Source: Lichenibacterium ramalinae (GTDB lineage Bacteria > Pseudomonadota > Alphaproteobacteria > Rhizobiales > Beijerinckiaceae). Taken from it: a stretch of 64,000 bases of DNA. The notes below the pieces were generated by a model. It had not been told where the DNA came from and searched no databases. It saw only the letters and a list, made by a program, of their open reading frames with translations. Shown here piece by piece: positions 1 through 64,000 of this stretch. Numbering within the stretch: position 1 is the stretch's first letter; every line of letters starts with the position of its first letter. Where the stretch lies: positions 1 to 64,000 of the forward strand of contig NZ_QYBC01000013.1 in NCBI RefSeq assembly GCF_004137085.1, read 5' to 3'. A program made the translations under genes and the position numbers.

Positions 1-402
1 GACACGTTCAGCACCGTGCTGGGCACAATCGGCGCCTGACGCCGCTCAGCCAAGCTCCACACCCCGTGGGTAGTTACCTGCTCGAAGATGGCCCCGCCCG
101 TCATGTTGAGCACGAGGTCCGCACCGCGCCCCCCGGTGATGCGCCTCACCTCCTCGGGCCAGGCGTCGGACGTGTAGTCGACGGCGTGGTCTGCCCCGCG
201 CCGCAGGGCCTCGTTCCGCCGCTCCTCCGTGCTAGCCTCGGCGATCACCGTCCCGGCCCCGAACACCTTCGCCAGGTGAAGGGCATAGGATCCGACGCCG
301 CCTAGGACGCCCGGCAGGAACACGGCCTCGCCCGGTTGCAGTCGTCCCGCGTCCTTGAGGGTCTGGTAGGCCGTGACCCCGGCGACCACGAGCGTGCAAG
401 CC
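1..402 (-). pseudogene. Truncated zinc-type alcohol dehydrogenase / quinone oxidoreductase
   Basis: Read on the minus strand from 402 to the window edge, one frame stays open for about 133 codons. It contains the Rossmann part of a medium-chain reductase: a 'GVTAYQTL' segment, then 'GVLGGVGSYALHLAK' (glycine-rich NAD(P)-binding loop), then 'VIAEASTEERRNEALRRGAD'. The N-terminal catalytic domain is absent because the frame begins at the end of the IS21-like element at 403. Downstream of 'GGAIFEQV' the usual family C-terminus is also not recognisable. I read this as a gene remnant cut by the element. The family assignment is good; loss of function is inferred. Confidence 0.65.
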
Positions 403-593
403 TGTAAATAAGCGCCGAACTTTGGCCCCTCTCAGTTCCACGTTCAACCTTCTGTAAAAGTTCGTAGATTCGCCTTTTAGGATGGGGTCACGATCGGCGC
501 CGATCGTGACCCCATCCCAACATGGTTTTCTTCTGCCATTACAGCGGATTGGCGCGGGTAAGGAGTGGGGTCAAAGTTCGGCGCTGATTCACA
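403..593. mobile_element. IS21-like miniature element (no transposase)
   Basis: The sequence at 403-429 and the reverse complement of 567-593 match at nearly all positions. Both begin TGT.AAT.AGCGCCGAACTT and end in CCCC. Such TG...CA ends with a TGACCCC motif are typical of IS21-family termini. Only about 190 bp lies between the outer ends and there is no istA/istB, so this is an internally deleted, MITE-like derivative. I see no target duplication. It sits at the breakpoint of the oxidoreductase remnant. Family attribution comes from memory of terminal motifs and would need an ISfinder comparison. Confidence 0.55.
481..516. repeat. 36-bp perfect palindrome inside the miniature element
   Basis: The 18 bases 481-498 are the exact reverse complement of 499-516, with no spacer. 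Each arm carries a GGGGTCA motif like the one in the element's outer ends, so it may come from a head-to-head fusion of subterminal transposase-binding repeats. Confidence 0.85.
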
Positions 594-974
594 GACATCA
601 CCGAGCACTCGTCCACCGTAAAGGTCGACGGCAGCGTGTCGTCGCGCCGCTCGAAACACGTCACCGGCCTATGGTTCAAGGCCGCGAAGGTCCACGCTCG
701 CCCGCTCAAGGCCGTCGCGCGCCGGCCCAAGGTCGCGACCGGCGGGGCGATCGCGCCGGCAGGGTGATGGTCGGGTCGCGTCGAGGGCTGGTCCGTTCCC
801 GTCGAAGTCTGGTCGGTTCCAGTCGAATGTAGGTCAACACTATCGAGCGAGCGACATGTCGGAAACAGAATAGGCCTCGGATCACCTCCGAGGCCCTCGC
901 AGTCTACAGATGTAATCGTCGGAGGTAATGGGGTACTAGGCCATGTACTCCCTCATCTCTTCAGATGCAATCGG
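594..974. other. Non-coding stretch beside the miniature element
   Basis: No convincing gene is visible. From 594 to the stop at 765-767 one plus frame stays open with a Lys/Arg/Val-rich composition ('HVTGLWFKAAKVHARPLKAVARR'-like) but no start, so it could be the tail of a gene cut by the element. At 873-895 an 8-bp inverted repeat (GGCCTCGG/CCGAGGCC) forms a hairpin without a T-tract. Nothing else is recognisable. Confidence 0.4.
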
Positions 975-1463
975 CTATTGGGCGTCGTCGTCGTCACGGA
1001 GCGCGGCGAGCAGCGCGATCGTGTCCTCATAGGTTGCCATCCGCGCGCGCTTGGCCGCCGCGATTTCCGCCTCGATGCGTTCGCGGCGTTCGACCTCCTC
1101 CACCAACGGATTCGGCCTCATCCTCTGGCCCAGGACGCGCTTGGTCTCGGCGTGACGGGGATCGAGGCCCCTGGCCCTCGTCGCGCGCCGGATGTGATGT
1201 CCGAGCCGGGTCGCGAGACGGTCACGGATCTCAGGGTCGGCCAGTGCCAGGCCTATGGCATCGGCAAGGATCGCGGCGGCCTGGTGCGCGCTCGGGACCA
1301 CGCTGGGACGCTCGGCACGGTCGGCGGCGTGGCGGACGGCGTCGAGCGCGCGCTGGCGCTCCAGCCGATCCTCAATAGCATCGGCCTCGGCGTACCCAGG
1401 CGCTGCACGGTACATGGACGAGCCGCGACGGCGATCGTGCGGTGTCGGGATCGTGTATTGCAT
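975..1463 (-). CDS. Hypothetical protein, charged, 162 aa
   Basis: I do not recognise this protein. The start at 1463 (MQYTIPTPHDRR) is chosen because GGAGG lies 8 nt upstream; an in-frame ATG further up has no ribosome site. The protein is Arg/Ala/Glu-rich and predicted mostly helical, with a segment around residues 110-140 ('NPLVEEVERRERIEAEIAAAKRAR') likely to form a coiled coil, and an acidic DDDD tail. It has no signal peptide or membrane segment. It lies in the accessory island and faces away from the small gene at 1622, so it probably belongs to the mobile element. Coding status is supported by the ribosome site and composition only. Confidence 0.6.
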   Translation of the reverse strand: MQYTIPTPHDRRRGSSMYRAAPGYAEADAIEDRLERQRALDAVRHAADRAERPSVVPSAHQAAAILADAIGLALADPEIRDRLATRLGHHIRRATRARGLDPRHAETKRVLGQRMRPNPLVEEVERRERIEAEIAAAKRARMATYEDTIALLAALRDDDDAQ

Positions 1464-1621
1464 GGCGAAGGCCTCCGTTGGTGTCGATGACCACGGTGCC
1501 ACTCAGCCTTGAAAGGGCAGACTGCGTCGGTAGTGGAAACCGTTCACTTCGTTGTGAGGACGCGCTCGACGGCGGCTCGGTCGTGTGGCAGCGTCAGGTG
1601 AGTCGAGCGAAGGAGCGGGCC

Positions 1622-1828
1622 ATGAGCGAGAGGATCAACGTCGGCGTCGCCGCCTACGCTGCCGGTGCCGCCATTCAGGCCGGCGTCAATGCGGCGGTCG
1701 CGAGCATTCGATACGACCGGGCCCGGGCGAGCCAGCGCGCATCCCTGGCCACGATCCACGACGCTTTCCTGGAGCGTGCTCGGGTCCAGGTTGCCCAGCG
1801 AAACATCCGCATCCTGTTGGACCTCTAA
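1622..1828 (+). CDS. Small hypothetical protein, 68 aa
   Basis: This short frame starts at MSERINVG with AAGGAG 9 nt upstream and ends just before a strong terminator hairpin. The N-terminal third is small-residue rich (AAYAAGAAIQAGVNAAVAS) and could be a short hydrophobic helix. The rest is a charged helix. No family is recognised. Its own ribosome site and terminator make it a plausible island orphan gene. It is convergent with the gene ending at 1906. Confidence 0.5.
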   Translation: MSERINVGVAAYAAGAAIQAGVNAAVASIRYDRARASQRASLATIHDAFLERARVQVAQRNIRILLDL

Positions 1829-1856
1829 GGCCGGCTTGATCCACCGCTTCGAAACG

Positions 1857-1888
1857 AAAAGGGCCGCCCAGCGATGGGCGGCCCTTTC
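1857..1888. terminator. Bidirectional intrinsic terminator
   Basis: A perfect 10-bp stem (1861-1870 with 1875-1884, loop GCGA) is followed by TTT on the plus strand and preceded by AAAA. It can therefore end transcription of the convergent genes on both sides. Confidence 0.8.
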
Positions 1889-1905
1889 TCTATATGTGAC
1901 CACGC

Positions 1906-2439
1906 TCAGGCGTACCGAAGCGCCGGTGTCTCGTCGTGGTTCGGTCCGGGCGCTAGGACCTCGCGACGCGGCCGCTCCCATCCGGCTGCACTCATCCCGA
2001 GAGCCTGCATGATCTCCCGGTGCATCGGTTCGGCATCGGCAGGTGTGCGGAGCTTGCCGAGTTCGCGCGCCAGATCGACGCCGACGTTGTCCAGTGATGG
2101 CAACCGATCGCCTGTCATGACAGCCTGGGTGTAGGCCAGAGCGCGTTCGAGGCGGCGCTGCATTACCGCCTGTGGCACGTGGCGCGCCGGCCTGGGTGCG
2201 GGCCTCTCGGTCTCGGCCTGGTGCTCGGCGCCCTGTTGTTGCCCCGCAATCATGCCAGCGACCTGCCGCAACACGTCGGCCGTCGACTCCTCTTCTTGCA
2301 CCGGCGGCGGGCAGATATGCCGCCACCACGCGACGAGCGGGGACTGGATGAGATCTCCGAAGAGCCCGAGCGAATGTTGCAGGGCCCAACCGAGACCGCG
2401 CGCGACGCCGCTGAATAACGCCTTCAAGAAACGGAACAT
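1906..2439 (-). CDS. Hypothetical island protein, 177 aa
   Basis: No family is recognised. The start at 2439 (MFRFLKALFSG) has AGGAGG 8 nt upstream, a near-ideal site. The first 30 residues form an amphipathic or weakly hydrophobic helix (FLKALFSGVARGLGWALQ), possibly a membrane anchor without a cleavage site. The middle is Gln/Pro-rich, and residues 95-150 are helical ('MQRRLERALAYTQAVMTGDRLPSL'). The gene diverges from the GcrA-like operon across a 256-bp intergenic region that carries a palindromic operator-like site, so its expression may be tied to that regulator block. Confidence 0.65.
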   Translation of the reverse strand: MFRFLKALFSGVARGLGWALQHSLGLFGDLIQSPLVAWWRHICPPPVQEEESTADVLRQVAGMIAGQQQGAEHQAETERPAPRPARHVPQAVMQRRLERALAYTQAVMTGDRLPSLDNVGVDLARELGKLRTPADAEPMHREIMQALGMSAAGWERPRREVLAPGPNHDETPALRYA

Positions 2440-2546
2440 GTAATGAACCTCCTAGGTGACCAGCCTAAAATGCGCCGCGTCCTAGCAAGCGACGAAATAT
2501 TTTTTGGGGGACGTAACAGGGCATGTCACAGCCACAACCGAAGGTA

Positions 2547-2569
2547 AAAAGTGAACAATGTTCACTTTT
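2547..2569. promoter_or_regulatory. Operator-like palindrome between divergent genes
   Basis: AAAAGTGAAC and its exact reverse complement GTTCACTTTT are separated by three bases (AAT). The site lies in the AT-richer 2440-2695 intergenic region between the minus gene at 1906-2439 and the GcrA-like operon. A further half-site-like CTGAACATTTTTT follows near 2610. The symmetry suggests a dimeric HTH repressor. It does not match the alphaproteobacterial LexA box spacing (GAAC-N7-GAAC). Confidence 0.6.
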
Positions 2570-2695
2570 GGTCTGCCTTGTTGCTCAGTTGAGAAAATGA
2601 TAACGCCACGGAACTGAACATTTTTTAGGGGACACGATTGTTTATAGCCTTCAGGAAGGTTACATTAATCCTGCTCGGCAAGTTGGATCCCTCAC

Positions 2696-3214
2696 ATGCG
2701 ACGGAACTCTTCGCAGCTCGACCTTTTCGACTGGACTCCCCCGACGCCTGCGGACAGGCGCGCGGCGTGCATCGCGGCGTTCGCTTGCGCGTCTGCTGCG
2801 GCAGTGGCGCGAGCGCATGGCGTGTCGCGTTCCTCAGTGCTTGGCTACATCTACAGGGCTCGCCAGGCCGGCCTACCTGTCCCGACGCGGCCCGCGCGCG
2901 TGCCCGGCGGCAGGGACCGGCCTGCCGACATCGTTCCGGTGCGGCCCGTGCTCCCGGTGCCGAGCGTCCGCCCCGCCACGATCGGCACGCCCATGCCTGC
3001 GGCCCGCCGTGATATCTCCCCGGTCGTCACCGTCATGCCTGACGACCTACCGTCGCTCATAACCCTCGGTGAGCGCGAGTGCCGCGCTATCGTCGGCGAC
3101 GAAGGCGAGTGCTGCCGCCTGCCCACCGAGGGCCGCTCGTCATGGTGTCGTGCCCACCGGGCTGCCTACCGCGCCTCGGCCCGGCCGCTCCGCCTGCGGG
3201 AGGACGCGCTATGA
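2696..3214 (+). CDS. GcrA-like cell-cycle/phage-type regulator
   Basis: The protein has 172 aa. The N-terminal part carries an HTH-like segment (residues about 20-60: 'ACIAAFACASAAAVARAHGVSRSSVLGYIYRAR') that resembles the start of GcrA. The middle is a Pro/Arg-rich linker. The C-terminus has 'LITLGERECRAIVGDEGECC...WCRAHRAAY', which matches the GcrA pattern of a conserved LG.. CRW..GD block followed by 'YC..H...AY'. GcrA family members bind methylated DNA and sigma-70 to control transcription in alphaproteobacteria; phage and island copies are common. The gene opens a run of overlapping genes: its stop overlaps the next start as ATGA. The ribosome site is weak. Family membership is inferred from these motifs. 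Confidence 0.65.
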   Translation: MRRNSSQLDLFDWTPPTPADRRAACIAAFACASAAAVARAHGVSRSSVLGYIYRARQAGLPVPTRPARVPGGRDRPADIVPVRPVLPVPSVRPATIGTPMPAARRDISPVVTVMPDDLPSLITLGERECRAIVGDEGECCRLPTEGRSSWCRAHRAAYRASARPLRLREDAL

Positions 3215-3624
3215 TGGGGGCGTCGTGGAGCCCCGCCGAAGAGCAGCGAGCTATCGGCATGCGGAATGCCGGCGCGGATGACGCGTCGATCGCCCGCGTG
3301 CTCGGGCGCACTGTTGTCTCCGTGCAGACTCGCCTCTCCCGCTTGCGTGCACGAGGCGCCTTGATGGCGTCGCGGAAGCTCGCGCCCTGGCCCGAGGAGC
3401 GCAACACCCTGGTCGTTCACCTGATCGGCCAGGGCTATTCGCATGCGGAGATCGCGCGGGAGATGGGCGTCGGTGTCGAGAGCGTACGCGGTAACCTCGT
3501 CCTTCTCCGGGCCGAAGGGCGCCTTCCCGATCCTGATGATGAAGACGAAATCGTCCTCGTGCCCGATGGCGACCCGCTGCTCGCCGCCCTCCGTGCCGAA
3601 CGAGCGCGTGGGAGGTCGGCATGA
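3211..3624 (+). CDS. Tandem helix-turn-helix DNA-binding protein
   Basis: The start at 3211 (MMGASWSPAEEQ) is set by GGAGG 8 nt upstream and by the ATGA overlap with the GcrA-like gene. The 137-aa protein has two similar units. Residues 5-48 read 'WSPAEEQRAIGMRNAGADDASIARVLGRTVVSVQTRLSRL', and residues 55-98 read 'PWPEERNTLVVHLIGQGYSHAEIAREMGVGVESVRGNLVLL'. Both have the W/P..E...., 'G.s..eIA..lG....sV...l..L' layout of GcrA-N/SANT-like HTH domains. An acidic tail follows. It is presumably a transcription regulator partnered with the neighbouring GcrA-like protein; targets are unknown. Confidence 0.65.
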   Translation: MMGASWSPAEEQRAIGMRNAGADDASIARVLGRTVVSVQTRLSRLRARGALMASRKLAPWPEERNTLVVHLIGQGYSHAEIAREMGVGVESVRGNLVLLRAEGRLPDPDDEDEIVLVPDGDPLLAALRAERARGRSA

Positions 3625-3869
3625 GCGATGACGACATGCAGCGGCCTCGCGGAAGGCCTCTGCTCCCCGTCGAGGAGCGCAGCCGTCGCGCGCGTGAGCG
3701 GGATCGGATCAAGAAGCGCGAGCAGCGAAGTCGGGGGCTCGTCCAGCGATACCTTAACTTGACGCCGGTCCAAGCCGGCCGGCTCGACCGCCACCGTGTC
3801 CACGGTGGGTTCCGGACCACCTCAGATCTCATCGCTGCCCTAGTCGATCGTATGCCCGACCGCCCCTGA
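3621..3869 (+). CDS. Small ribbon-helix-helix-like protein
   Basis: This 82-aa basic protein starts in an ATGA overlap with the preceding gene, indicating translational coupling. An RGRP motif near residue 10 is AT-hook-like. A helical Arg/Lys segment follows, then 'QRYLNLTPVQAGRLDRHRVHGGFRTTSDLIAALVDRM', whose strand-helix-helix order fits a CopG/ribbon-helix-helix fold. It is similar in plan to the gene at 9068-9361 (RGRP, then a helix ending in LVSALVEEE). DNA binding is inferred, not shown. Confidence 0.55.
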   Translation: MSDDDMQRPRGRPLLPVEERSRRARERDRIKKREQRSRGLVQRYLNLTPVQAGRLDRHRVHGGFRTTSDLIAALVDRMPDRP

Positions 3870-3889
3870 CGCGACCCCCCGAGGTTCAC

Positions 3890-4210
3890 ATGCCCGACAT
3901 CGCTCGACCCCTCGTCCGCCGCCCTTCACGTATCGGCGTGCCGAAACTGCCCGACGACAAGCCCATGGCGCCTGTGTCCAGGCCCACGGTCGCGGTCACG
4001 AAGCCCGCTCCCGCGCGCCGGTCGACGCGCCTCGGCGTGCCACCGCTTCCCAACGACGAGCCCGTGATCGAGCCGGAGCGTCCGGCGGTGCAGGCCTCGG
4101 TCGTGTCGTCGAGCGGTGGGTCACGGCGCGTCATGACCATCCCGCCCCGCCCTGTGTGCCAACCGCCCGTCTATGGGCCGTTCATGCTCGAAGGCGAGTT
4201 ACCCTTCTGA
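3890..4210 (+). CDS. Proline-rich hypothetical protein with internal repeat
   Basis: This 106-aa protein belongs to no family I recognise. Two imperfect repeats are visible: 'RRPSRIGVPKLPDDKPMAP' near residue 10 and 'RRSTRLGVPPLPNDEPVIE' near residue 43. Each is a basic R(S/T)R(I/L)GVP.LP(D/N)D.P motif. The protein looks disordered and could be a peptide-motif scaffold. It follows the RHH-like gene by 20 nt in the same direction and probably shares its transcript. There is no signal peptide. Confidence 0.45.
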   Translation: MPDIARPLVRRPSRIGVPKLPDDKPMAPVSRPTVAVTKPAPARRSTRLGVPPLPNDEPVIEPERPAVQASVVSSSGGSRRVMTIPPRPVCQPPVYGPFMLEGELPF

Positions 4211-4227
4211 TCACGAGGATCACCCAC

Positions 4228-5058
4228 ATGGTCGACATCGTTCATCACGGCATCACGTTCCCCGACGCCCCCCGGGTCTTCGACCTCCACTGGGACGATC
4301 GCGGCGTCATCACCACCTCGCGCGGCGCCCGTCGCCTCCATCGCGCTCCGGTGACCACGGAATTCATCGTCGCGTGGAGCACCAGCGGCTCCCGTTTGCG
4401 CCCTCACGGATTCTCGATCGAGAGCGACATGTCTCCCGCCCGCCGGCCCGTCATTGTCCTGCACTGGGGCGACGGTCGCGCGGTCGACCTGGGCGTGATG
4501 GCCGAGGCATTGCGGGCCGGCCAGGAGGATCAGCGCCGTCGCGACGTCGCCATGGCCGAACGACAGGCGTACATCGCCGAGCGAACCGTTGAGGTCCACG
4601 CTCGGTTGAGGTCCACGCAGGCGGCGGTCGGCTGGGCGTGGAGCCCGCAGGCCGGCCTGAAGGTGCGCGAATTGCTCGACGCACCCTCGCTCGTCGAGTG
4701 GCAGTGGGCGGCGGCAGAGCATCTCATCGCGCGGGCGGAGAGCGCCGTCGTCGCCGCCCAGTCCAAGGTCGCGACGGCCGCCGCTGAGGTCGAAGAGGCC
4801 GACCTCGTCGCCGTGGAGGATGCGGAAGTCCGCGCCGCCGTGCTCGCGGCCGTGCAGCACATCACCCGTTTCGATGATGACCTCGCCACGGAGTCGAACG
4901 GCGTCGGCTGGAGCCCGGCGACGTCGAAGCCCGGTCACGTCCTGGCTCAGGAGACGGTGCTGGACGCTCCCCGCGCGGTCGTCGGCATGCGACTCCTGCG
5001 TCGCCACCCCCGACAGGTGCCGGAGCACCTGCGCTCGATCCTGGGGCTCGCCGCGTGA
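4228..5058 (+). CDS. Hypothetical island protein with coiled coil, 276 aa
   Basis: The start at 4228 (MVDIVHHGITFPD) is preferred: it follows the upstream stop by 17 nt and has GAGG about 9 nt upstream. The first 100 residues look beta-rich ('FDLHWDDRGVITTSRG... PVIVLHWGDGRAVDLG'). Residues 95-135 form a charged helix ('QEDQRRRDVAMAERQAYIAERTVEVHARL') and residues 165-215 a second Ala/Glu-rich coiled coil. No enzyme motif is seen and I do not recognise a family. It is the last gene of the co-oriented block starting at 2696. Confidence 0.55.
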   Translation: MVDIVHHGITFPDAPRVFDLHWDDRGVITTSRGARRLHRAPVTTEFIVAWSTSGSRLRPHGFSIESDMSPARRPVIVLHWGDGRAVDLGVMAEALRAGQEDQRRRDVAMAERQAYIAERTVEVHARLRSTQAAVGWAWSPQAGLKVRELLDAPSLVEWQWAAAEHLIARAESAVVAAQSKVATAAAEVEEADLVAVEDAEVRAAVLAAVQHITRFDDDLATESNGVGWSPATSKPGHVLAQETVLDAPRAVVGMRLLRRHPRQVPEHLRSILGLAA

Positions 5059-5410
5059 CTGACCGGGCAACGGGGCGTTAACCAGGGCGACACGCGGCTC
5101 TGGCAGGTACGCCAAGGTACGTGTAGGTTCTTCCCAAGGCCGCTTCGGGCGGCCCTGTGGTTGACCAGCGCTTTTGAGAGGATATGCGCGAGGTGGGGAT
5201 TACGGGCCCTGCCATGCCTATGACCCGAGACGTGGAATGCAGTAACACCTGCAGTGTACTCGGTAGGACAGTCAACGACATCGGTAAATCGGGCCCCGCA
5301 CGGGATGGGTCCATGGCGACTCCACATCGCTGAACTACCCCAACCTTTCATCAACGGCCGGAGCGCAGCGCGGTAAGCTGGACGCTCCGGCCCCTTGATG
5401 GGGCATCCAC
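5059..5410. other. Intergenic region with hairpin
   Basis: No gene is supported here. At 5138-5154 GGCCGC and GCGGCC flank TTCGG, a stable stem that could terminate transcription from 4228-5058, although no clean T-tract follows. The rest shows no repeat, RNA gene or start site that I can recognise. Confidence 0.5.
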
Positions 5411-5740
5411 GTGCGCACTCATCCATCCAACGACAGCCGCCACGAGCGCGGCGTCACGACCAAGGCCATCCGCGAGAGCGGATTCGGCCATGCGGACGCC
5501 CGCGAGCGCGGCCGCATTCTCGAGGACATCGAGGTCGCGGCCAACCAGCGAACGCTCTTCCTCACCGAGGTCCACGAGATCCTCGGCCTGGCGCCCGGGT
5601 CCCTCGAACACGGCACGCTCACGACCGAGCGGCTGCGAGAGGCCCGGGAGGGGCTCAACGCTCTACCGAACGTCCAATTCAACCTGACGGGCAAGCACCG
5701 CGGCGTGCCGCTCATGACGCTCGACATGGTGATCCCGTGA
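5411..5740 (+). CDS. Hypothetical protein before the integrase, 109 aa
   Basis: This frame opens with GTG (MRTHPSNDSRHERGVTTKA) and lacks an obvious ribosome site, so the start is uncertain. It is charged, soluble and probably helical: 'ESGFGHADARERGRILEDIEVAANQRTLFLTEVHEILGL'. No family is recognised. Its stop overlaps the GTG of the next gene (GTGA), which argues that both are real and translationally coupled, immediately ahead of the integrase. A role in excision control is conceivable but not evidenced. Confidence 0.45.
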   Translation: MRTHPSNDSRHERGVTTKAIRESGFGHADARERGRILEDIEVAANQRTLFLTEVHEILGLAPGSLEHGTLTTERLREAREGLNALPNVQFNLTGKHRGVPLMTLDMVIP

Positions 5741-6207
5741 GCCCGCGCCCGCCCGAGGGCAAGGGCCGGTTCGAACTGGTCGTCGACACGATCTCCATGG
5801 ACCCCGGTCCCGACGATCTGGTTCCGCTGGACGAGGCGGCGACACTGCCTCGTCTCCGGGGCCTGTTCGACAAGCGCGCTCTCTACAAAGCGGTCCATCG
5901 CAAGCGCAACCCGTTGCGCGCCTACGCACCCGTCCGCGACATCCTCACAACGCCCCGCTGGATCGACCAGTGGATCGAGGGCTCTGCACTGTGGCTCGAA
6001 AACCCGCCCGCCTCCACCTCGACAGGTCTCGAAAAACCCCTGTCTGGTACATCTACGACACCGGCGCCGATGGCCAGCGGATCAAGCGCCCGACTGGCCT
6101 CGGCGAAGGAAGCGTCAGAGACGCTGAAGGCCAACTCGCCGCGTACGTCACGGCTCGGGACGCCGCCGAAGCCCAAGCTGAAGCCGATGCCCTCGGCCGA
6201 CGCCTAA
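5737..6207 (+). CDS. Possible excisionase/HTH-like protein overlapping the integrase
   Basis: The frame starts at GTG 5737 in a GTGA overlap. Its first 80 codons look genuine: 'FELVVDTISMDPGPDDLVPLDEAATLPRLRGLFDKRALYKAVHRKRNP...WIDQWIEG' has the layout of a small winged-helix excisionase (HTH, then W..QW). From about codon 86 onward it shares DNA with the integrase in another frame and becomes Ser/Thr/Pro-rich without structure. The tail may therefore be read but not selected, or the true protein may be shorter than drawn. Overlap with the integrase is about 217 nt. Function is inferred from position and weak pattern. Confidence 0.45.
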   Translation: MSPRPPEGKGRFELVVDTISMDPGPDDLVPLDEAATLPRLRGLFDKRALYKAVHRKRNPLRAYAPVRDILTTPRWIDQWIEGSALWLENPPASTSTGLEKPLSGTSTTPAPMASGSSARLASAKEASETLKANSPRTSRLGTPPKPKLKPMPSADA

Positions 6208-7253
6208 GGGCGACCAAGCGTACGCCTTCCGAACTGTCGATCGCGGATCTCATGACGTACGCCCTTAGCGAGAAGGGTCCGTTGATGGCCCGGCCGGGCG
6301 AGTACGCCCTGCGCTGGGACCTCATCCTCGACTACGCCCAGGACGACCACCTGGACGCGATCGACAACGCTTGGTGCGACGGGTTCGTGGCCCACGCGGG
6401 CACTCAGTCGTACGGCAGGCGGTGCCTGGAAGACCTGCGCGCGGCCGGCAACAGCATGGTCGAGGATGAAAAGTTGACCCACATGCCAAGGGTCAAGATG
6501 CCGGACAAGAGCCCGAGCAGGCCCGACCACCTGACCGAGGATGAGGTCTGGGCCCTGATCAAAACAGCGTGGAACGAACCGGATCAACAGAATTATCCGC
6601 ACGGGCCCAAGGGCGACAAGACGTATAAAATGGTCAGGACGACGCGATATCGCATGCGTCATCTAGTGCCGTACATCGTCGTGAGCGTACTGACGTGCAC
6701 CCGTGCGTCCCGCGTATTCGAGGCGAGTTACAAGCGCGAGGACGGGCGGCCCTGGATCGACCTCAAGAACAAGTTTTACTGGCGGCTGGCCAAGGGTGAG
6801 GTCGAGAAGAAGCTCAAGCGGGCGCCCAAGGTGCCGCTATCCGATCAACTCGTCCGCTGGCTCACCTGGCGGACGCGGGATCGGACGCGGAACGGCGTCG
6901 TCATTCCCGGCAACAAGTATTTGGTCGAATACAAGGGCAGGCCGGTGGACTGTCGCAAGGCCTTCGAGCAGTGCGTCGAGCGCGCGAGAGTCCGTTATCC
7001 CGACCTGTTCCTGCGCGACGACGGCGACCCGAAGCAGATCGTGCGGCACACACTCAGGCACACCGGCGTCACTCTGCTATCGCAGTGGGGCGTACCCGCC
7101 GCCGATATTTGCGATTACGCGGGCATGTCGCCAGAGGTCTATGATCGCGTCTACAAACACGCCGATCCGACGAAAATGGATCGCGTGATGGACGCGCTCG
7201 GGGGCCGTGAGCGGCCCGAGCCCAAGGGGCGTCGGCGGACCTCCGAAAAATAG
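5991..7253 (+). CDS. Tyrosine recombinase / site-specific integrase
   Basis: The protein has about 420 aa. The GTG at 5991 has GAGGG at good spacing; a GTG at 5970 is the alternative start. The N-terminal arm reads 'VWYIYDTGADGQRIKRPTGLG', typical of integrases that act at tRNA genes. The catalytic domain spans residues about 190-400. It has an Arg in 'CTRASRVFE', the box-II 'HTLRHT', and the Tyr nucleophile in 'YKHADP'. The usual LGH histidine position reads AGMS, as in a known integrase subset. It should join the island to the chromosome. The attachment site is most likely the tRNA-Pro fragment at 9655-9705, about 2.4 kb downstream. Confidence 0.9.
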   Translation: MARKPARLHLDRSRKTPVWYIYDTGADGQRIKRPTGLGEGSVRDAEGQLAAYVTARDAAEAQAEADALGRRLRATKRTPSELSIADLMTYALSEKGPLMARPGEYALRWDLILDYAQDDHLDAIDNAWCDGFVAHAGTQSYGRRCLEDLRAAGNSMVEDEKLTHMPRVKMPDKSPSRPDHLTEDEVWALIKTAWNEPDQQNYPHGPKGDKTYKMVRTTRYRMRHLVPYIVVSVLTCTRASRVFEASYKREDGRPWIDLKNKFYWRLAKGEVEKKLKRAPKVPLSDQLVRWLTWRTRDRTRNGVVIPGNKYLVEYKGRPVDCRKAFEQCVERARVRYPDLFLRDDGDPKQIVRHTLRHTGVTLLSQWGVPAADICDYAGMSPEVYDRVYKHADPTKMDRVMDALGGRERPEPKGRRRTSEK

Positions 7254-7343
7254 TGGCGGTCAGCGTTAATCTCCCGTTGACGAATTAAAGCTGACGGCCT
7301 ATGTTTAATTCATCCCGGACGGACAACCCGCCGGACACCACCG

Positions 7344-7368
7344 ACCAGCACAGGGACACACGACCATG
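7344..7368 (+). repeat. Conserved 25-nt leader, copy 1
   Basis: The 25 bases ending in the ATG of the 7366 gene recur with one mismatch at 7624-7648 before the next gene. The leader contains the ribosome site CACAGGGA. Duplicated translation-initiation regions suggest the two genes are co-controlled or arose by cassette duplication. Confidence 0.85.
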
Positions 7369-7557
7369 GGCATCCTCTACTCCTCGCAGGACAACACCGA
7401 GGGCTACACGGACGCCGAACTGAGGGCGCTCAACAAGGAACTGGACGCGCGCGTCGAGGAGGCCCGCGAGCTGGCCGAGGAGGCTGGTCAGCACTTCTTC
7501 GACGAGGACGAGGAGATGGTCAGCAAGGCGTTCGCGGACGAGGTCGCCCGCCGCTGA
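7366..7557 (+). CDS. Small acidic hypothetical protein, 63 aa
   Basis: The protein is strongly acidic and helical ('DAELRALNKELDARVEEARELAEEAGQHFFDEDEEMVSKAFADEV'), with no recognised family. It begins inside the conserved 25-nt leader with AGGGA as ribosome site. It is followed by a stem-loop that recurs after each of the next two genes. High negative charge at small size is common for DNA-mimic or antirestriction proteins, but nothing here proves that role. Confidence 0.6.
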   Translation: MGILYSSQDNTEGYTDAELRALNKELDARVEEARELAEEAGQHFFDEDEEMVSKAFADEVARR

Positions 7558-7562
7558 CCTGA

Positions 7563-7606
7563 CCCTCGGTGATGCGGCCTCCGCCAGGGCGCCGCATCCA
7601 CGAGGG
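7563..7606 (+). repeat. Intergenic stem-loop, copy 1
   Basis: CCCTCG (7563-7568) pairs with CGAGGG (7601-7606). A GT/CA internal loop separates this from an inner 8-bp stem, GATGCGGC (7571-7578) with GCCGCATC (7591-7598). Copies with compensating changes follow the next two genes. Confidence 0.85.
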
Positions 7607-7623
7607 CCCGAGGCCCCGACACA

Positions 7624-7648
7624 ACCAGCACAGGGATACACGACCATG
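7624..7648 (+). repeat. Conserved 25-nt leader, copy 2
   Basis: This matches 7344-7368 at 24 of 25 positions (GGGAT instead of GGGAC) and ends in the ATG of the 7646 gene. Confidence 0.85.
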
Positions 7649-7933
7649 ACAAGCAGCCGCATCACCCAGTCCCGGATCGACGCCTACAAGACCTCCATGC
7701 AGAGCGAATACGTGGGCGGCGTCTCGGACGAGGTCGCCATTCAGGCCCTCGACGAATTCGACGAGGCCGTCGCGCGTCACCTGGAGATCACGGAATCCTG
7801 CGACATCGCGCTGACCTGGGACGAGGCGGCGGACGAGGTCGATCGGCAATTCCAGATCGAGCGCAGCGCCGCTGTGGGCAGAGCCATGGGTGCCGGTTAC
7901 CGGGCATCGTCGCATCCCGTCTATCTCGCCTGA
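7646..7933 (+). CDS. Small hypothetical protein, 95 aa
   Basis: This starts inside the second copy of the 25-nt leader. The protein is acidic and helical ('SDEVAIQALDEFDEAVARHLEITESCDIALTWDEAADEVDRQFQIE') with a short neutral C-terminus. No family is recognised and there is no signal peptide. It is the second of four orphan genes that share leader and stem-loop signals, so it probably belongs to one polycistronic or serially controlled cassette of the island. Confidence 0.6.
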   Translation: MTSSRITQSRIDAYKTSMQSEYVGGVSDEVAIQALDEFDEAVARHLEITESCDIALTWDEAADEVDRQFQIERSAAVGRAMGAGYRASSHPVYLA

Positions 7934-7938
7934 CCTGA

Positions 7939-7980
7939 CCCTCGGTGATGCCGCCGCCACGGTGACGGCATCCACGAGGG
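7939..7980 (+). repeat. Intergenic stem-loop, copy 2
   Basis: This has the same architecture as copy 1: outer CCCTCG/CGAGGG, the same GT/CA internal loop, and inner GATGCCG (7947-7953) with CGGCATC (7966-7972). The inner stem differs from copy 1 on both arms yet still pairs. Confidence 0.85.
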
Positions 7981-8043
7981 CCAGCGCGGGCCCGCCATTC
8001 TTCCCCTTGAGGGGTCGCCATCACGCGACAGGAGCACATCATC

Positions 8044-8442
8044 ATGACCGACCACGACACGACGACTGCCATCCACTGGCCCGACATGGACTACCCGGAC
8101 CCGCGCGACATCGACGAGGCCGTCGAGCGCGGCATCGAGATCGATCCCCGCTATGACCGCCTGTCGCCCGGCTGCTACGTCACCACGCTCGACCTCTCCG
8201 AAGCCGATGCCGCGCGGCTCGGGATCGAGGCCACGGTGGGGCTGTCGGTAACGCCCTCCAGCGTCACTCTGCTCTACGGCCCGGCCGAGGATCCGAACCG
8301 CGTGTTGGCCTGGGAGCCGGCCGAGGATGAGGCACAGGTGCTGGCCTATCGGCAGGCGCTGACAAACCCGGAGGGTGAAGCGCTCGATCTCGCCGAGCAG
8401 GCCATCCGTCGTGACACGGAGGCCGCTGCCGAGGCCGCCTGA
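8044..8442 (+). CDS. Hypothetical island protein, 132 aa
   Basis: Start MTDHDTTTAIHWPD has CAGGAG about 11 nt upstream. The protein is acidic. The middle looks beta-rich ('GCYVTTLDLSEADAARLGIEATVGLSVTPSSVTLLYGPAED') and the C-terminal 50 residues are helical and acidic. No family is recognised. It stands between copies 2 and 3 of the repeated stem-loop, so it is part of the same orphan cassette as the genes at 7366 and 7646. Confidence 0.6.
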   Translation: MTDHDTTTAIHWPDMDYPDPRDIDEAVERGIEIDPRYDRLSPGCYVTTLDLSEADAARLGIEATVGLSVTPSSVTLLYGPAEDPNRVLAWEPAEDEAQVLAYRQALTNPEGEALDLAEQAIRRDTEAAAEAA

Positions 8443-8488
8443 CCCTCGCATTGCCGCCTGCCCGGTCGGGTGGCGGCACCGGCGAGGG
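8443..8488 (+). repeat. Intergenic stem-loop, copy 3
   Basis: Outer CCCTCG (8443-8448) pairs with CGAGGG (8483-8488). The inner TGCCGCC (8452-8458) pairs with GGCGGCA (8472-8478). The inner stem is a third, different, still complementary sequence; the linkers between the stems are slightly longer than in copies 1 and 2. Confidence 0.8.
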
Positions 8489-8516
8489 CCAGGGAGCCCA
8501 GGCACAGGAGGACGAC

Positions 8517-9071
8517 ATGACGGGCTACCGGACGCCCACGCACAATTATGAGGTCGACGGCGACGACGTGCTCAGTCCACGGGTGCGCATTGTGAGCGGG
8601 ACGTACGCCCCGAACTACCTCAAGGACGTTCCCAGGCAGGCATTCCGAGTGAGGCTGCATCCGGCCTTGGAGGTCACGGGCCTGAGCATCCAAGACGAGA
8701 TCGAGGCGCAGCACGCCCGCGCCCGTGAGGCGACCGACGCCCCTTCACGGGTCACGGGTTTCGTGACCTTCGAGCGCGCTACCGGTTTTATCTTCGGCGC
8801 AGGCGTCACGGTCGAGGACGCCCGTGCCCATGCGATCGACGAGATACGCAACCTCTGCCTGAGCCGATTCGACGACGATACCCAGGCGAAGCAAGCCTTC
8901 AAGGAGGCCGTGTCCGACCTGGACACTTACCCAGCGACGGTTGCGCTCATCGAGGTCGTCGAGAAGCGGTCGTTCGACCGGTGGGAGATCCACGACGGCG
9001 CGGCCTGCACTCATGCCGAGGTCCATGGTATGGAGGCGGCCACCGACGATACGGGGATGCGGCCCAAGTGA
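8517..9071 (+). CDS. Hypothetical island protein, 184 aa
   Basis: The start at 8517 (MTGYRTPTHNYEV) has AGGAGG 6 nt upstream, so the earlier in-frame ATG is rejected. The protein is soluble and mixed alpha/beta. Notable segments are 'VTGFVTFERATGFIFGAGVTVEDARAHAIDEIRNLCLSRF' around residues 75-115 and a C-terminal 'RSFDRWEIHDGAACTHAEVHGME'. No family or catalytic motif is recognised. The stop overlaps the GTG of the next gene, indicating translational coupling to the RHH-like protein. Confidence 0.6.
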   Translation: MTGYRTPTHNYEVDGDDVLSPRVRIVSGTYAPNYLKDVPRQAFRVRLHPALEVTGLSIQDEIEAQHARAREATDAPSRVTGFVTFERATGFIFGAGVTVEDARAHAIDEIRNLCLSRFDDDTQAKQAFKEAVSDLDTYPATVALIEVVEKRSFDRWEIHDGAACTHAEVHGMEAATDDTGMRPK

Positions 9072-9361
9072 CCGACGACACGCCTCCGAAGCCCCGCCGC
9101 GGCCGTCCCCGCGTGTACGCCACGCCCGAGGAGGCCCGCCTCGCCGGCATCGCTCGGGCCAACGCCGCGACGCGGGCACGGCGGCAGGCGAGGATGCATC
9201 GCACCCTTTCCCTGACGGCTGCCACCCTCGCCAAGGCCGAAGCTCTCATCGCCGCGCGCGGGCTCGACGGGATCACCGGGTTCACGGATCTGGTGTCGGC
9301 CCTGGTCGAGGAGGAGACGGCGCGGACCAAATCAGGTGACGCGGGGGGCGCTGCGCCCTAG
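9068..9361 (+). CDS. Ribbon-helix-helix-like DNA-binding protein
   Basis: The GTG at 9068 overlaps the preceding stop (GTGA). The 97-aa protein begins with an AT-hook-like 'PRRGRPRVYATPEEARLAG'. It continues with a basic helix and ends 'MHRTLSLTAATLAKAEALIAARGLDGITGFTDLVSALVEEE', a strand-helix-helix pattern compatible with CopG-type repressors. It resembles the protein at 3621-3869 in plan. It closes the orphan cassette before a strong terminator and could be its autoregulator; that is inference. Confidence 0.55.
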   Translation: MTDDTPPKPRRGRPRVYATPEEARLAGIARANAATRARRQARMHRTLSLTAATLAKAEALIAARGLDGITGFTDLVSALVEEETARTKSGDAGGAAP

Positions 9362-9479
9362 GTTGAGCCTGTCCCGGGCCGGTGATCGGTCGGCCTGGGG
9401 ATGAACCGCAGTGCACCACGCCGAACCCGTCCTCGGGATCGTCCCGCCCTCGTGTGCGGGGATGATGAGAAGAACGAAA

Positions 9480-9508
9480 GGCCCGCCGGGGTGACCGGCG
9501 GGCCTTTT
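9480..9508 (+). terminator. Intrinsic terminator of the orphan cassette
   Basis: A perfect 10-bp stem (9480-9489 with 9495-9504, loop GGTGA) is followed by TTTT. It lies about 120 nt after the last cassette gene. Confidence 0.85.
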
Positions 9509-9654
9509 CGATTCCGGGGTCCGGAGGCCGCATTGTCCATGTGGGCGGGGACACACGGGGACAGACGGCAGGAAATGGCCGGGTTTTTCCAGGTATCTCA
9601 GGGTACTGTTTCACGGCCCAAGATCGGCTAAGTCCCTGATATCGGACATGATCC

Positions 9655-9705
9655 GTCTCGTTCGGGACGAGGGGGTCGTAGGTTCGAATCCTATCACTCC
9701 GACCA
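9655..9705 (+). other. 3' fragment of tRNA-Pro(CGG); likely attachment site of the island
   Basis: The segment has the anticodon arm TCTCG-TTCGGGA-CGAGG (anticodon CGG at 9663-9665), the variable region, a T-arm with GGTTCGAATCC, acceptor CACTCCG, discriminator A and encoded CCA. Upstream of 9655 the sequence (TCGGACATGATCCG) is not a tRNA D-arm or 5' acceptor, so only the 3' half is present. Such half copies arise when an element integrates at the tRNA 3' end. The intact gene should lie at the other end, outside this window. Confidence 0.8.
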
Positions 9706-9957
9706 TGATCTCCAGCGGCTTACCAGTGCCGCCATCACATCACCTTCGACCCTTCATCGATCTCTTTTCCATGCGCGACGTGTGTGCGGGGCCTGCACCG
9801 GCGTGGCGGGCGAAGGACGGTCAGCCGTCGGCCCGGCGCGGTCTGGAGGCGCGATCCTGGCGCCCCTGGCCGCGTAGCGATAGGCGACAGGGCAAGCGGC
9901 GCGAGAGACCGACCCGGAACCATCGCAGGCCCGACGGGCCGAGAGACCCTGTCAGAC

Positions 9958-9990
9958 ACGAAAAAGCCGGGCAGAGCCCGGCTTTTTCGT
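9958..9990 (-). terminator. Terminator after tRNA-Gly
   Basis: 15-bp arms (9958-9972 and 9976-9990) flank AGA, with A5/T5 tracts in the stem. It lies directly downstream of the minus-strand tRNA and can act in both directions. Confidence 0.85.
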
Positions 9991-9995
9991 TCGAC

Positions 9996-10070
9996 TGGAG
10001 CGGGCGAAGGGATTCGAACCCTCGACCCCAACCTTGGCAAGGTTGTGCTCTACCACTGAGCTACACCCGC
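9996..10070 (-). tRNA. tRNA-Gly(GCC)
   Basis: Read on the minus strand from 10070, the sequence folds as a cloverleaf. The 5' acceptor is GCGGGTG, the D-arm has AGCTCAGTGGTAGAGC, the anticodon loop is TTGCCAA (anticodon GCC), and the T-arm has GGTTCGAATCC. The 3' acceptor is followed by T and encoded CCA. A strong terminator follows. Confidence 0.95.
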
Positions 10071-10240
10071 ATCCGTGCCGCGTGGCGACGAGGTGGGTTT
10101 TGCCGGAGATCGCGGACGAATGCAAGCGCGTTGTTGCCCTGGCTCCGCCCCGCCGTCTCGGCCGGAAGCGAGGACGCGGGCGCAACGGATGTCGACCCCG
10201 CGACGTTCGCTTCGAGACAGGGCGGGGACGGGAGCGCGAC

Positions 10241-10627
10241 ATGAGGGCCATGGCATTGAAAGCGGTGCTGCTGGGTGGGCTGGCGGCGGGCATAGCGGTC
10301 ACCGCCGTGGCGGCCCAGACGCCCGGAGGGCAGACGGGCGGTACCAGCGGCGGCACCGGATCGGCCAGCTCGAACGGCGGCCAGGGCGATGCCGGGGGCA
10401 CGGGCCACGTCGGCGTCACCACCGAAGGCTCCGGGAAGGCGGCCACGACGCCCCCGGCGGCGGGCTCCACGGCGGGCGCCGGCATGGGAAGCCCGATGGT
10501 CGGGACAGGTGCCACCGGCAATGGCGGCGTCATGAGCGGGACGACCGGCACGGCTCCGGCGGCGGGCACGACCCCGGCCGTCGGAACATCGCCGGCCGCC
10601 GGGACGGGCGTGACCGGCACCAAGTAA
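10241..10627 (+). CDS. Secreted Gly/Thr-rich low-complexity protein
   Basis: The start at 10241 (MRAMALKAVLLGG) has GGAG about 9 nt upstream. A clear Sec signal peptide (basic start, hydrophobic core 'ALKAVLLGGLAAGIAVTAVAA') with a probable cut after AVAA-Q is followed by about 100 residues of Gly, Thr, Ala, Ser and Pro. There is a PAAGTTPAVGTSPAAGTG repeat near the end. No domain is visible. It is probably a periplasmic or surface flexible protein. The next gene encodes a protein of the same type, so the two look like a duplicated pair. Confidence 0.6.
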   Translation: MRAMALKAVLLGGLAAGIAVTAVAAQTPGGQTGGTSGGTGSASSNGGQGDAGGTGHVGVTTEGSGKAATTPPAAGSTAGAGMGSPMVGTGATGNGGVMSGTTGTAPAAGTTPAVGTSPAAGTGVTGTK

Positions 10628-10672
10628 GGCCGCACCGGACGGTTTTGCCGGCTGTCAGGGGAGATCGACGCG

Positions 10673-11080
10673 ATGAAGACGAAGTCGGGCGCCGCCACCA
10701 CCGCACTGATCCTGCTGCTGACCTCCGCAGCGGCCAGCGCGCAGACGACGACCCCTGGAGGGGGTTCCCCGTTGCCGGGCGGTGGCACCACGCGTGACCT
10801 GACCATGCCGGGCAGCGGCGGCGTCGCCGGGACGGGCCTCGGCGGCTCCACCGGCGGCACGGGCGACGGCACGAATGCGGGACATCCCACCGGCGGCGCC
10901 GGCGGGGCACCCGGCACGGGTGGAAGCGTCAAGGGCCCGGCCGGCCAAGGCATCGCGGGCCAAGGCTCATCGGCCGGCATCACACCCGGGACCTGGACGG
11001 CAGGCGCGGGACAGGGGACCGGGAGTGGCGGGACCGGTGGTGCGGCTGCCGGGGCGTCGTCGGGTGGCGCGTCGCACTGA
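10673..11080 (+). CDS. Secreted Gly-rich protein, paralogue-like
   Basis: The 135-aa protein opens with a signal peptide (MKTKSGAATTALILLLTSAAASA, cut before QTT). The mature part is almost only Gly, Thr, Ser, Pro and Ala ('GGGSPLPGGGTTRDLTMPGSGG'), with no cysteine or catalytic motif. GGGGAG lies upstream of the ATG. It follows the similar gene at 10241 by 45 nt in the same direction. Function is unknown; low complexity makes homology calls unreliable. Confidence 0.6.
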   Translation: MKTKSGAATTALILLLTSAAASAQTTTPGGGSPLPGGGTTRDLTMPGSGGVAGTGLGGSTGGTGDGTNAGHPTGGAGGAPGTGGSVKGPAGQGIAGQGSSAGITPGTWTAGAGQGTGSGGTGGAAAGASSGGASH

Positions 11081-11147
11081 CGCGGTCCCGCCGAGGCCGA
11101 AGCCGCTCAAGCGTTGGTTCGAGAGCGGTTCCGGCGGCAGGGGATCG

Positions 11148-11174
11148 CCGAGGCGATGCCGAGCCAGCCGGGGC
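11148..11174. repeat. 27-bp dispersed repeat, copy 1
   Basis: This matches 19387-19413 at about 24 of 27 positions (core CCGAGGCGAT.CCGAG.CAG). Both copies sit 4 nt beyond the stop codon of a minus-strand gene (yciB here). Confidence 0.7.
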
Positions 11175-11178
11175 CGCC

Positions 11179-11808
11179 CTAGAAGTGTTCGTCCGGCGGG
11201 ACGACGGTCTTGAGTTCGTGCCGCATGATCAGCGGCACCTGGGCGAGGGCGAAGACCACCGTCAACGGCATGGTGCCGAAGACCTTGAAGCCCGACCACA
11301 CGACGTCGCTCTGCGTGCGCCATACGATCTCGTTCAGCGCCGCCAGCACGAAGAAGAACAGGCCCCAGCGGAACGTCAGCTTGCGCCAACCGATCTCGTC
11401 GAGATGCAGCGCCGAATCGAGCACGATCGGCAGCAGGGGCTTGTTGAAGGCCAGGCCACCGAGCAGGGCCGTGCCGAAGATGCAGTTGATCACCGTCGGC
11501 TTGATCTTGATGAAGACCGGATTGTCGAAATAGAACGTCAGGGCGCCGAAGATCAGCACTGCCGCGGCCGTGACGACCGGCATGATGGGAAGGCGCCGCG
11601 TCAGCGCGTAGGAGGCCACCAGCGTCACCACCACTCCCACCATCAGCACCGCGGTGGCGACGTGGAGGCCGTAGCGCCAGGAGGCGAGGAAGAAGAAGCC
11701 GAGCGGGCCCAGTTCGAGCAGGAGCTTCAGCGTCGGGTCGATGGTGCGGCCCCGGGGCCGGGCGGCGGCGGGCGCTTCGGTCTGCTGGCCGTCCTCGATG
11801 GTCGTCAT
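11179..11808 (-). CDS. yciB: Inner-membrane septation protein YciB/IspZ
   Basis: The 209-aa protein has five to six hydrophobic segments and family-typical stretches: 'LLLELGPLGFFFLASWRYGLHVATAVLM', 'FDNPVFIKIKPTVINCIFG', 'WRKLTFRWGLFFFVLAALNEIVWR' and 'WSGFKVFGTMPLT'. The start at 11808 (MTTIEDGQQTE) gives a 25-residue cytoplasmic extension over the E. coli protein. The family acts in cell-envelope maintenance and septation at the inner membrane. It lies 105 nt downstream of ftsY on the same strand, the usual order in Hyphomicrobiales, and is probably co-transcribed with it. Confidence 0.93.
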   Translation of the reverse strand: MTTIEDGQQTEAPAAARPRGRTIDPTLKLLLELGPLGFFFLASWRYGLHVATAVLMVGVVVTLVASYALTRRLPIMPVVTAAAVLIFGALTFYFDNPVFIKIKPTVINCIFGTALLGGLAFNKPLLPIVLDSALHLDEIGWRKLTFRWGLFFFVLAALNEIVWRTQSDVVWSGFKVFGTMPLTVVFALAQVPLIMRHELKTVVPPDEHF

Positions 11809-11913
11809 ACCGTCCCTGTCATCATGCGGCCGGCCCCCGGCCCCCCGGGGCTGCGCCACCGGCGCTCGCTTACCCGCAAACTCCCGCCCCATAAAGCGGC
11901 GAAGCGGGTGATT

Positions 11914-13260
11914 TCATGGCTCGGCGGCGGCGGAACGGTCGAGCCCCGCGATGGCGCGGGCGAAATCACCGGCCGCGAAGGGTTCGAGATCGTCGATCCC
12001 CTCCCCGACCCCGATGAAATGCACCGGCAAGGCGAACTTCTCCGCCACCGCCACCAGGATGCCGCCCCGCGCCGTGCCGTCGAGCTTGGTCATGACCAAG
12101 CCGGTGACGCCGGCGACCTTGGAGAAGATCTCGACCTGGCTGAGGGCGTTCTGCCCCACCGTGGCGTCGAGCACCAGCAGCACCGCGTGCGGCGCGCCGG
12201 GATCGGCCTTGCGGATCACCCGCACCACCTTGGCGAGCTCCTCCATCAGCTCGGCCCGGTTCTGGAGGCGCCCGGCCGTATCGATCAGCAGGACGTCGGA
12301 GCCGTTCTCGCGGGCCTCCCGGATCGCGTCGAAGGCGAGGCCGGCGGCGTCGGCGCCCTGGGGCCGCGACACGACGGGCGAGCCGGTGCGCTCGCCCCAG
12401 ATGCGCAGCTGCTCGATGGCGGCGGCCCGGAACGTGTCGCCGGCCCCGAGCGTCAGCCGCTTGCCTTCCGCCGACAGTTTGGCGGCGAGCTTGCCGATGG
12501 TCGTGGTCTTGCCCGAGCCGTTGACGCCGACGATCAGCACCACGAAGGGCTTGTGGGCCGGATCCACCGCGAAGGGCACCGCCACCGGCGCCAGCACGGC
12601 CTCGACCTCGCGCGCCAGGATGGCCTGGACCTCCTCGGGGTCGATGCCCTTGTCGTAGCGTCCGCCGCTCACCGCGCCTGTGATGCGGGTCGCCATGGCG
12701 ATGCCGAGGTCGGCCCTGATGAGCACGTCCTCGAGGTCGTCGAGCGTCGCGGCATCGAGCTTGCGCTTGGCGAAGACGCCGACGATCCCCTCCTTGATGG
12801 AGGACGAGGACCGCGACAGCCCACCCTTGAGCCGCGACCACCAGCCGCGCTGCGAGGCGTCCGCCGGGGACTCGTCGGCCTCGGCCGGTGGCGGAACCGG
12901 GGGTGGCGGAGCCGGGGGTGGCGGAGACGCAACCGCAGTCGGAGCCGGAGGCGGCGGAGGCGCAACCGGAGCCGGAGCCGGGGCGGCCGGCACCGGGGCG
13001 GGCGGAGGTGCCGGCGCTGGCTCGGAGGTCGGCGCGGGCGTCGGCAAGGCTTCCGGCAAGGCTTCGGGAATCGCCGCCGGAGCCGGTCCGACGGGGGGCC
13101 GCACCTCGGCCGCCGGTGCAGGAGCCGGAGGCGTGGCGGGCGGCGCCGCTGGGGGTTCCGGCGCCGGTGCCGGCTCGGGTTCCGCCGCGGCACCGCCCCC
13201 GAACAGCCGCTTGAAGAACCCCGGCTTGCGCCGGCCGCCCTGATCGTCGTCCCCCGCCAT
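11914..13260 (-). CDS. ftsY: Signal recognition particle receptor FtsY
   Basis: The 448-aa protein starts MAGDDDQGG. Residues 10-23 (RRKPGFFKRLFGGG) form the amphipathic membrane-binding helix. Residues 24-125 are a Pro/Ala-rich disordered linker typical of alphaproteobacterial FtsY. The N domain follows from about 150, then the GTPase G domain with 'GVNGSGKTTT' (P-loop), 'DTFRAAA', 'DTAGR' and 'TKLDGTARGG', ending 'GVGEGIDDLEPF'. It receives ribosome-nascent chain-SRP complexes at the inner membrane. It is co-oriented with yciB and diverges from the pseudouridine synthase gene. Confidence 0.97.
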   Translation of the reverse strand: MAGDDDQGGRRKPGFFKRLFGGGAAAEPEPAPAPEPPAAPPATPPAPAPAAEVRPPVGPAPAAIPEALPEALPTPAPTSEPAPAPPPAPVPAAPAPAPVAPPPPPAPTAVASPPPPAPPPPVPPPAEADESPADASQRGWWSRLKGGLSRSSSSIKEGIVGVFAKRKLDAATLDDLEDVLIRADLGIAMATRITGAVSGGRYDKGIDPEEVQAILAREVEAVLAPVAVPFAVDPAHKPFVVLIVGVNGSGKTTTIGKLAAKLSAEGKRLTLGAGDTFRAAAIEQLRIWGERTGSPVVSRPQGADAAGLAFDAIREARENGSDVLLIDTAGRLQNRAELMEELAKVVRVIRKADPGAPHAVLLVLDATVGQNALSQVEIFSKVAGVTGLVMTKLDGTARGGILVAVAEKFALPVHFIGVGEGIDDLEPFAAGDFARAIAGLDRSAAAEP

Positions 13261-13329
13261 CGCCTTCGCTTTCCTCAATTGCGCCCGCGCGGCTCGCCAC
13301 GCGTCCCCGCTTCCGATAGACCCTGGGGC

Positions 13330-14022
13330 GTGCTGCCGATAGACCTCGCCCCCCGCCTCCTCTACCGCGACGCCCTGATGCTGGTGCTGGACAAGCCCGC
13401 CGGCATCGCCGTCCATCCCGGCCCCAAGGGCGGCGACAGCCTCGAGGCGCATTTCGACAGCCTGCGCTTCGGCCTGCCGCGCGTGCCGGCGCTGGCGCAT
13501 CGGCTCGACCGCGACACCTCCGGCTGCCTCGTCCTCGGCCGACACCGCAAGGCGTTGCAGAAGCTCGGCCAGCTGTTCAAGGCCGGCCGGATCGACAAGA
13601 CCTACTGGGCCGTGGTCGAGGGCTCGCCGGCAGAGGAGTCCGGCCTCATCGACCTCGCGCTCGGCCGCCGCGACGAGACGCGGGGATGGTGGATGCAGGT
13701 CGACCCGGCCGGCCAGCCGGCCGAGACGGCCTGGCGCGTGCTCGGCCGCCACGAGGGCCGCAGCTGGCTCGAACTCAAGCCCCGCACCGGGCGCACGCAC
13801 CAGATCCGCGTCCACTGCGCGGCCCTGGGCTGGCCGCTCGTGGGGGATCCGATCTACGGCGACCGTGCCGCCGGCGGCACGCTGCATCTCCTGGCCCGCG
13901 CCGTCTCGGTGCCGCTCTATGCGAGCCGCGCCGCGGTCGGCGCGGTGGCGCCGGTGCCGGGCCACATGGCCGATGCCCTCGCCGCCCTGGGCCATCGCGC
14001 GGAGCCGCAACCGGAAGGCTGA
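13330..14022 (+). CDS. RluA-family RNA pseudouridine synthase
   Basis: The catalytic motif 'AHRLDRDTSG' holds the essential Asp, preceded by 'LMLVLDKPAGIAVHPGP' and followed by 'PRTGRTHQIRVHCAALGWPLVGDPIYG', all hallmarks of the RluA group. The GTG at 13330 gives 230 aa and leaves 69 nt to the divergent ftsY start; no strong ribosome site confirms it. There is no S4 domain, as in the short RluA/TruC-like forms, so the target (tRNA or 23S rRNA uridine) cannot be assigned from sequence alone. Confidence 0.9.
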   Translation: MLPIDLAPRLLYRDALMLVLDKPAGIAVHPGPKGGDSLEAHFDSLRFGLPRVPALAHRLDRDTSGCLVLGRHRKALQKLGQLFKAGRIDKTYWAVVEGSPAEESGLIDLALGRRDETRGWWMQVDPAGQPAETAWRVLGRHEGRSWLELKPRTGRTHQIRVHCAALGWPLVGDPIYGDRAAGGTLHLLARAVSVPLYASRAAVGAVAPVPGHMADALAALGHRAEPQPEG

Positions 14023-14077
14023 TGCGCGATGGCGGCCCCGGCAGGCGAGTCAGGGACGCCGCCGACGTCCCGGCCGC

Positions 14078-14959
14078 TCAGATGCGCTTCAGCGACAGCG
14101 TCTTGCCCTTGCCGGGGTCGTTCATCCAGGACCCGTCGTCCTGGGTGTCGAGTTCGGTCGTGTGGCCCTTGCGGGCCGTCAGCACGAGGCGGCCCGACAC
14201 CATCTGCCAGCCGACCGGGTCGAAGATCACGATGCCCTGGTCGCGGCAGGCGGGCGCGAGCCGCGCCTTCAGCGTCGCGCCCGGCCCGTGCGCCTTGTCG
14301 TCGAGCGTCACCATGCAGCCGGTGTCGCGCGTCTTGTCGCGCAGCACCGCGTAGCGCCCCGCGACCTCGGCGGGCTTGTCGGCACCCGCCTTGTGCGCCG
14401 CCGCGGACCTGGCGGGTTCGGCCTTGGCGGACTCGGCCTTTGCGGTTTCCGCCTTGGCGGATGCGGTCTTGGCGGCGGCCTGCGCGGGTTCGGCCCGGCT
14501 CGCCGCCGCCGCCGCGGCGCGGTCGAGCGCGGCCTTGCCCTTGCCGTCCACGCTCGTCAGCTTGAGGGGCTCGCCCTGCGGGCTCGTCGTGCGGAAACCG
14601 TCGCCCTGCGCGTCGAAGGCCAGCAGGGCATCGCCGTGCGCGTCGTCGAGGCGCAGGCCGTCCCCCGTCGAGGTCCAGAAGGCGACGCCCTTGAGGCCCG
14701 GGAAGGCCCGGCGGCAGCCCGACGGCATGGCCACGGGCGCGCCCTTGCCGTCCACGTCCGGCCGCAGCGTCAGGCGGCATTGCCGGTCGCCGCCCTCCAC
14801 CGCCAGCGTCCAGGTGCTGGGCGCGCCGCCGGCCGCCAGGGCCGGGCCGACGCCACTGAGCACGATTCCGCCGCCGAGCGAGAGGGCGGCGAGCGCCGCC
14901 GCGAGGGAGGCGGACCGGCGCCCCGCGGGACCGGGCGAGGCGTTACGGGTAGGCTTCAT
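14078..14959 (-). CDS. Secreted Inh/AprI-type metalloprotease inhibitor, two domains
   Basis: The start at 14959 (MKPTRNASPG) has GAGG 9 nt upstream; an ATG at 14986 overlapping the previous stop is possible. A signal peptide (SLAAALAALSLGGGIVLSG...ALA) precedes a first Inh-like domain ('STWTLAVEGGDRQCRLTLRPD... GVAFWTSTGDGLRLDD'). An Ala/Lys/Glu linker of about 55 residues follows, then a second domain ('VAGRYAVLRDKTRDTGCMVTLDD... GWQMVSGRLVLTARKG'). The family uses beta-barrels to block serralysin-type proteases; a single domain is usual, so the doubling is notable. The targets are unknown. It lies downstream of the hydroxyacid dehydrogenase gene. Confidence 0.75.
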   Translation of the reverse strand: MKPTRNASPGPAGRRSASLAAALAALSLGGGIVLSGVGPALAAGGAPSTWTLAVEGGDRQCRLTLRPDVDGKGAPVAMPSGCRRAFPGLKGVAFWTSTGDGLRLDDAHGDALLAFDAQGDGFRTTSPQGEPLKLTSVDGKGKAALDRAAAAAASRAEPAQAAAKTASAKAETAKAESAKAEPARSAAAHKAGADKPAEVAGRYAVLRDKTRDTGCMVTLDDKAHGPGATLKARLAPACRDQGIVIFDPVGWQMVSGRLVLTARKGHTTELDTQDDGSWMNDPGKGKTLSLKRI

Positions 14960-14982
14960 CGGTCGCGGCCTCGGGTTTCGCC

Positions 14983-15969
14983 TCATGGCGTGCCGGCCAT
15001 CGCCTTGTAGCGGCCCTGCCAGGGCGTTTCGGCCACGGGCGTCAGCGGAGGTCGGTCCGCCTGCCAGCACAGGATGTTGTCTACCACGAGCTGGCCCATG
15101 GCGTCGCGCGTGTGGTGCGAGGCCGAGCCGACATGCGGCAGCAGCACGACGTGGTCGAGGTCGAGCAGGGCCGGCGGCACCTTCGGCTCCTCGGCGAAGA
15201 CGTCGAGGCCCGCGCCCAGGATGGTCTTCGACCGCAGGGCCTCGACGAGCGCGTCCTCGTCGACGACGGAACCGCGGGCGACGTTGATCAGGATGCCGGT
15301 GGGGCCCAGCGCCTTCAGGACCTCGGCGTCGACGAGGTTGCGGGTCTCGGCCCCGCCCGGCGTGATGACCACCAGGATGTCGCAAGCCTCGGCGAGGCCG
15401 ACGAGCGTCGGGCAATAGCGATAGGACACGTCCTGCTGCTGCCGGCGGCCGTGGTAGATGACGGTGAGGCCGAAGGCTTCGGCCCGCTTGGCCACCGCCT
15501 TGCCGATGCGGCCGAGGCCCAGGATGCCCATGGTGCGGCCCCGCAGCGTGTGGCTGAGCGGGAAGGCACCGTCGATCCACTTGCCGGCCCGGAGATGGCG
15601 CTCGGCGGCGGGCAGCTGCCGGACGGTCGCCAGCACGAGGCCGAGGGCGGTATCGGCCACCTCCTCGTCGAGCACGCCGGGCGTGTTGGTGACGACGACG
15701 CCGTGCGCCTCCGCCCAGGCGGCGTCGATCGCGTCGTAGCCCACGCCGAAATTCGCCACGAGCTGCAGCTTCGGGAAGCGCTCCAGGAAGGCGCCGTCGG
15801 CCCGCACATGGCCGCCGACCGCGATGGCGCCGACATCGCCGGCGACGCCGGCCAGGGCGGCCTCGGGGTCCGCGGCCTCCCACAGCTTCACGAGATCGGT
15901 CGCCCGGGCGAGGCCCTCGACCACGAGCGGCGCCATCGGTTTAGGCATGAGGACGAGGGGGCGGGCCAA
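14983..15969 (-). CDS. D-2-hydroxyacid dehydrogenase (glyoxylate/hydroxypyruvate reductase type)
   Basis: The 328-aa enzyme reduces 2-oxo acids with NAD(P)H. It has the Rossmann motif 'MGILGLGRIGKAVAKR', the catalytic Arg in 'LINVARGSVVDEDAL', Glu in 'GAGLDVFAEEP' and His in 'LLPHVGSASHHT'. I choose TTG 15969 because 'LARPLVLMPKPMAPLVVEGL' forms the conserved first strand and GGAG lies 9 nt upstream; ATG 15948 would cut that strand and has no ribosome site. It belongs to the GhrB/GyaR-like group; the precise substrate is not determined. The next gene follows closely on the same strand. Confidence 0.88.
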   Translation of the reverse strand: MARPLVLMPKPMAPLVVEGLARATDLVKLWEAADPEAALAGVAGDVGAIAVGGHVRADGAFLERFPKLQLVANFGVGYDAIDAAWAEAHGVVVTNTPGVLDEEVADTALGLVLATVRQLPAAERHLRAGKWIDGAFPLSHTLRGRTMGILGLGRIGKAVAKRAEAFGLTVIYHGRRQQQDVSYRYCPTLVGLAEACDILVVITPGGAETRNLVDAEVLKALGPTGILINVARGSVVDEDALVEALRSKTILGAGLDVFAEEPKVPPALLDLDHVVLLPHVGSASHHTRDAMGQLVVDNILCWQADRPPLTPVAETPWQGRYKAMAGTP

Positions 15970-16379
15970 TGGCTGTGCTCCGGGACGCTGAAAGATGTGG
16001 CATGATGCGGCAACGCCACCGCAGCGGCAACCGTCACGCTCGAACACCGCGCGACCGTCGGACCCCGGTCGCTAAAGCCGTCGCCGCTCGCCTTGGCTCG
16101 CGACTTCAGCTCTAGTGCCATGTTTTTGCGAGCATCTTCACGCGATCAGGTGACTCGACCTGATCGCGATCTGCTTTAAGGCCCGCGACATCGCGCGGGA
16201 TGGGCTTCTCGTCATGTCGAAGACCGAGCTCGACCGCTTGGAGCCCCGCAGCGACGTCCATCACGGCGACCTCCGGCCCACCGGTCTCCATCTCGTGGCC
16301 GAGCGGCCCCGGCACGGCCACGAGATGGTCGCGGCCATGGATGACCGCGTCCGGTGCGCCTCGAGCCCCGGCCGAGCTT
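15970..16379. other. Intergenic region with an 11-bp inverted repeat
   Basis: At 16141-16168 CGCGATCAGGT and its exact complement flank GACTCG. The surrounding 200 bp, including 'ATGGGCTTCTCGTCATGTCG' at 16200-16219, has no supported gene. The style is that of dispersed intergenic repeats in this group of bacteria. I see no promoter with confidence. Confidence 0.5.
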
Positions 16380-17261
16380 TCAGCCGCCGGTGGCGAAGCC
16401 GGGGTAGAGCGTCATGCCGCCGTCGACGAACAGCGTCACGCCGGTGACGTAGTCGGCGGAGTCGGAGGCCAGCCAGACGGCGGCCTGGGCGATGTCGTCG
16501 GGCTCGCCGATGCGCTTGTAGGGCACCAGCGTCATCAGGTCGGCATAGGCGTCGGGCGTGCTCCAGGCCGGCTTGTTGATGGGCGTGCGGATGGCGCCCG
16601 GGCCGATGGCGTTGACGCGCACGAAGTGGGGCGCGAGTTCCTGGGCCATGCTCTGCATCATCATCAGGATGCCGCCCTTCGACGAAGCATAGTTGACGTG
16701 GCCGGCCCAGGGGATCTGCTGGTGCACGGAACTCATGCAGATCATCTTGCCGGCCGCCAGCGACACCCCTTTCACGACGCCGCGCCGCAGGAACTCGCGC
16801 GCGGCGGCCCGCTGGCACAGGAACTGGCCGGTGAGGTTGACGCCGATCACCGTGTTCCACTGCTGCAGCGTCATGCTGGTCAAGGGCGAATCCTGCTGCA
16901 GCCCGGCGTTGGATACCGAGATGTGCAGCGTGCCGAATTCCTTGATGGCCGCCGCATACATGGCGTCGACTTCGTCCTCCTTGGACACGTCGGCCTTGAG
17001 CACGATGGCCTTGCGGCCGAAGCCCTCGATCTTGTGGGCCACCTCCTCCGCCGTCTCGGGATGGGTGACGTAGTTCACCGCGACATCGGCCCCGGCCTGG
17101 GCGAGCCCGAGCGCCACGGCCTCGCCGATGCCGGAATTGGCGCCGGTCACCAGTGCCGGCTGTCCGACGAGCACGGGGTTGTAGGCGATCTTGGGCACGC
17201 GGCCCGCGTCGAATTCGGCCGGCTGGGTCGGCTTGTCCTGAGCCTGCTGGGCATCGGTCAT
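16380..17261 (-). CDS. Short-chain dehydrogenase, glucose 1-dehydrogenase-like
   Basis: The 293-aa protein has a 40-residue N-terminal extension before '[29 protein letters not shown]' (TGxxxGIG cofactor motif). It then shows 'NAG', the catalytic '[21 protein letters not shown]' (S-Y-K) and a C-terminal '[16 protein letters not shown]'. That ending and the N-terminal region resemble glucose 1-dehydrogenases of the SDR family, which oxidise glucose to gluconolactone. AGGA lies 9 nt before the ATG. It diverges from edd, whose pathway would use gluconate; this supports, but does not prove, the sugar substrate. Confidence 0.8.
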
Positions 17262-17486
17262 GGGAGCGGTCCTGGTGAGGCGCCCCGGGTCGGCCGCGCC
17301 TTAGCTCCCTCTCAACGATCGATACGGCGGGGCGTTCCGCCGCAGGGGCGGAAGCGAGACGGGCAGGCTGGCGGCCCGGGCGGGCGCCGGCCCGCACTCG
17401 GCTTGCCCCCCTGCCCCGTCGTGCTACACCCGAGCCCGACCAGGGCGCGCCGGTCCCCATCGGCCCCCCGCACGACGAGGACGATC

Positions 17487-19319
17487 ATGAGCACCGGCTC
17501 CAGCGCCATCAACGCCCGCCTCGGCGACATCACCCAGCGCATCGTCGAGCGCAGCCGCGACTCGCGCGGGCGCTACCTCGACCGGATCGCCAAGGCCGCC
17601 GAGGCCGGCCCGCGGCGCGCCCGCCTCGGCTGCGCCAACCAGGCCCACGGCTTCGCGGCCTGCGGCGTCGGCGACAAGGCCATGCTGCGCTCGGGCGCGG
17701 GCGCCAATCTCGCCATCGTGACCGCCTACAACGACATGCTGTCGGCCCACCAGCCTTACGAGGGCTACCCGGAGATGATTCGGCGCGCCGCCCGCGAGGC
17801 CGGCGGCGTCGCCCAGGTGGCGGGCGGCGTGCCCGCCATGTGCGACGGCGTCACCCAGGGCGAGGCCGGCATGGAGCTGTCGCTGTTCTCCCGCGAAGTC
17901 ATCGCGCTCTCGACCGCGGTGGCGCTGTCGCACCAGACCTTCGACACCTCGGTCTACCTCGGCATCTGCGACAAGATCGTGCCGGGCCTCGTCATCGGGG
18001 CGCTGGCCTTCGGCCACCTGCCGGCGGTGTTCATCCCGGCCGGCCCCATGACGTCCGGTCTGCCCAACGACCAGAAGGCCAAGATCCGCCAGCTCTTCGC
18101 CGAGGGCAAGGTCGACCGCGCGGCCCTGCTCGAGGCCGAGGCGGAATCCTACCACGGCCCCGGCACCTGCACGTTCTACGGCACCGCCAACACCAACCAG
18201 ATGATGATGGAGATCATGGGGATGCACCTCCCCGGCGCGTCCTTCGTCAACCCCAACACCCCCATGCGCGACGCCCTCACCACCGAGGCCGCTCGGCGCG
18301 CCATGCAGATCACGGCGCTCGGCAACCACTACACGCCCATGGGCCGGATGCTGGACGAGCGCGCCTTCGTCAACGGCATCGTGGGCCTGCACGCCACCGG
18401 CGGCTCCACCAACCACACGCTGCACATCGTCGCCATGGCGGCGGCGGCGGGCATCAAGCTCACCTGGGCGGACTTCTCCGACCTCGCCGACATCGTGCCG
18501 CTTCTGTGCCGCGTCTATCCCAACGGCAAGGCGGACGTGAACCACTTCCACGCCGCCGGCGGCATGGCCTTCATCATCCGCGAGCTGCTCGGCGACGGGC
18601 TGCTGCACCGCGACGTCGAGACCGTGTTCGGCCACGGGCTCGACGCCTACACGGCCGAGCCGGCGCTGGGTGCCGACGGCCAGGTCGTGTGGCGCGACGG
18701 CCCGCAGCGCTCCGGCGACGAGACGGTGCTGCGCGGCACCGCGGCGCCCTTCCACGCGACCGGCGGGCTGAAGCTGCTCGACGGCGCGCTCGGCCGCGCC
18801 GTGCTCAAGACCTCGGCGGTCGCCCCCGAGCGCCACGTCATCGAGGCGCCGGCCCGGGTGTTCCACTCGCAGGAAGCGCTGCAGCGCGCCTTCAAGGCCG
18901 GCGAACTCACCGGCGACATGGTGGCGGTGGTGCGATTCCAGGGCCCCAAGGCCAACGGCATGCCGGAGTTGCACAAGCTGATGCCGCCGCTCGGCGTGCT
19001 GCAGGACCGCGGCCACCGCGTCGCCCTGGTGACGGACGGGCGCCTGTCGGGCGCCTCCGGCAAGGTTCCGGCCGCCATCCACGTCACGCCCGAGGCGACC
19101 GAGGGAGGTCCCATCGCCAAGGTCCGGGACGGCGACATGGTGCGGATCGACGCCGTCACGGGACGCCTCGACGTGCTGGTGCCGGCCGACGAATGGGCGG
19201 CGCGCGAGGCCGCGACCTGCGACCTCGAGGACTCGCACTGGGGCTGCGGCCGCGAACTCTTCGCGCCGTTCCGCGCCGCCGTCGGCACGGCGGATGCCGG
19301 GGCGACCATCTTCGGCTGA
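17487..19319 (+). CDS. edd: Phosphogluconate dehydratase (Entner-Doudoroff)
   Basis: The 610-aa protein matches IlvD/Edd dehydratases. It has '[22 protein letters not shown]', '[32 protein letters not shown]', '[22 protein letters not shown]' (Fe-S cysteine), '[13 protein letters not shown]' and '[22 protein letters not shown]'. Length and the 'CDGVTQG' variant fit Edd rather than IlvD. It converts 6-phosphogluconate to KDPG in the cytoplasm, using a 4Fe-4S cluster. The start has GAGG 8 nt upstream. The aldolase gene eda lies about 6.7 kb away at 26056, so the two are not one operon. Confidence 0.95.
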
Positions 19320-19386
19320 AGCGCCGTCGCCTTCGGCGAAGTCACTCCGGCTCCGACTCGGATACAGGCTCGGCGGCCTGGAACCA

Positions 19387-19413
19387 CCGAGGCGATCCCG
19401 AGACAGCCGGGAC
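19387..19413. repeat. 27-bp dispersed repeat, copy 2
   Basis: This is the partner of 11148-11174. Here it lies 4 nt beyond the stop codon of the minus-strand esterase gene. The inner CCCGAG.CAGCCGGG part could form a weak hairpin. Confidence 0.65.
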
Positions 19414-19417
19414 TGCT

Positions 19418-20539
19418 TTACCGCGCCAGATGCCCGTCGAGGAAGCGCGTGATCTCGCCGAAGACGTCCCGGGTCACGGGCGCGGCGGGGTCGAACAGGT
19501 ATTGCGCGTGGGACAGGCCCTCGTAGACCTGCAGCTCCTGGACCACGCCGGCTTCGCGCAGCTTCTGCTGGGTCCGCACGATGTTGGACAAGAACAGGTC
19601 GCGGGTGCCGCTGGTCAGGATCGTGGGCGGCAGGCCGTGGAAGTCACCGTAGATCGGCGACAGCTGCGGATCCTTGAGGTCGTGGCCGGCGGCATAGAGC
19701 TGGGCGGCGTGGCTCAGATAGCCCGAGTAGCTCACCAGCACGTTGTCGACCCACTCGTTGGTCTTGTAGGTGTCGCCGGTCTCGGTGAGATCGGCCCAGG
19801 GCGTGCCGGGCGCGATGGCGCCGGGCAGCGCCACGCCCTCGGCCTTGAGGCGCAGCATCAGCGCCAGCGTCATGCCGCCGCCCGTCGACGTGCCGACCAC
19901 CGCGACCTTCTTGGGATCGGTATCGGCGATGACGGCCCGGTAGCCCGCATCGGCATCGTCCATGGCGGCCGGATAGGGCGCGTCGGGCGGCATGCGGTAG
20001 TCCACCGCCACGACCTTGTAGCCGCCGATGGCCGCCATCAGCATGGCCTCGGCGGTGCCGGACTCGCCCGGGCCGTAGACGTAGCCACCGCCGTGGATAT
20101 TGTAGATCACCTGGCCCCGGTGGGCCTCCGGCACCTCGCGCGGCGTCAGCACGAAGCCCTTGACGCCGCCGAGCATGACGGGCTCCAGCGTGACGCCGAG
20201 CGCGGCCCGGGCCTTGGCGAGGCCCGGAAGCGCCGCCTGGGCGAGCTTGTCGACCAGGGCATGCCAGGCCGCGGCGTCGGCCGGGTCGGCATCCCAGGCG
20301 GGCGTGCGGTAGGGAGCGGCGATCAACGCCTGGGTGGCGCCGTCGACGTCGCCGGGCACCGGGATCGACTTCGACGGCACGGCGCGGGGGCCGGGCGCGC
20401 CGTTGGCGAGGTTCTGGGCGGCTTCGAGTGCCTGGAAGTCCTGGGCGACGGCCGGCGTTTGCGCCTGGGCCGCGGCTGCCGCCAGCAGCGCCGCCGCACA
20501 GGCCATGGCACAGGTCGCCGCACGAAGTTGAGCCGGCAT
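19418..20539 (-). CDS. Secreted alpha/beta-hydrolase (HSL-type esterase)
   Basis: The 373-aa protein begins with a signal peptide ([26 protein letters not shown]). The mature enzyme has the oxyanion motif '[11 protein letters not shown]', the nucleophile elbow '[10 protein letters not shown]', an acid residue in 'SGTRDLFLS' and the catalytic His in 'EGLSHAQYL'. This is the full set for a hormone-sensitive-lipase-like esterase. GGGAGG precedes the ATG closely. It is exported to the periplasm or beyond; the substrate is unknown. It is divergent from the EamA transporter gene. Confidence 0.88.
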
Positions 20540-20647
20540 GGGTCCTCCCGATCTCTTTGATGTTTGCCGGAATGCGACGCCGTGCATCGCCCTTTGTTCC
20601 CGGCGTGCTATGCCGGCGACGGCGCATTGGGACGGGGATGGGGCGAC

Positions 20648-21547
20648 ATGGACGGCACGGTGCGGGGCGATGCGCGCGGGACGGTGCGGGCCACGCTCGT
20701 CGGGGTCTGCGCCATCCTGCTCTGGGCCGCGCTGGCGCTGTTCACGGTGGCGGCGCGCGGGTTGCCGCCCTTCGAACTCCTGGCGCTCTCCTTCGGCGTC
20801 GCCTGCCTGTCCGGTCTCGCGCTGCTGGCCTGGCGCGGGGCCCTGGCCGAACTGCGCCAGCCGGCGGCGCCCTGGCTCGTCGCCTTCGGAGGCCTGTTCT
20901 TCTACCACGCCTTGTATTTCTACGCCCTGTCGGCCGCCCCGCCCGCCCAGGCGAGCCTCGTCGCCTATCTGTGGCCGCTGCTCATCGTGCTGCTGTCCGC
21001 CACGCTGCCGGGCGAGCGCCTGCGCGCCCGTCACCTCGCCGGAGCGGCCCTCGGCCTCGGAGGCACCGCCCTGATCGTGCTGGGGCGCGGCACCGGGACG
21101 GCGGCGGGCGGTTCGGCGGCCCTCGGGTTCGCGGCGGCCTTCGGCTGCGCCCTCGTGTGGTCGGGCTATTCGGTGCTGAACCGCCGCTTCGCCGCGGTGC
21201 CGAGCGCCATGCTGGTCGGCGTCTGCGGCACCGTGGCGGTGGCGGGCGCGGCCTGCCATCTCGCCGTCGAGGACGGCGTCGTGCCGAGCGCCGGGCAATG
21301 GCTCGCCGTGGTGCTGCTCGGCCTCGGGCCCACGGGCCTCGCCTTCCTGGCCTGGGACCACGCCACCAAGCACGGGCGGCTGCCGGTGCTGGGCGCCCTG
21401 TCCTACCTGGCGCCGCTGGTGTCGACGCTGCTGCTGATCCTCACCGGCCAGGCGGCCGGCGGTGCGGGGCTCATCGCCGCCGCCGGGCTGATCATCGGCG
21501 GCGCCGTCCTGGCGACCGGCCTTCCCGTCAGGCGGTCTCGGCGCTGA
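20648..21547 (+). CDS. EamA/DMT-family permease
   Basis: The 299-aa protein has ten hydrophobic segments in two repeats. The first ends around 'LYFYALSAAPPAQASLVAYLWPLLIVLLSATLPGE' and the second has 'GPTGLAFLAWDHATKHGRLPVLGALSYLAPLVSTLLLIL', both typical of EamA exporters. The start at 20648 (MDGTVRGDARG) removes a hydrophilic upstream extension. It is a probable metabolite or amino-acid efflux carrier of the inner membrane; the substrate is not predictable. The last 20 nt overlap the tail of the convergent gene at 21528. Confidence 0.88.
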   Translation: MDGTVRGDARGTVRATLVGVCAILLWAALALFTVAARGLPPFELLALSFGVACLSGLALLAWRGALAELRQPAAPWLVAFGGLFFYHALYFYALSAAPPAQASLVAYLWPLLIVLLSATLPGERLRARHLAGAALGLGGTALIVLGRGTGTAAGGSAALGFAAAFGCALVWSGYSVLNRRFAAVPSAMLVGVCGTVAVAGAACHLAVEDGVVPSAGQWLAVVLLGLGPTGLAFLAWDHATKHGRLPVLGALSYLAPLVSTLLLILTGQAAGGAGLIAAAGLIIGGAVLATGLPVRRSRR

Positions 21548-21938
21548 ACTCGCCCGTCGCCTCGTCGAGGTCGATGAGGCGCATGACGAGGTCGGGCCGC
21601 GCCTCGTAGACCGAGCCTTCCAGCATGGCGTCGCCGGCCTCGTTGGCATGACCGACCACGACGCCGAACAGCCCGTCGCACCGGTCCCGCGCCAGGAGCA
21701 GGTCGCGGATCCGCTCGCGGTTGCCGCGCTTGGTCCGCCAGGCGTCGAGGTCGGGCGCGTCGAAGAGGTCGTAGCGCGTCCCGCCGCCCGGCACCTCGCG
21801 CAGCTTGTCGGCCCAGAGCGTCACCACCACGACCGTCTCGTCCTCGCTGTGGCCCGACCAGGCCCAGCGCTCGTTCTTCAGCGCGGCGCCCAGGGCCGCA
21901 TAAGCTTCGACTTTTCCCACCATGGTTCGGGTCTGCAT
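21528..21938 (-). CDS. Conserved-looking hypothetical protein, 136 aa
   Basis: Reads MQTRTMVGKVEAYAALGAALKNERWAWSG; a second ATG at 21923 is possible. The protein is acidic at its end and mixed alpha/beta: 'DETVVVVTLWADKLREVPGG', 'DAWRTKRGNRERIRDLLLARDRCDGLFGVVVGHA', 'YEARPDLVMRLIDLDEATGEF'. No catalytic motif is visible and I do not name a family. It lies between the EamA gene (tail overlap) and the TPP enzyme gene and may be transcribed with the latter. Confidence 0.6.
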   Translation of the reverse strand: MQTRTMVGKVEAYAALGAALKNERWAWSGHSEDETVVVVTLWADKLREVPGGGTRYDLFDAPDLDAWRTKRGNRERIRDLLLARDRCDGLFGVVVGHANEAGDAMLEGSVYEARPDLVMRLIDLDEATGEFSAETA

Positions 21939-22038
21939 CCTTTCTGCGCGATCAGGGGCTCGGTCCTGACAGTCAAGTCCGCCCGCGGCAAGGCCCCATG
22001 CCGGGCGGTCTGGCCGCAATCCTGGGCGATATCGGCTT

Positions 22039-23589
22039 TCACGCCATCACGGCCTCGATGAGGAAGGGCCCCTCGCGGCCGAGCGCGTAGTCGAGAACGG
22101 CGTGGAAGCCTTCCGCGGTCTCGACGGCCGCGCCCTCGACGCCCATGCCGTTGGCCAGCGCCACCCAGTCGAGCGCGGGATCGTCGAGCTGCATCATGCG
22201 GCGGGCGTTCTCGCCGAACTGGTTGACGCCGACGTTGCGCATCTCGCGCTGCAGGATGGCGTAGGAGCGGTTTGAAAAGATGATCGTGACGACGTCGAGC
22301 TTCTCGCGCGCCTGGGTCCAGAGGCCCTGGAGCGTGTACATGCCGGAGCCGTCGGCCTGCAGCGCCACCACCTTGCGCCCCGGCGACGCCAGCGCGGCGC
22401 CGGCCGCCGCGCCCGGCCCCATGCCGATCGCCCCGCCGGTGAGCATGAGGTAGTCGTGCGGCGGCGCGCGCTTGAACAGCTCGAAGACCGATCGGGCCGT
22501 CGTCAACCCCTCGTCGACCACCACGGCCCGCTCGGGCAACAGCATGGCGATGGAGTGCGACAGGGCCGCATCCGTGAGGTCGCCCTCGGGCACGCCCTCG
22601 AGGGGAGCGGGTGTCGGCACCTGCAGCGGCGTTCGGGCGCCGAGGCGGTCGGCCAGGGCCGCAAGCGCGTCGCCGAGGGCGTCGCCGGGCTCCGCCATGG
22701 GCAGGGCCGGCGCGCCGTCCGGCAGCAGCCGGCTCGGCTTGCCCGGATAGGCGAAGAAGGCCACGGGCTCGGGCGCCCCCACCAGCACCAGCACGTCGAC
22801 CTCGGCGAGGCACTTCAGCGCGAGGTCGATCGCATAGGGGATCTTGGTCACGGGCACGCGGCCGCGGCCCGCCTCGAGGCGGGAAATCTGCACCGGGGAG
22901 AAGAGCTTGGCGCCGGTCGCGGCCGCGATGCGGCCGGCCGTCTCCAGGGCGCCGGCGCGCAGCGCCATGTTGCCGAGCAGGAGGCCGGCGCGCGGACCCG
23001 CCCGGCGGATCGCCTCGGCGGCGGCGGCGATGCGCGCGTCCGGCACCGGGCGGGGCGCCGGCACCGCCACGGGCGCGATGTCGGCGGCCGCCACCTCGCC
23101 CCAGGCGCTGTCGGCGGGCAGGATCAGCGTGGCGATGCCGGGATGGGTCCGGGCCGCCACGATGGCGGCCTCCGCGGCGGGCCCGACGTCATCCGGGCCG
23201 GTGCAGCGGCGCAGCCAATGCGACATGGGCCGGGCGAGGCTGTCGATGTCGCTGGTCAGCGGTGCGTCATAGGCGAGGTGGTAGGCGGCATGGTCGCCGA
23301 CGACGTTGACCATGGGAGTGCGGGCGCGCCGGGCGTTGTGCAGGTTGGCGAGGCCGTTGGCGAGGCCCGGCCCGGTGTGGAGCAGGGTCGCGGCGGGCCT
23401 GTCGGCCATGCGGGCGTAGCCGTCCGCCGCCGCCGTCACCACGCCCTCGAAGAGGCCCAGCACGCAGCGCATCTGCGGGCGCCGGTCGAGCGCCGCCACG
23501 AAATGCATCTCCGACGTGCCTGGATTCGCGAAACACACGTCGATCCCGTTGCCGAGCAGCGTGTCGCACAGGCGGTCCGCTCCGTTCAT
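22039..23589 (-). CDS. Thiamine-diphosphate-dependent enzyme, acetolactate synthase large-subunit-like
   Basis: The 516-aa protein has the TPP-enzyme three-domain layout. The Pyr domain has the catalytic Glu in 'LGLFEGVVTAAADGYARM' and 'HTGPGLANGLANLHNA'. A central domain follows, then the PP domain with 'GGAIGMGPGAAAGAALA' and 'LQADGSGMYTLQGLWTQAREKLDVVTIIFSN'. The Mg/TPP motif reads ADGSG...N. It is shorter than IlvB and lacks a regulatory partner next to it, so it is probably a stand-alone decarboxylase or ligase of this family. GGGAG lies 9 nt before the ATG. Confidence 0.85.
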   Translation of the reverse strand: MNGADRLCDTLLGNGIDVCFANPGTSEMHFVAALDRRPQMRCVLGLFEGVVTAAADGYARMADRPAATLLHTGPGLANGLANLHNARRARTPMVNVVGDHAAYHLAYDAPLTSDIDSLARPMSHWLRRCTGPDDVGPAAEAAIVAARTHPGIATLILPADSAWGEVAAADIAPVAVPAPRPVPDARIAAAAEAIRRAGPRAGLLLGNMALRAGALETAGRIAAATGAKLFSPVQISRLEAGRGRVPVTKIPYAIDLALKCLAEVDVLVLVGAPEPVAFFAYPGKPSRLLPDGAPALPMAEPGDALGDALAALADRLGARTPLQVPTPAPLEGVPEGDLTDAALSHSIAMLLPERAVVVDEGLTTARSVFELFKRAPPHDYLMLTGGAIGMGPGAAAGAALASPGRKVVALQADGSGMYTLQGLWTQAREKLDVVTIIFSNRSYAILQREMRNVGVNQFGENARRMMQLDDPALDWVALANGMGVEGAAVETAEGFHAVLDYALGREGPFLIEAVMA

Positions 23590-23695
23590 GGCTGTGTCTC
23601 CCCGTGATCCCGCGGCGGCCGTGGCGCGGATCCTGCGTTGCCCCGCTTCCTTTTAGCGCCGATGCTCGGTGCCGATGCAAGCGGGAGCGGCGATC

Positions 23696-24280
23696 GTGGT
23701 GATCCTGGGGCTGACGGGTTCGATCGGCATGGGCAAGTCGACCACGGCGGCGATGTTCCGCGACGCGGGCGTTCCGGTCTTCGACGCCGATGCCGCCGTG
23801 CACGCGCTGTATCGCGGCGTCGCCGTGGCGCCGATCGAGGCGGCTTTCCCGGGCGTCGTCCGGGACGGCGCGGTCGACCGCGAACTCCTGCGCCAGCGCG
23901 TGCTCGACGACGCGGCCGTGCTGCGCCGCCTCGAAGCCATCGTGCATCCGCTGGTGCAGGGCGAGCGCGCCGCCTTCCTGGATGCGGCGCGGCGCGCCGG
24001 CGCCGAGCTCGTCGTGCTCGACATCCCGCTGCTCTTCGAGACGGGCGGCGAGGCCGCCGTCGACGCCGTGGCGGTGGTGACGGCCCCCGAGCCTGTGCAG
24101 AAGGCCCGGGTGCTCGCCCGTCCCGGCATGACGGAGGCGCGGCTCTCGGCTATCGTGAAGCAGCAGCTGCCCGACGCCGAGAAGCGCGCCCGCGCCCGCT
24201 TCGTCATCGACACGGGCGCCGGACTCGCCGCGGCCCGGGCGCAGGTGCTGGCCGTCATCGCGGCCCTGACCCAGGCATAA
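23696..24280 (+). CDS. coaE: Dephospho-CoA kinase
   Basis: '[37 protein letters not shown]' carries the P-loop and the Asp of CoaE. '[14 protein letters not shown]' and '[37 protein letters not shown]' are also diagnostic. It phosphorylates dephospho-CoA, the last step of CoA synthesis. GTG 23696 has GGGAG 8 nt upstream; ATG 23675 would add seven residues. It precedes dnaQ by 9 nt, a coupling common in this order of bacteria. Confidence 0.93.
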
Positions 24281-24289
24281 GGCACGCCG

Positions 24290-25003
24290 ATGCGCGAGAT
24301 CGTCCTCGACACCGAGACCACCGGCCTCGACCCCAAGACGGGCGACCGGCTGTGCGAGATCGCCGGCATCGAGATCATCAATCATATCCCGACCGGCAAC
24401 CGCTACCACGTCTTCATCAACCCCGAGCGCGACATGCCGGAGGGGGCGTTCAAGGTGCACGGCCTGTCGGCGGAGTTCCTCGCCGGCCATCCCGTCTTCG
24501 CCCGGCAGGTCGACGGCTTCCTGGATTTCGTGCGCGGCGCCAAGCTCGTGATCCACAACGCCGAATTCGACATGCGCTTCATCAACCACGAGCTCGGGCT
24601 GCTGAAGAAGCCGCCGATCCCCATGGACGACGTGATCGACACGCTCGCCATGGCGCGCCGTCGCCACCCCGGCGCGCCGAACTCGCTCGACGCGCTCTGC
24701 TCCCGCTACAGGATCGACACGTCCAAGCGCGTGAAGCACGGCGCCATGATCGACGTGGAGCTGCTGGCGGAAGTCTACGCCGAGCTGTCGGGCGGCCGGC
24801 AGACGAGCTTCGGCCTCGGCCCCCGCGCCCCCGCGCGCGAGGCCGGCGGCATCGTGGCGAAGCCCCTGCAGCGCCCCGCCCCGCTGCCGTCGGCCCTGAC
24901 GCCCGAGGAGGATGCCGCCCACGCGGCCTTCGTCGACGGCATGGGCCCCAAGGCCATCTGGCTCCAATACGCCGCCGCCGAGGCGCAGCGGGCGGCGGGT
25001 TAG
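24290..25003 (+). CDS. dnaQ: DNA polymerase III epsilon subunit (proofreading exonuclease)
   Basis: The 237-aa protein opens 'MREIVLDTETTGLDP' (ExoI, DxE), continues with 'HNAEFDMRFINHELG' (ExoII), and has 'RVKHGAMIDVELLAEVY' (ExoIII, H...D). This is the DEDDh set of DnaQ. The C-terminal 60 residues form the polymerase-binding tail. It edits replication errors as part of the Pol III core. It is co-transcribed with coaE. Its last 4 nt overlap the convergent nucleotidyltransferase-like gene. Confidence 0.95.
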   Translation: MREIVLDTETTGLDPKTGDRLCEIAGIEIINHIPTGNRYHVFINPERDMPEGAFKVHGLSAEFLAGHPVFARQVDGFLDFVRGAKLVIHNAEFDMRFINHELGLLKKPPIPMDDVIDTLAMARRRHPGAPNSLDALCSRYRIDTSKRVKHGAMIDVELLAEVYAELSGGRQTSFGLGPRAPAREAGGIVAKPLQRPAPLPSALTPEEDAAHAAFVDGMGPKAIWLQYAAAEAQRAAG

Positions 25004-25578
25004 GACCGGCCCGGGCGCAGACGGTCCGACAGCGCAGCGAGCCGCCGGTCGACCTCGTCGGGCGCGGGCGCGTTCGGGTTGCCGATCGACGTGGCGCGCG
25101 CCGCCATGGCCGGGAGGCTGAGGACGCCGGTCGACAGGCCCGCCTCGAGCCAAGCCCGGTCTGTCTCGCGCCAGGCACAGAGCTGCGATAGCGCGATGTC
25201 GTTCACCTCCGGACAGAGGCAGACGACGCCCGGGCTGTTCGGCAACGCGTAGCGGACGGCCCTCGTCGCCCAATCGTCCGGCAGACAGGCCGTGAACGGA
25301 CCGACGCCGTGTGCGTCGTAGCCGAAGGCTTCGTCGAAGGGCGAGCCCTCGCCGATGGAGCCGTCGATGAGGTCGGAAATGGCGTCGCCGTCCGGGACGT
25401 CCGGCACGGAGATGTCGATCTCGCGCGTCTCCATCAGATCGAGCGGCACGGTCTTCAGCTGTGCGATGACGGCTCCCGTGCCGACGATGACGAACGTGTC
25501 CCGGCCGGTGACGCCTGTCGCAGCCCGCACGAGGTGGGCGATATCGGCCTTCCGAAGATAACGAGACCTTTTCGTCAC
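25000..25578 (-). CDS. DUF6036-like nucleotidyltransferase-fold protein
   Basis: The 192-aa protein starts at a GTG inside a GTGA overlap with the upstream gene. 'FVIVGTGAVIAQLKTVPLDLMETREIDISVPDVPDGDAISDLIDG' has the G(G/T)xA and xDID layout of the minimal nucleotidyltransferase fold seen in AbiEii and DUF6036 proteins. A C-terminal helical part follows. With its small, tightly coupled upstream partner it looks like a two-gene toxin-antitoxin-type module, but the pairing has not been shown to be toxic. The assignment to DUF6036 is from pattern memory. Confidence 0.55.
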   Translation of the reverse strand: MTKRSRYLRKADIAHLVRAATGVTGRDTFVIVGTGAVIAQLKTVPLDLMETREIDISVPDVPDGDAISDLIDGSIGEGSPFDEAFGYDAHGVGPFTACLPDDWATRAVRYALPNSPGVVCLCPEVNDIALSQLCAWRETDRAWLEAGLSTGVLSLPAMAARATSIGNPNAPAPDEVDRRLAALSDRLRPGRS

Positions 25579-25928
25579 GCGACGAGACCCGTCGACGCCG
25601 GAGCGTCGAGCGGGACGCGCGCCATCACCAGCAGCCGCGCCCGGACCGGCCCCGACAGCCCGCCGAAGGATGGCGCCGTTTCGCGCGCATCATCGCCCCG
25701 CGCGCCGCGCTCCGTCAGCCGCGCCGCCACCGCCGCCGCCCCCTCGTCGAGCAGCGCCGACCACAGCGCGTGGGCATGGCGGCGCTGCGGGATGTCGCGC
25801 GTGAAGCGGTCGAGATGGCGGCGCCCCGCCTCCAGCACGGACGCGTCGGCCAGGATGCGGCGCGCGTTCTCGCAGGCCACGAGATAGCCGTAACGCTGGT
25901 TGCGGTCGCGAAACCCGTCGGCCTCCAT
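25575..25928 (-). CDS. Hypothetical partner of the nucleotidyltransferase-like gene
   Basis: The 117-aa protein starts MEADGFRDRNQRYGYLV with GGGGGAG about 9 nt upstream. It is helical: 'ACENARRILADASVLEAGRRHLDRFTRDIPQRRHAHALWSALLDEGAAAVAARL'. No family is recognised. Its stop overlaps the next start (GTGA), a coupling typical of antitoxin-toxin pairs with the first gene as antitoxin or regulator. Divergent eda starts 128 nt away. Confidence 0.55.
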   Translation of the reverse strand: MEADGFRDRNQRYGYLVACENARRILADASVLEAGRRHLDRFTRDIPQRRHAHALWSALLDEGAAAVAARLTERGARGDDARETAPSFGGLSGPVRARLLVMARVPLDAPASTGLVA

Positions 25929-26055
25929 GGCGCGTCTCCCCCGGTTCGCCCCGGCCAGCATAGGCGCCCCGCTGCGGGTGCCGCAACGCCGCTCGGCTTG
26001 CCGCACCCGGCCCGACCCGTTACGACTCGGGCCCTCCAACGAGGGGCGCCGCACC

Positions 26056-26715
26056 ATGATCGACACAGCGACCGATGACGTCTTCGCCCAGGCCTGCCGC
26101 TTCGGCGTGCTGCCCGTCATCGCCATCGAGGATGCCGCCCACGCCATCCCGCTGGCCGATGCGCTGGCCGAAGGCGGCCTGCCGGTGGCCGAGGTCACGT
26201 TTCGCACCAAGGCCGCCGCCGACGTCATGGCCCGGATGACGGCCGAGCGGCCGGACTTCACCGTCGGGGCCGGCACGGTGCTGGACCTCGATTCGCTCGC
26301 CGCGGCGCGCCAGAGCGGGGCCAGGTTCGGCCTGGCGCCGGGCTTCGACCCCGTCATCGTGCGGGAAGCCATGGCGGCCGGCTGGGCCTTCGCGCCCGGC
26401 ATCATGACGCCGTCCGAACTGTCGGCCGCGATGCGGCTCGGCTGCAGCCTGTGCAAGTTCTTCCCCGCCGGCACGGCCGGCGGCCCCAAGGCCCTCGCCG
26501 GCATCTCGGCGCCCTTCGCCCATCTCGGGATGCGCTTCATCCCGACGGGCGGCGTCGCGGTCGACAACCTCGGCGACTGGCTCAAGATGGACGTCATCGC
26601 GGCCGTGGGCGGCACCTGGATCGCCAAGACGGAGGACATCCGCGCGGGACGCTGGGCCGACATCACCCGCAACGCCAAGGCGGCGGTCGAGGCCGTGAAG
26701 CGGGTCCGGCCCTGA
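26056..26715 (+). CDS. eda: KDPG/KHG aldolase
   Basis: The 219-aa protein shows the Eda pattern 'GVLPVIAIEDAAHAIPLADALAEGGLPVAEVTFRT', 'VGAGTVLDLDSLAAARQSGARFGLAPGFDP', the Schiff-base Lys in 'LGCSLCKFFPAG' and 'FIPTGGV'. It cleaves 2-keto-3-deoxy-6-phosphogluconate to pyruvate and glyceraldehyde-3-phosphate, completing the Entner-Doudoroff path with edd at 17487. The ribosome site is weak (GAGG 13 nt upstream). The stop overlaps the likely start of the amidase gene. Confidence 0.94.
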   Translation: MIDTATDDVFAQACRFGVLPVIAIEDAAHAIPLADALAEGGLPVAEVTFRTKAAADVMARMTAERPDFTVGAGTVLDLDSLAAARQSGARFGLAPGFDPVIVREAMAAGWAFAPGIMTPSELSAAMRLGCSLCKFFPAGTAGGPKALAGISAPFAHLGMRFIPTGGVAVDNLGDWLKMDVIAAVGGTWIAKTEDIRAGRWADITRNAKAAVEAVKRVRP

Positions 26716-28058
26716 GCGGGCCGCTCCACGCGCCGACGAGCTTCTTCGGCGCGGATCCCGGGCGGTTCCGCTTCCGCGCCGCCGATGCGACGCGCGCCGG
26801 CGTGGACCGCGTCCTGGCCCTCGGCTTCGCCGAAGCCTCCAAGATCTTCACCCGCTTCGACGCCGACCGCGCCTTCGCGGTGGCCCGCGCTGTGGACCGC
26901 CGCAAGCGGGCCGGCGAGGACCTGCCGCTGCACGGCCTGCGGGTCTCCATCAAGGACCTGTTCGACGAGGCCGGCATCGTCACGACGGCCGGTTCGACCC
27001 TGATGCGCGACCGCGCGCCGGCCACCGCCGACGCGGTCGCGGTGGCGCGGCTGCTCGCCGCCGGCGCCGTGCCGTTCGGCCGCACCACGATGAGCGAGTT
27101 CGCCTATTCGGGCGTGGGGCTGAACCCGCATCACGGCACGCCCGGCAACGTGCGCGACCGCTCCCGCATCCCCGGCGGCTCCACGTCGGGCGGGGGTGTG
27201 TCGGTCGGGCTCGGGCTCTGCGACGCCGCGCTCGGCTCGGACACGGGCGGCTCCATCCGCATCCCGGCGGCGCTGAACGGCCTTGCCGGGTTCAAGCCCA
27301 GCCAGGGCAGCGTGCCGCTGGCCGGGGGTTTCCCGCTGTCGGGCACCTACGACAGCTTCGGTCCCATCGCGCCGACGGTGGCGGTCTGCGCCGCCATCTA
27401 CGCGGTCCTCTGCGGGGAGGCGAGGCCCGCCGCGCGGCGGCGCTCCGTGGCGGGGTTGCGGGTCGGCGTCGTGTCGACGGTGATGGCCGACGGGCTCGAC
27501 GACGCGGTCGGCGACCATTACGGGCGCGCCCTGGCGGAACTGTCGCGCGCCGGTGCGGTGCTGCGCGACATAGCGATCCCGTGCTTCGCCGAGGGCGACA
27601 TCAACGCCACCATCGTGTCGGCCGAGGCCCATGCGATCCACGCGCCCCATCTCGATCGGCTTGCGGCGCTCGGCGACCCGCGGGTGCTGCGGCGCATTCG
27701 CTCCGGGGCGGCCGTGGCGCCCGAGGCGCTGGCCGAGGCCCGCCGCCGCCGCGATGCCGCGCGGGCCACCTATGAGGCGGTGGCCCGCGAGGTCGACGTG
27801 CTGGTCGCCCCCACCCTGCCCGTCGTGGCGCCACGGATCGCCCAGGTCGAGCGCGACTTCGACCGGCTCAACGCCCTGGTGCTGCGCAACCCGTCGCGGG
27901 TCAACCTCGTCGACGGCTGCGCCGCGACCGTGCCGATGGGCGGGCCGGAGGGCCTCGCCACCGGGCTGACGGTGATGGGCCGCAACGGCGACGATTGGAG
28001 CGTGCTGGCCATCGCCGAGGCCATCGAGGCAGTGCTGGCGGGGGCCGGCGATAGGTAA
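26712..28058 (+). CDS. Amidase-signature-family hydrolase
   Basis: The Ser-cisSer-Lys triad is visible: Lys in 'HGLRVSIKDLFDEAG', cis-Ser in 'IPGGSTSGGGVSVGLG' and nucleophile Ser in 'GSDTGGSIRIPAALNG'. The domain is complete through 'LATGLTVMGRNGDDWSVLAIAEAIEA'. The start is unsettled: a CTG at 26712 overlaps the eda stop, while the first GTG (26802) would remove 30 residues; no clear ribosome site favours either. It acts on an amide bond of unknown substrate. It is translationally linked to eda by position, which is unusual company for this family. Confidence 0.8.
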   Translation: MSGPLHAPTSFFGADPGRFRFRAADATRAGVDRVLALGFAEASKIFTRFDADRAFAVARAVDRRKRAGEDLPLHGLRVSIKDLFDEAGIVTTAGSTLMRDRAPATADAVAVARLLAAGAVPFGRTTMSEFAYSGVGLNPHHGTPGNVRDRSRIPGGSTSGGGVSVGLGLCDAALGSDTGGSIRIPAALNGLAGFKPSQGSVPLAGGFPLSGTYDSFGPIAPTVAVCAAIYAVLCGEARPAARRRSVAGLRVGVVSTVMADGLDDAVGDHYGRALAELSRAGAVLRDIAIPCFAEGDINATIVSAEAHAIHAPHLDRLAALGDPRVLRRIRSGAAVAPEALAEARRRRDAARATYEAVAREVDVLVAPTLPVVAPRIAQVERDFDRLNALVLRNPSRVNLVDGCAATVPMGGPEGLATGLTVMGRNGDDWSVLAIAEAIEAVLAGAGDR

Positions 28059-28106
28059 GGTCTGGTCCCGCGACGGCTCGCGTCGCAGCGTCACCCCGAC
28101 AATGAA

Positions 28107-28132
28107 AAAGCCCCGGATCGCTCCGGGGCTTT
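28107..28132. terminator. Bidirectional terminator between amidase and BI-1 genes
   Basis: 11-bp arms (28107-28117 and 28122-28132) flank TCGC, with A and T tracts at the ends. It lies between two convergent genes. Confidence 0.88.
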
Positions 28133-28153
28133 CGGTCGTGGGCGGTGGCCGCC

Positions 28154-28933
28154 TCAGTTGTTGCGGTTGCCGGTCAGCTGGATCAGCGCCGTGAAGATGT
28201 TGATGAAGTCGAGGTACAGCATCAGAGCGCCGTTGACGGCCTTCTTGGTGGCGACCTCGTAGCCGTCATGCTCCCAGTACATCTCCTTGATGCGCTGGGT
28301 GTCCCAGGCCGTGAGGCCGGCGAAGATGCCGACGGCCAGGATCGAGATGCCGAACTGCAGCGCCGAGCTGTGGACGAACATGTTCACGATCATGACGACG
28401 AAGAGGCCGACGAGGCCCATCACCAGGAACGACCCCATCGCGGTCAGGTCGCGCTTGGTCGTGTAGCCGTAGAGGCTGAGGCCGGCGAAGGCCGCGGCGG
28501 TCTCGAAGAAGGCCAGGAACACCGACTGGCCCGTGTAGACCAGCAGGATCGACGACAGCGACAGGCCCATCACCGCCGAGAAGGCGAAGAACATGTTGCG
28601 CGCCGACGCGGCGGACATCCGGTCGATCCGGAAGGAGAAGAAGAAGATGAAGGCCAGCGGTGCCAGCATCACCACGTAACGCAGCGGGCTGCCGTAGAGC
28701 GCGTAGCCGAAGCTCGTGAGGTAGAAGCTGTGGAAGCGCACGGCGGCATCGGCCGGATCGGTCGTCACGGCCAGCAGGTTGGTGCCGAGCGCGACGAGGC
28801 CGGTGATGGCGAGGCCGAGCACCATGTTGTTGTAGACGCCCAGCATGTAGGCGCGGAGGCCCTGGTCGACGTCTGCGCCGGCCCGGGCCGCGGTGCCGCC
28901 CCAGCGGTACGACGGATTGCGGTAGTCGGACAT
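28154..28933 (-). CDS. Bax inhibitor-1 / YccA-family membrane protein
   Basis: The 259-aa protein has seven hydrophobic segments and the family marks 'MLGVYNNMVLGLAITGLVALG', 'GLSLSSILLVYTGQSVFLAFFETAAAFAGLSLYGYTTKRDL', 'LTAWDTQRIKEMY' and 'NGALMLYLDFINIFTALIQL'. Members are inner-membrane proteins linked to membrane protein quality control or calcium leak. AGGGG lies 8 nt before the ATG. It is monocistronic, with a terminator after it. Confidence 0.93.
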   Translation of the reverse strand: MSDYRNPSYRWGGTAARAGADVDQGLRAYMLGVYNNMVLGLAITGLVALGTNLLAVTTDPADAAVRFHSFYLTSFGYALYGSPLRYVVMLAPLAFIFFFSFRIDRMSAASARNMFFAFSAVMGLSLSSILLVYTGQSVFLAFFETAAAFAGLSLYGYTTKRDLTAMGSFLVMGLVGLFVVMIVNMFVHSSALQFGISILAVGIFAGLTAWDTQRIKEMYWEHDGYEVATKKAVNGALMLYLDFINIFTALIQLTGNRNN

Positions 28934-29061
28934 GAAATCCCCTCTGGTGCGGGCGACCCGATACCCCGGTGCGCCGAACTCTGACGGGAATATGGCTCCG
29001 GGCCGGAAAAGCGACAAGGCCGCGGAGGCCGCCAACCGGGCTCGAAGCGCCCCCGGGGCCA

Positions 29062-29751
29062 TTAAATCTCGGTAAGCTTGACCGGCGGCCCACCGGCCGA
29101 GAGGCCGCCCAGGCACAGGCGTGCCATTGTGGCGACGAGCGCGTCGAGCCCCGCGGCGTCGAGCGCGACGGAGAAGGGCGGCCGCGCCCAGTAGTCGGCA
29201 TCGCGCACGAAGGTGATGGCCTGGCCGACCATCCAGGCCGTCGCGATGGCGACGGCAGCCTCGTCGTCACCCGGCCGCAGGCGCCGCACGATCAAGCCTG
29301 CCAGCACGGAGGGGGCGAAGGGCTTCTCCTCCTGCAGCCGGCGCCCCACGGCGGTCGGCCGCAGTTGCTCCCAGGCGAAGACGCGCAGGTGACGCCGGTC
29401 CTCCGGGCCCTCGGCCAGCGGGGCCAGCATCTGCCGCAGGAACCGCCGCACGGTTTCCTCCGGCGCATGGCTGCCGACCGCCGCGGCATCGAGCAGCGGC
29501 GTCGCGCCGACGCGGTCGCGCACCGCTTCGAGCACGGCCCGGTAGAGGCCCTCCTTGCCGCCGAAATGATAGGTGATGCCGCCCTGGTTGACCTCGGCCT
29601 TGGCGGTGATGTCGCGCACCGACGCCGCCTCGTAGCCGTGCTCGGCGAAGGCTTCGATCCCGGCGAGCAGCAGCGCGCGGCGCGTGGCCTCGGCCTGCCG
29701 CGAGGACGGGCGGGCCGGGACGCGGCCCTCGGCGAGCGTGGTGTCGTTCAC
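29062..29751 (-). CDS. TetR-family regulator (CecR/DUF1956-like)
   Basis: The 229-aa protein has an N-terminal HTH ('RRALLLAGIEAFAEHGYEAASVRDITAKAEVNQGGITYHFGGKEGLYRAVLEAV', residues 24-78). Its C-terminal ligand domain matches the CecR group ('ETVRRFLRQMLAPLAEGPEDRRHLRVFAWEQLRPT'). The GTG start overlaps the stop of the upstream gene (GTGA). A perfect 11-bp inverted repeat upstream of that gene at 30394-30420 is the likely operator, giving autoregulation of the pair. The inducer is unknown. Confidence 0.88.
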   Translation of the reverse strand: MNDTTLAEGRVPARPSSRQAEATRRALLLAGIEAFAEHGYEAASVRDITAKAEVNQGGITYHFGGKEGLYRAVLEAVRDRVGATPLLDAAAVGSHAPEETVRRFLRQMLAPLAEGPEDRRHLRVFAWEQLRPTAVGRRLQEEKPFAPSVLAGLIVRRLRPGDDEAAVAIATAWMVGQAITFVRDADYWARPPFSVALDAAGLDALVATMARLCLGGLSAGGPPVKLTEI

Positions 29752-30371
29752 GGGACCTGGGGGACCACGCGGGCCACGAGGGACTCGCCGGCCGAGGCCG
29801 TGAGAGTCCAGGCGGCTCGCGCCGTGGAAACGACCTTCGGCAGCACGCTCGGCAAGATCGTCGGCAAGATCGTCGGCATGGCCGACGGCAGGATCGCCGC
29901 CATGAAGCCACCGTCGTCCCGCCCGGGCTCGGGCCGCGTCGCCGCCACGGGCTGGGCGGCGGTGACGACGGCGGCCGACGAAGCGAGGCGGGGCATGGCC
30001 TCGGCGGGCACGGCGCCGTGGCGCGCTTCGGTGCGCGGCATGGCGCGGACCGGCTTCGGCACCCGGCGCTCGACCGCCGGCGGGAGCGCGACGTCGGCGG
30101 ACGGCGTCGCGGCGACGAGGCGCACCGCCGACGGCACCACATGGGGGGCCGACATGGCGTCGAGCCCGTCATAGGCGACCGGCGTGATGGCCCGGGCGGC
30201 GAACTTGCCGCCGCTGGTCAGTTCGGGCTGCGAGGCCGGCGCCTCGGAAAGCACCGGCTTGGGCAGCGCCGTGTAGATCAGCGACGCCAGCGCGGTCGCC
30301 CCGACGGAGGCCGCCACCTGGGCCACCCATTTCGCCGCGCAGCGCGGCAGGCCAGATCTCGTGCGCAGCAT
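29748..30371 (-). CDS. Hypothetical protein co-transcribed with the TetR gene
   Basis: The 207-aa protein starts MLRTRSGLPRCAAKW and has a hydrophobic stretch near residues 17-35 ('VAQVAASVGATALASLIYTAL') that could be a membrane anchor. The rest is Pro/Ala/Val-rich and looks disordered, with a repeated 'PSAMPTILPTILPSVLPKVV' segment. No domain is recognised. It begins 22 nt from the palindromic operator and ends in a GTGA overlap with tetR, so it is the first gene of an autoregulated operon. Confidence 0.6.
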   Translation of the reverse strand: MLRTRSGLPRCAAKWVAQVAASVGATALASLIYTALPKPVLSEAPASQPELTSGGKFAARAITPVAYDGLDAMSAPHVVPSAVRLVAATPSADVALPPAVERRVPKPVRAMPRTEARHGAVPAEAMPRLASSAAVVTAAQPVAATRPEPGRDDGGFMAAILPSAMPTILPTILPSVLPKVVSTARAAWTLTASAGESLVARVVPQVP

Positions 30372-30393
30372 CGACGACGCCTCTTCCGTTCCT

Positions 30394-30420
30394 ACGACCG
30401 TATGAACATCATACGGTCGT
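30394..30420. promoter_or_regulatory. TetR-type operator
   Basis: ACGACCGTATG and CATACGGTCGT form a perfect inverted repeat around AACAT. It lies 22 nt upstream of the minus-strand gene at 30371, overlapping its probable promoter region. Confidence 0.75.
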
Positions 30421-30479
30421 TTGAGGCGAAGCTGAGGCCGGGTTCTTTCGCCCCGTCGTCGGCCCGGGGCATCTCGGCG

Positions 30480-30953
30480 TCAGCTCGACACGGCCCAGGG
30501 TGGCAGCGGACGGGAGCGCGGGCGCGTCACGGCGGAGACCCGCTCGGCGAGGCGCTCGGCATCGACCGAGGCTGCGTGGACGAGGCGCTCGGCATTGTCC
30601 GAGGCTCCGGGGGCGAGGCGCTCGGCATCGGCCGGCGCCTGGCGGGCGGCACGGGCCAGGGTCAAGGATACGACCGTGCCGCCCCCCGCAGGCTCGGCCG
30701 GGTCGCGATCGGTGAACCTCACCCCGACGGCGCCCTCGCCGCGCCACACCACCCGGACCGGACGCGGCGCCTGGCCCGGCCCGACTGCGAGCGTTGCATC
30801 GGCGGGCAGGCCCTGCGCTGCCGCGACGAGGAGGCGGGCCCCGCCGGGCGACAGGTCGCGCAGGACGCAATCGACCCCGCCGCCCGTTCCGGGCCCGGCG
30901 AGGCGACCGGCCTCGAACGCGCGGCGTCTGTCGTGGTTGCGGCGGTTGTGCAT
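30480..30953 (-). CDS. PilZ-domain protein with C-terminal short repeats
   Basis: The start at 30953 ([14 protein letters not shown]) has AGGGG 8 nt upstream. Residues 1-90 match PilZ: '[15 protein letters not shown]' as the RxxxR c-di-GMP motif region, then '[17 protein letters not shown]' (D.S.GG) and '[17 protein letters not shown]'. The C-terminal 55 residues hold three repeats of a [S/A]-[D/V]-(N/D)AERL motif. It is a probable c-di-GMP-responsive cytoplasmic protein. It is divergent from the chorismate mutase operon. Confidence 0.85.
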
Positions 30954-31150
30954 GGCGAGCCCCTGTTCGCGGCACGAACGAATTGAACAAAGTGTTAGCA
31001 AGGCTCGGACCGCCGCCGGTTGTCGCGAAACATGGCAACGGCGAGGCGGGACAACGCGGGTCTTGGCGGGCCCGAAGGCCTCCGACAGGCTTTGCGTCCC
31101 CGCCGCCACCCCGATACAAGGCGGGACCCGCCGCCGCCGAAACCCCCGCC

Positions 31151-32059
31151 ATGACCAGCACGCCCAAAGCCCCAGATGCCGCCGGACGGGCCGAGACGCT
31201 GGGCGATCTCCGGGTCGAGATCGACCGGATCGATGCCGCCATGCACGAGAACCTCATGGCGCGCGGCGCCATCATCGATCGGCTGATCGCCGTGAAGGCC
31301 CGGGCCGGCGGCGGGTCGGCCTTCCGGCCGGACCGGGAAGCCTCCATGATGCGCCACATCGCCGAGCGCCACCGCGGGCGCCTGCCGCTCGACACGGTGG
31401 AGGGCATCTGGCGCATCATCATCTCGACCTTCACGTTCATCCAGGCCGGCTACGCCGTGCATGCCGACACCGCGGCCGGCGATGCCGCCATGCGGGATTC
31501 GGCGCGGTTCCACTTCGGCTTCACGGTGCCGCTCCACACCCAGGACGGGCCGGCGGCCGTCATCGCGGCGGTGCGCCGCGCGGGTTCCGACCTCGGCCTG
31601 ATCCGGCTCGGAGGCGGCGTCGCGGCGGGCCCGTGGTGGCGCGGTCTCGTCGGCCCCGACGCCCCCAAGGTCATCGCCCGCCTGCCCTTCGTGGAACGGC
31701 CCGACCATCCGGCCGGCATGCCGGTGGTCGTGGTGGCCATGGCGTCCGCCGCCACGCCGGCGACCGAGGTCCTGCTTCACAGCGTGTGGGTCGAGCGCTG
31801 GCGCGACGGCATCCCGGCCGCGGCGGCTGCCGAGGGCGGCGAGATTCTCGAACAGACGGCGGCGGCCGGCGGCCTCGCGCTGCTGGTGGCGATGCCCGGC
31901 GCGGCGGAAGGGCCCGCCGAGGGCCTGGCCGAGGCCTCGGCCGTCCGGTTGCAGGCGGCGCTGTCGGCGGTCGCGGGCGACGTGCGGGTCGCGCCCGTCG
32001 GCAGCCACGCCGCCCGCTACGACTTCGCCGCCGTCTCCGCCCCTGCCGTCCCGGCCTGA
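31151..32059 (+). CDS. Chorismate mutase (AroQ class) with C-terminal extension
   Basis: Residues 14-90 form the AroQ helix bundle: '[37 protein letters not shown]', '[37 protein letters not shown]'. It has the conserved Arg, Lys and Glu/Arg positions. The remaining about 200 residues look like a PheA-type prephenate-binding or ACT-like region but lack clear dehydratase motifs. It converts chorismate to prephenate. It opens an operon with a HisC-type aminotransferase and prephenate dehydrogenase. Confidence 0.88.
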
Positions 32060-32085
32060 CACAAGCGTCCCGAGAAGCCACAGCC

Positions 32086-33204
32086 ATGTCCACCGACACC
32101 GCCGCCCGCCCCGTCCCCCGCGCCGGCGTCCTCGCCGTCGAGGCCTATGTGCCCGGCAAGAGCGCGGTGGCGCCCGGCGTGAAGCTGTTCAAGCTGTCGT
32201 CGAACGAGAACCCGCTTGGCCCCTCCCCCAAGGCCGCGGCGGCCTTTGCGGCGGCGGCCGCCAAGCTCGAACTCTACCCGGACGGCGCCGCCACGCGGCT
32301 GCGCGAGGCGATCGGCAAGCGCTACGGCATCGACCCGGCACGCATCATCTGCGGCTGCGGCTCGGACGACCTCCTGTCGTTGCTCGCCTACAGCTACATC
32401 GGGCCGGGCGACGAGGGCATCTTCACCACCCACGGCTTCCTCATCTACCGCATCGCCATCCAGGCGGCCGGCGGCGTGCCCGTCGTGGCCCCGGAGCGCG
32501 ACCTCACCGCCGACGTCGACGCCATCCTGGCCCGCGTCACGCCGCGCACCCGCATCGTGTTCCTGGCCAACCCCAACAACCCGACCGGCACCTACCTGCC
32601 CTTCGCCGAGGTCAGGCGCCTGCAGGCCGGCCTGCCGCCGAACGTGCTGCTGGTGCTGGACGCCGCCTATGCGGAATACGTGCGCAACAACGATTATTCG
32701 TCCGGCCTCGAGCTGGCGGCGACGGCCGACAACGTCGTGATGACCCGCACCTTCTCCAAAATCCACGGCCTCGCGGCGCTGCGGGTGGGCTGGGCCTACG
32801 CGCCCGCCGAGGTCTGCGACGCCATGAACCGCATCCGCGGCGCTTTTAACGTCAACCTGCCCGCCATCGAGGCCGGCATCGCCGCCATCGAGGACCGCGA
32901 CCACGAGGATGCCGCCGTGGCGCACAACGCCCGCTGGGCGGCCTGGCTCACCGAACAGCTGCGCGGCCTCGGGCTCGCCGTCGTGCCGAGCGTCGGCAAC
33001 TTCCTGCTGATCGGCTTCCCCGAGGCCGGGCCGCACACGGCCGCGGCGGCCGACGGGGCGCTGGCGGCGCGGGGCCTCGTGTTGCGGGCCGTGGCCTCCT
33101 ACGGCCTGCCCCACCACCTGCGCCTCACGGTCGGCACCGCGGAAGCCAACCGCCTCGTCGTCGACACGCTGCGCGCGTTCCTGGCGGACGGCGCCCGTGG
33201 CTGA
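32086..33204 (+). CDS. hisC: HisC-type aminotransferase, probably aromatic
   Basis: The 372-aa class-I/II PLP enzyme has '[18 protein letters not shown]', '[29 protein letters not shown]', '[15 protein letters not shown]', Asp in 'LDAAYAEYV', the PLP Lys in '[21 protein letters not shown]' and 'NFLLIGFP'. HisC proteins use histidinol-phosphate and often also phenylpyruvate or hydroxyphenylpyruvate. Lying between chorismate mutase and prephenate dehydrogenase, it probably serves Tyr/Phe synthesis here. It overlaps the next gene by 8 nt. Confidence 0.92.
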
Positions 33205-34177
33205 CGCGCCGGGCTCCGGCCGCGTCTTCGAGCGCCTCTGCGTCGTCGGGCTCGGCCTCATCGGCGCCTCGGTGGCGCTGGCGGCGCGGCGCGGCGGAGG
33301 TGTCGGCACCATCGTGGCCTACGACGCCTCGGCGGCGGTGCGGGCGCGGGTCGTGGAGCTCGGCCTCGCCGACATCGTCGCCGACACCGCCGCCGAGGCC
33401 GTGGCGGGCTGCGACCACGTGGTGCTCTGCGTGCCGGTCGGCGCCATCGGGGCCGTCGCGGCCGAGATCGCCCCCCATCTCGCGCCCGGCGCCGTGCTGA
33501 GCGACGTGGGATCGGTGAAGGGCGCCGTGGTGGAGGCGGTGACGCCCCACCTCCCCGCGGGCGTGGCCTTCGTGCCGGCCCATCCCGTCGCCGGCACGGA
33601 GTTTTCCGGGCCCGACGCCGGCTTCGCGGCCCTGTTCGAGAACCGCTGGTGCATCCTCACGCCCTGCGAAGCCTCGCCCGAGGCGGCGGTGGCCGGGGTG
33701 CGGGCGCTGTGGGAGGGCTTCGGCGCCAGGGTCGACACGATGAGCCCCGCCCATCACGACCTCGTCCTCGCCATCACCAGCCACGTCCCGCACCTCATCG
33801 CCTACAACATCGTGGGCACGGCGGCGCATCTCGAGACCGTGACGAACTCCGAGGTGATCAAGTTCTCGGCCGGCGGCTTCCGCGACTTCACCCGCATCGC
33901 CGCCTCGGACCCGACCATGTGGCGCGACGTCTTCCTCAACAATCGGGAGGCCGTGCTGGAGATGCTGGGCCGCTTCCTCGAGGACCTGTCGGCGCTGCAG
34001 CGCATGGTGCGGTTCGGCGACGGCGACGGGCTCTTCGAGCTGTTCACTAAGACGCGCGCCATCCGCACCTCCATCGTGGCGGTCGGCCAGGAGACGGCGG
34101 CGGCGGATTTCGGCCGCCGCGACGCCGGCCAGCCCGTGGAGGCGAGCTCCAGCGGGGGGACTGGGCCGAGGTCCTGA
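33197..34177 (+). CDS. tyrC: Prephenate/arogenate dehydrogenase
   Basis: The 326-aa protein starts at GTG within the end of hisC. It has the NAD motif '[19 protein letters not shown]', '[15 protein letters not shown]', the family block '[30 protein letters not shown]', '[24 protein letters not shown]' and '[28 protein letters not shown]'. It oxidises prephenate (or arogenate) on the way to tyrosine. The overlap with hisC implies translational coupling; all three genes form one pathway operon. Confidence 0.93.
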
Positions 34178-34347
34178 ACCCGAGATCCTCCGCGGGACGG
34201 AGCAGGTCGCCGTCGGGACCGGCCAGGACAAACTGGCGCTGTCCGGCCTTGCGGTCGGCGACGCGGTACCACGTTCCGGTCGAGCGACGAGACCGTGGGT
34301 TCGGGGACGAGCCGGGCCTGGCGCGTCGCCGTGCCCTCGGATGGGGT

Positions 34348-34575
34348 TCAGCCGCCGCGCGGCAGATCGAGCAGCGCCGACAGGACCGAGGCCGAACTCA
34401 TCGCCGCCGCCGGGTCGCCGCTGGGGCGCTCCCGCCGGTCCTCGAGTTCGAACCGCCCCGCCGCCTGGCGACGCCGGCCCCTGTCCTTGTCGGTCTTGGA
34501 TTGGGCCGCGGAGCGCTTCAACGGCGACACGGCCGGCACGGCGACGATCGGCAGCGAGACGACGGGCACCAGCAT
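34348..34575 (-). CDS. Small hypothetical protein, 75 aa
   Basis: The start at 34575 (MLVPVVSLPIVAVPAVSPLKR) has AAAGG about 7 nt upstream. The first 17 residues are hydrophobic with prolines; the rest is basic then neutral ('SKTDKDRGRRRQAAGRFELEDRRERP'). No family is recognised. The 34178-34347 stretch downstream contains what may be a frameshifted minus-strand remnant ('[34 protein letters not shown]'). Coding status is moderate. Confidence 0.4.
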   Translation of the reverse strand: MLVPVVSLPIVAVPAVSPLKRSAAQSKTDKDRGRRRQAAGRFELEDRRERPSGDPAAAMSSASVLSALLDLPRGG

Positions 34576-34806
34576 GGGAGGCCTTTCCGGGACGGGACGC
34601 ATCAGCTTGGCACCAGCCCGGTGGCGAAGACGTTGACGACCGAGGGCCCGACACAGCGGCGGCCCGCCTTTCGTCGCTCATGCTTGCCGCCTCGTTAAGA
34701 CGGCGCCGTCCGTGCCGGCTTGCCGGCCCGCCCGGCCGGAAGCGCTCGCCCGCGGCGGACCGCGCTGCTAGGGTCGCGCGTCCCGAGCCCGCCGAGCGCC
34801 CCGCCG

Positions 34807-35439
34807 ATGCCCCATCTCGCCACGATCGCGGTGTTCTCCGCCGCGGCCCTCGCCCTGGCCTGCACGCCGGGCCCCGACATGCTGCTGATCCTGTCGCGCA
34901 CCGTGGCGCAGGGGCGGAGCGCCGGCTTCGCGTCCATCCTGGGGGCGCAGGCCGGCATCTATTGCCACGCCATCGCGGTGGCGCTCGGCCTCGCCGAACT
35001 GTTCCGGGCCGTGCCGCTCGCCTATGACGCCGTGCGCTACGCCGGCGCCGCCTACCTCCTGGTGCTGGCCGTGGCGGCGTTCCGCTCCGGTGCCGCAGCA
35101 CCGCTGGCCCCGGCCGCCGTGCCGCGGCTGTCGCTCGGCGCCGTGTTCCGCCAGGGCCTGCTCACCAACCTGATGAACCCCAAGGTGGCGCTCTTCGCCC
35201 TGGCGCTGTTCCCGCAGTTCGTGACGCCGGACGGCGGCCCGGTGGCGCTGCAGATCCTGGTGCTGGCGACGGTGCTGAACGTCGTCGGCGCCCTGGTCAA
35301 CGGCGCGCTGGTGCTGGGGGCCAGCCGCCTCGGCCGCGTCATGGCGGGGCGCACCCGCTGGAAGCGCGCCCCGCAGATCGCGCTCGGCACGGTCTTCACC
35401 GGCCTCGCGCTGCGCCTCGCCGTGGACGGCGGTCGCTGA
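34807..35439 (+). CDS. LysE/RhtB-family amino-acid exporter
   Basis: The 210-aa protein has six hydrophobic segments and the family signature 'ALALACTPGPDMLLILSRTVAQGRSAGFASILGAQAG', then 'VFRQGLLTNLMNPKVALFALALFPQFV'. It exports an amino acid or related compound across the inner membrane; the substrate cannot be told from sequence. The start at 34807 (MPHLATIAVF) is placed at the first helix. It is convergent with the aldo/keto reductase gene, 9 nt apart. Confidence 0.92.
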   Translation: MPHLATIAVFSAAALALACTPGPDMLLILSRTVAQGRSAGFASILGAQAGIYCHAIAVALGLAELFRAVPLAYDAVRYAGAAYLLVLAVAAFRSGAAAPLAPAAVPRLSLGAVFRQGLLTNLMNPKVALFALALFPQFVTPDGGPVALQILVLATVLNVVGALVNGALVLGASRLGRVMAGRTRWKRAPQIALGTVFTGLALRLAVDGGR

Positions 35440-35448
35440 TCGAAGGGC

Positions 35449-36504
35449 TCAGCGGCCGGCCGGCCGCGGCTCCCCGGCCATCTGCTTGCGGCGGTACTCG
35501 CCCTGGCGGGCATGCATCCAGCCCGGATATTCGGGCGGCAGCGCGCTGACCTTGTCGATGGCGGCGAGTTCCTCCTCGGTGAGCTCGACCGCCGTCGCCG
35601 CGATGTTGTCCTCGAGCTGGTCGACCCGCTTGGCCCCGACGATGACGCTTGTGACGACCCGCTGGTGCAGCAGCCAGGCGAGGGCGATCTGCGCCACCGA
35701 CACGCCGCGGCTCTCGGCCAGGGGCTGCAGCACGTCGATGACGTCCCAGGCTCGGCCCTTGTCGACGGGCGGGAAGTCGAAGGACAGGCGGCGGCTGCCC
35801 TGCTCGCCCTGCCGGTCGCGGGAATACTTGCCCGACAGCAGGCCGCCGGCCAGCGGGCTCCACACGAGGAGGCCCACGCCTTCCGACCGCATCATGGGGA
35901 CGAGGTCGCGTTCGAGGTCGCGGCCCGCCACCGTGTAATAGGCCTGCAGCGTCTCGAACCGGGCGAGGTTGAGCTTGTCGGACAGGCCGAGCGCCTTGGT
36001 GATCTGCCAGGCGGCCCAGTTCGACACCCCGACGTAGCGGACGTGGCCGTGCTGGACCAGCACGTCGAGGGCCCGCAGCGTCTCCTCGATGGGCGTCGCG
36101 GGGTCGAAGCTGTGCAGCTGGTAGAGGTCGATGTAATCGGTCTTGAGGCGCTTCAGGCTGGCCTTGCAGGCATCGATCAGGTGGACGCGCGAGGAGCCCC
36201 GGGCATTCGGCCCCTTGCCGGTCTCGCCGAAGGCCTTGGTGGCCAGCACCACGTCGTGGCGGGCGAGGCCGAGGTTGTGCAGCGCCTGTCCGGTGATCTC
36301 CTCGGAAGCACCTTCCGAATAGACGTCGGCCGTGTCGATGAAGTTGATGCCGCGGTCGACGGCCGTGCGGACGAGTCCGTCGGCTTCGTCCTGCTGCAGG
36401 GTGCCGATCTTGCTCCAAACCTCGCCGGTGCCGCCGAACGTCATGGTGCCGAGGCACAGTTCGGACACGAAGAGGCCGGTACGGCCGAGCTTGTTGTAAC
36501 GCAT
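35449..36504 (-). CDS. Aldo/keto reductase
   Basis: The 351-aa TIM-barrel enzyme has 'FIDTADVYSEGASEEITGQAL' (catalytic Asp and Tyr), 'VVLATKAFGE' (Lys), 'DYIDLYQLHSFDPATPIEETL' (His), 'VRYVGVSNWAAWQI' and a cofactor end 'VTSVIVGAKRVDQLEDNIAA'. It is an NADPH-dependent carbonyl reductase of the YajO/YghZ-like group, with unknown natural substrate. The last residues are a short polar tail. It stands alone and is read away from the hsp20 gene block. Confidence 0.92.
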   Translation of the reverse strand: MRYNKLGRTGLFVSELCLGTMTFGGTGEVWSKIGTLQQDEADGLVRTAVDRGINFIDTADVYSEGASEEITGQALHNLGLARHDVVLATKAFGETGKGPNARGSSRVHLIDACKASLKRLKTDYIDLYQLHSFDPATPIEETLRALDVLVQHGHVRYVGVSNWAAWQITKALGLSDKLNLARFETLQAYYTVAGRDLERDLVPMMRSEGVGLLVWSPLAGGLLSGKYSRDRQGEQGSRRLSFDFPPVDKGRAWDVIDVLQPLAESRGVSVAQIALAWLLHQRVVTSVIVGAKRVDQLEDNIAATAVELTEEELAAIDKVSALPPEYPGWMHARQGEYRRKQMAGEPRPAGR

Positions 36505-36646
36505 GGATGGTACTTTCGTGCTGCGGCGCGGCGGGCGCGCCGGGGGCCGGGCCTGCCCGGTTCGCAGCCCCTAACGGCGAGGGAGCCCGGCGGGGTCCCG
36601 CCCCGGGCCGTCGATGCCGACGCCGGCATGCCGCACGCACGAAAGC

Positions 36647-36774
36647 GGCGCCCCTCGCGAGGCGCCGCTCATCAGAAAAAGGCGCCCCTCGCGCGGCGCC
36701 GCTCATCCAGAAGAGGCGCGCCTCGCGAGAAGCCACTTATCCAGAAGAGGCGCCCCTCGCGGGGCGCCTCGCGG
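36647..36774. repeat. 34-bp tandem palindromic repeat, about 3.8 units
   Basis: Units start at 36647, 36681, 36715 and 36749, each 34 bp (the last partial). Each begins GGCG(C/G)(C/G)CCTCGCG and ends near CATCCAGAAGA. The first half of each unit is itself self-complementary, so the array can form serial hairpins. It lies just beyond the hsp20 stop and may act as its terminator. Confidence 0.85.
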
Positions 36775-36814
36775 CCGTCGTTCGGCGAGCGTCGGTCTCG
36801 GGACCGTGGTCCGA

Positions 36815-37285
36815 TCAGGCGGCCTTGGACTCGACCACCTTCGGGGCGCGGGCATTCGTGCCGATGCTGATCTGGCGCGGCTTCTGGGCTTCCGGGATCT
36901 CGCGCACGAGGTCCACGTGAAGCAGGCCGTGCTCCAGCGCGGCGCCCGTCACCTGGACGTGGTCGGCGAGCTGGAAGCGGCGCTCGAAGGCGCGGGCCGC
37001 GATGCCCTGGTAGAGCACTTCGGTCTTGGGCGCCTCGGCCGCCTCGGCCTTGCGGGAGCCGCGGATCAGCAGGACATTCTCACGGGTCTCGATCGAAAGA
37101 TCGTCCTCGGAGAAGCCCGCAACGGCCACGGAGATACGGTAGGCGTTCTCGCCGGTCCGCTCGATGTTGTAGGGCGGATAGGTCTGGGCCGCCGCCTCCA
37201 CGCCCGACATCTGGTCGAGGATGGTGAAGAGACGGTCGAAGCCGACGGTGGAACGGTACAGGGGAGAGAGATCGTACTGGCGCAT
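36815..37285 (-). CDS. Hsp20-family small heat-shock chaperone
   Basis: The 156-aa protein opens 'MRQYDLSPLYRSTVGFDRLFTILDQMSG' as in IbpA-like proteins. The alpha-crystallin domain follows ('YPPYNIERTGENAYRISVAVAGFSEDDLSIETRENVLLIRGSR') and ends with 'GIAARAFERRFQLADHVQVTGAALEHGLLHVDLVREIPE'. It binds unfolding proteins as oligomers in the cytoplasm. The 5' untranslated region folds like a ROSE thermometer, so translation is probably temperature-controlled. Confidence 0.95.
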   Translation of the reverse strand: MRQYDLSPLYRSTVGFDRLFTILDQMSGVEAAAQTYPPYNIERTGENAYRISVAVAGFSEDDLSIETRENVLLIRGSRKAEAAEAPKTEVLYQGIAARAFERRFQLADHVQVTGAALEHGLLHVDLVREIPEAQKPRQISIGTNARAPKVVESKAA

Positions 37286-37372
37286 GTGCGACACATCCTC
37301 TTTGGAGCGACATGTGACCCCGGCGTTGCTGTCCGGGACCGGTTGGAAGCGCGTCCTTTGTGGCCCGCGCGA
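37286..37372 (-). promoter_or_regulatory. ROSE-like RNA thermometer of the hsp20 gene
   Basis: In the minus-strand leader the last 35 nt before the ATG can fold so that ACAT...CGCTCC pairs with the ribosome site region AGAGGATGTGT. The TCGCTCC/GAGGA pairing is the ROSE hallmark. Two further hairpins lie upstream (GCGCG..CGCGC and CCCGG..CCGGG). ROSE elements keep small heat-shock mRNAs closed at normal temperature. The 5' boundary is my estimate. Confidence 0.6.
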
Positions 37373-37641
37373 TGCTGATGTGGTGATGGACCAGGGGGTC
37401 GCAAGAGGGTTCCCGCCCAAAAAAACGCGGCCTCGGGACCCCCGCCCGCGGCCCACCTGTCACCCCGGAGCCACGCCCGGCCGCCAACCGCCGCGCCGGG
37501 CAGGCCCGCCACCCGCATGCCTTGGTCATGACACGCCCGTGTCGTCGAAGCGGCCGTGTCGGGGCAGCTCTGCCACAGCGGAATGAACCGATCGCCGTCG
37601 TCGCGCATTCTCCCCGCGACATTTTGTTTTGGAGTACCACC

Positions 37642-38181
37642 ATGTCCACCATCAAGAAGCTCGTCGCCGTTGCAGCGGTCGCGTCCCTGGCGCTGGTCGC
37701 CACCGAGCTGTCGGCTTCGGCCCAGAGCGCTCTGACCAACGGACCGAACGGCATGCAGCCCAACAGGCTGGCGTCCGACAGCGCCACCGGCATGAACGGC
37801 AACAAGCCGAGCCGCGGCATGATGCGCCGTCGCGCCATGCACAACCAGGCCTCCATGGAGTCCCGCACCAGCTACGCTTCGCGCCGCCCGCTGACGGTGC
37901 GCCGCACCGTGGCGGCCGTCGAGCAGCCCGTCGTCGTCGCGCCGGCCCCGGTCGTGGTCGGCGGCCCGGGCAACATCGTGACGGGCCCGCTCGGCTTCGC
38001 CAGCAACGTCGTGAGCCTGCCGTTCCGCGCCGTCGGCGGCATCTTCCCCGCCACCGGCGACATCGCCACCAACCCGCTGGTGTTGATCGGCGCTCCGCTC
38101 CGCGCCGTCGGCGAAATCGTGCAGCTTCCGTTCCGCGTGCTCGGCGCGCCCTTCGGCGGGACGACGATCGCCACCTACTGA
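37642..38181 (+). CDS. Secreted hypothetical protein, 179 aa
   Basis: The start at 37642 (MSTIKKLVAVAAVASLALVATELSASA) has GGAG 8 nt upstream and encodes a classic signal peptide. The mature part is basic and Met/Asn-rich, then Val-rich ('VAAVEQPVVVAPAPVVVGG'). It ends with a repeated motif: 'LPFRAVGGIFPATG', 'PLRAVGEIVQLPFRVLGAPFGG'. No catalytic residue pattern is visible and the family is unrecognised. It is probably periplasmic or envelope-associated. It is followed by a strong terminator. Confidence 0.7.
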   Translation: MSTIKKLVAVAAVASLALVATELSASAQSALTNGPNGMQPNRLASDSATGMNGNKPSRGMMRRRAMHNQASMESRTSYASRRPLTVRRTVAAVEQPVVVAPAPVVVGGPGNIVTGPLGFASNVVSLPFRAVGGIFPATGDIATNPLVLIGAPLRAVGEIVQLPFRVLGAPFGGTTIATY

Positions 38182-38204
38182 TCCCGGCCCCATCGGGGAT
38201 CGTG

Positions 38205-38235
38205 AAGGGCGGAGGCGCGAGCCTCCGCCCTTTTT
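38205..38235 (+). terminator. Intrinsic terminator
   Basis: AGGGCGGAGGC and its complement flank GCGA and are followed by five Ts. It ends the 37642-38181 gene. Confidence 0.9.
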
Positions 38236-38274
38236 CGTGCCCTCGGACGACGCGGCCCCGCTGGGCCGTGCCCC

Positions 38275-39168
38275 TCACTCCGGCACGAACAGCGTCGCGG
38301 CGTCGTGCAGCACCTTGAAAGTCGCCGGCGTGCGGGTGACGATCTCGCCGTCGGCGTTGACCGAACGGTGGCGGCGCGTGGTGACGCGGATCTCCTCGCC
38401 CCCCAGCGTGCGGATCTCGGTCCAGTCCTGGGTGCGCCCGCTGCGCAGGGCGGGCAGCAGCATCAACAGCCTCCACGCGCTCTCGACTTCCAGGCTGTAG
38501 ACGTCGAGGCGCCCGTCGTCGATCGCGGCGTCCTCGCTCACCGTCATGCCGCCGCCGTAGTGGCGGCCGTTGCCAACGGCGAGGTGGATGGTGCGGGAGC
38601 GGATGCGGGTCTCGCCGGTCTCGATCTCGACGTGGAAGGGCCGCAGGCGGCGCAGCACGCGCAGGCCCGCGACAGCGTAGCCGAGCGGGCCCCAGCGCTT
38701 CTTGGCGTCGCTGGTCAGCGCGTGGGTGAGGTCGACGCCGAAGCCGAGGCTGGCGACATTGAAGTAGGGGTGGCCGTTGACGTCGCCGAGGTCGATCCGG
38801 CGGGTCCGCCCGGCCGCGATGACGTTCACCGCTCCCTCGAGGTCGAGCGGCAGGCCGAGCGTGCGGGCGAGGTCGTTGGCGGTGCCGAGCGGCAGCACGC
38901 CGAGCGGCAGGCGCGTCGCCAGGATGCCCGGCGCCGCGGCGTTGATGGTGCCGTCCCCGCCTCCCACGACCACGAGGTCGATCTCGGGCTCGAGCTGGAC
39001 GATGCGCCGCGACACGTCCTCGCGCGATTGCGTGTCGCCGCGCCGCACCGCCAAGCCGGCCCCCTCCAGCAGCGCCTGCGCCGTGTCGGCATTGTCGCGT
39101 CCCGAGCGGCTGTGCTCGTTGACGATCAGCAGGGCGCGGCGCGGGGGCTCGTGCTCGGAGGGGGGCAT
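38275..39168 (-). CDS. Diacylglycerol/lipid kinase (YegS-type)
   Basis: The 297-aa protein has the catalytic-domain start 'ALLIVNEHSRSGRDNADTAQALLEGAG', the nucleotide loop 'IDLVVVGGGDGTINAAAPG', then 'PLGVLPLGTANDLARTLGLP' and 'FNVASLGFGVDLTHALT'. A beta-rich C-terminal domain ends 'VNADGEIVTRTPATFKVLHDA'. It phosphorylates diacylglycerol or a related lipid at the membrane face. It is a single gene in its orientation; the start is the first ATG (MPPSEHEPPRR). Confidence 0.93.
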   Translation of the reverse strand: MPPSEHEPPRRALLIVNEHSRSGRDNADTAQALLEGAGLAVRRGDTQSREDVSRRIVQLEPEIDLVVVGGGDGTINAAAPGILATRLPLGVLPLGTANDLARTLGLPLDLEGAVNVIAAGRTRRIDLGDVNGHPYFNVASLGFGVDLTHALTSDAKKRWGPLGYAVAGLRVLRRLRPFHVEIETGETRIRSRTIHLAVGNGRHYGGGMTVSEDAAIDDGRLDVYSLEVESAWRLLMLLPALRSGRTQDWTEIRTLGGEEIRVTTRRHRSVNADGEIVTRTPATFKVLHDAATLFVPE

Positions 39169-39244
39169 GGGGTCCTTCTTGGCGGCGAGGCGGGCGTGGT
39201 CCGCCGGCGCCCTGCCAATCCCGGAGCAGCCCGGTTTGTGCCGG

Positions 39245-40126
39245 TCAACCGCCCCGGATCGCCCCGATCACGGCCGAATAGTCGAGCGCCGCTCCGCCGG
39301 ACTCGGCGAAGCGCGCGAAGATCTCGCGAGCCTGCGCGCCGAGCGCCGTCTCGGCCCCGACAGCCGCGGCGGCGTCGCGGGCCAGCGTCAGGTCCTTGAG
39401 CATCAGGGCGGTGGCGAAGCCCGGACGGTAGCCGTGGTTGGCGGCGCTGGCGGGCACCGGGCCGGGCACCGGGCAGTGGTTGGTGAGCGCCCAGCACTGC
39501 CCCGAGGAGGTCGAGGCGACGTCGAAGAGCGCCTGGTGGTCGAGGCCGAGCTTTTCGGCCAGGACGAAGGCTTCGCTGATGCCGATCATGGCGATGCCGA
39601 GGATCATGTTGTTGCACATCTTGGCGGCCTGGCCGGCGCCCGGGCCGCCGCAGGCCACCACGCGCTTGCCCATGGCGGCGAGGATCGGCCGGGCCCGGTC
39701 CAGCGCCGCCGGCGTGCCGCCCGCCATGAAGGTGAGGGTGCCGGCGCTGGCGCCGCCGACGCCGCCCGAGACCGGCGCGTCGACCGCCATCATCCCGGCC
39801 CCGGCGGCGAGGTCGTGCGCCTGCCGGGCGGAGGCGACGTCCACGGTCGAGGAATCGATGAAGAGCGCGCCGGCCGGGGCGCCGGCCACGAGGCCCCCCT
39901 CGTAGGCCTCGACGAGGTGACGGCCCGCCGGCAGCATGGTCACGACGACCTCGGCCCCCGCGGCCGCGGCGGCCGCCGACGCCGCGATGGCGACGCCCGT
40001 CGCCCGCGCCGCGTCGCAGGCCGCCGGGCTGAGGTCGAACCCCGTCACGGCATGGCCGGCCCGCACGAGGTTGGCCGCCATCGGCCCACCCATGTTGCCG
40101 AGCCCGATCCAAGCGATGGCCGCCAT
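39245..40126 (-). CDS. mmsB: 3-hydroxyisobutyrate dehydrogenase
   Basis: The start at 40126 (MAAIAWIGLGNMGGPM) has a strong GGGAGGGG site. The 293-aa protein has 'GLGNMGGPMAANLVRAGHAVTGFD', 'FIDSSTVDVASARQAHDLA', the substrate loop 'DAPVSGGVGGASAGTLTFMAGG' and the catalytic Lys in 'GAGQAAKMCNNMILGI'. The C-terminal 'GYRPGFATALMLKDLTLA' fits HIBADH rather than tartronate semialdehyde reductase. It oxidises 3-hydroxyisobutyrate in valine breakdown. The hydrolase that would make its substrate may be the gene at 50668. Confidence 0.9.
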   Translation of the reverse strand: MAAIAWIGLGNMGGPMAANLVRAGHAVTGFDLSPAACDAARATGVAIAASAAAAAAGAEVVVTMLPAGRHLVEAYEGGLVAGAPAGALFIDSSTVDVASARQAHDLAAGAGMMAVDAPVSGGVGGASAGTLTFMAGGTPAALDRARPILAAMGKRVVACGGPGAGQAAKMCNNMILGIAMIGISEAFVLAEKLGLDHQALFDVASTSSGQCWALTNHCPVPGPVPASAANHGYRPGFATALMLKDLTLARDAAAAVGAETALGAQAREIFARFAESGGAALDYSAVIGAIRGG

Positions 40127-40250
40127 CGTGTTCCCCTCCCGGACCGGGCCTTGCACGGCCCGCGGCGCGAAAGGTGCGCGCCGGCACGGCCGGCCGTCAA
40201 GCGGCGGCGGTGCTGGGGCGGGTCTGCGGCGGCGGATCGCGCCGCGCCGC

Positions 40251-41570
40251 TCAGCCGCGGAAGCGGGCGAGCCGGCCGGCGGGCGCGCCCAGCACCTCGT
40301 CGTCCCGCATCACGGGGCGGCCGCGCACCACCGTGGCGACGGGCCAACCCTGCACGCGGGCGCCGGCGAAGGGCGTCCAGCCGCAGGGCGAGGCGATCCA
40401 GCTGTCCTCGATGGTGCGGCGCCGCTGGAGGTCGACCAGCGTGAAGTCGCCGTCGAAGCCGGCCGCGAGCCGGCCCTTGCCGACGAGGCCGTAGACCCGC
40501 GCCGGGCCGGCCGCCATGAGGTCGACGAGGCGCGACAGCGACAGGCGCCCGGCGGCGACATGGTCGAGCATGATGGGCACCAGCGTCTGCACTCCGGTGA
40601 GGCCGGCCGGACATTCGGGCCAGGGCAGCGCCTTGGCGGCGCGGGAATGGGGCGCGTGGTCGGAGCCGACGGTGTCGACCGTGCCGTCGGCGATCGCCGC
40701 CCAGCTCGCCGCCCGGTGGCGCTCGCCGCGGATCGGCGGGTTCATCACGCCGAAGCCGCCGAGCCGGTCGTAGCAGTCGGGCGCCACCTGGGTCAGGTGG
40801 TTGACCAGCACCTCCACGGTGGCGATGTCGCGGAAGTCGCGCAGGTAGGCGAGCTCCTCGGCGGTGGAAACGTGCAGGATGTGGGCCGGCCGCCCGGTCC
40901 GTCGCGCCAGGGCCATGAGGCGCCGCGTGCCCAGGAAGGCGCATTCCTCGTCGCGCCACTCCATGTGGCTGCGGTGCGGCATGCCGGAGCGGAACAGGGG
41001 CTTGCGAGCCTGGAGGCGATATTCGTCCTCGCTGTGGAAGGCGATCCGCCGCCGCCCGGCGCGCATCACCCGCTCGAGGTTCTCGTCGTCCTCGACCATC
41101 AGCGTGCCGGTGGACGAGCCGGCGAAAACCTTGACGGCGCAGACGCCCGGCGCCTGTTCGAGGTCGGCGAGGGCGTCGACGTTGGTCTTGGTGCCGCCGA
41201 CGTAGAGGCCGACGTCGCACCAGCTCTGCTCCTCGACGTAGCCGCGCTTCCAGTCGAGCCGCTCGCGGTCGACGATCGGCGGGTTGGTGTTGGGCATGTC
41301 GAAGACGGTGGCGATGCCGCCCAGCACGGCGCCGCGCGTGCCGGTGGCCAGCGTCTCCACGGCGGGGTCGCCGGGGTCGCGCAGGTGGACGTGGCTGTCG
41401 ATCAGGCCCGGCAGCACGTGCAGGCCCGCGGCCTCGATCACCTCCGCGCCGTCCTCACCGGCGAGCGCGCCGATCGCCGCGATGCGGCCGTCCCGAACGC
41501 CGACATCGGCGGCCTCCTCGCCCCAGGGCAGCACCAGCGTGCCGCCGCGGATGATCAGGTCGTAGTGCAT
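40251..41570 (-). CDS. Dihydroorotase-type amidohydrolase
   Basis: The 439-aa protein has 'GLIDSHVHLRDPGDPAVETL' (HxH metal site), 'FDMPNTNPP', Lys in 'VCAVKVFAGSSTG' (probable carbamylated metal bridge), His in 'AHILHVSTAEEL', and 'TVGSDHAPHSRAAK' (catalytic Asp). It matches class-I dihydroorotases, which close carbamoyl-aspartate in pyrimidine synthesis. No pyrB is adjacent, and related hydantoinase-like enzymes share these motifs, so the pathway is not certain. Confidence 0.85.
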   Translation of the reverse strand: MHYDLIIRGGTLVLPWGEEAADVGVRDGRIAAIGALAGEDGAEVIEAAGLHVLPGLIDSHVHLRDPGDPAVETLATGTRGAVLGGIATVFDMPNTNPPIVDRERLDWKRGYVEEQSWCDVGLYVGGTKTNVDALADLEQAPGVCAVKVFAGSSTGTLMVEDDENLERVMRAGRRRIAFHSEDEYRLQARKPLFRSGMPHRSHMEWRDEECAFLGTRRLMALARRTGRPAHILHVSTAEELAYLRDFRDIATVEVLVNHLTQVAPDCYDRLGGFGVMNPPIRGERHRAASWAAIADGTVDTVGSDHAPHSRAAKALPWPECPAGLTGVQTLVPIMLDHVAAGRLSLSRLVDLMAAGPARVYGLVGKGRLAAGFDGDFTLVDLQRRRTIEDSWIASPCGWTPFAGARVQGWPVATVVRGRPVMRDDEVLGAPAGRLARFRG

Positions 41571-41661
41571 GGCGTGTTCCTCGGGGCTCGGGCGGGCGGC
41601 GGCGGACCGTGGGTCGCGCCGCGACGCCCGCCGCTCCGGCCGGGCGCCGCGGCGTCGTCCG

Positions 41662-42873
41662 TCACGCCATGGCGGCGCGCAGGTTGGCGTCGACGCGGTC
41701 GAGGAAGCCGGTGGTCGACAGCCAGGTCTGGTCCGGGCCGACCAGAAGCGCCAGGTCCTTGGTCATGGCGCCGCCCTCGACGGTGTCGACGCAGACCTTC
41801 TCCAGCGTGCCGGCGAAGCGCGCCAGGGCGGCATTGTCGTCGAGCTTGGCCCGGTGGGCGAGGCCGCGCGTCCAGGCGAAGATCGACGCGATGGAGTTGG
41901 TGCTGGTTTCCCGGCCCTTCTGGTGCTCGCGGTAGTGGCGCGTCACGGTGCCGTGCGCGGCCTCGGCCTCGACGGTGGCGCCGTCCGGCGTCATCAAGAC
42001 GGAGGTCATGAGGCCGAGCGAGCCGAAGCCCTGCGCCACCGTGTCGGACTGCACGTCGCCGTCGTAGTTCTTGCAGGCCCAGACGTAGCCGCCCGACCAC
42101 TTCATCGCCGACGCTACCATGTCGTCGATCAGCCGGTGCTCGTAGGTGATGCCGAGCGCCTGGAACTTCGACTTGAACTCGGCGTCGTAGATCTCCTGGA
42201 AGATGTCCTTGAAGCGGCCGTCGTACTTTTTGAGGATGGTGTTCTTGGTCGACAGGTACACCGGGAACTTACGGTTCAGGCCGTAGTTCAGCGAGGCCCG
42301 GGCGAAGTCGCGGATCGAATCGTCGAGGTTGTACATCGACATGGCGATGCCCGCGCCGGTGAACTTGAACACCTCCTTCTCGATGACGGTGCCGTCCTCG
42401 CCCTCGAACTTGACGGTGAGGCGGCCCTTGCCCGGCACGGTGAAGTCGGTGGCGCGATACTGGTCGCCGTAGGCGTGGCGGCCGATGACGATCGGCTGCG
42501 TCCAGCCCGGCACGAGCCGCGGCACGTTCTGGCAGATGATGGGCTCGCGGAAGATGACACCGCCGAGGATGTTGCGGATCGTGCCGTTGGGCGAGCGCCA
42601 CATCTCCTTGAGGTTGAACTCCTGCACGCGCGCCTCGTCGGGCGTGATGGTGGCGCATTTGACCCCGACGCCGTGCTCCTTGATGGCGTTGGCGGCATCG
42701 ATCGTCACCTGGTCGCCCGTGGCGTCGCGGTTCTCGACCGACAGGTCGTAGTAGCGCAGGTCGACGTCGAGGTAGGGGTGGACCAGCTTGTCGCGGATGT
42801 AGTGCCAGATGATGCGGGTCATCTCGTCGCCGTCGAGCTCGACGACGGGTTTCGCGACCTTGATCTTGTCCAT
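41662..42873 (-). CDS. icd: NADP-dependent isocitrate dehydrogenase
   Basis: The start at 42873 ([20 protein letters not shown]) has AAGGGA 10 nt upstream. The 403-aa protein is of the eukaryote-like NADP-IDH type: '[12 protein letters not shown]', '[19 protein letters not shown]', '[13 protein letters not shown]', '[20 protein letters not shown]' and '[16 protein letters not shown]'. It converts isocitrate to 2-oxoglutarate in the TCA cycle. It is monocistronic by appearance. Confidence 0.97.
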
Positions 42874-43081
42874 GCTGAGCATCCCTTGAGGCTGGCGGAC
42901 CATCCCGTGGCGGCCCGCGCCGCGGCGTCCCGGCGCGCGCCGGATCCTCGGCCGCTATAGAGCGAAACCGGCGGCAGGGAAACGATGAAGCCATCGCGGC
43001 GGCGCCGTGCTAAGCTGCGGCTCAGTTCCGTGGCGCGCCGTGCACCGGACGCGCGCGGCCGAACCCCGCCGGAGGTGCGAC

Positions 43082-44287
43082 ATGACGGCAGGTTTCCCGT
43101 CCACCGCCCGCGACCCGCGCGTCGACCTGCTGCGCGGCCTCGCGCTCCTGTCCATCTTCGTCGACCACATCCCCGACAATGTGCTGGCCGACTTCACGCT
43201 GCACAATTTCGGTTTCAGCGACGCCGCGGAGATCTTCGTGCTGCTGGCCGGCGTCTCGGCGACCCATGCCTACAGCAACGTCTTCGACCGGCACGGCCTG
43301 CGCGTCGGCATGACCCGGGTGCTGCTGCGCTGCCTGCACATCTACGGCGTGCAGGTCGTGCTGCTGCTCGCCACGCTGCTGCTCGTCGGCACCTGGGAAC
43401 GGCTCTACGGCACCCAGTCGATCATCGTCGGCCCCATCCTGCGGGACGGCTGGACGGGCGCGATGCGGGGCGTGTCGCTGCGGGCGCTGCCGGCCTATCT
43501 CGACATCCTGCCGCTCTACATCCTGCTGCTCGCCGCCTTCCCGCTGATCCGCTTCGGCCTGTCCCGCAGCGTCCGGACGACGCTCGGCGCCTCGGTCGCG
43601 CTCTATGGATCCGCCAACGTCCTGCACTGGAACCTGCGCAACGTGGTCGACCCGGCCGACAAGGCGCATTGGTACTTCGACCCCTTCACCTGGCAGGTGC
43701 TCTTCGTCATCGGCTGCGTGATGGCGATCGCGACGCGGCGCCGCCACCCGCTGATGGTCCGGCCGCCGGCGTTGCTTCTCGGCCTGTGCTGGCTCTACGC
43801 GCTCGGGGCGTTCCTGGTGCTCGACGCCTGGAAGCTCTGGCCCGCCCCGCTGCCGGGCGACTTCTACGCCACCAGCCCGCTGATCGGCATCTTCGGCAAC
43901 GAGCCCAAGACCTACGTGTCGCCCTGGCGCCTCGCCAACGTCCTCGCCATCGTCTACCCGGTGCTGACCTCCGCCGCCATGGCGCGAGTGGCGCGGTGGG
44001 CGGCGCTGCGGCCCCTCGCCGCCTGTGGGCGGCATTCGCTGCCCGTCTTCGCGCTGGGCTGCGTTCTGGCCCTCGTCGGACGCTTGATCTTCCGCACGGC
44101 CGGCGTCACCGTCGCCGCCCAGGTGGGCGTCAACACCGTGGGGCTCGGCGCCATGCTGGCGCTGGGTCTCGCCCTCGACGCCCGCCGGGCGGCCCGCGCC
44201 GCCCGACACCCCGTGGAGTTGGTCCCCGATGCTTCGAACTGCGCCGCGCCGAGCGCCATCGCCTCCGGCGGCTCCACCCCGGCCTGA
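43082..44287 (+). CDS. OpgC-domain membrane acyltransferase
   Basis: The 401-aa protein has about ten hydrophobic segments. It begins 'RDPRVDLLRGLALLSIFVDHIPDNVLADFTLHNFGFSDAAEIFVLLAG', the OpgC signature, and contains 'RVLLRCLHIYGVQVVLL' and 'LPAYLDILPLYILLLAAFPLI'. OpgC-type proteins add succinyl groups to periplasmic glucans. The polar C-terminal 50 residues overlap the start of the SGNH hydrolase gene by 59 nt, suggesting a joint role in modifying an envelope glycan. Confidence 0.9.
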   Translation: MTAGFPSTARDPRVDLLRGLALLSIFVDHIPDNVLADFTLHNFGFSDAAEIFVLLAGVSATHAYSNVFDRHGLRVGMTRVLLRCLHIYGVQVVLLLATLLLVGTWERLYGTQSIIVGPILRDGWTGAMRGVSLRALPAYLDILPLYILLLAAFPLIRFGLSRSVRTTLGASVALYGSANVLHWNLRNVVDPADKAHWYFDPFTWQVLFVIGCVMAIATRRRHPLMVRPPALLLGLCWLYALGAFLVLDAWKLWPAPLPGDFYATSPLIGIFGNEPKTYVSPWRLANVLAIVYPVLTSAAMARVARWAALRPLAACGRHSLPVFALGCVLALVGRLIFRTAGVTVAAQVGVNTVGLGAMLALGLALDARRAARAARHPVELVPDASNCAAPSAIASGGSTPA

Positions 44288-45023
44288 GCGCCGCGCCGCC
44301 CGGCGGCGGACGCCGCGGGCCTTTGCCGCCCTCGGCCTCCTCGGCACCCTGCTGCTGTCGCCGGCGCCCGCGCGGGCGTCCGGCGGCGAAGCGGCGCCGT
44401 TCCGCATCGTCGCCCTGGGGTCGTCGTCCACGCAGGGGACCGGCGCTTCCACGCCGGGCATGAGCTATCCCGCCCAGCTCCAGCGCCTCTTCGCCACCGC
44501 CTTCGGCGGGCGGCCCGCCGTCGCCGTGGCCAACCGGGGCGTCGCCGGCGAGGACATCGACGACATGGTGCGGCGGATCGGCCCCGACGTGGTGGCGGCT
44601 CATCCCGACCTCGTCATCTGGCAGGCGGGCAGCAACGACCCGCTGCGCGGCGTTCCCCTGGACCGGTTCAAGACCAAACTGCGCGACGGGATCGCGGCGA
44701 TCCGCGCCGGGGGTGCCGAAGTGCTGCTCATGGAGCCGCAATGGTCCCCCGTGATCGAGAAGGCGGATGCCAAGAGCCGCTTCGTCGACGCGGTGCGCGA
44801 GGTCGGGGCCGAGGCCCATGTCGACGTCGTCCGCCGCTTCGCCCTGATGCGCGGCTGGATCGACGACGGCACCGTCACGCCCCAGGCGCTCGTGGGACCC
44901 GACAACCTCCACATGACCGACCGCGGCTACACGCTGCTGGCCGGCGCGGTGCTCGACCGGATCGCGACGAGTTCCCGGGCCTTCCGCGCCCGGCGGGCCG
45001 TGGCCACCGCGGGGCGGCCCTGA
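44229..45023 (+). CDS. Secreted SGNH/GDSL hydrolase
   Basis: The 264-aa protein begins with a long basic stretch and a hydrophobic core ('FAALGLLGTLLLSPAPARA'). The catalytic blocks are 'IVALGSSSTQGTGAS' (block I, Ser), 'NRGVAGEDIDDMV' (Gly), 'IWQAGSNDPL' (Asn) and 'DNLHMTDRGYTLLAGAVL' (Asp/His). It is an esterase or acyl hydrolase exported to the periplasm. The ATG lies 59 nt inside the end of the OpgC-like gene; later starts would cut the signal. It probably removes or transfers acyl groups on the same glycan. Confidence 0.85.
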   Translation: MLRTAPRRAPSPPAAPPRPERRAARRRTPRAFAALGLLGTLLLSPAPARASGGEAAPFRIVALGSSSTQGTGASTPGMSYPAQLQRLFATAFGGRPAVAVANRGVAGEDIDDMVRRIGPDVVAAHPDLVIWQAGSNDPLRGVPLDRFKTKLRDGIAAIRAGGAEVLLMEPQWSPVIEKADAKSRFVDAVREVGAEAHVDVVRRFALMRGWIDDGTVTPQALVGPDNLHMTDRGYTLLAGAVLDRIATSSRAFRARRAVATAGRP

Positions 45024-45075
45024 CGGAGGTCGCCGGACGCCGCGCCTTGACACCGGCCGCGCCTTCCCCGAACGC

Positions 45076-45915
45076 ATGGCGGCTGCGATGCGCGGACGGG
45101 GGAGCGGGGAAACGGTGACCGGGGCGGGAACGGACCACAGCAAGGCCCCCGGCCGCGGCGGCCCCGCGATCGTGCTGGTGCGGCCGCAACTGGCCGTGAA
45201 CGTCGGCATGGCGGCGCGCGCCATGGCGAATTTCGGGCTCGACGACCTGAGGCTCGTGGCGCCGAAGAACGGCTGGCCCCGCACCGGCGAATACAAGGAC
45301 GTGGCCGAGGCCGCGGCCTCCGGCGCCCTCCACGTGCTCGACGGCGCCCGGGTCTTCGCGACGATCGAGGAGGCGGTCGCCGACCTCACCGCCGTCTATG
45401 CCACGACGGCGCGGGAGCGCGGTCAGGGCAAGCCCGTGCTGTCCCCGGAGACCGCCATGGCGGCCTGGGCGGCGCCCATCCGCTCCGGCGAGCGGCGCGG
45501 CATCCTGTTCGGCCCCGAGCGCACCGGCCTCGGCAACGACGAGGTGACGCTGGCCGACGCGGTCGTGACCTTCCCGGTCGACCCGGCGCACGGTTCGCTG
45601 AATCTCGCCCAGGCGGTGCTGCTCATGGGCTACGAGTGGCGCCGGCAGTCCGGCGATGCGGCCCTGCCCTTCGCCGAGCCGGAACTGTCGCGCCCGGCCT
45701 CGCGCGAGGCGCTGCTGTCCTTCTTCGCCTATGTGGAGGGGGAACTCACGGCCGCGGGCTTCTTCCGCCCCGACGGCAAGCAGCCCGTGATGCGCCGCAA
45801 CCTGCGCAACATCTTTCACCGCATCGGCATGAGCGAGCAGGACGTCAAGACGCTGCGGGGAGCGGTGGTGCGCCTCGTCCAGGGCCCGCGGCGGCGGACG
45901 CCGGAGGGCGGCTGA
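45076..45915 (+). CDS. SpoU/TrmJ-type RNA methyltransferase
   Basis: Up to 279 aa. The SPOUT domain reads 'AIVLVRPQLAVNVGMAARAMANFGLDDLRLVAPKNGW', 'RGILFGPERTGLGNDEV' and 'FPVDPAHGSLNLAQAVLLMGYEW', the three TrmH-family motifs. A C-terminal helical extension ('MRRNLRNIFHRIGMSEQDVKTLRGAVVRLV') is typical of TrmJ. It probably 2'-O-methylates tRNA at position 32. The start is uncertain: GTG 45115 with GGGG is a good alternative to ATG 45076, since the first 28 residues are not conserved in type. Confidence 0.88.
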   Translation: MAAAMRGRGSGETVTGAGTDHSKAPGRGGPAIVLVRPQLAVNVGMAARAMANFGLDDLRLVAPKNGWPRTGEYKDVAEAAASGALHVLDGARVFATIEEAVADLTAVYATTARERGQGKPVLSPETAMAAWAAPIRSGERRGILFGPERTGLGNDEVTLADAVVTFPVDPAHGSLNLAQAVLLMGYEWRRQSGDAALPFAEPELSRPASREALLSFFAYVEGELTAAGFFRPDGKQPVMRRNLRNIFHRIGMSEQDVKTLRGAVVRLVQGPRRRTPEGG

Positions 45916-45993
45916 ACGCTCCCCGGGGACAGGCCCTACCGTGGTGCAATTGACACACGCGACAGCCGAAAGCGGGCGAGGCCCGAACGGGCC

Positions 45994-46021
45994 TTGCCAT
46001 GCGGACGGGCGAGCGTAGATT
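45994..46021 (+). promoter_or_regulatory. Sigma-70-type promoter of the small RNA
   Basis: TTGCCA (45994-45999), a 16-nt spacer and TAGATT (46016-46021) stand about 6 nt before the predicted RNA start. Confidence 0.55.
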
Positions 46022-46026
46022 GTCGG

Positions 46027-46107
46027 ATGTGGCGCCGAGGCGTCACGTGCCCTTCTTGGGCGTTTCCTCCCTAGACTTCGGGCCGCCCGCTGGGCGGTCT
46101 TTTTTTG
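46027..46107 (+). ncRNA. Small RNA, MmgR/suhB (alpha-r8)-like
   Basis: This is an 80-nt region with three hairpins. GTGGCGCC..GGCGTCAC is first, GCCCTTCTTGGGC second, and the third is the terminator CCGCCC.GCT.GGGCGG followed by T7. Between the second and third lies unpaired GTTTCCTCCCTAG, an anti-Shine-Dalgarno segment like the one in alphaproteobacterial MmgR/suhB RNAs. Such RNAs repress translation by base pairing, often with Hfq. Family naming is from motif memory. Confidence 0.6.
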
Positions 46108-46311
46108 TCCAGGCGGGCGCAGGACCGTGCCGCTTCCGTCTCGTTGACGCGTATTGAGCACGGCCGTGGGCGCGACGCAAGGCTTCCATGCAAAAAAGCA
46201 TCCCTCGGCGGCGCCGCCCCGGTCGGCCCCGGGCCGGATCCATTCCGCCGGTGGCACGTTGCGGCCTCGGGCGCTCGCCCGCTTTCCGTCGAACCCGCAG
46301 GCCGCCGCCCG

Positions 46312-48336
46312 ATGAGCGAAACCAAACCCGCCGACCGCGTCCCCGCCAGCGTCGCCCCGGCGGACACGCCGGGCCTCAGCAGCCTCCTGTCCCTGGCCGT
46401 CGCCGTGGTTGTGGTGGCGGCGCTGTACTTCGCCCGCGAGGTGCTCATCCCCATCACGGTGGCGGTGATCCTGTCCTTCATGCTGGCCCCGCTCGTGTCG
46501 CGCCTGCAGCGCTGGCACCTGCCCCATGCCGCCGCCGTGGTGGTGGCGGTGCTGGTGGCCTTCGGCATTATCGGCGCGCTCGGCGGCATCATCGGCACGC
46601 AGGTGGCGGGCATCGCGAGCGACGTGCCCCGCTACACCAGCACGATCCAGCACAAGATCGCCGCCGTCCAGGCCATGACGGTCGGACGGCTGTCCGGCCT
46701 CACGAAGCGGCTCGACCGGCAGATGGGCCATACGACGGAGGAGGCCGCCACGGCGGGGCCCGGGGCGGCGTCGACCGACACGCCGAAGCCGCAGCTCGTC
46801 GAGGTGGTGCCGCCGCCGACCTCAGCCATGGAACTGGCCCGCACCGTCCTGGCGCCCATCATCGACCCGCTGTCGACGACGCTGATCGTCGTCATCGTGG
46901 CGGTCTTCATCCTGATGCAGCGTGAAGACCTGCGCGACAGGATGATCCGGCTCTTCGGCTCGAACGACCTGCAGCGCACGACGCTGGCGCTCGACGATGC
47001 CGGGCGGCGGCTCGGCAAATACTACGTCGCCCAGCTCGCCATCAACACCTGCTTCGGCGTGGTCTCGGCCGTGGGCCTCTACTTCATCGGCGTGCCTTCG
47101 GCGGCCCTTTGGGGCGTGCTGTCGGCGGTGCTGCGCTTCGTGCCCTACATCGGGCCGGTGATCGCTGCCGTCCTGCCGACGGCCCTCGCCGCCGCCGTGG
47201 ACCCGGGCTGGTCCATGGTGCTGTGGACGCTGGGCCTCTACGTGGTCTCGGAATCCATCACCGGACAGGTCATCGAACCGCTGGTCTACGGCCATTCCAC
47301 CGGCCTGTCGCCCGCCGCCGTGGTCATCGCCGCCATCTTCTGGACCTGGCTCTGGGGACCCATCGGCCTGCTGCTGTCGACGCCGCTGACGCTGTGCCTC
47401 GTGGTGCTGGGCCGGCACGTCGACCGGCTCGAGTTCCTCGACGTCATGCTGGGCGACCGCCCGGCGCTCACGCCGGTCGAGAATTTCTACCAGCGCATGC
47501 TGGCCGACGATCCCGACGAGGCCCTGCACCAGGCCGAAACGCTGCTCAAGGAGCGGTCGCTCACCGGCTATTACGACGAGGTGGCGCTGAAGGGCCTGCA
47601 GCTCGCCGCCAACGACGCCCTGCGCGGCGCGCTGTCGGCCGAAAAGGTCGAACTCATCAAGGAAAGCGTCAAGGCCCTGACCGAGGACCTCGCCAGCCAC
47701 GAGGACCGGGACCCGCACCCCGCCGACAAGGCGGCCGCCGAAGCCGTGGCCACGCGGGCGGAGCGCGCCGTTCCGACCCCGCCGGCCCCCAAGGCCGACG
47801 CGCCCGAAACCGGCGCCCTGGCGGAGCACTGGCGCGGCGAGACCCCGGTGCTGTGCATCGCCGGCAAGGGACCGCTCGACGAGGCCGCTTCCGCCATGCT
47901 GGCGCAGCTGCTCGGCAAGCACGGGCTCGGCGCCCGGGTGGCGCCCTACGGTGCCGCGTCGCGCAAGGGCATCGAAGAGCTCGACGCGACGGGCGTCGCC
48001 ATGGTGTGCATCAGCTACCTCGAGATCTCGGGCAGCCCGACCGCCCTGCACTACCTGGTCCGTCGGCTGCGCCAGCGCATCCCCGGCGCCCAGATCCTCA
48101 TCGGCCTGTGGCCGAGCGAGGGGATGGACCTCGACAACGAGCGCATCCGCAACGTCGTCGCCGCCGACATCTACGCGGCGAGCCTGCGGGAAGCCGTGGA
48201 CGCCTGCGTGCAGGCCGCGCACGACGATGCCGGCACGGTGCCGGGGCAGCGACCGGACGCATCCGACCTCGGCGGCGGCGGCCGGCACGAAGCCCCGGCC
48301 CGGCCGGACGGCGCACCCGTTCCGCTGCCAGCGTGA
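46312..48336 (+). CDS. AI-2E-family membrane protein with cytoplasmic C-terminal domain
   Basis: The 674-aa protein is long for the family (usual about 350-400). Residues 20-400 are the AI-2E transporter unit with eight hydrophobic segments: 'FAREVLIPITVAVILSFMLAPLVSRLQRW', 'VFILMQREDLRDRMIRLFG', 'FVPYIGPVIAAVLPTALA' and 'WTWLWGPIGLLLSTPLTLCLVVLGRHV'. Residues 400-500 are helical and acidic. Residues 500-640 form a Rossmann-like domain ('VLCIAGKGPLDEAASAMLAQLLGKHGLGARVAPYG', 'ISYLEISGSPTALHYLVRRLRQRIPGAQILIGLWPSEG'). It may be a permease or antiporter; the substrate is unknown. Confidence 0.88.
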   Translation: MSETKPADRVPASVAPADTPGLSSLLSLAVAVVVVAALYFAREVLIPITVAVILSFMLAPLVSRLQRWHLPHAAAVVVAVLVAFGIIGALGGIIGTQVAGIASDVPRYTSTIQHKIAAVQAMTVGRLSGLTKRLDRQMGHTTEEAATAGPGAASTDTPKPQLVEVVPPPTSAMELARTVLAPIIDPLSTTLIVVIVAVFILMQREDLRDRMIRLFGSNDLQRTTLALDDAGRRLGKYYVAQLAINTCFGVVSAVGLYFIGVPSAALWGVLSAVLRFVPYIGPVIAAVLPTALAAAVDPGWSMVLWTLGLYVVSESITGQVIEPLVYGHSTGLSPAAVVIAAIFWTWLWGPIGLLLSTPLTLCLVVLGRHVDRLEFLDVMLGDRPALTPVENFYQRMLADDPDEALHQAETLLKERSLTGYYDEVALKGLQLAANDALRGALSAEKVELIKESVKALTEDLASHEDRDPHPADKAAAEAVATRAERAVPTPPAPKADAPETGALAEHWRGETPVLCIAGKGPLDEAASAMLAQLLGKHGLGARVAPYGAASRKGIEELDATGVAMVCISYLEISGSPTALHYLVRRLRQRIPGAQILIGLWPSEGMDLDNERIRNVVAADIYAASLREAVDACVQAAHDDAGTVPGQRPDASDLGGGGRHEAPARPDGAPVPLPA

Positions 48337-48369
48337 CGGATGTTTCATCTTCAGGGTGCAGGGGCAGGC

Positions 48370-48397
48370 TTGCAAACCGAGCCGATCCCACTATCTT
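48370..48397 (+). promoter_or_regulatory. Sigma-70-type promoter of the 48.4-kb RNA candidate
   Basis: TTGCAA (48370-48375), a 16-nt spacer and TATCTT (48392-48397). It lies 34 nt after the AI-2E stop. Confidence 0.55.
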
Positions 48398-48403
48398 CCA
48401 TTG

Positions 48404-48575
48404 TGAGCCCGAACGGGACGGCCGGTCGACCACGGATGTACTGGCGACCGCTTCCCCTGCACCGAACGTGACGGACGCGCCCTGCGCGTCCCGCGATCTC
48501 CGATCCAGGACCTCTTGTCCGGATCTGTGCTGATGGCCATGAGGGCCCGCCACGGATGTACTGGCGGGCCTTTTC
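48404..48575 (+). ncRNA. Candidate structured RNA with duplicated hairpin loop
   Basis: Four hairpins follow the promoter. H1 has stem GGTCGACC/GGCGACC around loop ACGGATGTACT (48425-48449). H2 is GGACGCGC-CCT-GCGCGTCC. H3 is GATCCAGGAC-CTCTT-GTCCGGATC. H4 has GGCCCGCC/GGCGGGCC around the same loop ACGGATGTACT, followed by TTTT (48544-48575). The 17-nt string covering the loop is identical at 48430-48446 and 48550-48566, while the outer stems differ and still pair. No plausible protein is encoded. Promoter, stems and terminator together support an RNA gene; no known family is recognised. Confidence 0.6.
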
Positions 48576-48601
48576 GTATTTCGCGCCATCGCCTGGAGCG
48601 C

Positions 48602-49330
48602 ATGACACAGGACCGACCCCACGGGCTGGCGACCCTGCCGCGGCATCCCGCTACGGACGACCGCCCTCCCGCCGAAGCCGGCCGGGTCGCCGCCGTCCTC
48701 GTCGCCGCCGTCCTGGGCCGGCTCGCCGAAGCCGATCCCCATCCCAAGGCCGCCCTCGGCGTCGACGACCCCTATCGGCTGCTCGTCACGGTGCTGATGT
48801 CGGCGCAATCGACCGGCGCCACCGTGGGCCGCGTGGCCGACGCGCTCTTCGCCGTCGCCGCCACGCCCGCCGCCATGCTGGCCTTGGGCCGCGAGGGCGT
48901 CGCCGCCATCATCAAGCCGGTGGGGCTCGGCCTCAACAAGTCGCGCCACATCATCGCGCTCTCCGCCCTGCTGGTCGAGCGCTTCGGCGGCATCGTGCCG
49001 CGGACCTCGGCCGAACTGCAGACCCTGCCCGGCATCGGCCGCAAGACCGCCGACGTGACGGCCAACTTCGCCTTCGGCGAGCCCGTGATCGGCGTCGACA
49101 CCCACGTGTTCCGGGTGTCGAACCGCATCCCGCTGGCGCCCGGGCGGACGCCTGCGGCGGTGGCGGACGGGCTGAACGCCGCCGTGCCGGAGGCCTTCAA
49201 GGACGGCGCCCACATCTGGCTGTTCCGCCACGGGCGCGACACCTGCACGGCCCGGAGCCCGGCCTGCGGTCGCTGCAGGGTTGCCGACCTGTGCACCTGG
49301 CCCGGCAAGCCGGTCAGCTCCGCAACGTGA
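48602..49330 (+). CDS. nth: Endonuclease III
   Basis: The start at 48602 (MTQDRPHGLATLP) has TGGAG upstream. The 242-aa protein carries the HhH-GPD fold: 'LLVTVLMSAQSTGATVGRVADALF', 'LQTLPGIGRKTADVTANFAFG' (hairpin and catalytic Lys), 'GVDTHVFRVSNRI' (catalytic Asp), and a C-x6-C-x2-C-x5-C iron-sulfur cluster at the end. It removes oxidised pyrimidines in base excision repair. The tail overlaps the convergent transglycosylase gene by 17 nt. Confidence 0.95.
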   Translation: MTQDRPHGLATLPRHPATDDRPPAEAGRVAAVLVAAVLGRLAEADPHPKAALGVDDPYRLLVTVLMSAQSTGATVGRVADALFAVAATPAAMLALGREGVAAIIKPVGLGLNKSRHIIALSALLVERFGGIVPRTSAELQTLPGIGRKTADVTANFAFGEPVIGVDTHVFRVSNRIPLAPGRTPAAVADGLNAAVPEAFKDGAHIWLFRHGRDTCTARSPACGRCRVADLCTWPGKPVSSAT

Positions 49331-50183
49331 CGCAGGCGCCGCGCGCCGCCTGGATGCGGCGGCACAGCGCATCGGCCTCCTGGCGTGAGTTCGCCGGCAC
49401 CCGCACCCGATAGAAGGCCCTCGTGCCGCGCGTGCGCAGGCGCGTGCCGATCACCATGGGCCTGATGTCGCCGATGACGGCGGACAGGCTGGCGCGGGCG
49501 CGGGAGAAGGAGGCGAGGGCGAGGCTCTTCGAAAAGTTGCCGGCGAGCTGGACGCCCCAGGGCGCGAAGGGCGCCTCGGCCATGCGCGTCCCGCCGCGGC
49601 GCGGCGCCGTCCGCAGCGTGGCGGCGAGCTGGAGGCAGTTCTGCGGATCCACGGCGAGATCGCGGGTCGCGTGCGCCTTGGCATCCGCCGCCCAATCCTC
49701 CGCGCTGCGCCCGGTGATGCGCTCCACATAGTCGCGCGTCTCGAACGGCAGCCCGCCCCGTCCCGCCAGCCAGTCGGCGACGCGCCGCGGCCCGGCATTG
49801 TAGGCGGCGGCCGCGAGGCCGAGGTTGCCGAACCGCCCCGATAGTTCCGCCAGCAGCGCCGCCGAGGCCGGCACCGCCTTTTCGGGATCGAAGGGGTCGT
49901 CGAGGCCCCGCTCGGCCGCCGTGCCGGGCATGAACTGGGCGATGCCCTGCGCCCCCGCGGGGCTCGTGGCCTCCGCCCGGAAGGCCGATTCCTGCCAGAT
50001 GAGGCGGGTTAGGAAGCCGACCGGGAGCTTCTGGGCCTCGGCGGCCCCGGTGATGACGCGGCACAGCGCCTGCGCCACGGTCTCGCCGCCGGCGGGCGTG
50101 GGAGCGGCGCGGATCGGTTGCGGCGTCAGGAGCGCGGCGGCGCACAGGATGGCCGAGGCGGAACGGAAACAGCGAAACCGCAT
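49314..50183 (-). CDS. Lytic transglycosylase with C-terminal SPOR-like domain
   Basis: The start at 50183 (MRFRCFRSASAILCAAALLTPQPIRA) gives a signal peptide. The SLT domain has the catalytic Glu in 'LTRLIWQESAFRAEATSPAGAQGIAQFMPGTA' and 'GLAAAAYNAGPRRVADWL'. The C-terminal 75 residues ('WGVQLAGNFSKSLALASFSRARASL... FYRVRVPANSRQEADALCRRIQ') fit a SPOR domain that binds denuded septal glycan. It cleaves peptidoglycan in the periplasm. Confidence 0.9.
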   Translation of the reverse strand: MRFRCFRSASAILCAAALLTPQPIRAAPTPAGGETVAQALCRVITGAAEAQKLPVGFLTRLIWQESAFRAEATSPAGAQGIAQFMPGTAAERGLDDPFDPEKAVPASAALLAELSGRFGNLGLAAAAYNAGPRRVADWLAGRGGLPFETRDYVERITGRSAEDWAADAKAHATRDLAVDPQNCLQLAATLRTAPRRGGTRMAEAPFAPWGVQLAGNFSKSLALASFSRARASLSAVIGDIRPMVIGTRLRTRGTRAFYRVRVPANSRQEADALCRRIQAARGACVTLRS

Positions 50184-50667
50184 GCGGATCCGGACGCGAG
50201 ACGGGACGGAAAAGCCATGTCGCCGACCCGCTTGCGCGACCGGGGGTAGGCCTGCTTCTTTGCGACAAACCACCGACCGTGGTTGCCCGATCGACACGTC
50301 AGCCAGGCACAACCTGCGTTCAAACCACCGTGTCGTCAATGGAAAACCACCGTCGGGGCGCCGGGACCGGGGCGGTCCTGCTTCGATGCACACCGGCGAT
50401 GCTTCGAGGCACGATGTCGTCCCGGCGCGTGTCACGCCGTTGCTGACGCAGCCTGGTCCGGAAACCTGGTGGATCGGCGCCGACGCCACCGCGCTTCGCC
50501 CTCCGCTTGACAGGCCATGCCGGCAGTGCCCGCTTTCGCCGTGATAGGCATGGGGCTATACGCGTCGCATCGGCTCGCGGAGACGAGCCGTGCCGGGAGC
50601 AGGCGGCAGGGACGCGGCACCAAAGGTGCCGTGCCGGGAGCAGGCAGCAACTCCTCGGGCGTTCCCG
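50184..50667. other. Intergenic region without a supported gene
   Basis: The stretch holds three AACCACCG motifs near 50268, 50325 and 50345. The first is part of an inverted repeat AACCAC-CGACC-GTGGTT (50268-50284). At 50587-50607 and 50629-50649 the string GCCGTGCCGGGAGCAGGC is directly repeated around GCGGCACCAAAGGTGCCG, which can form the terminator of the minus-strand gene at 50668. No gene or clear promoter is seen. Confidence 0.45.
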
Positions 50668-51744
50668 TCAGGAGCCCTCGACCAGCCCGAGCCCCGGGCC
50701 TTCCTCGGTCTCGAAGTGGCGCAGCACGTCCCGGCGGTCGACGTCGGCGAGGCGGGCCGGGCGCCAGCGCGGGTCGCGGTCCTTGTCGACCACGGCGGCC
50801 CGAACGCCTTCGACGAAGTCGGGCCGGCGCGTGATGGAGCACGAGACGCGGAACTCCATCTCGAGGCAGGCTTCGAGCGACAGGCGGCCGGCGTCGCGCA
50901 GGGCCTGCAACGTCACCTTGAGGGAGGTCGGTGCATTGCCGGCGATCTCGGCCGCGGCGGCCCGGGCGTCTGGCTCGGGCGCGGCCTCGAGCGCCAGGAG
51001 GATATCCTCGACCGTGCCGCCCGCGTAGCAGCGGTCGATCCAGGGGCGCGCCGCGGCGAGGGGGCCGGGCGGGACGGCGACGGCCAGGGCGCGCAGGTGG
51101 GCCCCGGCGTCGTCCCCGTCCCGGCAGCGCGCCAGGGCGATGCGCAGGTCGTGCAGCCTGCCTCGCGGGACCGCGACGTCGGCGAGCCCGCAGAGCAGCG
51201 CATCCGCGGCGTCGAGCCGCCCGCCCGTCAGAGCCAGGTGCAGGCCGAGGTTGCCGGGCGCGCGGGCCAGGAGGTAGGTGCCGCCGACATCCGGCGCGAA
51301 GCCGATCTTCACCTCCGGCATGGCCAGCACCGACCGGTCCGTCACCAGCCGGTGCGACGCATGGGCGCCGAGCCCGATGCCCCCGCCCATGGTCATCCCG
51401 TCCATCACCGTCACGATCGGCTTGGGGTATCGGGCGATGCGGGCGTTCAGCCGGTATTCGGCGCGGAAGAAGGCCGTCAACAGCTCGTGGCGGCCGGATC
51501 GGGCGCCCTCGTAGAGCGCCCGGATGTCGCCGCCGGCGCAGAACGCCTTGTCGCCGGCCCCGTCGACCAGCAGCACGGCGACCTGGGGGTCGGGCTCCCA
51601 CGCATCGAGCGCGGCGTCGATCGCCTCGACCATCTCCAGCGTCAGGGCATTGTAGGCGGCGGGACGGTTCAGCGTCACGTGGCCCAGCGCGCCCTCGCGC
51701 CGCACGATGACCTCGGGCCTCGCCGACCCTTGGACGTCGCTCAT
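50668..51744 (-). CDS. Enoyl-CoA hydratase/isomerase family, 3-hydroxyisobutyryl-CoA hydrolase-like
   Basis: The start at 51744 (MSDVQGSARPEVIV) has a strong GGGAGGG site. The 358-aa protein has the crotonase oxyanion loop 'AFCAGGDIRALYEGARSGRHELLTAFFRAEYRLNARIARYPKPIVTVMDGMTMGGGIGLG' (in parts), 'MPEVKIGFAPDVGGTYLLARAPG' with the catalytic Glu, and the HIBCH C-terminal 'TSLKVTLQALRDAGRLSLEACLEMEFR' and 'DFVEGVRAAVVDKDRDPRW'. It probably releases 3-hydroxyisobutyrate from its CoA ester in valine breakdown, feeding the dehydrogenase encoded at 39245. Confidence 0.88.
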   Translation of the reverse strand: MSDVQGSARPEVIVRREGALGHVTLNRPAAYNALTLEMVEAIDAALDAWEPDPQVAVLLVDGAGDKAFCAGGDIRALYEGARSGRHELLTAFFRAEYRLNARIARYPKPIVTVMDGMTMGGGIGLGAHASHRLVTDRSVLAMPEVKIGFAPDVGGTYLLARAPGNLGLHLALTGGRLDAADALLCGLADVAVPRGRLHDLRIALARCRDGDDAGAHLRALAVAVPPGPLAAARPWIDRCYAGGTVEDILLALEAAPEPDARAAAAEIAGNAPTSLKVTLQALRDAGRLSLEACLEMEFRVSCSITRRPDFVEGVRAAVVDKDRDPRWRPARLADVDRRDVLRHFETEEGPGLGLVEGS

Positions 51745-51874
51745 CGGGTCCCTCCCGTCCTGCCGGCCGCTCCCGTCGCGGCCCCTCGGCCGGGTCCGGC
51801 GGGACGGAGCCCCTGCCGCCATCCTGGAGCGAGCATGCCATCGCGGCGGCGCGGCGTCGACAGGCAACCCCGGG

Positions 51875-52639
51875 TCATCGCCGGGCCGGTGCCGCGGCGG
51901 CTGTCGTCAGGATGGCGGCCGTGACCGGGGCGGCGATGCTGACCTGGCGCCCGTCGACCTTCCAGAACCCGACCGTGACGGCGAAGGCCTCGACGGCGCC
52001 GTCGGCGCCGGTCGCCAGCAGCGGCGCGCCGCTATCGCCATGCGCGATCAGGCAGTCGTGGGCCAGGACGCCGCCGGCAGCCGCGGGGCCGAGCAGACGA
52101 CAGTGCCGGTCGGCCGTCATGAGGTAGGCGCGGTCCTGCGCGAAGCCGCCGATCTCGATGGCGGTGCCGGCCGGGGGCACGGTCTTGGCGAGCGCGATGG
52201 GGCGGAGCGCGGCCGGGAGCGGCTCGGCCAGCATGAGGACGGCCCAGTCGGACGACGCCGTGCGTGCCTCGTCGGCCGGATCGTAGCCCGGCCCGATCGC
52301 GAAGCCCGAGACGCGGGCGTGGATGCGGTAGTCCCCCCGCGCGTAGCCGAGCAGGAAGTGGATGGAATCGGGCTGCAGGAAGCGATGGGTGCGGAAAGCA
52401 TAGAGGCAGTGGGCCGCCGTCAGCACCCGGTCGGGCGCGATGGCGGCGGCCGTGCAGGCGCCTCCGATGGAGTTGAACAGCTTGCCCACCGCCGACCACG
52501 GATAGGCGTCGGCATCCACCAGTTCGTGGTGGCCGGTGCCCGGCGGCGGCGGATCGGCCTCGGCGCGGACGGGGGCGAGGGCCAGGATCAGCGCCGCCGC
52601 CGCGGCCCGCCGCGGCCCCCACTTATGCATCGCTCCCAA
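51875..52639 (-). CDS. Secreted trypsin-like serine protease
   Basis: The 254-aa protein has a signal peptide ('RRAAAAALILALAPVRAEA'). The S1 triad is present: His in 'RVLTAAHCLYAF', Asp in 'ASSDWAVLMLAEPL' and Ser in 'IAHGDSGAPLLA'. Cysteines near the His site fit disulphides. It is exported, with unknown target. ATG 52630 (fourth codon) is an equally possible start. The 52640-53011 stretch upstream is intergenic and contains the mucR leader. Confidence 0.88.
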   Translation of the reverse strand: MGAMHKWGPRRAAAAALILALAPVRAEADPPPPGTGHHELVDADAYPWSAVGKLFNSIGGACTAAAIAPDRVLTAAHCLYAFRTHRFLQPDSIHFLLGYARGDYRIHARVSGFAIGPGYDPADEARTASSDWAVLMLAEPLPAALRPIALAKTVPPAGTAIEIGGFAQDRAYLMTADRHCRLLGPAAAGGVLAHDCLIAHGDSGAPLLATGADGAVEAFAVTVGFWKVDGRQVSIAAPVTAAILTTAAAAPARR

Positions 52640-53011
52640 AGCCGACCCGTCCTCTGCGCTTGCGTGCCCCCCTATAGCAGTCTTCCGGCGCGGGCGTGCG
52701 AGGCTCGCGGCGCCGGCGCGCCACGCCCTCGACCTCCGTCGGCGACCTGCGACCCTTCGATTGCCCGAATCAGCCCATCGGCGATGCTGCGATGCACGGG
52801 TGGCGGTGCCGCGATACTGTTGGAATGGACCATCTCAAGGCATCGTGCAGCTGTTCAGGGCCGTGTTGATCCGCGTCATGCTCCGTCCGAGCTCGAAAGC
52901 GCGCAGTCCACCCCTGTTTTTTCTGTCACCGGCCGCATTGACGCGCGACACGTCTTGCCTTGGCGAAAGAAGCGCTCTACTTCCCAGGAAAGAGCAGGAG
53001 AGATGAAGTTT
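52640..53011. other. Intergenic region upstream of mucR
   Basis: No gene is supported. The region is slightly AT-richer near 52915-52925 (a CCCCTGTTTTTTCTGTC run) and contains the AGGAG ribosome site of mucR at 52996-53000. MucR proteins often bind their own AT-rich promoter, so that tract is a possible site, but I see no clear inverted repeat. Confidence 0.4.
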
Positions 53012-53572
53012 ATGTCCGACACGCAACCTGATATCAACGTCGTCGAGATGGCGGCTGAAATCGTCTCGGCCTATGTGCGCAACAACTCGGTCCCGGTGAG
53101 CGAGTTGCCGATGCTGCTGCAATCGGTGCACGATTCGCTCGGCAACATCCTGAACGGATCCAGGCCGGAAGCCGTGAAGGAGCCGCCGCAGCCGAAAGTC
53201 CCGGTGAAGAAGTCGGTGACAAACGACTACATCGTCTGCCTCGAGGACGGAAAGCGCTTCAAGTCGCTGAAGCGGCATCTCCACTCGGAGCACGGCCTGT
53301 CGCCGCAAGAATATCGCGAAAAGTGGGGCCTGGCGAAGGACTACCCGATGGTGGCGCCGGCCTATGCCGATGCGCGCTCCAACCTCGCCAAGACCATGGG
53401 CCTCGGCCGCAAGGCCGGCCCGACCCCCGACGTGATGGACGCCGAACCCGACGCCGTCGAGGATGCGGCCCCGGAACCCGTGAAGGCGGCCGAGGAGCCC
53501 GCACCGGAGCCCGCAGCCCCCGAGCCCGCCAAGAAGGCGCGCCGCGGCCGCGCCAAGGCGACCGCCGGCTGA
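53012..53572 (+). CDS. mucR: Ros/MucR-family zinc-finger transcription regulator
   Basis: The start at 53012 (MSDTQPDINVVEM) is preferred because AGGAG lies 11 nt upstream but only 2 nt before ATG 53003. The 186-aa protein has the N-terminal oligomerisation segment 'VEMAAEIVSAYVRNNSVPVSELPMLLQSVHDSL'. The Ros-type finger follows ('YIVCLEDGKRFKSLKRHLHSEHGLSPQEYREKWGL'), then a long Pro/Ala/Glu tail ending in basic 'KKARRGRAKA'. MucR silences exopolysaccharide and motility genes as an H-NS-like protein. ugd next door is a plausible functional neighbour. Confidence 0.93.
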   Translation: MSDTQPDINVVEMAAEIVSAYVRNNSVPVSELPMLLQSVHDSLGNILNGSRPEAVKEPPQPKVPVKKSVTNDYIVCLEDGKRFKSLKRHLHSEHGLSPQEYREKWGLAKDYPMVAPAYADARSNLAKTMGLGRKAGPTPDVMDAEPDAVEDAAPEPVKAAEEPAPEPAAPEPAKKARRGRAKATAG

Positions 53573-53720
53573 GAGTCCGTCGAGGAGAACCCTTTCCCCC
53601 GGAGACGACGAGAAAGCTCTCGACGTCGTCGGAGGGCGTTGGGGCACGCGTTCGATAGCGTTGCGGGCACCGAGGCCAAGGCCACCGCCGGCCCCGCCAT
53701 CGTGCCCGGGCGCCGACCTT

Positions 53721-53738
53721 GCCGGGCTTCGGCCCGGC
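53721..53738. terminator. UUCG hairpin between convergent mucR and ugd
   Basis: GCCGGGC-TTCG-GCCCGGC is nested in a longer GGCGCCG/CGGCGCC pairing. There is no T-tract, so terminator function is inferred. Confidence 0.5.
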
Positions 53739-53751
53739 GCCCCGCAAAGCC

Positions 53752-55059
53752 TCAGGCGGTGCGGCCGATGCCGACGTGGACGAAGCCGTGCCGGGCCGCT
53801 TCCTCGCGCGGATAGATGTTGCGGAGATCGACCAGCACGGCGGCCTTCAGCAGCGACTTGAGGCGGCTCATGTCGAGCGCCCTGAACGCGTCCCATTCCG
53901 TCACGATGACGAGCGCGTCGGCGCCGTCGGCACAGTCGTAGGCGTCCGACGCGAAGATGACGTCGTCGAGCATGCGCCGTGCCACCTCCATGCCTTCGGG
54001 ATCGTAGGCGCGCACGCGCGCGCCGGCGTCCTTAAGGGCCGCGATGAGGCTGAGCGAGGGCGCATCGCGCATGTCGTCGGTGTTGGGCTTGAACGTCAGA
54101 CCCAGCACCGCGACCGTCTTGCCGCGCAGGCTGCCGCCACAGGCCGCCAGCACCTTCTTGGCCATGGACCGCTTGCGCTGGTCGTTCACGGCCGCGACCG
54201 TCTCGACGATGCGGACCGAGGCGCCATGGTCCTGCCCGGTCTTGATCAGCGCCATCGTGTCCTTGGGGAAGCAGGAACCGCCGTAGCCGGGGCCGGCATG
54301 CAGGAACTTCGAGCCGATGCGGTTGTCGAGGCCGATGCCGCGCGCCACCTGCTGCACGTCCGCCCCCACCTTCTCGCACAGGTCGGCGATCTCGTTGATG
54401 AAGGTGATCTTGGTCGCCAGGAAGGCGTTGGCGGCGTATTTCGTCAGCTCGGCCGTGCGGCGCGACGTCCACAGGATGGGCGCCTGGTTCAGGTAGAGCG
54501 GGCGGTAGAGTTCCTGCATGACGGCACGGGCGCGGTCGTCCTCGATGCCGAGGACGATGCGGTCGGGACGCTTGAAGTCCACGATGGCGGCGCCTTCGCG
54601 CAGGAACTCGGGGTTGGACGCCACCGAAACGTCGGCGTCGGGCCGCGCCTCGCGGATGATGCGCTCGACCTCGTCGCCGGTGCCCACCGGCACGGTGGAT
54701 TTGGTGACGACGACGGTGTGGCCCTGGAGGGCGCCGGCGATCTCGCGGGCCGCGCCGTAGACGTAGGACAGGTCGGCATGGCCGTCCCCCCGCCGCGAGG
54801 GCGTCCCGACCGCGATCAGCACGACTTCGGCGGCCGACACGGCCGAGGCGAGATCGGTCGTGAAGGACAGGCGTCCGGCGCGGACGTTGGAGGCGACGAG
54901 GTCGCCGAGCCCCGGCTCGTAGATCGGCATCTCGCCGCGCAGCAGCATGGCGATCTTGGCGGGATCGTTGTCGACCGCCGTCACGGCATGGCCGAAGTCC
55001 GCGAAGCATGCGCCCGAAACGAGGCCCACATAGCCCGAGCCGATGATGGCGATGCGCAT
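53752..55059 (-). CDS. ugd: UDP-glucose 6-dehydrogenase
   Basis: The 435-aa protein opens 'MRIAIIGSGYVGLVSGACFADFGHAVTAVD' (NAD motif). It has 'TKSTVPVGTGDEVERIIR', 'VASNPEFLREGAAI', Lys in 'AELTKYAANAFLATKITFINEIADLCEK', the active-site Cys in 'GPGYGGSCFPKDTMALI' and 'LGLTFKPNTDDMRDAPSL'. It makes UDP-glucuronate for surface polysaccharides. ATG 55059 is used; ATG 55068 adds three residues. It sits between mucR and an interrupted glycosyltransferase gene, all fitting exopolysaccharide metabolism. Confidence 0.96.
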   Translation of the reverse strand: MRIAIIGSGYVGLVSGACFADFGHAVTAVDNDPAKIAMLLRGEMPIYEPGLGDLVASNVRAGRLSFTTDLASAVSAAEVVLIAVGTPSRRGDGHADLSYVYGAAREIAGALQGHTVVVTKSTVPVGTGDEVERIIREARPDADVSVASNPEFLREGAAIVDFKRPDRIVLGIEDDRARAVMQELYRPLYLNQAPILWTSRRTAELTKYAANAFLATKITFINEIADLCEKVGADVQQVARGIGLDNRIGSKFLHAGPGYGGSCFPKDTMALIKTGQDHGASVRIVETVAAVNDQRKRSMAKKVLAACGGSLRGKTVAVLGLTFKPNTDDMRDAPSLSLIAALKDAGARVRAYDPEGMEVARRMLDDVIFASDAYDCADGADALVIVTEWDAFRALDMSRLKSLLKAAVLVDLRNIYPREEAARHGFVHVGIGRTA

Positions 55060-55165
55060 ACTGATCATCCCGTGGGACCGTCGCTCGGGACCGTGACGCC
55101 ACGGCGGCCACGCAACCGGCACGCCGCCAAGCTTAACCATTCAGTCCCGGGGCGGCAAGGCGACG

Positions 55166-55235
55166 GGCTTCCCCCAACGTAAGCGGGGGCGCTCCCGCCT
55201 TCGGTGACGGCGCTCCGGCCTACGTCGGGGAAGCC
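55166..55235. other. Imperfect inverted repeat upstream of ugd
   Basis: GGGCTTCCCCCAACGTAAGC (55165-55184) is nearly complementary to 55218-55235. It lies in the 55060-55332 intergenic gap, downstream of the RhuM gene in its reading direction, and may terminate it. Confidence 0.45.
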
Positions 55236-55332
55236 GTGCTATCGGCTTGCAATCGCTGGGAAGTTCTTTCCCGAACGCCCGAACGGCCACGGCCGCGCAT
55301 GGCTGCCATCAGGCGTCCAGCCTCGCTCCGCG

Positions 55333-56319
55333 TCAGTGGCGCGCGAGGCGGCGGCGGACCGGGTCGTCGCGCAGGATGAAGCGGGCATATTCGGCGCCGG
55401 CGTGCCGAAGGGCCCGGTCGCGGTGCACGTCCTTGTGGCCGGGCAGCACGGGGAAGTCGTCGAGCCGGAGCAGCCCGTCGAGCTTGTCCGACAGGTCCCG
55501 CATCGTCATGGTCCGGCCCCGCGCCGCCTGCCCCTGGACGTAGAGCAGGAACTGCTCGCACAGCACGTGGAGCGCGTAGAGCTCGTCGCGGTCGAGGTAG
55601 TTGGCGGCGATGCGCGCCTCGTCGACGCTGGGCTGCTCACCGGCGATGCGCTGCAGCCCCATGTTGGGGGCATCGTGATCGGCCCGCGCCAGGATGACGT
55701 CCGACGGCGTATGGCCCGTCACCGCATAGACGAACTTGGCCTGCAGCGCCTCGTTGAAGCGCCGCGCGTCCGGGGCGGCGGCGTCGTGGTCGGTCGCGGC
55801 CTGCCGGAAGAAGGCCCGCACGGTCTCGTAGATGTTGGTCTCCTGCGCCCGCAGCCCGCGCAGCCGCGCCGCCAGCCTGTCGGCCGCGGCGGGGTCGTCG
55901 CGCAGCCGCGGCTCGTTCAGGGCATAGCCGTCGACGGCCGTGGCCCGGAGCATCTGGGTGGCCCAGCGCCGGAAGGCCGCCGCCTTGGCCGAACTCAGCC
56001 GGTAGCCCACGCACAGGATCGTATCGAGATCGTGCAGCGTCCCGGTCGCGGCGCTGCCGGGGCGCTGCGTGCCGAGCGCGCCCTCGCCCGCCAGCACGGC
56101 GAGCTCCTTCGAGACGGTGGCGGCCGCGACGCCGAAGAGTTCCGCCATCTCGGCCTGCGTGGCCCAGATCGTGTCGGCCCCGAGATCGACGCGCAGGTCC
56201 AGCGGCCGGTCGCGCGGGCCGAACCGCACGAACTCGAAGGCGAGCTGTTCGACATCGGGGGAGGCCGGGCGGCGGCTGCGCCCGGCGGGCGGCTCGGAAG
56301 GGGAACGCGGCTTCGGCAT
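55333..56319 (-). CDS. RhuM-family protein
   Basis: The 328-aa protein matches the RhuM/virulence-protein pattern: 'RVDLGADTIWATQAEMAELFGVAAATVSKELAVLAGEG' (HTH), 'VGYRLSSAKAAAFRRWATQMLRATAVDGYALNE', 'LRAQETNIYETVRAFFRQAATDHDA' and 'AKFVYAVTGHTPSDVILARADHDAPNMGLQ'. A C-terminal helical domain ends 'DVHRDRALRHAGAEYARFIL'. The biochemical role is unknown; homologues lie in islands and beside defence or toxin genes. It overlaps nothing and follows the glycosyltransferase fragment by 32 nt. Confidence 0.85.
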   Translation of the reverse strand: MPKPRSPSEPPAGRSRRPASPDVEQLAFEFVRFGPRDRPLDLRVDLGADTIWATQAEMAELFGVAAATVSKELAVLAGEGALGTQRPGSAATGTLHDLDTILCVGYRLSSAKAAAFRRWATQMLRATAVDGYALNEPRLRDDPAAADRLAARLRGLRAQETNIYETVRAFFRQAATDHDAAAPDARRFNEALQAKFVYAVTGHTPSDVILARADHDAPNMGLQRIAGEQPSVDEARIAANYLDRDELYALHVLCEQFLLYVQGQAARGRTMTMRDLSDKLDGLLRLDDFPVLPGHKDVHRDRALRHAGAEYARFILRDDPVRRRLARH

Positions 56320-56351
56320 GGCGACCGGTCTCGTCGGCGGTTGAATCACCG

Positions 56352-57443
56352 TCAACGCGCAGGCCGGCCCTGGTTCCGCACCGTCGCCGGCACCGTCCGG
56401 CCCGGATCCCGCCGCAGGGCGAGGCCGTGCTCGGTCTTGTTCCAGCCCTGCGGGTCGCGCAGCAGCTCGAACAGGGCTCGCCAGGCCGCGGCCGAGACGA
56501 GCAGCAAGTAGAGGGGGAGGGTCGCCAGCCAGGGCACCAGGTCCGGCCGGCCCATGCGACGGGCCCCCGCCACGCCCGGCCACAGCGCCGCCAGCACGCC
56601 ACCGGCCAACAGGGCCGCGCTCGCCGCGACGAAGAACCACCAGGCGGCAGTCTCGGGCCGGAACGCGAGGCCCCACCAGGCTTCGGCGGCGGCGAGCGCC
56701 AGGAGCGGCGCCCCGAGCAGGCAGCTGAGCACGGTGCCGCAGAGCGAGACCGCCACCGACAGGCCGCCCCGACACCCGAGGTCGCGGAACAGCCGCACCG
56801 GATGGCGGCCGTGGACGATCAGCGTCACCATCCAGCCCTTGAGCCAGCGGGCCCGCTGGGGCATCCAGCGCGCCACCGTGAGCGGGGCTTCCTCGAACGT
56901 GTCGGAATCGAGCGAACCGAGACGGAAGCCGAAGCGCGCCAGGCGATAGCCGAGGTCGATGTCCTCGGTGACGTTCCAGGCGTCCCACAGGCCGACGTGG
57001 CGCAGGGCCGCAGCGCGGAAATGGTTGGAGGTTCCGCCGAGCGGCACCGGCAGGCCCAGCGCGGACAGCCCCGGCTTCACGCAGTGAAACAGCGCCGCAT
57101 AGTCGAGGGCGAACATGCGGGTGATCCAGGCGTCGTCGGCGTGGTCGATCGTCAGGCGGGCCTGCAGGCAGGCGAGGTCGTCGCCCGCGGCCGCGAACCG
57201 CGCGGCGGCCGCCCGGAGTTGGCCGGGGTCGGGCCGGTCCTCCGCGTCGAACACCACCACGAGCGCGCCGCGGGCGGTCTCGAGCGCGGCATTCAGCGCA
57301 CACGGCTTGGTGCGCGGTCGGCCGTCGCCGAGGACGACGACGTCGTAGGGGAGCGGCAGGTCCAGCCGCGCCGCCGCCGCCACCGTGGCGGCGTCGCAGG
57401 CTTCCAGCATGATCTTGATGTCGAGCTTGGCGCGGGGATAGTC
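56352..57443 (-). pseudogene. C-terminal part of interrupted processive glycosyltransferase (GT2)
   Basis: This fragment continues the frame of 62489-63387 after the transposon. It starts '(DYP)RAKLDIKIMLEACDAATVAA' and contains the DxD-like 'VVVFDAEDRPDPGQL', 'VTEDIDLGYRLARFGF' (ED), 'APLTVARWMPQRARWLKGWM' (QxxRW), then three to four hydrophobic segments. These are the marks of a membrane processive glycosyltransferase. It still has an internal ATG at 57410, but without the N-terminal half it is unlikely to work. The 8-bp target copy is 57436-57443. Confidence 0.85.
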
Positions 57444-57449
57444 GCGGCC

Positions 57450-57740
57450 TTATGTAGGAAACGCAACATTTGCCATCGTCGATGGTGACGTTTCCTCGTT
57501 GCGAGCGTCCATCATCATCCCGGTTCCTCGATCGCCATCGCTGAGGAATCGAACACCGAATGTCTCAAAGGCCTCGCGCACGGCTGCGTAAGCTTTACCC
57601 GACACCGGTTGTGAGGTCTTCATCTCCAGTCGCTTCACCGTCGACACCGACAAGCCGGCTGCCCGTGCGAGGTCCAACATGGACCAGTCGAGCATGCCTC
57701 GCGCACCACGGATCTGGCCCGGCGAAAGCGTATCAGCCAT
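57450..57740 (-). CDS. XRE-type HTH regulator (transposon passenger)
   Basis: The 96-aa protein has a Cro/C1 HTH: 'QIRGARGMLDWSMLDLARAAGLSVSTVKRLEMKTSQPVSGKAYAAVREAFETFGVRFL'. This plan, with a VRFL end, is common in short antitoxin-like regulators of mobile elements. The last codons run into the left terminal inverted repeat, so the gene ends at the very edge of the element. AGAGGA lies about 11 nt upstream of the ATG. Function in the element (repression of passengers or transposase) is inferred. Confidence 0.8.
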   Translation of the reverse strand: MADTLSPGQIRGARGMLDWSMLDLARAAGLSVSTVKRLEMKTSQPVSGKAYAAVREAFETFGVRFLSDGDRGTGMMMDARNEETSPSTMANVAFPT

Positions 57741-57964
57741 GAGCGAAGGTCCTCTCCTCGCCCGATAGTTTTTACGGGCGATGCACGGATTTACACGACG
57801 CTTGTGTGGTATGCAATTCCGTCATCTCGACCTTATCGCATCTTGAATTTCGTTCCGGATCAATTTCTGTCGAAGCCGGGTTAAGTCTCTATCGCCATTC
57901 AACCCCATGGCTTTCGGCGACTGAGGGACGCTTGCACCCTTGCCACAAAGGCTGGAGGCGCAGC

Positions 57965-58228
57965 GTGCCGTTATATTATTTCGATGTCCGCAACGCGGAT
58001 GGGCTTCATCGCGATGAAGTCGGAGATCACTTCGATAGCCTGGACGAAGCTATTGATATCGCTCAATCGCTCCTCCCGGATCTTGCTTCGAGAAAACTGT
58101 CGGACGGCGACTGGCACGATCTTTCTTGTGATGTGAGGGATGACGCCGGCCGTGTCGTCTACCAAGTAGAATTGACATATCGGGGAACGCGCATGCCGGT
58201 GAGACCGGCCTCCCGGCCGGCTTGGTGA
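57965..58228 (+). CDS. DUF6894-type small protein (transposon passenger)
   Basis: The GTG start has GGAGG 6 nt upstream. The 87-aa protein reads '(M)PLYYFDVRNADGLHRDEVGDHFDSLDEAIDIAQSLLPDLA' and ends 'CDVRDDAGRVVYQVELTYRGTRMPVRPAS'. The opening YYFDv.....D..G..f.sl.eA pattern is that of DUF6894 proteins, which are frequent in rhizobial genomes. The molecular role is unknown. It stands alone between the HTH gene and the DUF6883/DUF4926 pair. Confidence 0.75.
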   Translation: MPLYYFDVRNADGLHRDEVGDHFDSLDEAIDIAQSLLPDLASRKLSDGDWHDLSCDVRDDAGRVVYQVELTYRGTRMPVRPASRPAW

Positions 58229-58246
58229 GGCTGCTACATAGGTCTA

Positions 58247-58585
58247 TCAGTAGGGGTGGGCTGTAAATAATCGCCATTCCGCTGTCCCGTGGTCAATGCC
58301 CCATGCTGTCAGCACTTTAGGAGCAAAACCGTTAGGAGTTGCCATGGGACCCAAGCACTGAATTCGGATATCCCACGGCGTATGCTGAGCATTGGCGATT
58401 TGAGACGGATCGAAATGGCTTTTCAGCGCCGTCTCAAAAGTGTCGAGGTCAGACGGACTAAAGCCCCATCCAAGGAAGAACTTGGCCTTTGATCCGCCGC
58501 CCGGATGGCTTAAATTCAACAGGTAAGAAAGCAGTCTCTGCCTATCAACCTTCAGCTTTACCGGTAGCTGCAATGAGGTGTTCAC
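58247..58585 (-). CDS. DUF6883-type protein (transposon passenger)
   Basis: The GTG at 58585 lies inside the end of the DUF4926 gene; an ATG at 58624 is possible. The 112-aa product has 'LQLPVKLKVDRQRLLSYLLNLSHPGGGSKAKFFLGWGFSPSDLDTFETALKSH' and 'APKVLTAWGIDHGTAEWRLFTAHP'. The K...YLLN..HP.G..KA.FF pattern and a final W.i..g...prL.ta.P fit DUF6883. In other genomes this domain pairs with DUF4926 or forms toxin tips. A toxin-immunity or toxin-antitoxin role is inferred only. Confidence 0.7.
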   Translation of the reverse strand: MNTSLQLPVKLKVDRQRLLSYLLNLSHPGGGSKAKFFLGWGFSPSDLDTFETALKSHFDPSQIANAQHTPWDIRIQCLGPMATPNGFAPKVLTAWGIDHGTAEWRLFTAHPY

Positions 58586-58829
58586 GCGTTGCCCCCGGTA
58601 TAGCAGCGACTTTGCTTGCCTCAAGCAACAACAAAGCGTGGAATGGCTCTTCGAACTCTACCGTGTACGCCTCGCCAGCGCCATGCACGGCAACTACCGT
58701 GCCTTCGGAGCCAGCCGGCAAATATCCCCTTGGGGCGAGTTCGATGCTCCTGACTAGGCGAACGTCGCTGAGTTCGTCAATCGGAGACGGCCGAAACGGC
58801 TCAGCGTTGTAAAACAGTCGGGCGTCCAT
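58545..58829 (-). CDS. DUF4926-type protein (transposon passenger)
   Basis: The start at 58829 (MDARLFYNAEPFRP) has AAGGGG about 8 nt upstream. The 94-aa protein has 'IDELSDVRLVRSIELAPRGYLPAGSEGTVVAVHGAGEAYTVEFEEPFHALLLLEASKV', an SH3-like beta pattern (L.D.v.l.......l..G..GtVv.v......y.VEF) typical of DUF4926. The following DUF6883 frame overlaps it by 41 nt, so both are translated as a unit. DUF4926 is likely the partner that binds DUF6883. Confidence 0.75.
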   Translation of the reverse strand: MDARLFYNAEPFRPSPIDELSDVRLVRSIELAPRGYLPAGSEGTVVAVHGAGEAYTVEFEEPFHALLLLEASKVAAIPGATREHLIAATGKAEG

Positions 58830-59239
58830 GGCCAACCCCTTACCCACACGATACCACTGCGGTATCAGCTATGCTGATGGGAGAGCGCGAAACTCGCCCC
58901 AAGGCGCATTATGCAGGCCGTATTATATCAGGTGATTCGCGTTTTGCGGCCCATAGACTTCAGGATCGGTCAACCCGGAACGGGGCATGCGACGATGTGT
59001 CACAAAACTTGTTCAGAAAATATCCTCGCGTTTACAGTGACTTACTGAGTTTCGGGTTCCTCGGCGCTTTTAATGGTTTTTTGGTTCCCCCGCAGAAAAG
59101 TGACAAACCTCTTCCAAAACGGCCAAACTTTTTCAGCCAAGTAGAAAGCTTGAAGAATCAAAGAGTTACAAAATCGGTGTCAATCCGGGCTTCGTGAGAG
59201 TTGATCATCAAAAAATTTGATGATTGATGTCCCTGGAGG
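58830..59239. other. AT-rich gene-free stretch in the transposon
   Basis: This segment is clearly lower in GC than the host, with runs such as GGTTTTTTGG and CAAAAAATTTGATG. An open plus frame at 58871-59197 lacks a ribosome site and protein-like pattern, so I do not call it. The promoter of the DUF4926 operon should lie near 58850-58950, but I cannot place it. Confidence 0.4.
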
Positions 59240-59503
59240 CTAATCTAAAAGGATGTTCTTAGCCCCAATCGCTGCCATCACCTGCACCATGAACACGGCG
59301 GTGAACCGGCCTCGGGCGAGCTTGTTGCGGATGTTCGGCTCATTCTCGGGCACGCCAATCGCGCTCAGGCGTTCGGCTAGTTCCTTGTACCCGATCCCCC
59401 GGCGTTTCAGCTCCGCCTTGAGGACGTTTTTGACCTTAGCTTCCCATTGTTCCCCGCCATCGGCTGGCGCGGCTTGTGGGGCTGGGCTCACATTGTCGAG
59501 CAT
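59240..59503 (-). CDS. DUF6471-type HTH protein (transposon passenger)
   Basis: The start at 59503 (MLDNVSPAPQ) has CGGAG 9 nt upstream; the ATG at 59536 is less likely. The 87-aa protein has 'WEAKVKNVLKAELKRRGIGYKELAERLSAIGVPENEPNIRNKLARGRFTAVFMVQVMAAIG', an HTH of the DUF6471 type. It is divergent from the transposase gene and faces two direct repeats in the shared promoter region. It is the best candidate for the repressor that limits transposition. Confidence 0.8.
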   Translation of the reverse strand: MLDNVSPAPQAAPADGGEQWEAKVKNVLKAELKRRGIGYKELAERLSAIGVPENEPNIRNKLARGRFTAVFMVQVMAAIGAKNILLD

Positions 59504-59522
59504 GGCATCATCTCCGTAGCGA

Positions 59523-59585
59523 ATGCCATCATACACGATGCTTTTGCCCTTGACTACGATGCAAATATGCCATCATGTGCGATGC
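59523..59585. promoter_or_regulatory. Divergent promoter region with direct repeats
   Basis: ATGCCATCAT..-CGATGC occurs at 59523-59541 and 59567-59585, start to start 44 bp, about four helical turns. The first copy includes, on the minus strand, a TATGAT -10-like box 24 nt before the DUF6471 ATG. The second overlaps the region expected for the transposase promoter. It is probably the operator of the DUF6471 protein. Confidence 0.6.
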
Positions 59586-59601
59586 ATAAGCAGCGCGGAC
59601 G

Positions 59602-60573
59602 ATGGCAATGGCTCAGCACTTCCTCCTTTCGGCCCAGGCCCGCACCCTCTCCCTAGCCTCGATTTACAAGGCCGGTGAGGACGCCGCTTACGGCACGTTC
59701 TGCAAGATGCGCTGGGCCGAGACGGAAGGCGCCCCGGTATGCCCCCGCTGCGGTGGCCTTCGCCACTACGACGTGAAGGGCCGCCGCAGGTTCAAGTGCG
59801 CCGCCTGCGCGCATCAGTTTTCAGTCACCTCGGGGACGATCTTCGCCAGCCGCAAGATGGCCTTCGTGGACCTCTGCGCCGCCATCTGCATCAGCGTGAA
59901 CGCGGTCAAAGGCGTCTCCGCCCTCCAACTCGGCCGGGACATCGACTGCCAGTACAAGACGGCCTTCGTCCTCGCCCACAAGATCCGTGAGGCTCTGGCC
60001 TCCGAGGTCGAGGGCATGCAGCTCGCCGGTGAGGTCGAGGTTGACGGCGCCTACTTCGGCGGTAAGGTGCGCCCCGCCAATCACAAGGAGGATCGCCGGG
60101 ACCGCCGCAAGGCCGAGAACCAGAACGGCGAGCGCCGCGTGGTGATCGCCCTCCGCGAGCGTGACGGGTCCACCAAGACCTTCGTCACCAACACCGAGGC
60201 CGAGGGCGTCGCCCTAGCTGTCGAGAACGTGTCGGCCGAGGCGACCGTGTTTGCCGACGAGGCGAAGCACTGGGATGCCCTCCACAGCCGGTTCCCCGCC
60301 GTGGGCCGTATCAACCACTCCGAGAGCTACGTCACCGAGGAAGCCAACACCAATCAGGCCGAGTCCTACTTCTCCCGCCTCCGCCGCATGGTGGACGGCC
60401 AGCACCACCACGTCTCGGCTCGCTACCTCTATCAGTATGCCGCTGAGGCGGCCTGGAAGGAGAACAACCGTCGTCTCCCCAACGGCGACGCCTTCCGCCG
60501 CACGCTGTCCCTGGCGATGGGCTCGCCTGTGTCGCGGCAGTGGAAGGGGTACTGGGAGCGGTCGCAACCATAA
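59602..60573 (+). CDS. IS1595-family transposase (ISXO2-like)
   Basis: The 323-aa protein begins MAMAQHFLLSAQARTLSL; the second Met is an alternative start. A zinc ribbon (residues 46-70: 'CPRCGGLRHYDVKGRRRFKCAAC') is followed by 'FSVTSGTIFASRKM'. The DDE-type core has Asp in 'EVEVDGAYFGG', Asp in 'VFADEAKHWDAL' and the Asn/Glu site in 'TNQAESYFSRLRRMVDGQHHHVS'. It should cut and join the 57.4-62.5 kb element. All key residues are present, so it looks active. Confidence 0.95.
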   Translation: MAMAQHFLLSAQARTLSLASIYKAGEDAAYGTFCKMRWAETEGAPVCPRCGGLRHYDVKGRRRFKCAACAHQFSVTSGTIFASRKMAFVDLCAAICISVNAVKGVSALQLGRDIDCQYKTAFVLAHKIREALASEVEGMQLAGEVEVDGAYFGGKVRPANHKEDRRDRRKAENQNGERRVVIALRERDGSTKTFVTNTEAEGVALAVENVSAEATVFADEAKHWDALHSRFPAVGRINHSESYVTEEANTNQAESYFSRLRRMVDGQHHHVSARYLYQYAAEAAWKENNRRLPNGDAFRRTLSLAMGSPVSRQWKGYWERSQP

Positions 60574-60577
60574 TCGC

Positions 60578-61084
60578 TTACCGATAACCATTCCGCACGG
60601 CTGACTCGTAGTTCATTTTATAAAGTCGGATTGCCATCGCGTCTCTCGACACATTGAAATATTCGGCAAGCTCTGTAATTGTTTTATATCCATCTTTTTT
60701 TGCCTTTTTGATAAGGTCATTTGGCATAAGAATGTCAGCTGCTAATGAGTTAGCTTGGATCTCCACAGCATTGCTCAGCGCATCGGATCGTAGAAGCGCG
60801 TCCTCTACAACTCCATCTCCGATAATTTTCTTGTGCAATATGAAGTGTGCTATCTCATGCGCGATGGTGAAACGCCTCCTAGTTTCCGAATGCATTTCGT
60901 TGACGTAGATAGCGTAACCACTATCGCCGCCTTCCTCGTCGTCTTTTTTAATCATTCCTGAGACCTTTTCAGGAAGCTCGGTTCTATAAACTTTTAGGCC
61001 GAGATCATGCGCGAGCGATACAACCTTGATAGGTGGCCGCTTTTGATGCTCTTCGATAATTCTATCTTGCTCACGAAGCAACAT
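60578..61084 (-). CDS. ImmA/IrrE-family metallopeptidase (transposon passenger)
   Basis: The 168-aa protein has the zinc-protease motif 'RRRFTIAHEIAHFILH' (HExxH), 'NAVEIQANSLAADILMP' with the third ligand region, and a C-terminal 'TITELAEYFNVSRDAMAIRLYKM'. ImmA-type enzymes cleave HTH repressors of mobile elements. AT content is clearly higher than in flanking genes, a sign of separate origin. It starts one base inside the stop of the membrane protein gene (TAATG), so the two are coupled. Confidence 0.92.
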   Translation of the reverse strand: MLLREQDRIIEEHQKRPPIKVVSLAHDLGLKVYRTELPEKVSGMIKKDDEEGGDSGYAIYVNEMHSETRRRFTIAHEIAHFILHKKIIGDGVVEDALLRSDALSNAVEIQANSLAADILMPNDLIKKAKKDGYKTITELAEYFNVSRDAMAIRLYKMNYESAVRNGYR

Positions 61085-61500
61085 TATAGATCTCCGCTTT
61101 CTTCTTTTGCGCCCCTTACATTTGGAAAATTGTCTACTCTTGATGCTCTTCGTCTAACTCCGAATCCTCTTCCTGGGCTCCTAAAAGGAGACCCTTCCTC
61201 AAGCTGTTGAAAATACCTCTCGGATATTTCTCTAGCCGTTTTGTCTGCCCGTAATTCTGCTCGCTCAAGGACTGTTTGCATCCCAAGAAAACCCAGCCCA
61301 GTAAGAACAACTGCAACTAGGGCGATAACGATCCCTAGTACCGTGACCTCTAGGGAAACCTGCCCCAACATATATGTGTTAGCATCACCGGTAGGAGGCA
61401 ATGCGTCCTTACGAATCATTGAAAACCAAAGCGCAAAAAGCGCAATGTTTACAATCAGAAGTAAGAAATTACCGATACGGAAAAAATTAGAAAGCGACAT
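61084..61500 (-). CDS. Small membrane protein coupled to ImmA (transposon passenger)
   Basis: The start at 61500 (MSLSNFFRIGNFLLLIVN) is chosen ahead of the hydrophobic region. The 138-aa protein has two membrane segments: 'IGNFLLLIVNIALFALWFSMI' and 'VTVLGIVIALVAVVLTGLGFLGMQTVL'. A cytoplasmic basic tail follows ('KTAREISERYFQQLEEG... RGFGVRRRASRVDNFP'). No family is recognised. The TAATG junction with the ImmA gene suggests the pair senses something at the membrane and passes it to the peptidase; this is inference. Confidence 0.75.
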   Translation of the reverse strand: MSLSNFFRIGNFLLLIVNIALFALWFSMIRKDALPPTGDANTYMLGQVSLEVTVLGIVIALVAVVLTGLGFLGMQTVLERAELRADKTAREISERYFQQLEEGSPFRSPGRGFGVRRRASRVDNFPNVRGAKEESGDL

Positions 61501-61548
61501 CGTTTGGCCCCTGATCAACAGGGACCCCATAGGCAAACTGACCTTTTG

Positions 61549-61977
61549 TCAAACAGTCGCCCACACCCGCACGCCCTTCCTGATACCCTCGCTCCCGAGC
61601 TTCCCCCGCTTCCACTGGAGCGTAAGGGCCTGGACGATGCGGTAAGCGAGGGCCTTGCACAGCACCGGGTCGGAGGCGTCCATTGCCTTCGCCTCGGCTA
61701 CGCGGCGTGATAGCTCGCGGGTGTCCTGCGGGCCGTGCTCTCTCAGCGATGCGACACAGAGCGCCCATAGCTCGCCCCGGCGGAATAGCCGAGACGTGTC
61801 GGTGTAGGCCCGCACGTCGGCGGGATCGTTCGTGGCGAAGATCGCGAGCGTCGCGTTGACGTGGGCGAGATCGCGCCGGGCCTGCTCCGCCTTCTGCTCA
61901 TAAAGCTTGATCGACGCTTCGATGTCGTTCCGCTTGGCCTTGAGGGTGGCGATGATCTGAGGGGGAGGAAGGGCCAT
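61549..61977 (-). CDS. Coiled-coil/winged-helix-like protein B (transposon passenger)
   Basis: The start at 61977 (MALPPPQIIATLKAK) has GGGAG 8 nt upstream. The 142-aa protein has an N-terminal coiled coil ('LKAKRNDIEASIKLYEQKAEQARRDLAHVNATLAIF'). A helical domain follows, with 'LFRRGELWALCVASLREHGPQDTRELSRRV' and 'LAYRIVQALTLQWKRGKLGSEG', like a winged HTH. It follows its paralogue (61981-62421) by 3 nt. The family name is unknown to me; similar proteins may accompany related transposons. Confidence 0.7.
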   Translation of the reverse strand: MALPPPQIIATLKAKRNDIEASIKLYEQKAEQARRDLAHVNATLAIFATNDPADVRAYTDTSRLFRRGELWALCVASLREHGPQDTRELSRRVAEAKAMDASDPVLCKALAYRIVQALTLQWKRGKLGSEGIRKGVRVWATV

Positions 61978-61980
61978 GGC

Positions 61981-62421
61981 CTATCTCCCGACCGCGAGGC
62001 GCCAGAGCGACGCCCCGTCCCGCAGCCCGGCCTTGTCCACGATCCCGCGCCGATCAAAGCGGGCCATCATGGTTCCGACCTTGTGCGTCATGGTGAGGGC
62101 AAGGCGCCTATCGTCGTGATCCCAGCCCTGAGACGTGATGACGTGTCGAGCAAGCTCACGAGTGGACAGGGGCTTGGTGGAGGCGTCCATGGCGGCCTTG
62201 CAGAGCGCGAACATGTCCGACCGCTTCAGGGCCTTGGTGAGCCCGTGGTAGGCCGTGACAGGGCCTACAGCCGCCGCTGTGGGATCAAACAGCCGAACGG
62301 CGCCGACCACGTGAATGAGATCCGCCTTGGCTTCGGCCAGGCGATCGGTCAGGCTATCGATCTGAGCTTCCACCTCGGCCTTCTTGAGAAGGAGCTGGGT
62401 GACGACGTGAGGCGTAGACAT
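61981..62421 (-). CDS. Coiled-coil/winged-helix-like protein A (transposon passenger)
   Basis: The 146-aa protein is a paralogue of the next gene: coiled coil 'QLLLKKAEVEAQIDSLTDRLAEAKADLIHVVGAVRLFD', then 'LKRSDMFALCKAAMDASTKPLSTRELARHVI' and 'ALTMTHKVGTMMARFDRRGIVDKAG'. It starts at 62421 with no ribosome site. A TATGAT box at 62427-62432 ends 5 nt before the ATG, which suggests a leaderless transcript beginning near the right terminal repeat. Function is unknown; DNA binding is inferred. Confidence 0.7.
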   Translation of the reverse strand: MSTPHVVTQLLLKKAEVEAQIDSLTDRLAEAKADLIHVVGAVRLFDPTAAAVGPVTAYHGLTKALKRSDMFALCKAAMDASTKPLSTRELARHVITSQGWDHDDRRLALTMTHKVGTMMARFDRRGIVDKAGLRDGASLWRLAVGR

Positions 62422-62423
62422 GC

Positions 62424-62432
62424 GCCATCATA
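62424..62432 (-). promoter_or_regulatory. TATGATGGC box before passenger A
   Basis: The minus-strand string TATGATGGC also occurs at 59525-59533 before the DUF6471 gene, so one regulator may act on both promoters. Here it would place the transcript start at or next to the ATG. Confidence 0.5.
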
Positions 62433-62488
62433 GGCAATGGCGAAGGCATCGCATAGGTTGATGTTTGTTGCGTTTCCTACATAAGGCC

Positions 62489-63387
62489 GGATAGTCGAGG
62501 GCGTCGAGGTTGCGCACCACCTGCGCCAGCATCCGGGCCTCGCGGAAGAGCGGCACCACCAGCGTGTAGATCGGCAGGGCGCCGTCCGGGACGCGCGCCG
62601 CGGGCGAAGCCGGGCGCCGGGCGCCGCTCGCCGCCGCCACGGCGAGGCGCTGCGCCACCGCGGCGGCGAAGAGCGGGAAGAGCAGGACCACGACGACCAG
62701 CCATCCTCGCGGCGGGTCCGCCGCCGTGACGAAGGCCATCGACGCGGCCGCGCCCAGCGCCACCGCCTTCTGCACCGGCGTGGCGCCGCCCCGCGCCGAA
62801 AGCGCCGCGTCCCAGGCCGCGAGGCCCGAGGCGCTCCGCTGGGCCAGCCCGGCCGCATCGTGGCGGCGCAGCAGCGCTTCGAAACGCCTGGGCGTCGTGA
62901 TGGCGAAATCATAGGCGCCGGGGTCGGCGGCATGGGCGGCGAGCAGGCCGCGCAGTTCCTCGCCGCGCGGTGCCAGCACGGCATGGAGGTTCGCGGCATT
63001 GGGGGCCAGTGTCGCGGCGCCGGAGCGGCCGTGCGGGCCCGGCAGGACACCGCGGCTCAAGGGCAGGGCCCGGTCGAGATAGGGCACGCCGAGGTGCCGG
63101 GCGAGCGACCGGAAGTAGCGCGCCTCGGCGAAGCCAAAGCCCAGCAGGGCCGCTTCCCCCGTCACCGCCGCCGCCGCGGCCGCTGTCGCGGCGAGCCGCA
63201 GGAGCGACGGCGCGACAGCTTGCGCGAGGAGGAAGTCCAGTTCGGGCGGGAGCGCGTCGCTTCCGGCAAGCAGGCCGAAGGTGTCTCGCAGGCTCCGCGT
63301 CGGCGCGGCGGCCCCTGATGCCGCAGCGCGCCGCGCGGTCGCGACGGCAGGGCCGGCATCGGCAGCGAACGGGTCGGCAAAGGCCAT
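62489..63387 (-). pseudogene. N-terminal part of interrupted processive glycosyltransferase (GT2)
   Basis: This opens MAFADPFAADAGPA. Residues 30-150 resemble a GspE/MshEN-like N-terminal domain ('PPELDFLLAQAVAPSLLRLAATAAAAAA', 'ARYFRSLARHLGVPYLDRALPL'). Two hydrophobic segments near 215-250 and the GT2 start 'LPIYTLVVPLFREARMLAQVVRNLDALDYP' follow, and then the transposon interrupts. Joined to 56352-57435 without the second target copy, the frame gives 660 codons plus stop. The truncated product would end about 12 residues into the element. Confidence 0.85.
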
Positions 63388-63495
63388 GGCGGGCGCCCCG
63401 GTTGGACGGCCCGAGCCTAGCGGTTTCCACCACCTGTTGAAAGCGCGGCGAGCGCCCGATGAGCGCCTCGACCACCGCCGACGGTGGCGCCGGCC

Positions 63496-64000
63496 CTACT
63501 CGCTCGCCACCAGGGCGGCGGCGGGGTTGCGGGGGAAGCCGCGCAGGCGCGCCAGGACGGCGGCGAGCGGGTCGCCCCCGAGGGCGGCGGTGACGAAGTC
63601 GCCGTGCGGCACCGCATCGCCCGCGTCGACGAAGACCACGCCGCCCGGCGCGATCGCGTCGCCGAGGCTGTCGTCCGAGACCGGCACGCCGCGCGCGGCG
63701 AGCCGCCGGCGCAGGGCCTCGTTGCCGGCGCGCGACGACTTGCCGTAGAGGCTGACGAAGACGCCCGGCCCGCGCCGCATCACGAAGTCGGCGAACGTGT
63801 CCTCCTCGCCGTAGAGCGCGTCGAGCAGAACGACGCCGCGCACGCGGCGCCCGGCGCCGCCGTAGCGCAGCGCCGCCGCGGCCGGGAGGTAGCCGCCCGA
63901 ATAGCCCACGAGGATCACCGGCGCCTCGTCGAAGACGAAGGCGGCCCCGGGGCGGCCGTCGAGTTCGGCGAGGCGGCGCGCCGCCTCCTTGAGGAACTGC
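63496..64000 (-). CDS. Alpha/beta-hydrolase, partial (5' end beyond window)
   Basis: The frame is open from the right edge ('QFLKEAARRLAELDGRPGAAFVFDEAP') into 'VILVGYSGGYLPAAAALRYGG', a nucleophile elbow GYSGG with Ser. 'VRGVVLLDALYGEEDTFADFV' fits the following strand and acid region, and 'VPHGDFVTAAL' could supply the His. The gene is incomplete here. It is an uncharacterised hydrolase, co-oriented with the glycosyltransferase and 108 nt upstream of it. Confidence 0.75.
   Translation of the reverse strand, partial: QFLKEAARRLAELDGRPGAAFVFDEAPVILVGYSGGYLPAAAALRYGGAGRRVRGVVLLDALYGEEDTFADFVMRRGPGVFVSLYGKSSRAGNEALRRRLAARGVPVSDDSLGDAIAPGGVVFVDAGDAVPHGDFVTAALGGDPLAAVLARLRGFPRNPAAALVASE

Follow-up and report, generated by a model that had tools for sequence, protein, structure and literature searches.

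The transposon at positions 57445-62489 of the window, the 64,000-nucleotide stretch of Lichenibacterium ramalinae DNA analysed here, likely belongs to a group of the IS1595 family that chooses its targets with a separate small protein, designated CC, as judged from sequence comparison with its relatives. CC is most likely an exchangeable target selector that would work like TnsD of Tn7 or TnsF of Tn6022, to which no kinship was detected in Pfam or NCBIfam scans. The comparisons also point, with some confidence, to a new kind of protein-guided insertion, in which a lone IS1595 transposase and an exchangeable winged-helix selector of ~140 aa, without Tn7 components, would deliver kilobases of cargo to chosen 8-bp positions in conserved genes, including the Walker B region of comM. 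The window element carries two such putative selectors and therefore perhaps has two addresses.

Element anatomy

The 5045-bp element interrupts a GT2 glycosyltransferase gene, and its features are listed in Table 1. An earlier note on this DNA had described the element as a complete IS1595-family transposon that carries additional genes, and this description stands, the ends, the target copies and the transposase all being intact. The terminal repeats are perfect, as had been stated, and comprise 24 bp rather than 23 bp, so that the element is shifted rightward by one base relative to the earlier coordinates. The reported 8-bp target duplication was recovered as GATAGTCG on both sides (8/8 identical), and rejoining the flanks with a single target copy regained an open GT2 frame (...LDALDYPRAKLDIKIMLE...). 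The transposase, described as an intact zinc-ribbon/DDE protein, indeed matched DDE_Tnp_IS1595 (3.5e-38) and Zn_ribbon_IS1595 (1.2e-13) in Pfam and NF033547 (2e-42) in NCBIfam. The IS1595 family was reportedly defined by Siguier in 2009. As characterised in the available portion of PMC5704250, which served as the yardstick, the family includes the mobilizable tISCpe8 and MTnSag1 and has ends of ~25 bp and 8-bp target copies; the window element combines such ends and target copies with a zinc-ribbon DDE transposase.

Table 1. Features of the element and its flanks, in window coordinates
Feature	Position	Strand	Family match
Split GT2 glycosyltransferase gene, 3' part (Glyco_trans_2_3)	56352..57436	-	
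Left target-site duplication GATAGTCG, GT2 'DYP' codons (minus strand)	57437..57444	.	
Left terminal inverted repeat, 24 bp, perfect	57445..57468	+	
XRE-like HTH ORF	57450..57740	-	HTH_3 2e-4, below cutoff
DUF6894 passenger	57965..58228	+	1.6e-18
DUF6883 passenger	58247..58624	-	8.5e-16
DUF4926-like passenger, overlapping the DUF6883 ORF	58545..58847	-	4.6e-5, below cutoff
DUF6471 protein, divergent from transposase; putative regulator	59240..59536	-	8.5e-30
IS1595-family DDE transposase with zinc ribbon, 323 aa	59602..60573	+	
ImmA/IrrE-like M78 metallopeptidase, CapP-like	60578..61084	-	Peptidase_M78 3.2e-25; capP 1.1e-33
Small membrane protein (predicted from sequence), beside M78 gene	61084..61536	-	no significant family
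CC2, coiled-coil + winged-helix, site-A (GT2 'DYP') clade; candidate target selector	61549..61977	-	
CC1, second divergent CC copy; candidate selector for another site	61981..62421	-	
Right terminal inverted repeat, 24 bp, perfect	62466..62489	-	
Right target-site duplication GATAGTCG	62490..62497	.	
Split GT2 glycosyltransferase gene, 5' part	62498..63387	-	

Eight passengers of named kinds had been counted; the kinds were confirmed, and the number was corrected to nine ORFs besides the transposase, two of them overlapping. A Pfam and NCBIfam scan of the ten element ORFs gave no TnsB/TnsC/TniQ-type core gene family, and no second copy of the end sequence was found at up to 2 mismatches in the window's genome (draft, 5.8 Mb, 76 contigs). 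The defence and self-regulation functions proposed for the cargo are plausible, the M78 ORF resembling capP; the cargo of related elements (70 ORFs) includes methyltransferases, BstA-like, AbiEii and Panacea proteins. The sequence GCCATCATNNNCRATG is present three times in the window (59525, 59569 and 62424; 0.18 expected). A role as shared operator was rejected as a family feature: among 55 elements, just 2 had a like pairing that outdid every one of 20 shuffles, and for the window the pairing was equalled by 2 of the 20.

Collection of related elements and insertion sites

When 298 genomes were scanned with the end pattern at 3 mismatches, matches were found in 18, in about as many places as with a backward control, and only near-perfect end pairs were therefore used. 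Of the 98 transposase matches found in the fetched stretches, 20 lacked ends plus a target copy of at least 7/8 and 1 was a duplicate; the other 77 are non-redundant relatives with ends and target copies. Target copies, whose absence from other elements the earlier note had named as a refuting outcome, were identical at 8/8 in 76 of the 77, a quality that is partly by construction because a match of at least 7/8 was an entry requirement. A rescue round led to acceptance of L127, L134, L198, L199 and L201; L138 and L139 appeared unreliable and were left uncounted, and the rest yielded no ends. The careful trees (38 rows) were built with L107 left out as a near copy of L095_6504.

Half of the collection (38/77) lies at six sites hit at least twice, namely the GT2 codons for 'DYP' (site A, 9 elements), GT2 'GTSNHF' (site B, 9), the Walker B of comM (site C, 8), another comM site (site D, 2), a short shared motif (site E, 8) and one gene end (site G, 2). 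One further element is in GT2 (site F) and 38/77 are at unassigned sites; L029 and L161, counted among the latter, have matching flanks. Label E was fixed only after contexts and CC scores were known, and the site is not claimed as intergenic, open frames crossing some of the places. Hosts of site A span 6 family codes, those of B 8 families, and those of C 7 labels, two of which are perhaps one family.

The CC protein

A CC relative, with a long helix and a winged helix in AlphaFold2, is encoded by 77/77 elements, and in 69/77 its gene is on the minus strand within 200 bp of the right end. The proteins are mostly ~110-160 aa; the N-terminal part is predicted to be a long helix, which probably forms a coiled coil, and the C-terminal part to be a winged helix. 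The AlphaFold2 model of a site-A-clade CC (pLDDT 83.7) has a helix at residues 6-47 followed by a winged-helix layout, and that of a class-C CC has the same layout (78.4). Fold matches in the PDB were weak: the best had E 0.054, and none reached 0.001. DNA-binding proteins, of Fur type and others, top a list that also includes ribosomal proteins and methyltransferases. By sequence, CC had no PDB match better than E 0.12, CC1 and CC2 had no significant match in Pfam or NCBIfam, and ten CC proteins compared with PHROGs gave nothing below 0.035. The nearest relative of CC1 in the first set came from L117, an element of G013 (63%).

The two coiled-coil/winged-helix paralogues had been noticed correctly; their classification as passengers is not upheld, since the family is in every element and follows the target site. 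Nor is DUF6471 a mere passenger, being near-core (62/77 elements) and replaced in 13/77 by XRE-like HTH homologues. The earlier anatomy thus holds, but core machinery was taken for cargo and targeting was overlooked.

Target-site tracking by CC compared with the transposase

In the first set, CC identity was 0.50 between same-site and 0.22 between different-site pairs, and the nearest neighbour shared the site in 22/22 classed elements by CC and in 12/22 by transposase. On the CC tree (38 rows) the seven site labels were sorted in 6 changes, the minimum, with bootstrap clade support of 100% for A, 100% for B, 90 for C, 96 for E and 76 for G, whereas the transposase tree (38 rows) required 15; CC, not the transposase, therefore tracks the target. 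In a control on a 34-row subset, DUF6471 required 18 changes, the transposase 13 and CC 6. Held-out elements at site B (L159) or C (L133, L136 and L175), for which the site was read first, were all top-scored to the correct class.

It is unlikely that the sites are recognised by the transposase itself and that CC has another role, for instance in regulation or immunity. Such recognition would suit the palindromic preference shared by all target copies, which is attributed to the transposase, and the site signal that the transposase tree retains (15 changes against 23.7 when shuffled; 0/200 shuffles as low), and in three pairs transposases 92-96% alike share a site. Transposase identity, however, barely separates same-site from different-site pairs (0.62 and 0.60), and transposase clades were rejected by the AU test for A (p 1e-39), B (4e-5) and C (2e-39), whereas the CC tree needs no more than the minimum number of changes.

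Evidence for separate insertions

The site had been treated, by implication, as an arbitrary place. In the sister genome G086, a related element with partly different cargo occupies the window's exact base pairs, and the group as a whole shows such reuse of sites. The G086 element shares the HTH, DUF6894 and DUF6471 genes and is without matches to DUF6883, DUF4926, the M78 protein and the membrane ORF, so that the cargo set is not a fixed block there; passengers in a fixed chromosomal block without these ends had been named in the earlier note as a refutation. Target copies carry the host's own variant (GATAGTCG twice in the window, GGTAGTCG twice in G086), and those of the window, from which the earlier note had read a recent insertion, are compatible with insertion after the split from G086. 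Same and opposite orientations number 4/5 at A, 6/3 at B and 3/5 at C; the CC end therefore faces either flank. Uninterrupted GT2 sites, which had been suggested as something to look for in close relatives, were found in three same-genus genomes (G013, G054 and G133). From the host-variant copies, the two orientations and the whole sites in relatives, insertions at one site would appear to be separate events.

These observations make it very unlikely that each site was entered once, long ago, with the CC end staying linked to it and the inner genes swapped by recombination. Co-inheritance of this kind agrees with the usual position of CC next to the right end, but the two target copies of a pair are alike and show the host's codon variant, both orientations occur at A, B and C, and close relatives have whole sites. 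Moreover, L104 (site A) and L106 (site C) still group by site, although their CC genes are on the opposite strand and 2.7 and 0.66 kb away from the right end. Target choice guided by RNA or DNA, as in IS110/IS1111 or CRISPR-associated transposons, has precedents among small elements with site-specific targeting (PMC11187229, in its available part) and is highly improbable here, since exact element-site matches were 9.6 nt at an element's own site against 9.5 in the control (26 elements), showing no excess, and the window's element had no Rfam match. The picture of an ordinary IS1595 transposon with passengers and no site choice fits the anatomy and the 38/77 relatives at unassigned sites, but is scarcely credible when the same base pairs were hit in different genera and families.

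Exceptions

A CC was called class-like when its best score to the A, B or C profile was at least 125 bits, a threshold chosen afterwards. Among 36 elements with such a CC, 26, including 22 training-set members, were at the expected site and 10 elsewhere (A-like L038, L145, L118 and L201; B-like L116, L124, L101, L164 and L127; C-like L134); L117, just below the threshold at 124.5 bits, was also off site. In the held-out elements (n=37, 4 from the rescue round), 4/8 class-like calls were on site, and the other 29 included none at A, B or C. Among the hosts inspected, some misses are partly excused by G086 (L116), where both GT2 sites were occupied, by G659 (L124), which had no GT2 match at 1e-40, and by G1251 (L164), where neither motif was found in the GT2 match. 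The A motif was whole in G016 despite its off-site element (L145), and in G008 (L118 and L101) A was whole and B altered. Another exception is a decayed site-A-like element that lies outside GT2 in G133. Pattern scoring of eight class-like elements off the A/B site ranked the insertion point 7 to 1355 and revealed no hidden site copy.

Proposed mechanism

In the mechanism favoured here, CC would bind a conserved stretch of host DNA, in this case the GT2 codons for 'LDYP', and through a presumed contact would bring the transposase and the element ends to the site. The transposase alone seems to favour 8-mers of the form [CG][AG]N[AT][AT]N[TC][CG] and would join the ends across such an 8-bp stretch, with the element in either orientation. 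Exchange of the CC gene would confer a new site, with transposase, regulator and cargo having other histories. DUF6471 or XRE proteins may regulate transposition, and CC1 may aim at a second site.

If true, this would add a new route by which such elements select their insertion places: dedicated-selector transposition would have arisen outside Tn7, as few as two small proteins might suffice, and elements of a 'simple' IS family would acquire or change specificity through the exchange of a single gene. A compact system for studying directed insertion would come with natural selectors for several addresses, the target determinant of an IS1595 transposase would become testable through a single-gene swap, and genes filed as IS1595 passengers would need re-reading as machinery. 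Another unrelated system, besides Tn6022 and Tsy, would have converged on the Walker B region of comM.

Comparison with known systems

A literature search confined largely to openly available papers returned no report of an IS1595 selector or of IS1595 targeting comM or GT2. According to the available part of PMC10293859, TnsD directs Tn7 to glmS and TnsF directs Tn6022 to the Walker B region of comM, the region also used by the site C elements. The likeness lies in putatively protein-guided insertion at conserved coding sequence with modular selectors; Tn7-like elements use TnsA/TnsB/TnsC with TniQ/TnsD or TnsF, whereas a lone IS1595 transposase and a small winged-helix protein are found here, together with both orientations, 8-bp target copies and several addresses in one group. 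Tsy, in the same portion of that source, also lies outside the Tn7 group, has a selector for the Walker B region of comM and encodes a small HTH protein in its operon, but it has tyrosine recombinase chemistry, no inverted repeats detected and a tyrosine-recombinase-like selector, TnsF. The IS110/IS1111 seekRNA elements are also small with specific, changeable target sites, as presented in the sections available of PMC11187229, but rely on an RNA-guided DEDD transposase, whereas no guide-like exact match was found in the elements here. The Mutator-type TnGBS, ISLre2 and ISKra4 are also DDE elements of bacteria that show a defined preference in where they insert; in their case, insertion upstream of promoters is associated with a signature of the transposase rather than with a separate protein (PMC3942029, available part). 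The IS1595 family, with tISCpe8 and MTnSag1, has the transposase family, ends and target copies in common with the window element; the accessible text of PMC5704250 describes no target selector, whereas in the group analysed here a protein of predicted DNA-binding fold is encoded in every element and tracks the site.

The window transposon and its host gene

Transposase, ends and target copies place the window transposon in the IS1595 family and bear out the earlier note's claim of a complete element with an intact transposase; the perfect inverted repeats and 8-bp target copies that it described also stood, with repeat length and boundaries revised to those in the table. Beside the transposase, nine further ORFs were found rather than eight passenger genes, and the two coiled-coil/winged-helix paralogues counted among them (CC1 and CC2; the protein is called CC below) proved to be of a group-wide kind that tracks the insertion site. 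Cargo in the window element comprises DUF6894, DUF6883, an ORF resembling DUF4926, and a CapP-like M78 peptidase whose gene overlaps a membrane ORF; a similar pair is present in the related element L118. No Tn7 components were detected among the element's ORFs scanned. The ends occur as a single copy in the draft genome (up to two mismatches allowed). The transposon splits a GT2 glycosyltransferase gene, the frame of which was restored at LDYP when the element and one target copy were removed in silico. The repeat GCCATCATNNNCRATG, present three times in the window (0.18 expected), adjoins the DUF6471/transposase promoters and stands upstream of CC1; it is possibly a shared operator within this element, and such an arrangement was not general across the group.

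The joined flanks were searched against six genomes of the genus. Uninterrupted sites in close relatives, a check proposed earlier, were seen in G013, G054 and G133, where the GT2 gene is whole across both sites A and B; G111 gave no match in this search. In G086, the same GT2 place is interrupted by a related element with partly different cargo; it measures 5599 bp, has target copies GGTAGTCG, and its transposase shows 85% identity. Both target copies in the window and in G086 agree with the codon variant of their own host, which favours two insertions at one site over one old insertion. G133 also has a decayed element (L192) within a few kb of its GT2 gene; its 8-bp target copies match, and its site-A-like CC is broken. 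Locus L193 (G013, contig C4) has one end and about 2.4 kb in common with element L117 (G013, contig C1), but the two outer flanks of L193 do not match one another; the CC of L117 is the nearest to CC1.

Related elements and recurrent sites

Transposase matches were obtained in 42 of 397 genomes of the order, 16 of 385 of the class, 28 of 341 of the order of genome G924 and three of six of the genus, and at 12 loci among named contigs. The 98 matches in fetched stretches were reduced to 77 non-redundant elements, for which ends and target copies were required; copies agreed at 8/8 positions in 76 of them, at least 7/8 being needed for selection. Insertion sites were read from rejoined host DNA; for the first set, A, B and C were assigned from target ORFs before any CC comparison. 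Half of the elements (38/77) are unassigned.

Coordinates of features and recurrent insertion sites
Feature	Position	Elements	Remarks
Window IS1595-family transposon, complete	57445-62489		perfect inverted repeats of 24 bp at the ends, flanked by 8-bp target copies, GATAGTCG
GCCATCATNNNCRATG copies, window	59525-59540, 59569-59584, 62424-62439		
CapP-like M78 peptidase, window	60578-61084		
Membrane ORF, window	61084-61536		
L192 (G133, contig C97)	1577-3784		
L035 (G086, contig C11)	7174-12772 and 13202-16327		class A and class B CC
L095 (G655)	10996-15279 and 6504-10566		class A and class B CC
Site A, GT2 'DYP'		9	
Site B, GT2 'GTSNHF'		9	
Site C, comM Walker B 'ELPEF'		8	
Site D, another comM place		2	
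Site E, short motif like CCCCCGAGGATATTTG		8	score at least 10
Site F, third GT2 place		1	
Site G, gene end		2	L170, four codons before stop; L031, homologous flanks

Insertions at A, B and C occurred in both orientations and used identical base pairs, save that L108 is shifted by one base and the copy in L159 is off-pattern. G086 and G655 each carry two elements, at A and B of one GT2 gene (one gene as judged by position). All site E hosts belong to family code f74 or Roseobacteraceae, and the elements there (L150, L151, L154, L156, L166, L167, L169, L033) have a distinct CC clade. Elements L099 and L137 at comM residue about 255, and L142 at GT2 residue about 403, have CC sequences of their own; L029 and L161, among the unassigned elements, have matching flanks and an E-like site.

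Correspondence between CC and target site

A CC homologue was found in 77/77 elements (iterated profile search, E 1e-3), its gene lying just inside the right end in 69. In the first set, CC identity was 50% for same-site vs 22% for different-site pairs, transposase identity was 62% vs 60%, and the residual difference was reached by 0/2000 permutations. Among 22 classed elements, the nearest neighbour was at the same site in 22 by CC and 12 by transposase. The seven site labels required six changes on the CC tree, the least possible, and 15 on that of the transposase; in a 34-row subset, DUF6471, the second widespread gene, required 18, CC six and transposase 13. AU tests rejected A, B and C each as a single transposase clade. 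Four of 33 held-out elements lay at B or C (L159; L133, L136, L175), all scoring best to the right class. These sequence comparisons make it likely that, in this group, the site would be chosen by CC as a separate, exchangeable small protein aiming the transposase.

A class-like CC (at least 125 bits) was on the matching site in 26 of 36 elements, and in four of eight held-out ones. For three off-site elements the target site was occupied, absent or unrecognisable in the host; the gene was present in the hosts of L145, L118 and L101, with the B motif altered for L101. The remaining off-site elements are L038, L127, L134 and L201; host sites were checked for the other misses. The transposase tree retains part of the site signal (15 changes vs a shuffled mean of 23.7). 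This residual signal and the held-out hit rate slightly lower our confidence in CC as selector, both here and in the wider reading below.

Across all 77 elements the target copies follow one palindromic preference, [CG][AG]N[AT][AT]N[TC][CG], weaker yet present among the 38 unassigned ones. This preference would be the transposase's own, with CC picking the locus.

Structure of CC

AlphaFold2 models of CC2 (pLDDT 83.7) and of a class-C CC (pLDDT 78.4) have a common layout, in which a long helix is combined with a winged helix. PDB fold matches were weak (best E 0.054), the leading ones being presumably winged-helix proteins. Helix, linker and wing all vary between classes, so these differences do not single out one of them as the putative DNA-reading part.

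Putative regulators and cargo

DUF6471 alone was carried by 60 of 77 elements, an XRE-like HTH alone by 13, both by two (the window and G086 elements) and neither by two; these putative regulators seem to replace each other, almost mutually exclusively. Elements other than the window's have 166 cargo ORFs that reach 110 aa or more; matches among the 70 longest, which were scanned, include DNA methyltransferases (3), KilA-N (2), Mrr (2), BstA-like (2), AbiEii (1) and Panacea (1).

Comparison with known systems

No report of a target selector in IS1595 elements was found in the literature searched, most subscription journals being outside its coverage, and the terms IS1595, winged helix, coiled-coil and glycosyltransferase are all absent from the main text of the comparison paper. 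A lone IS1595 transposase with an exchangeable winged-helix selector may well represent a new kind of protein-guided DNA insertion, one that works without Tn7 components.
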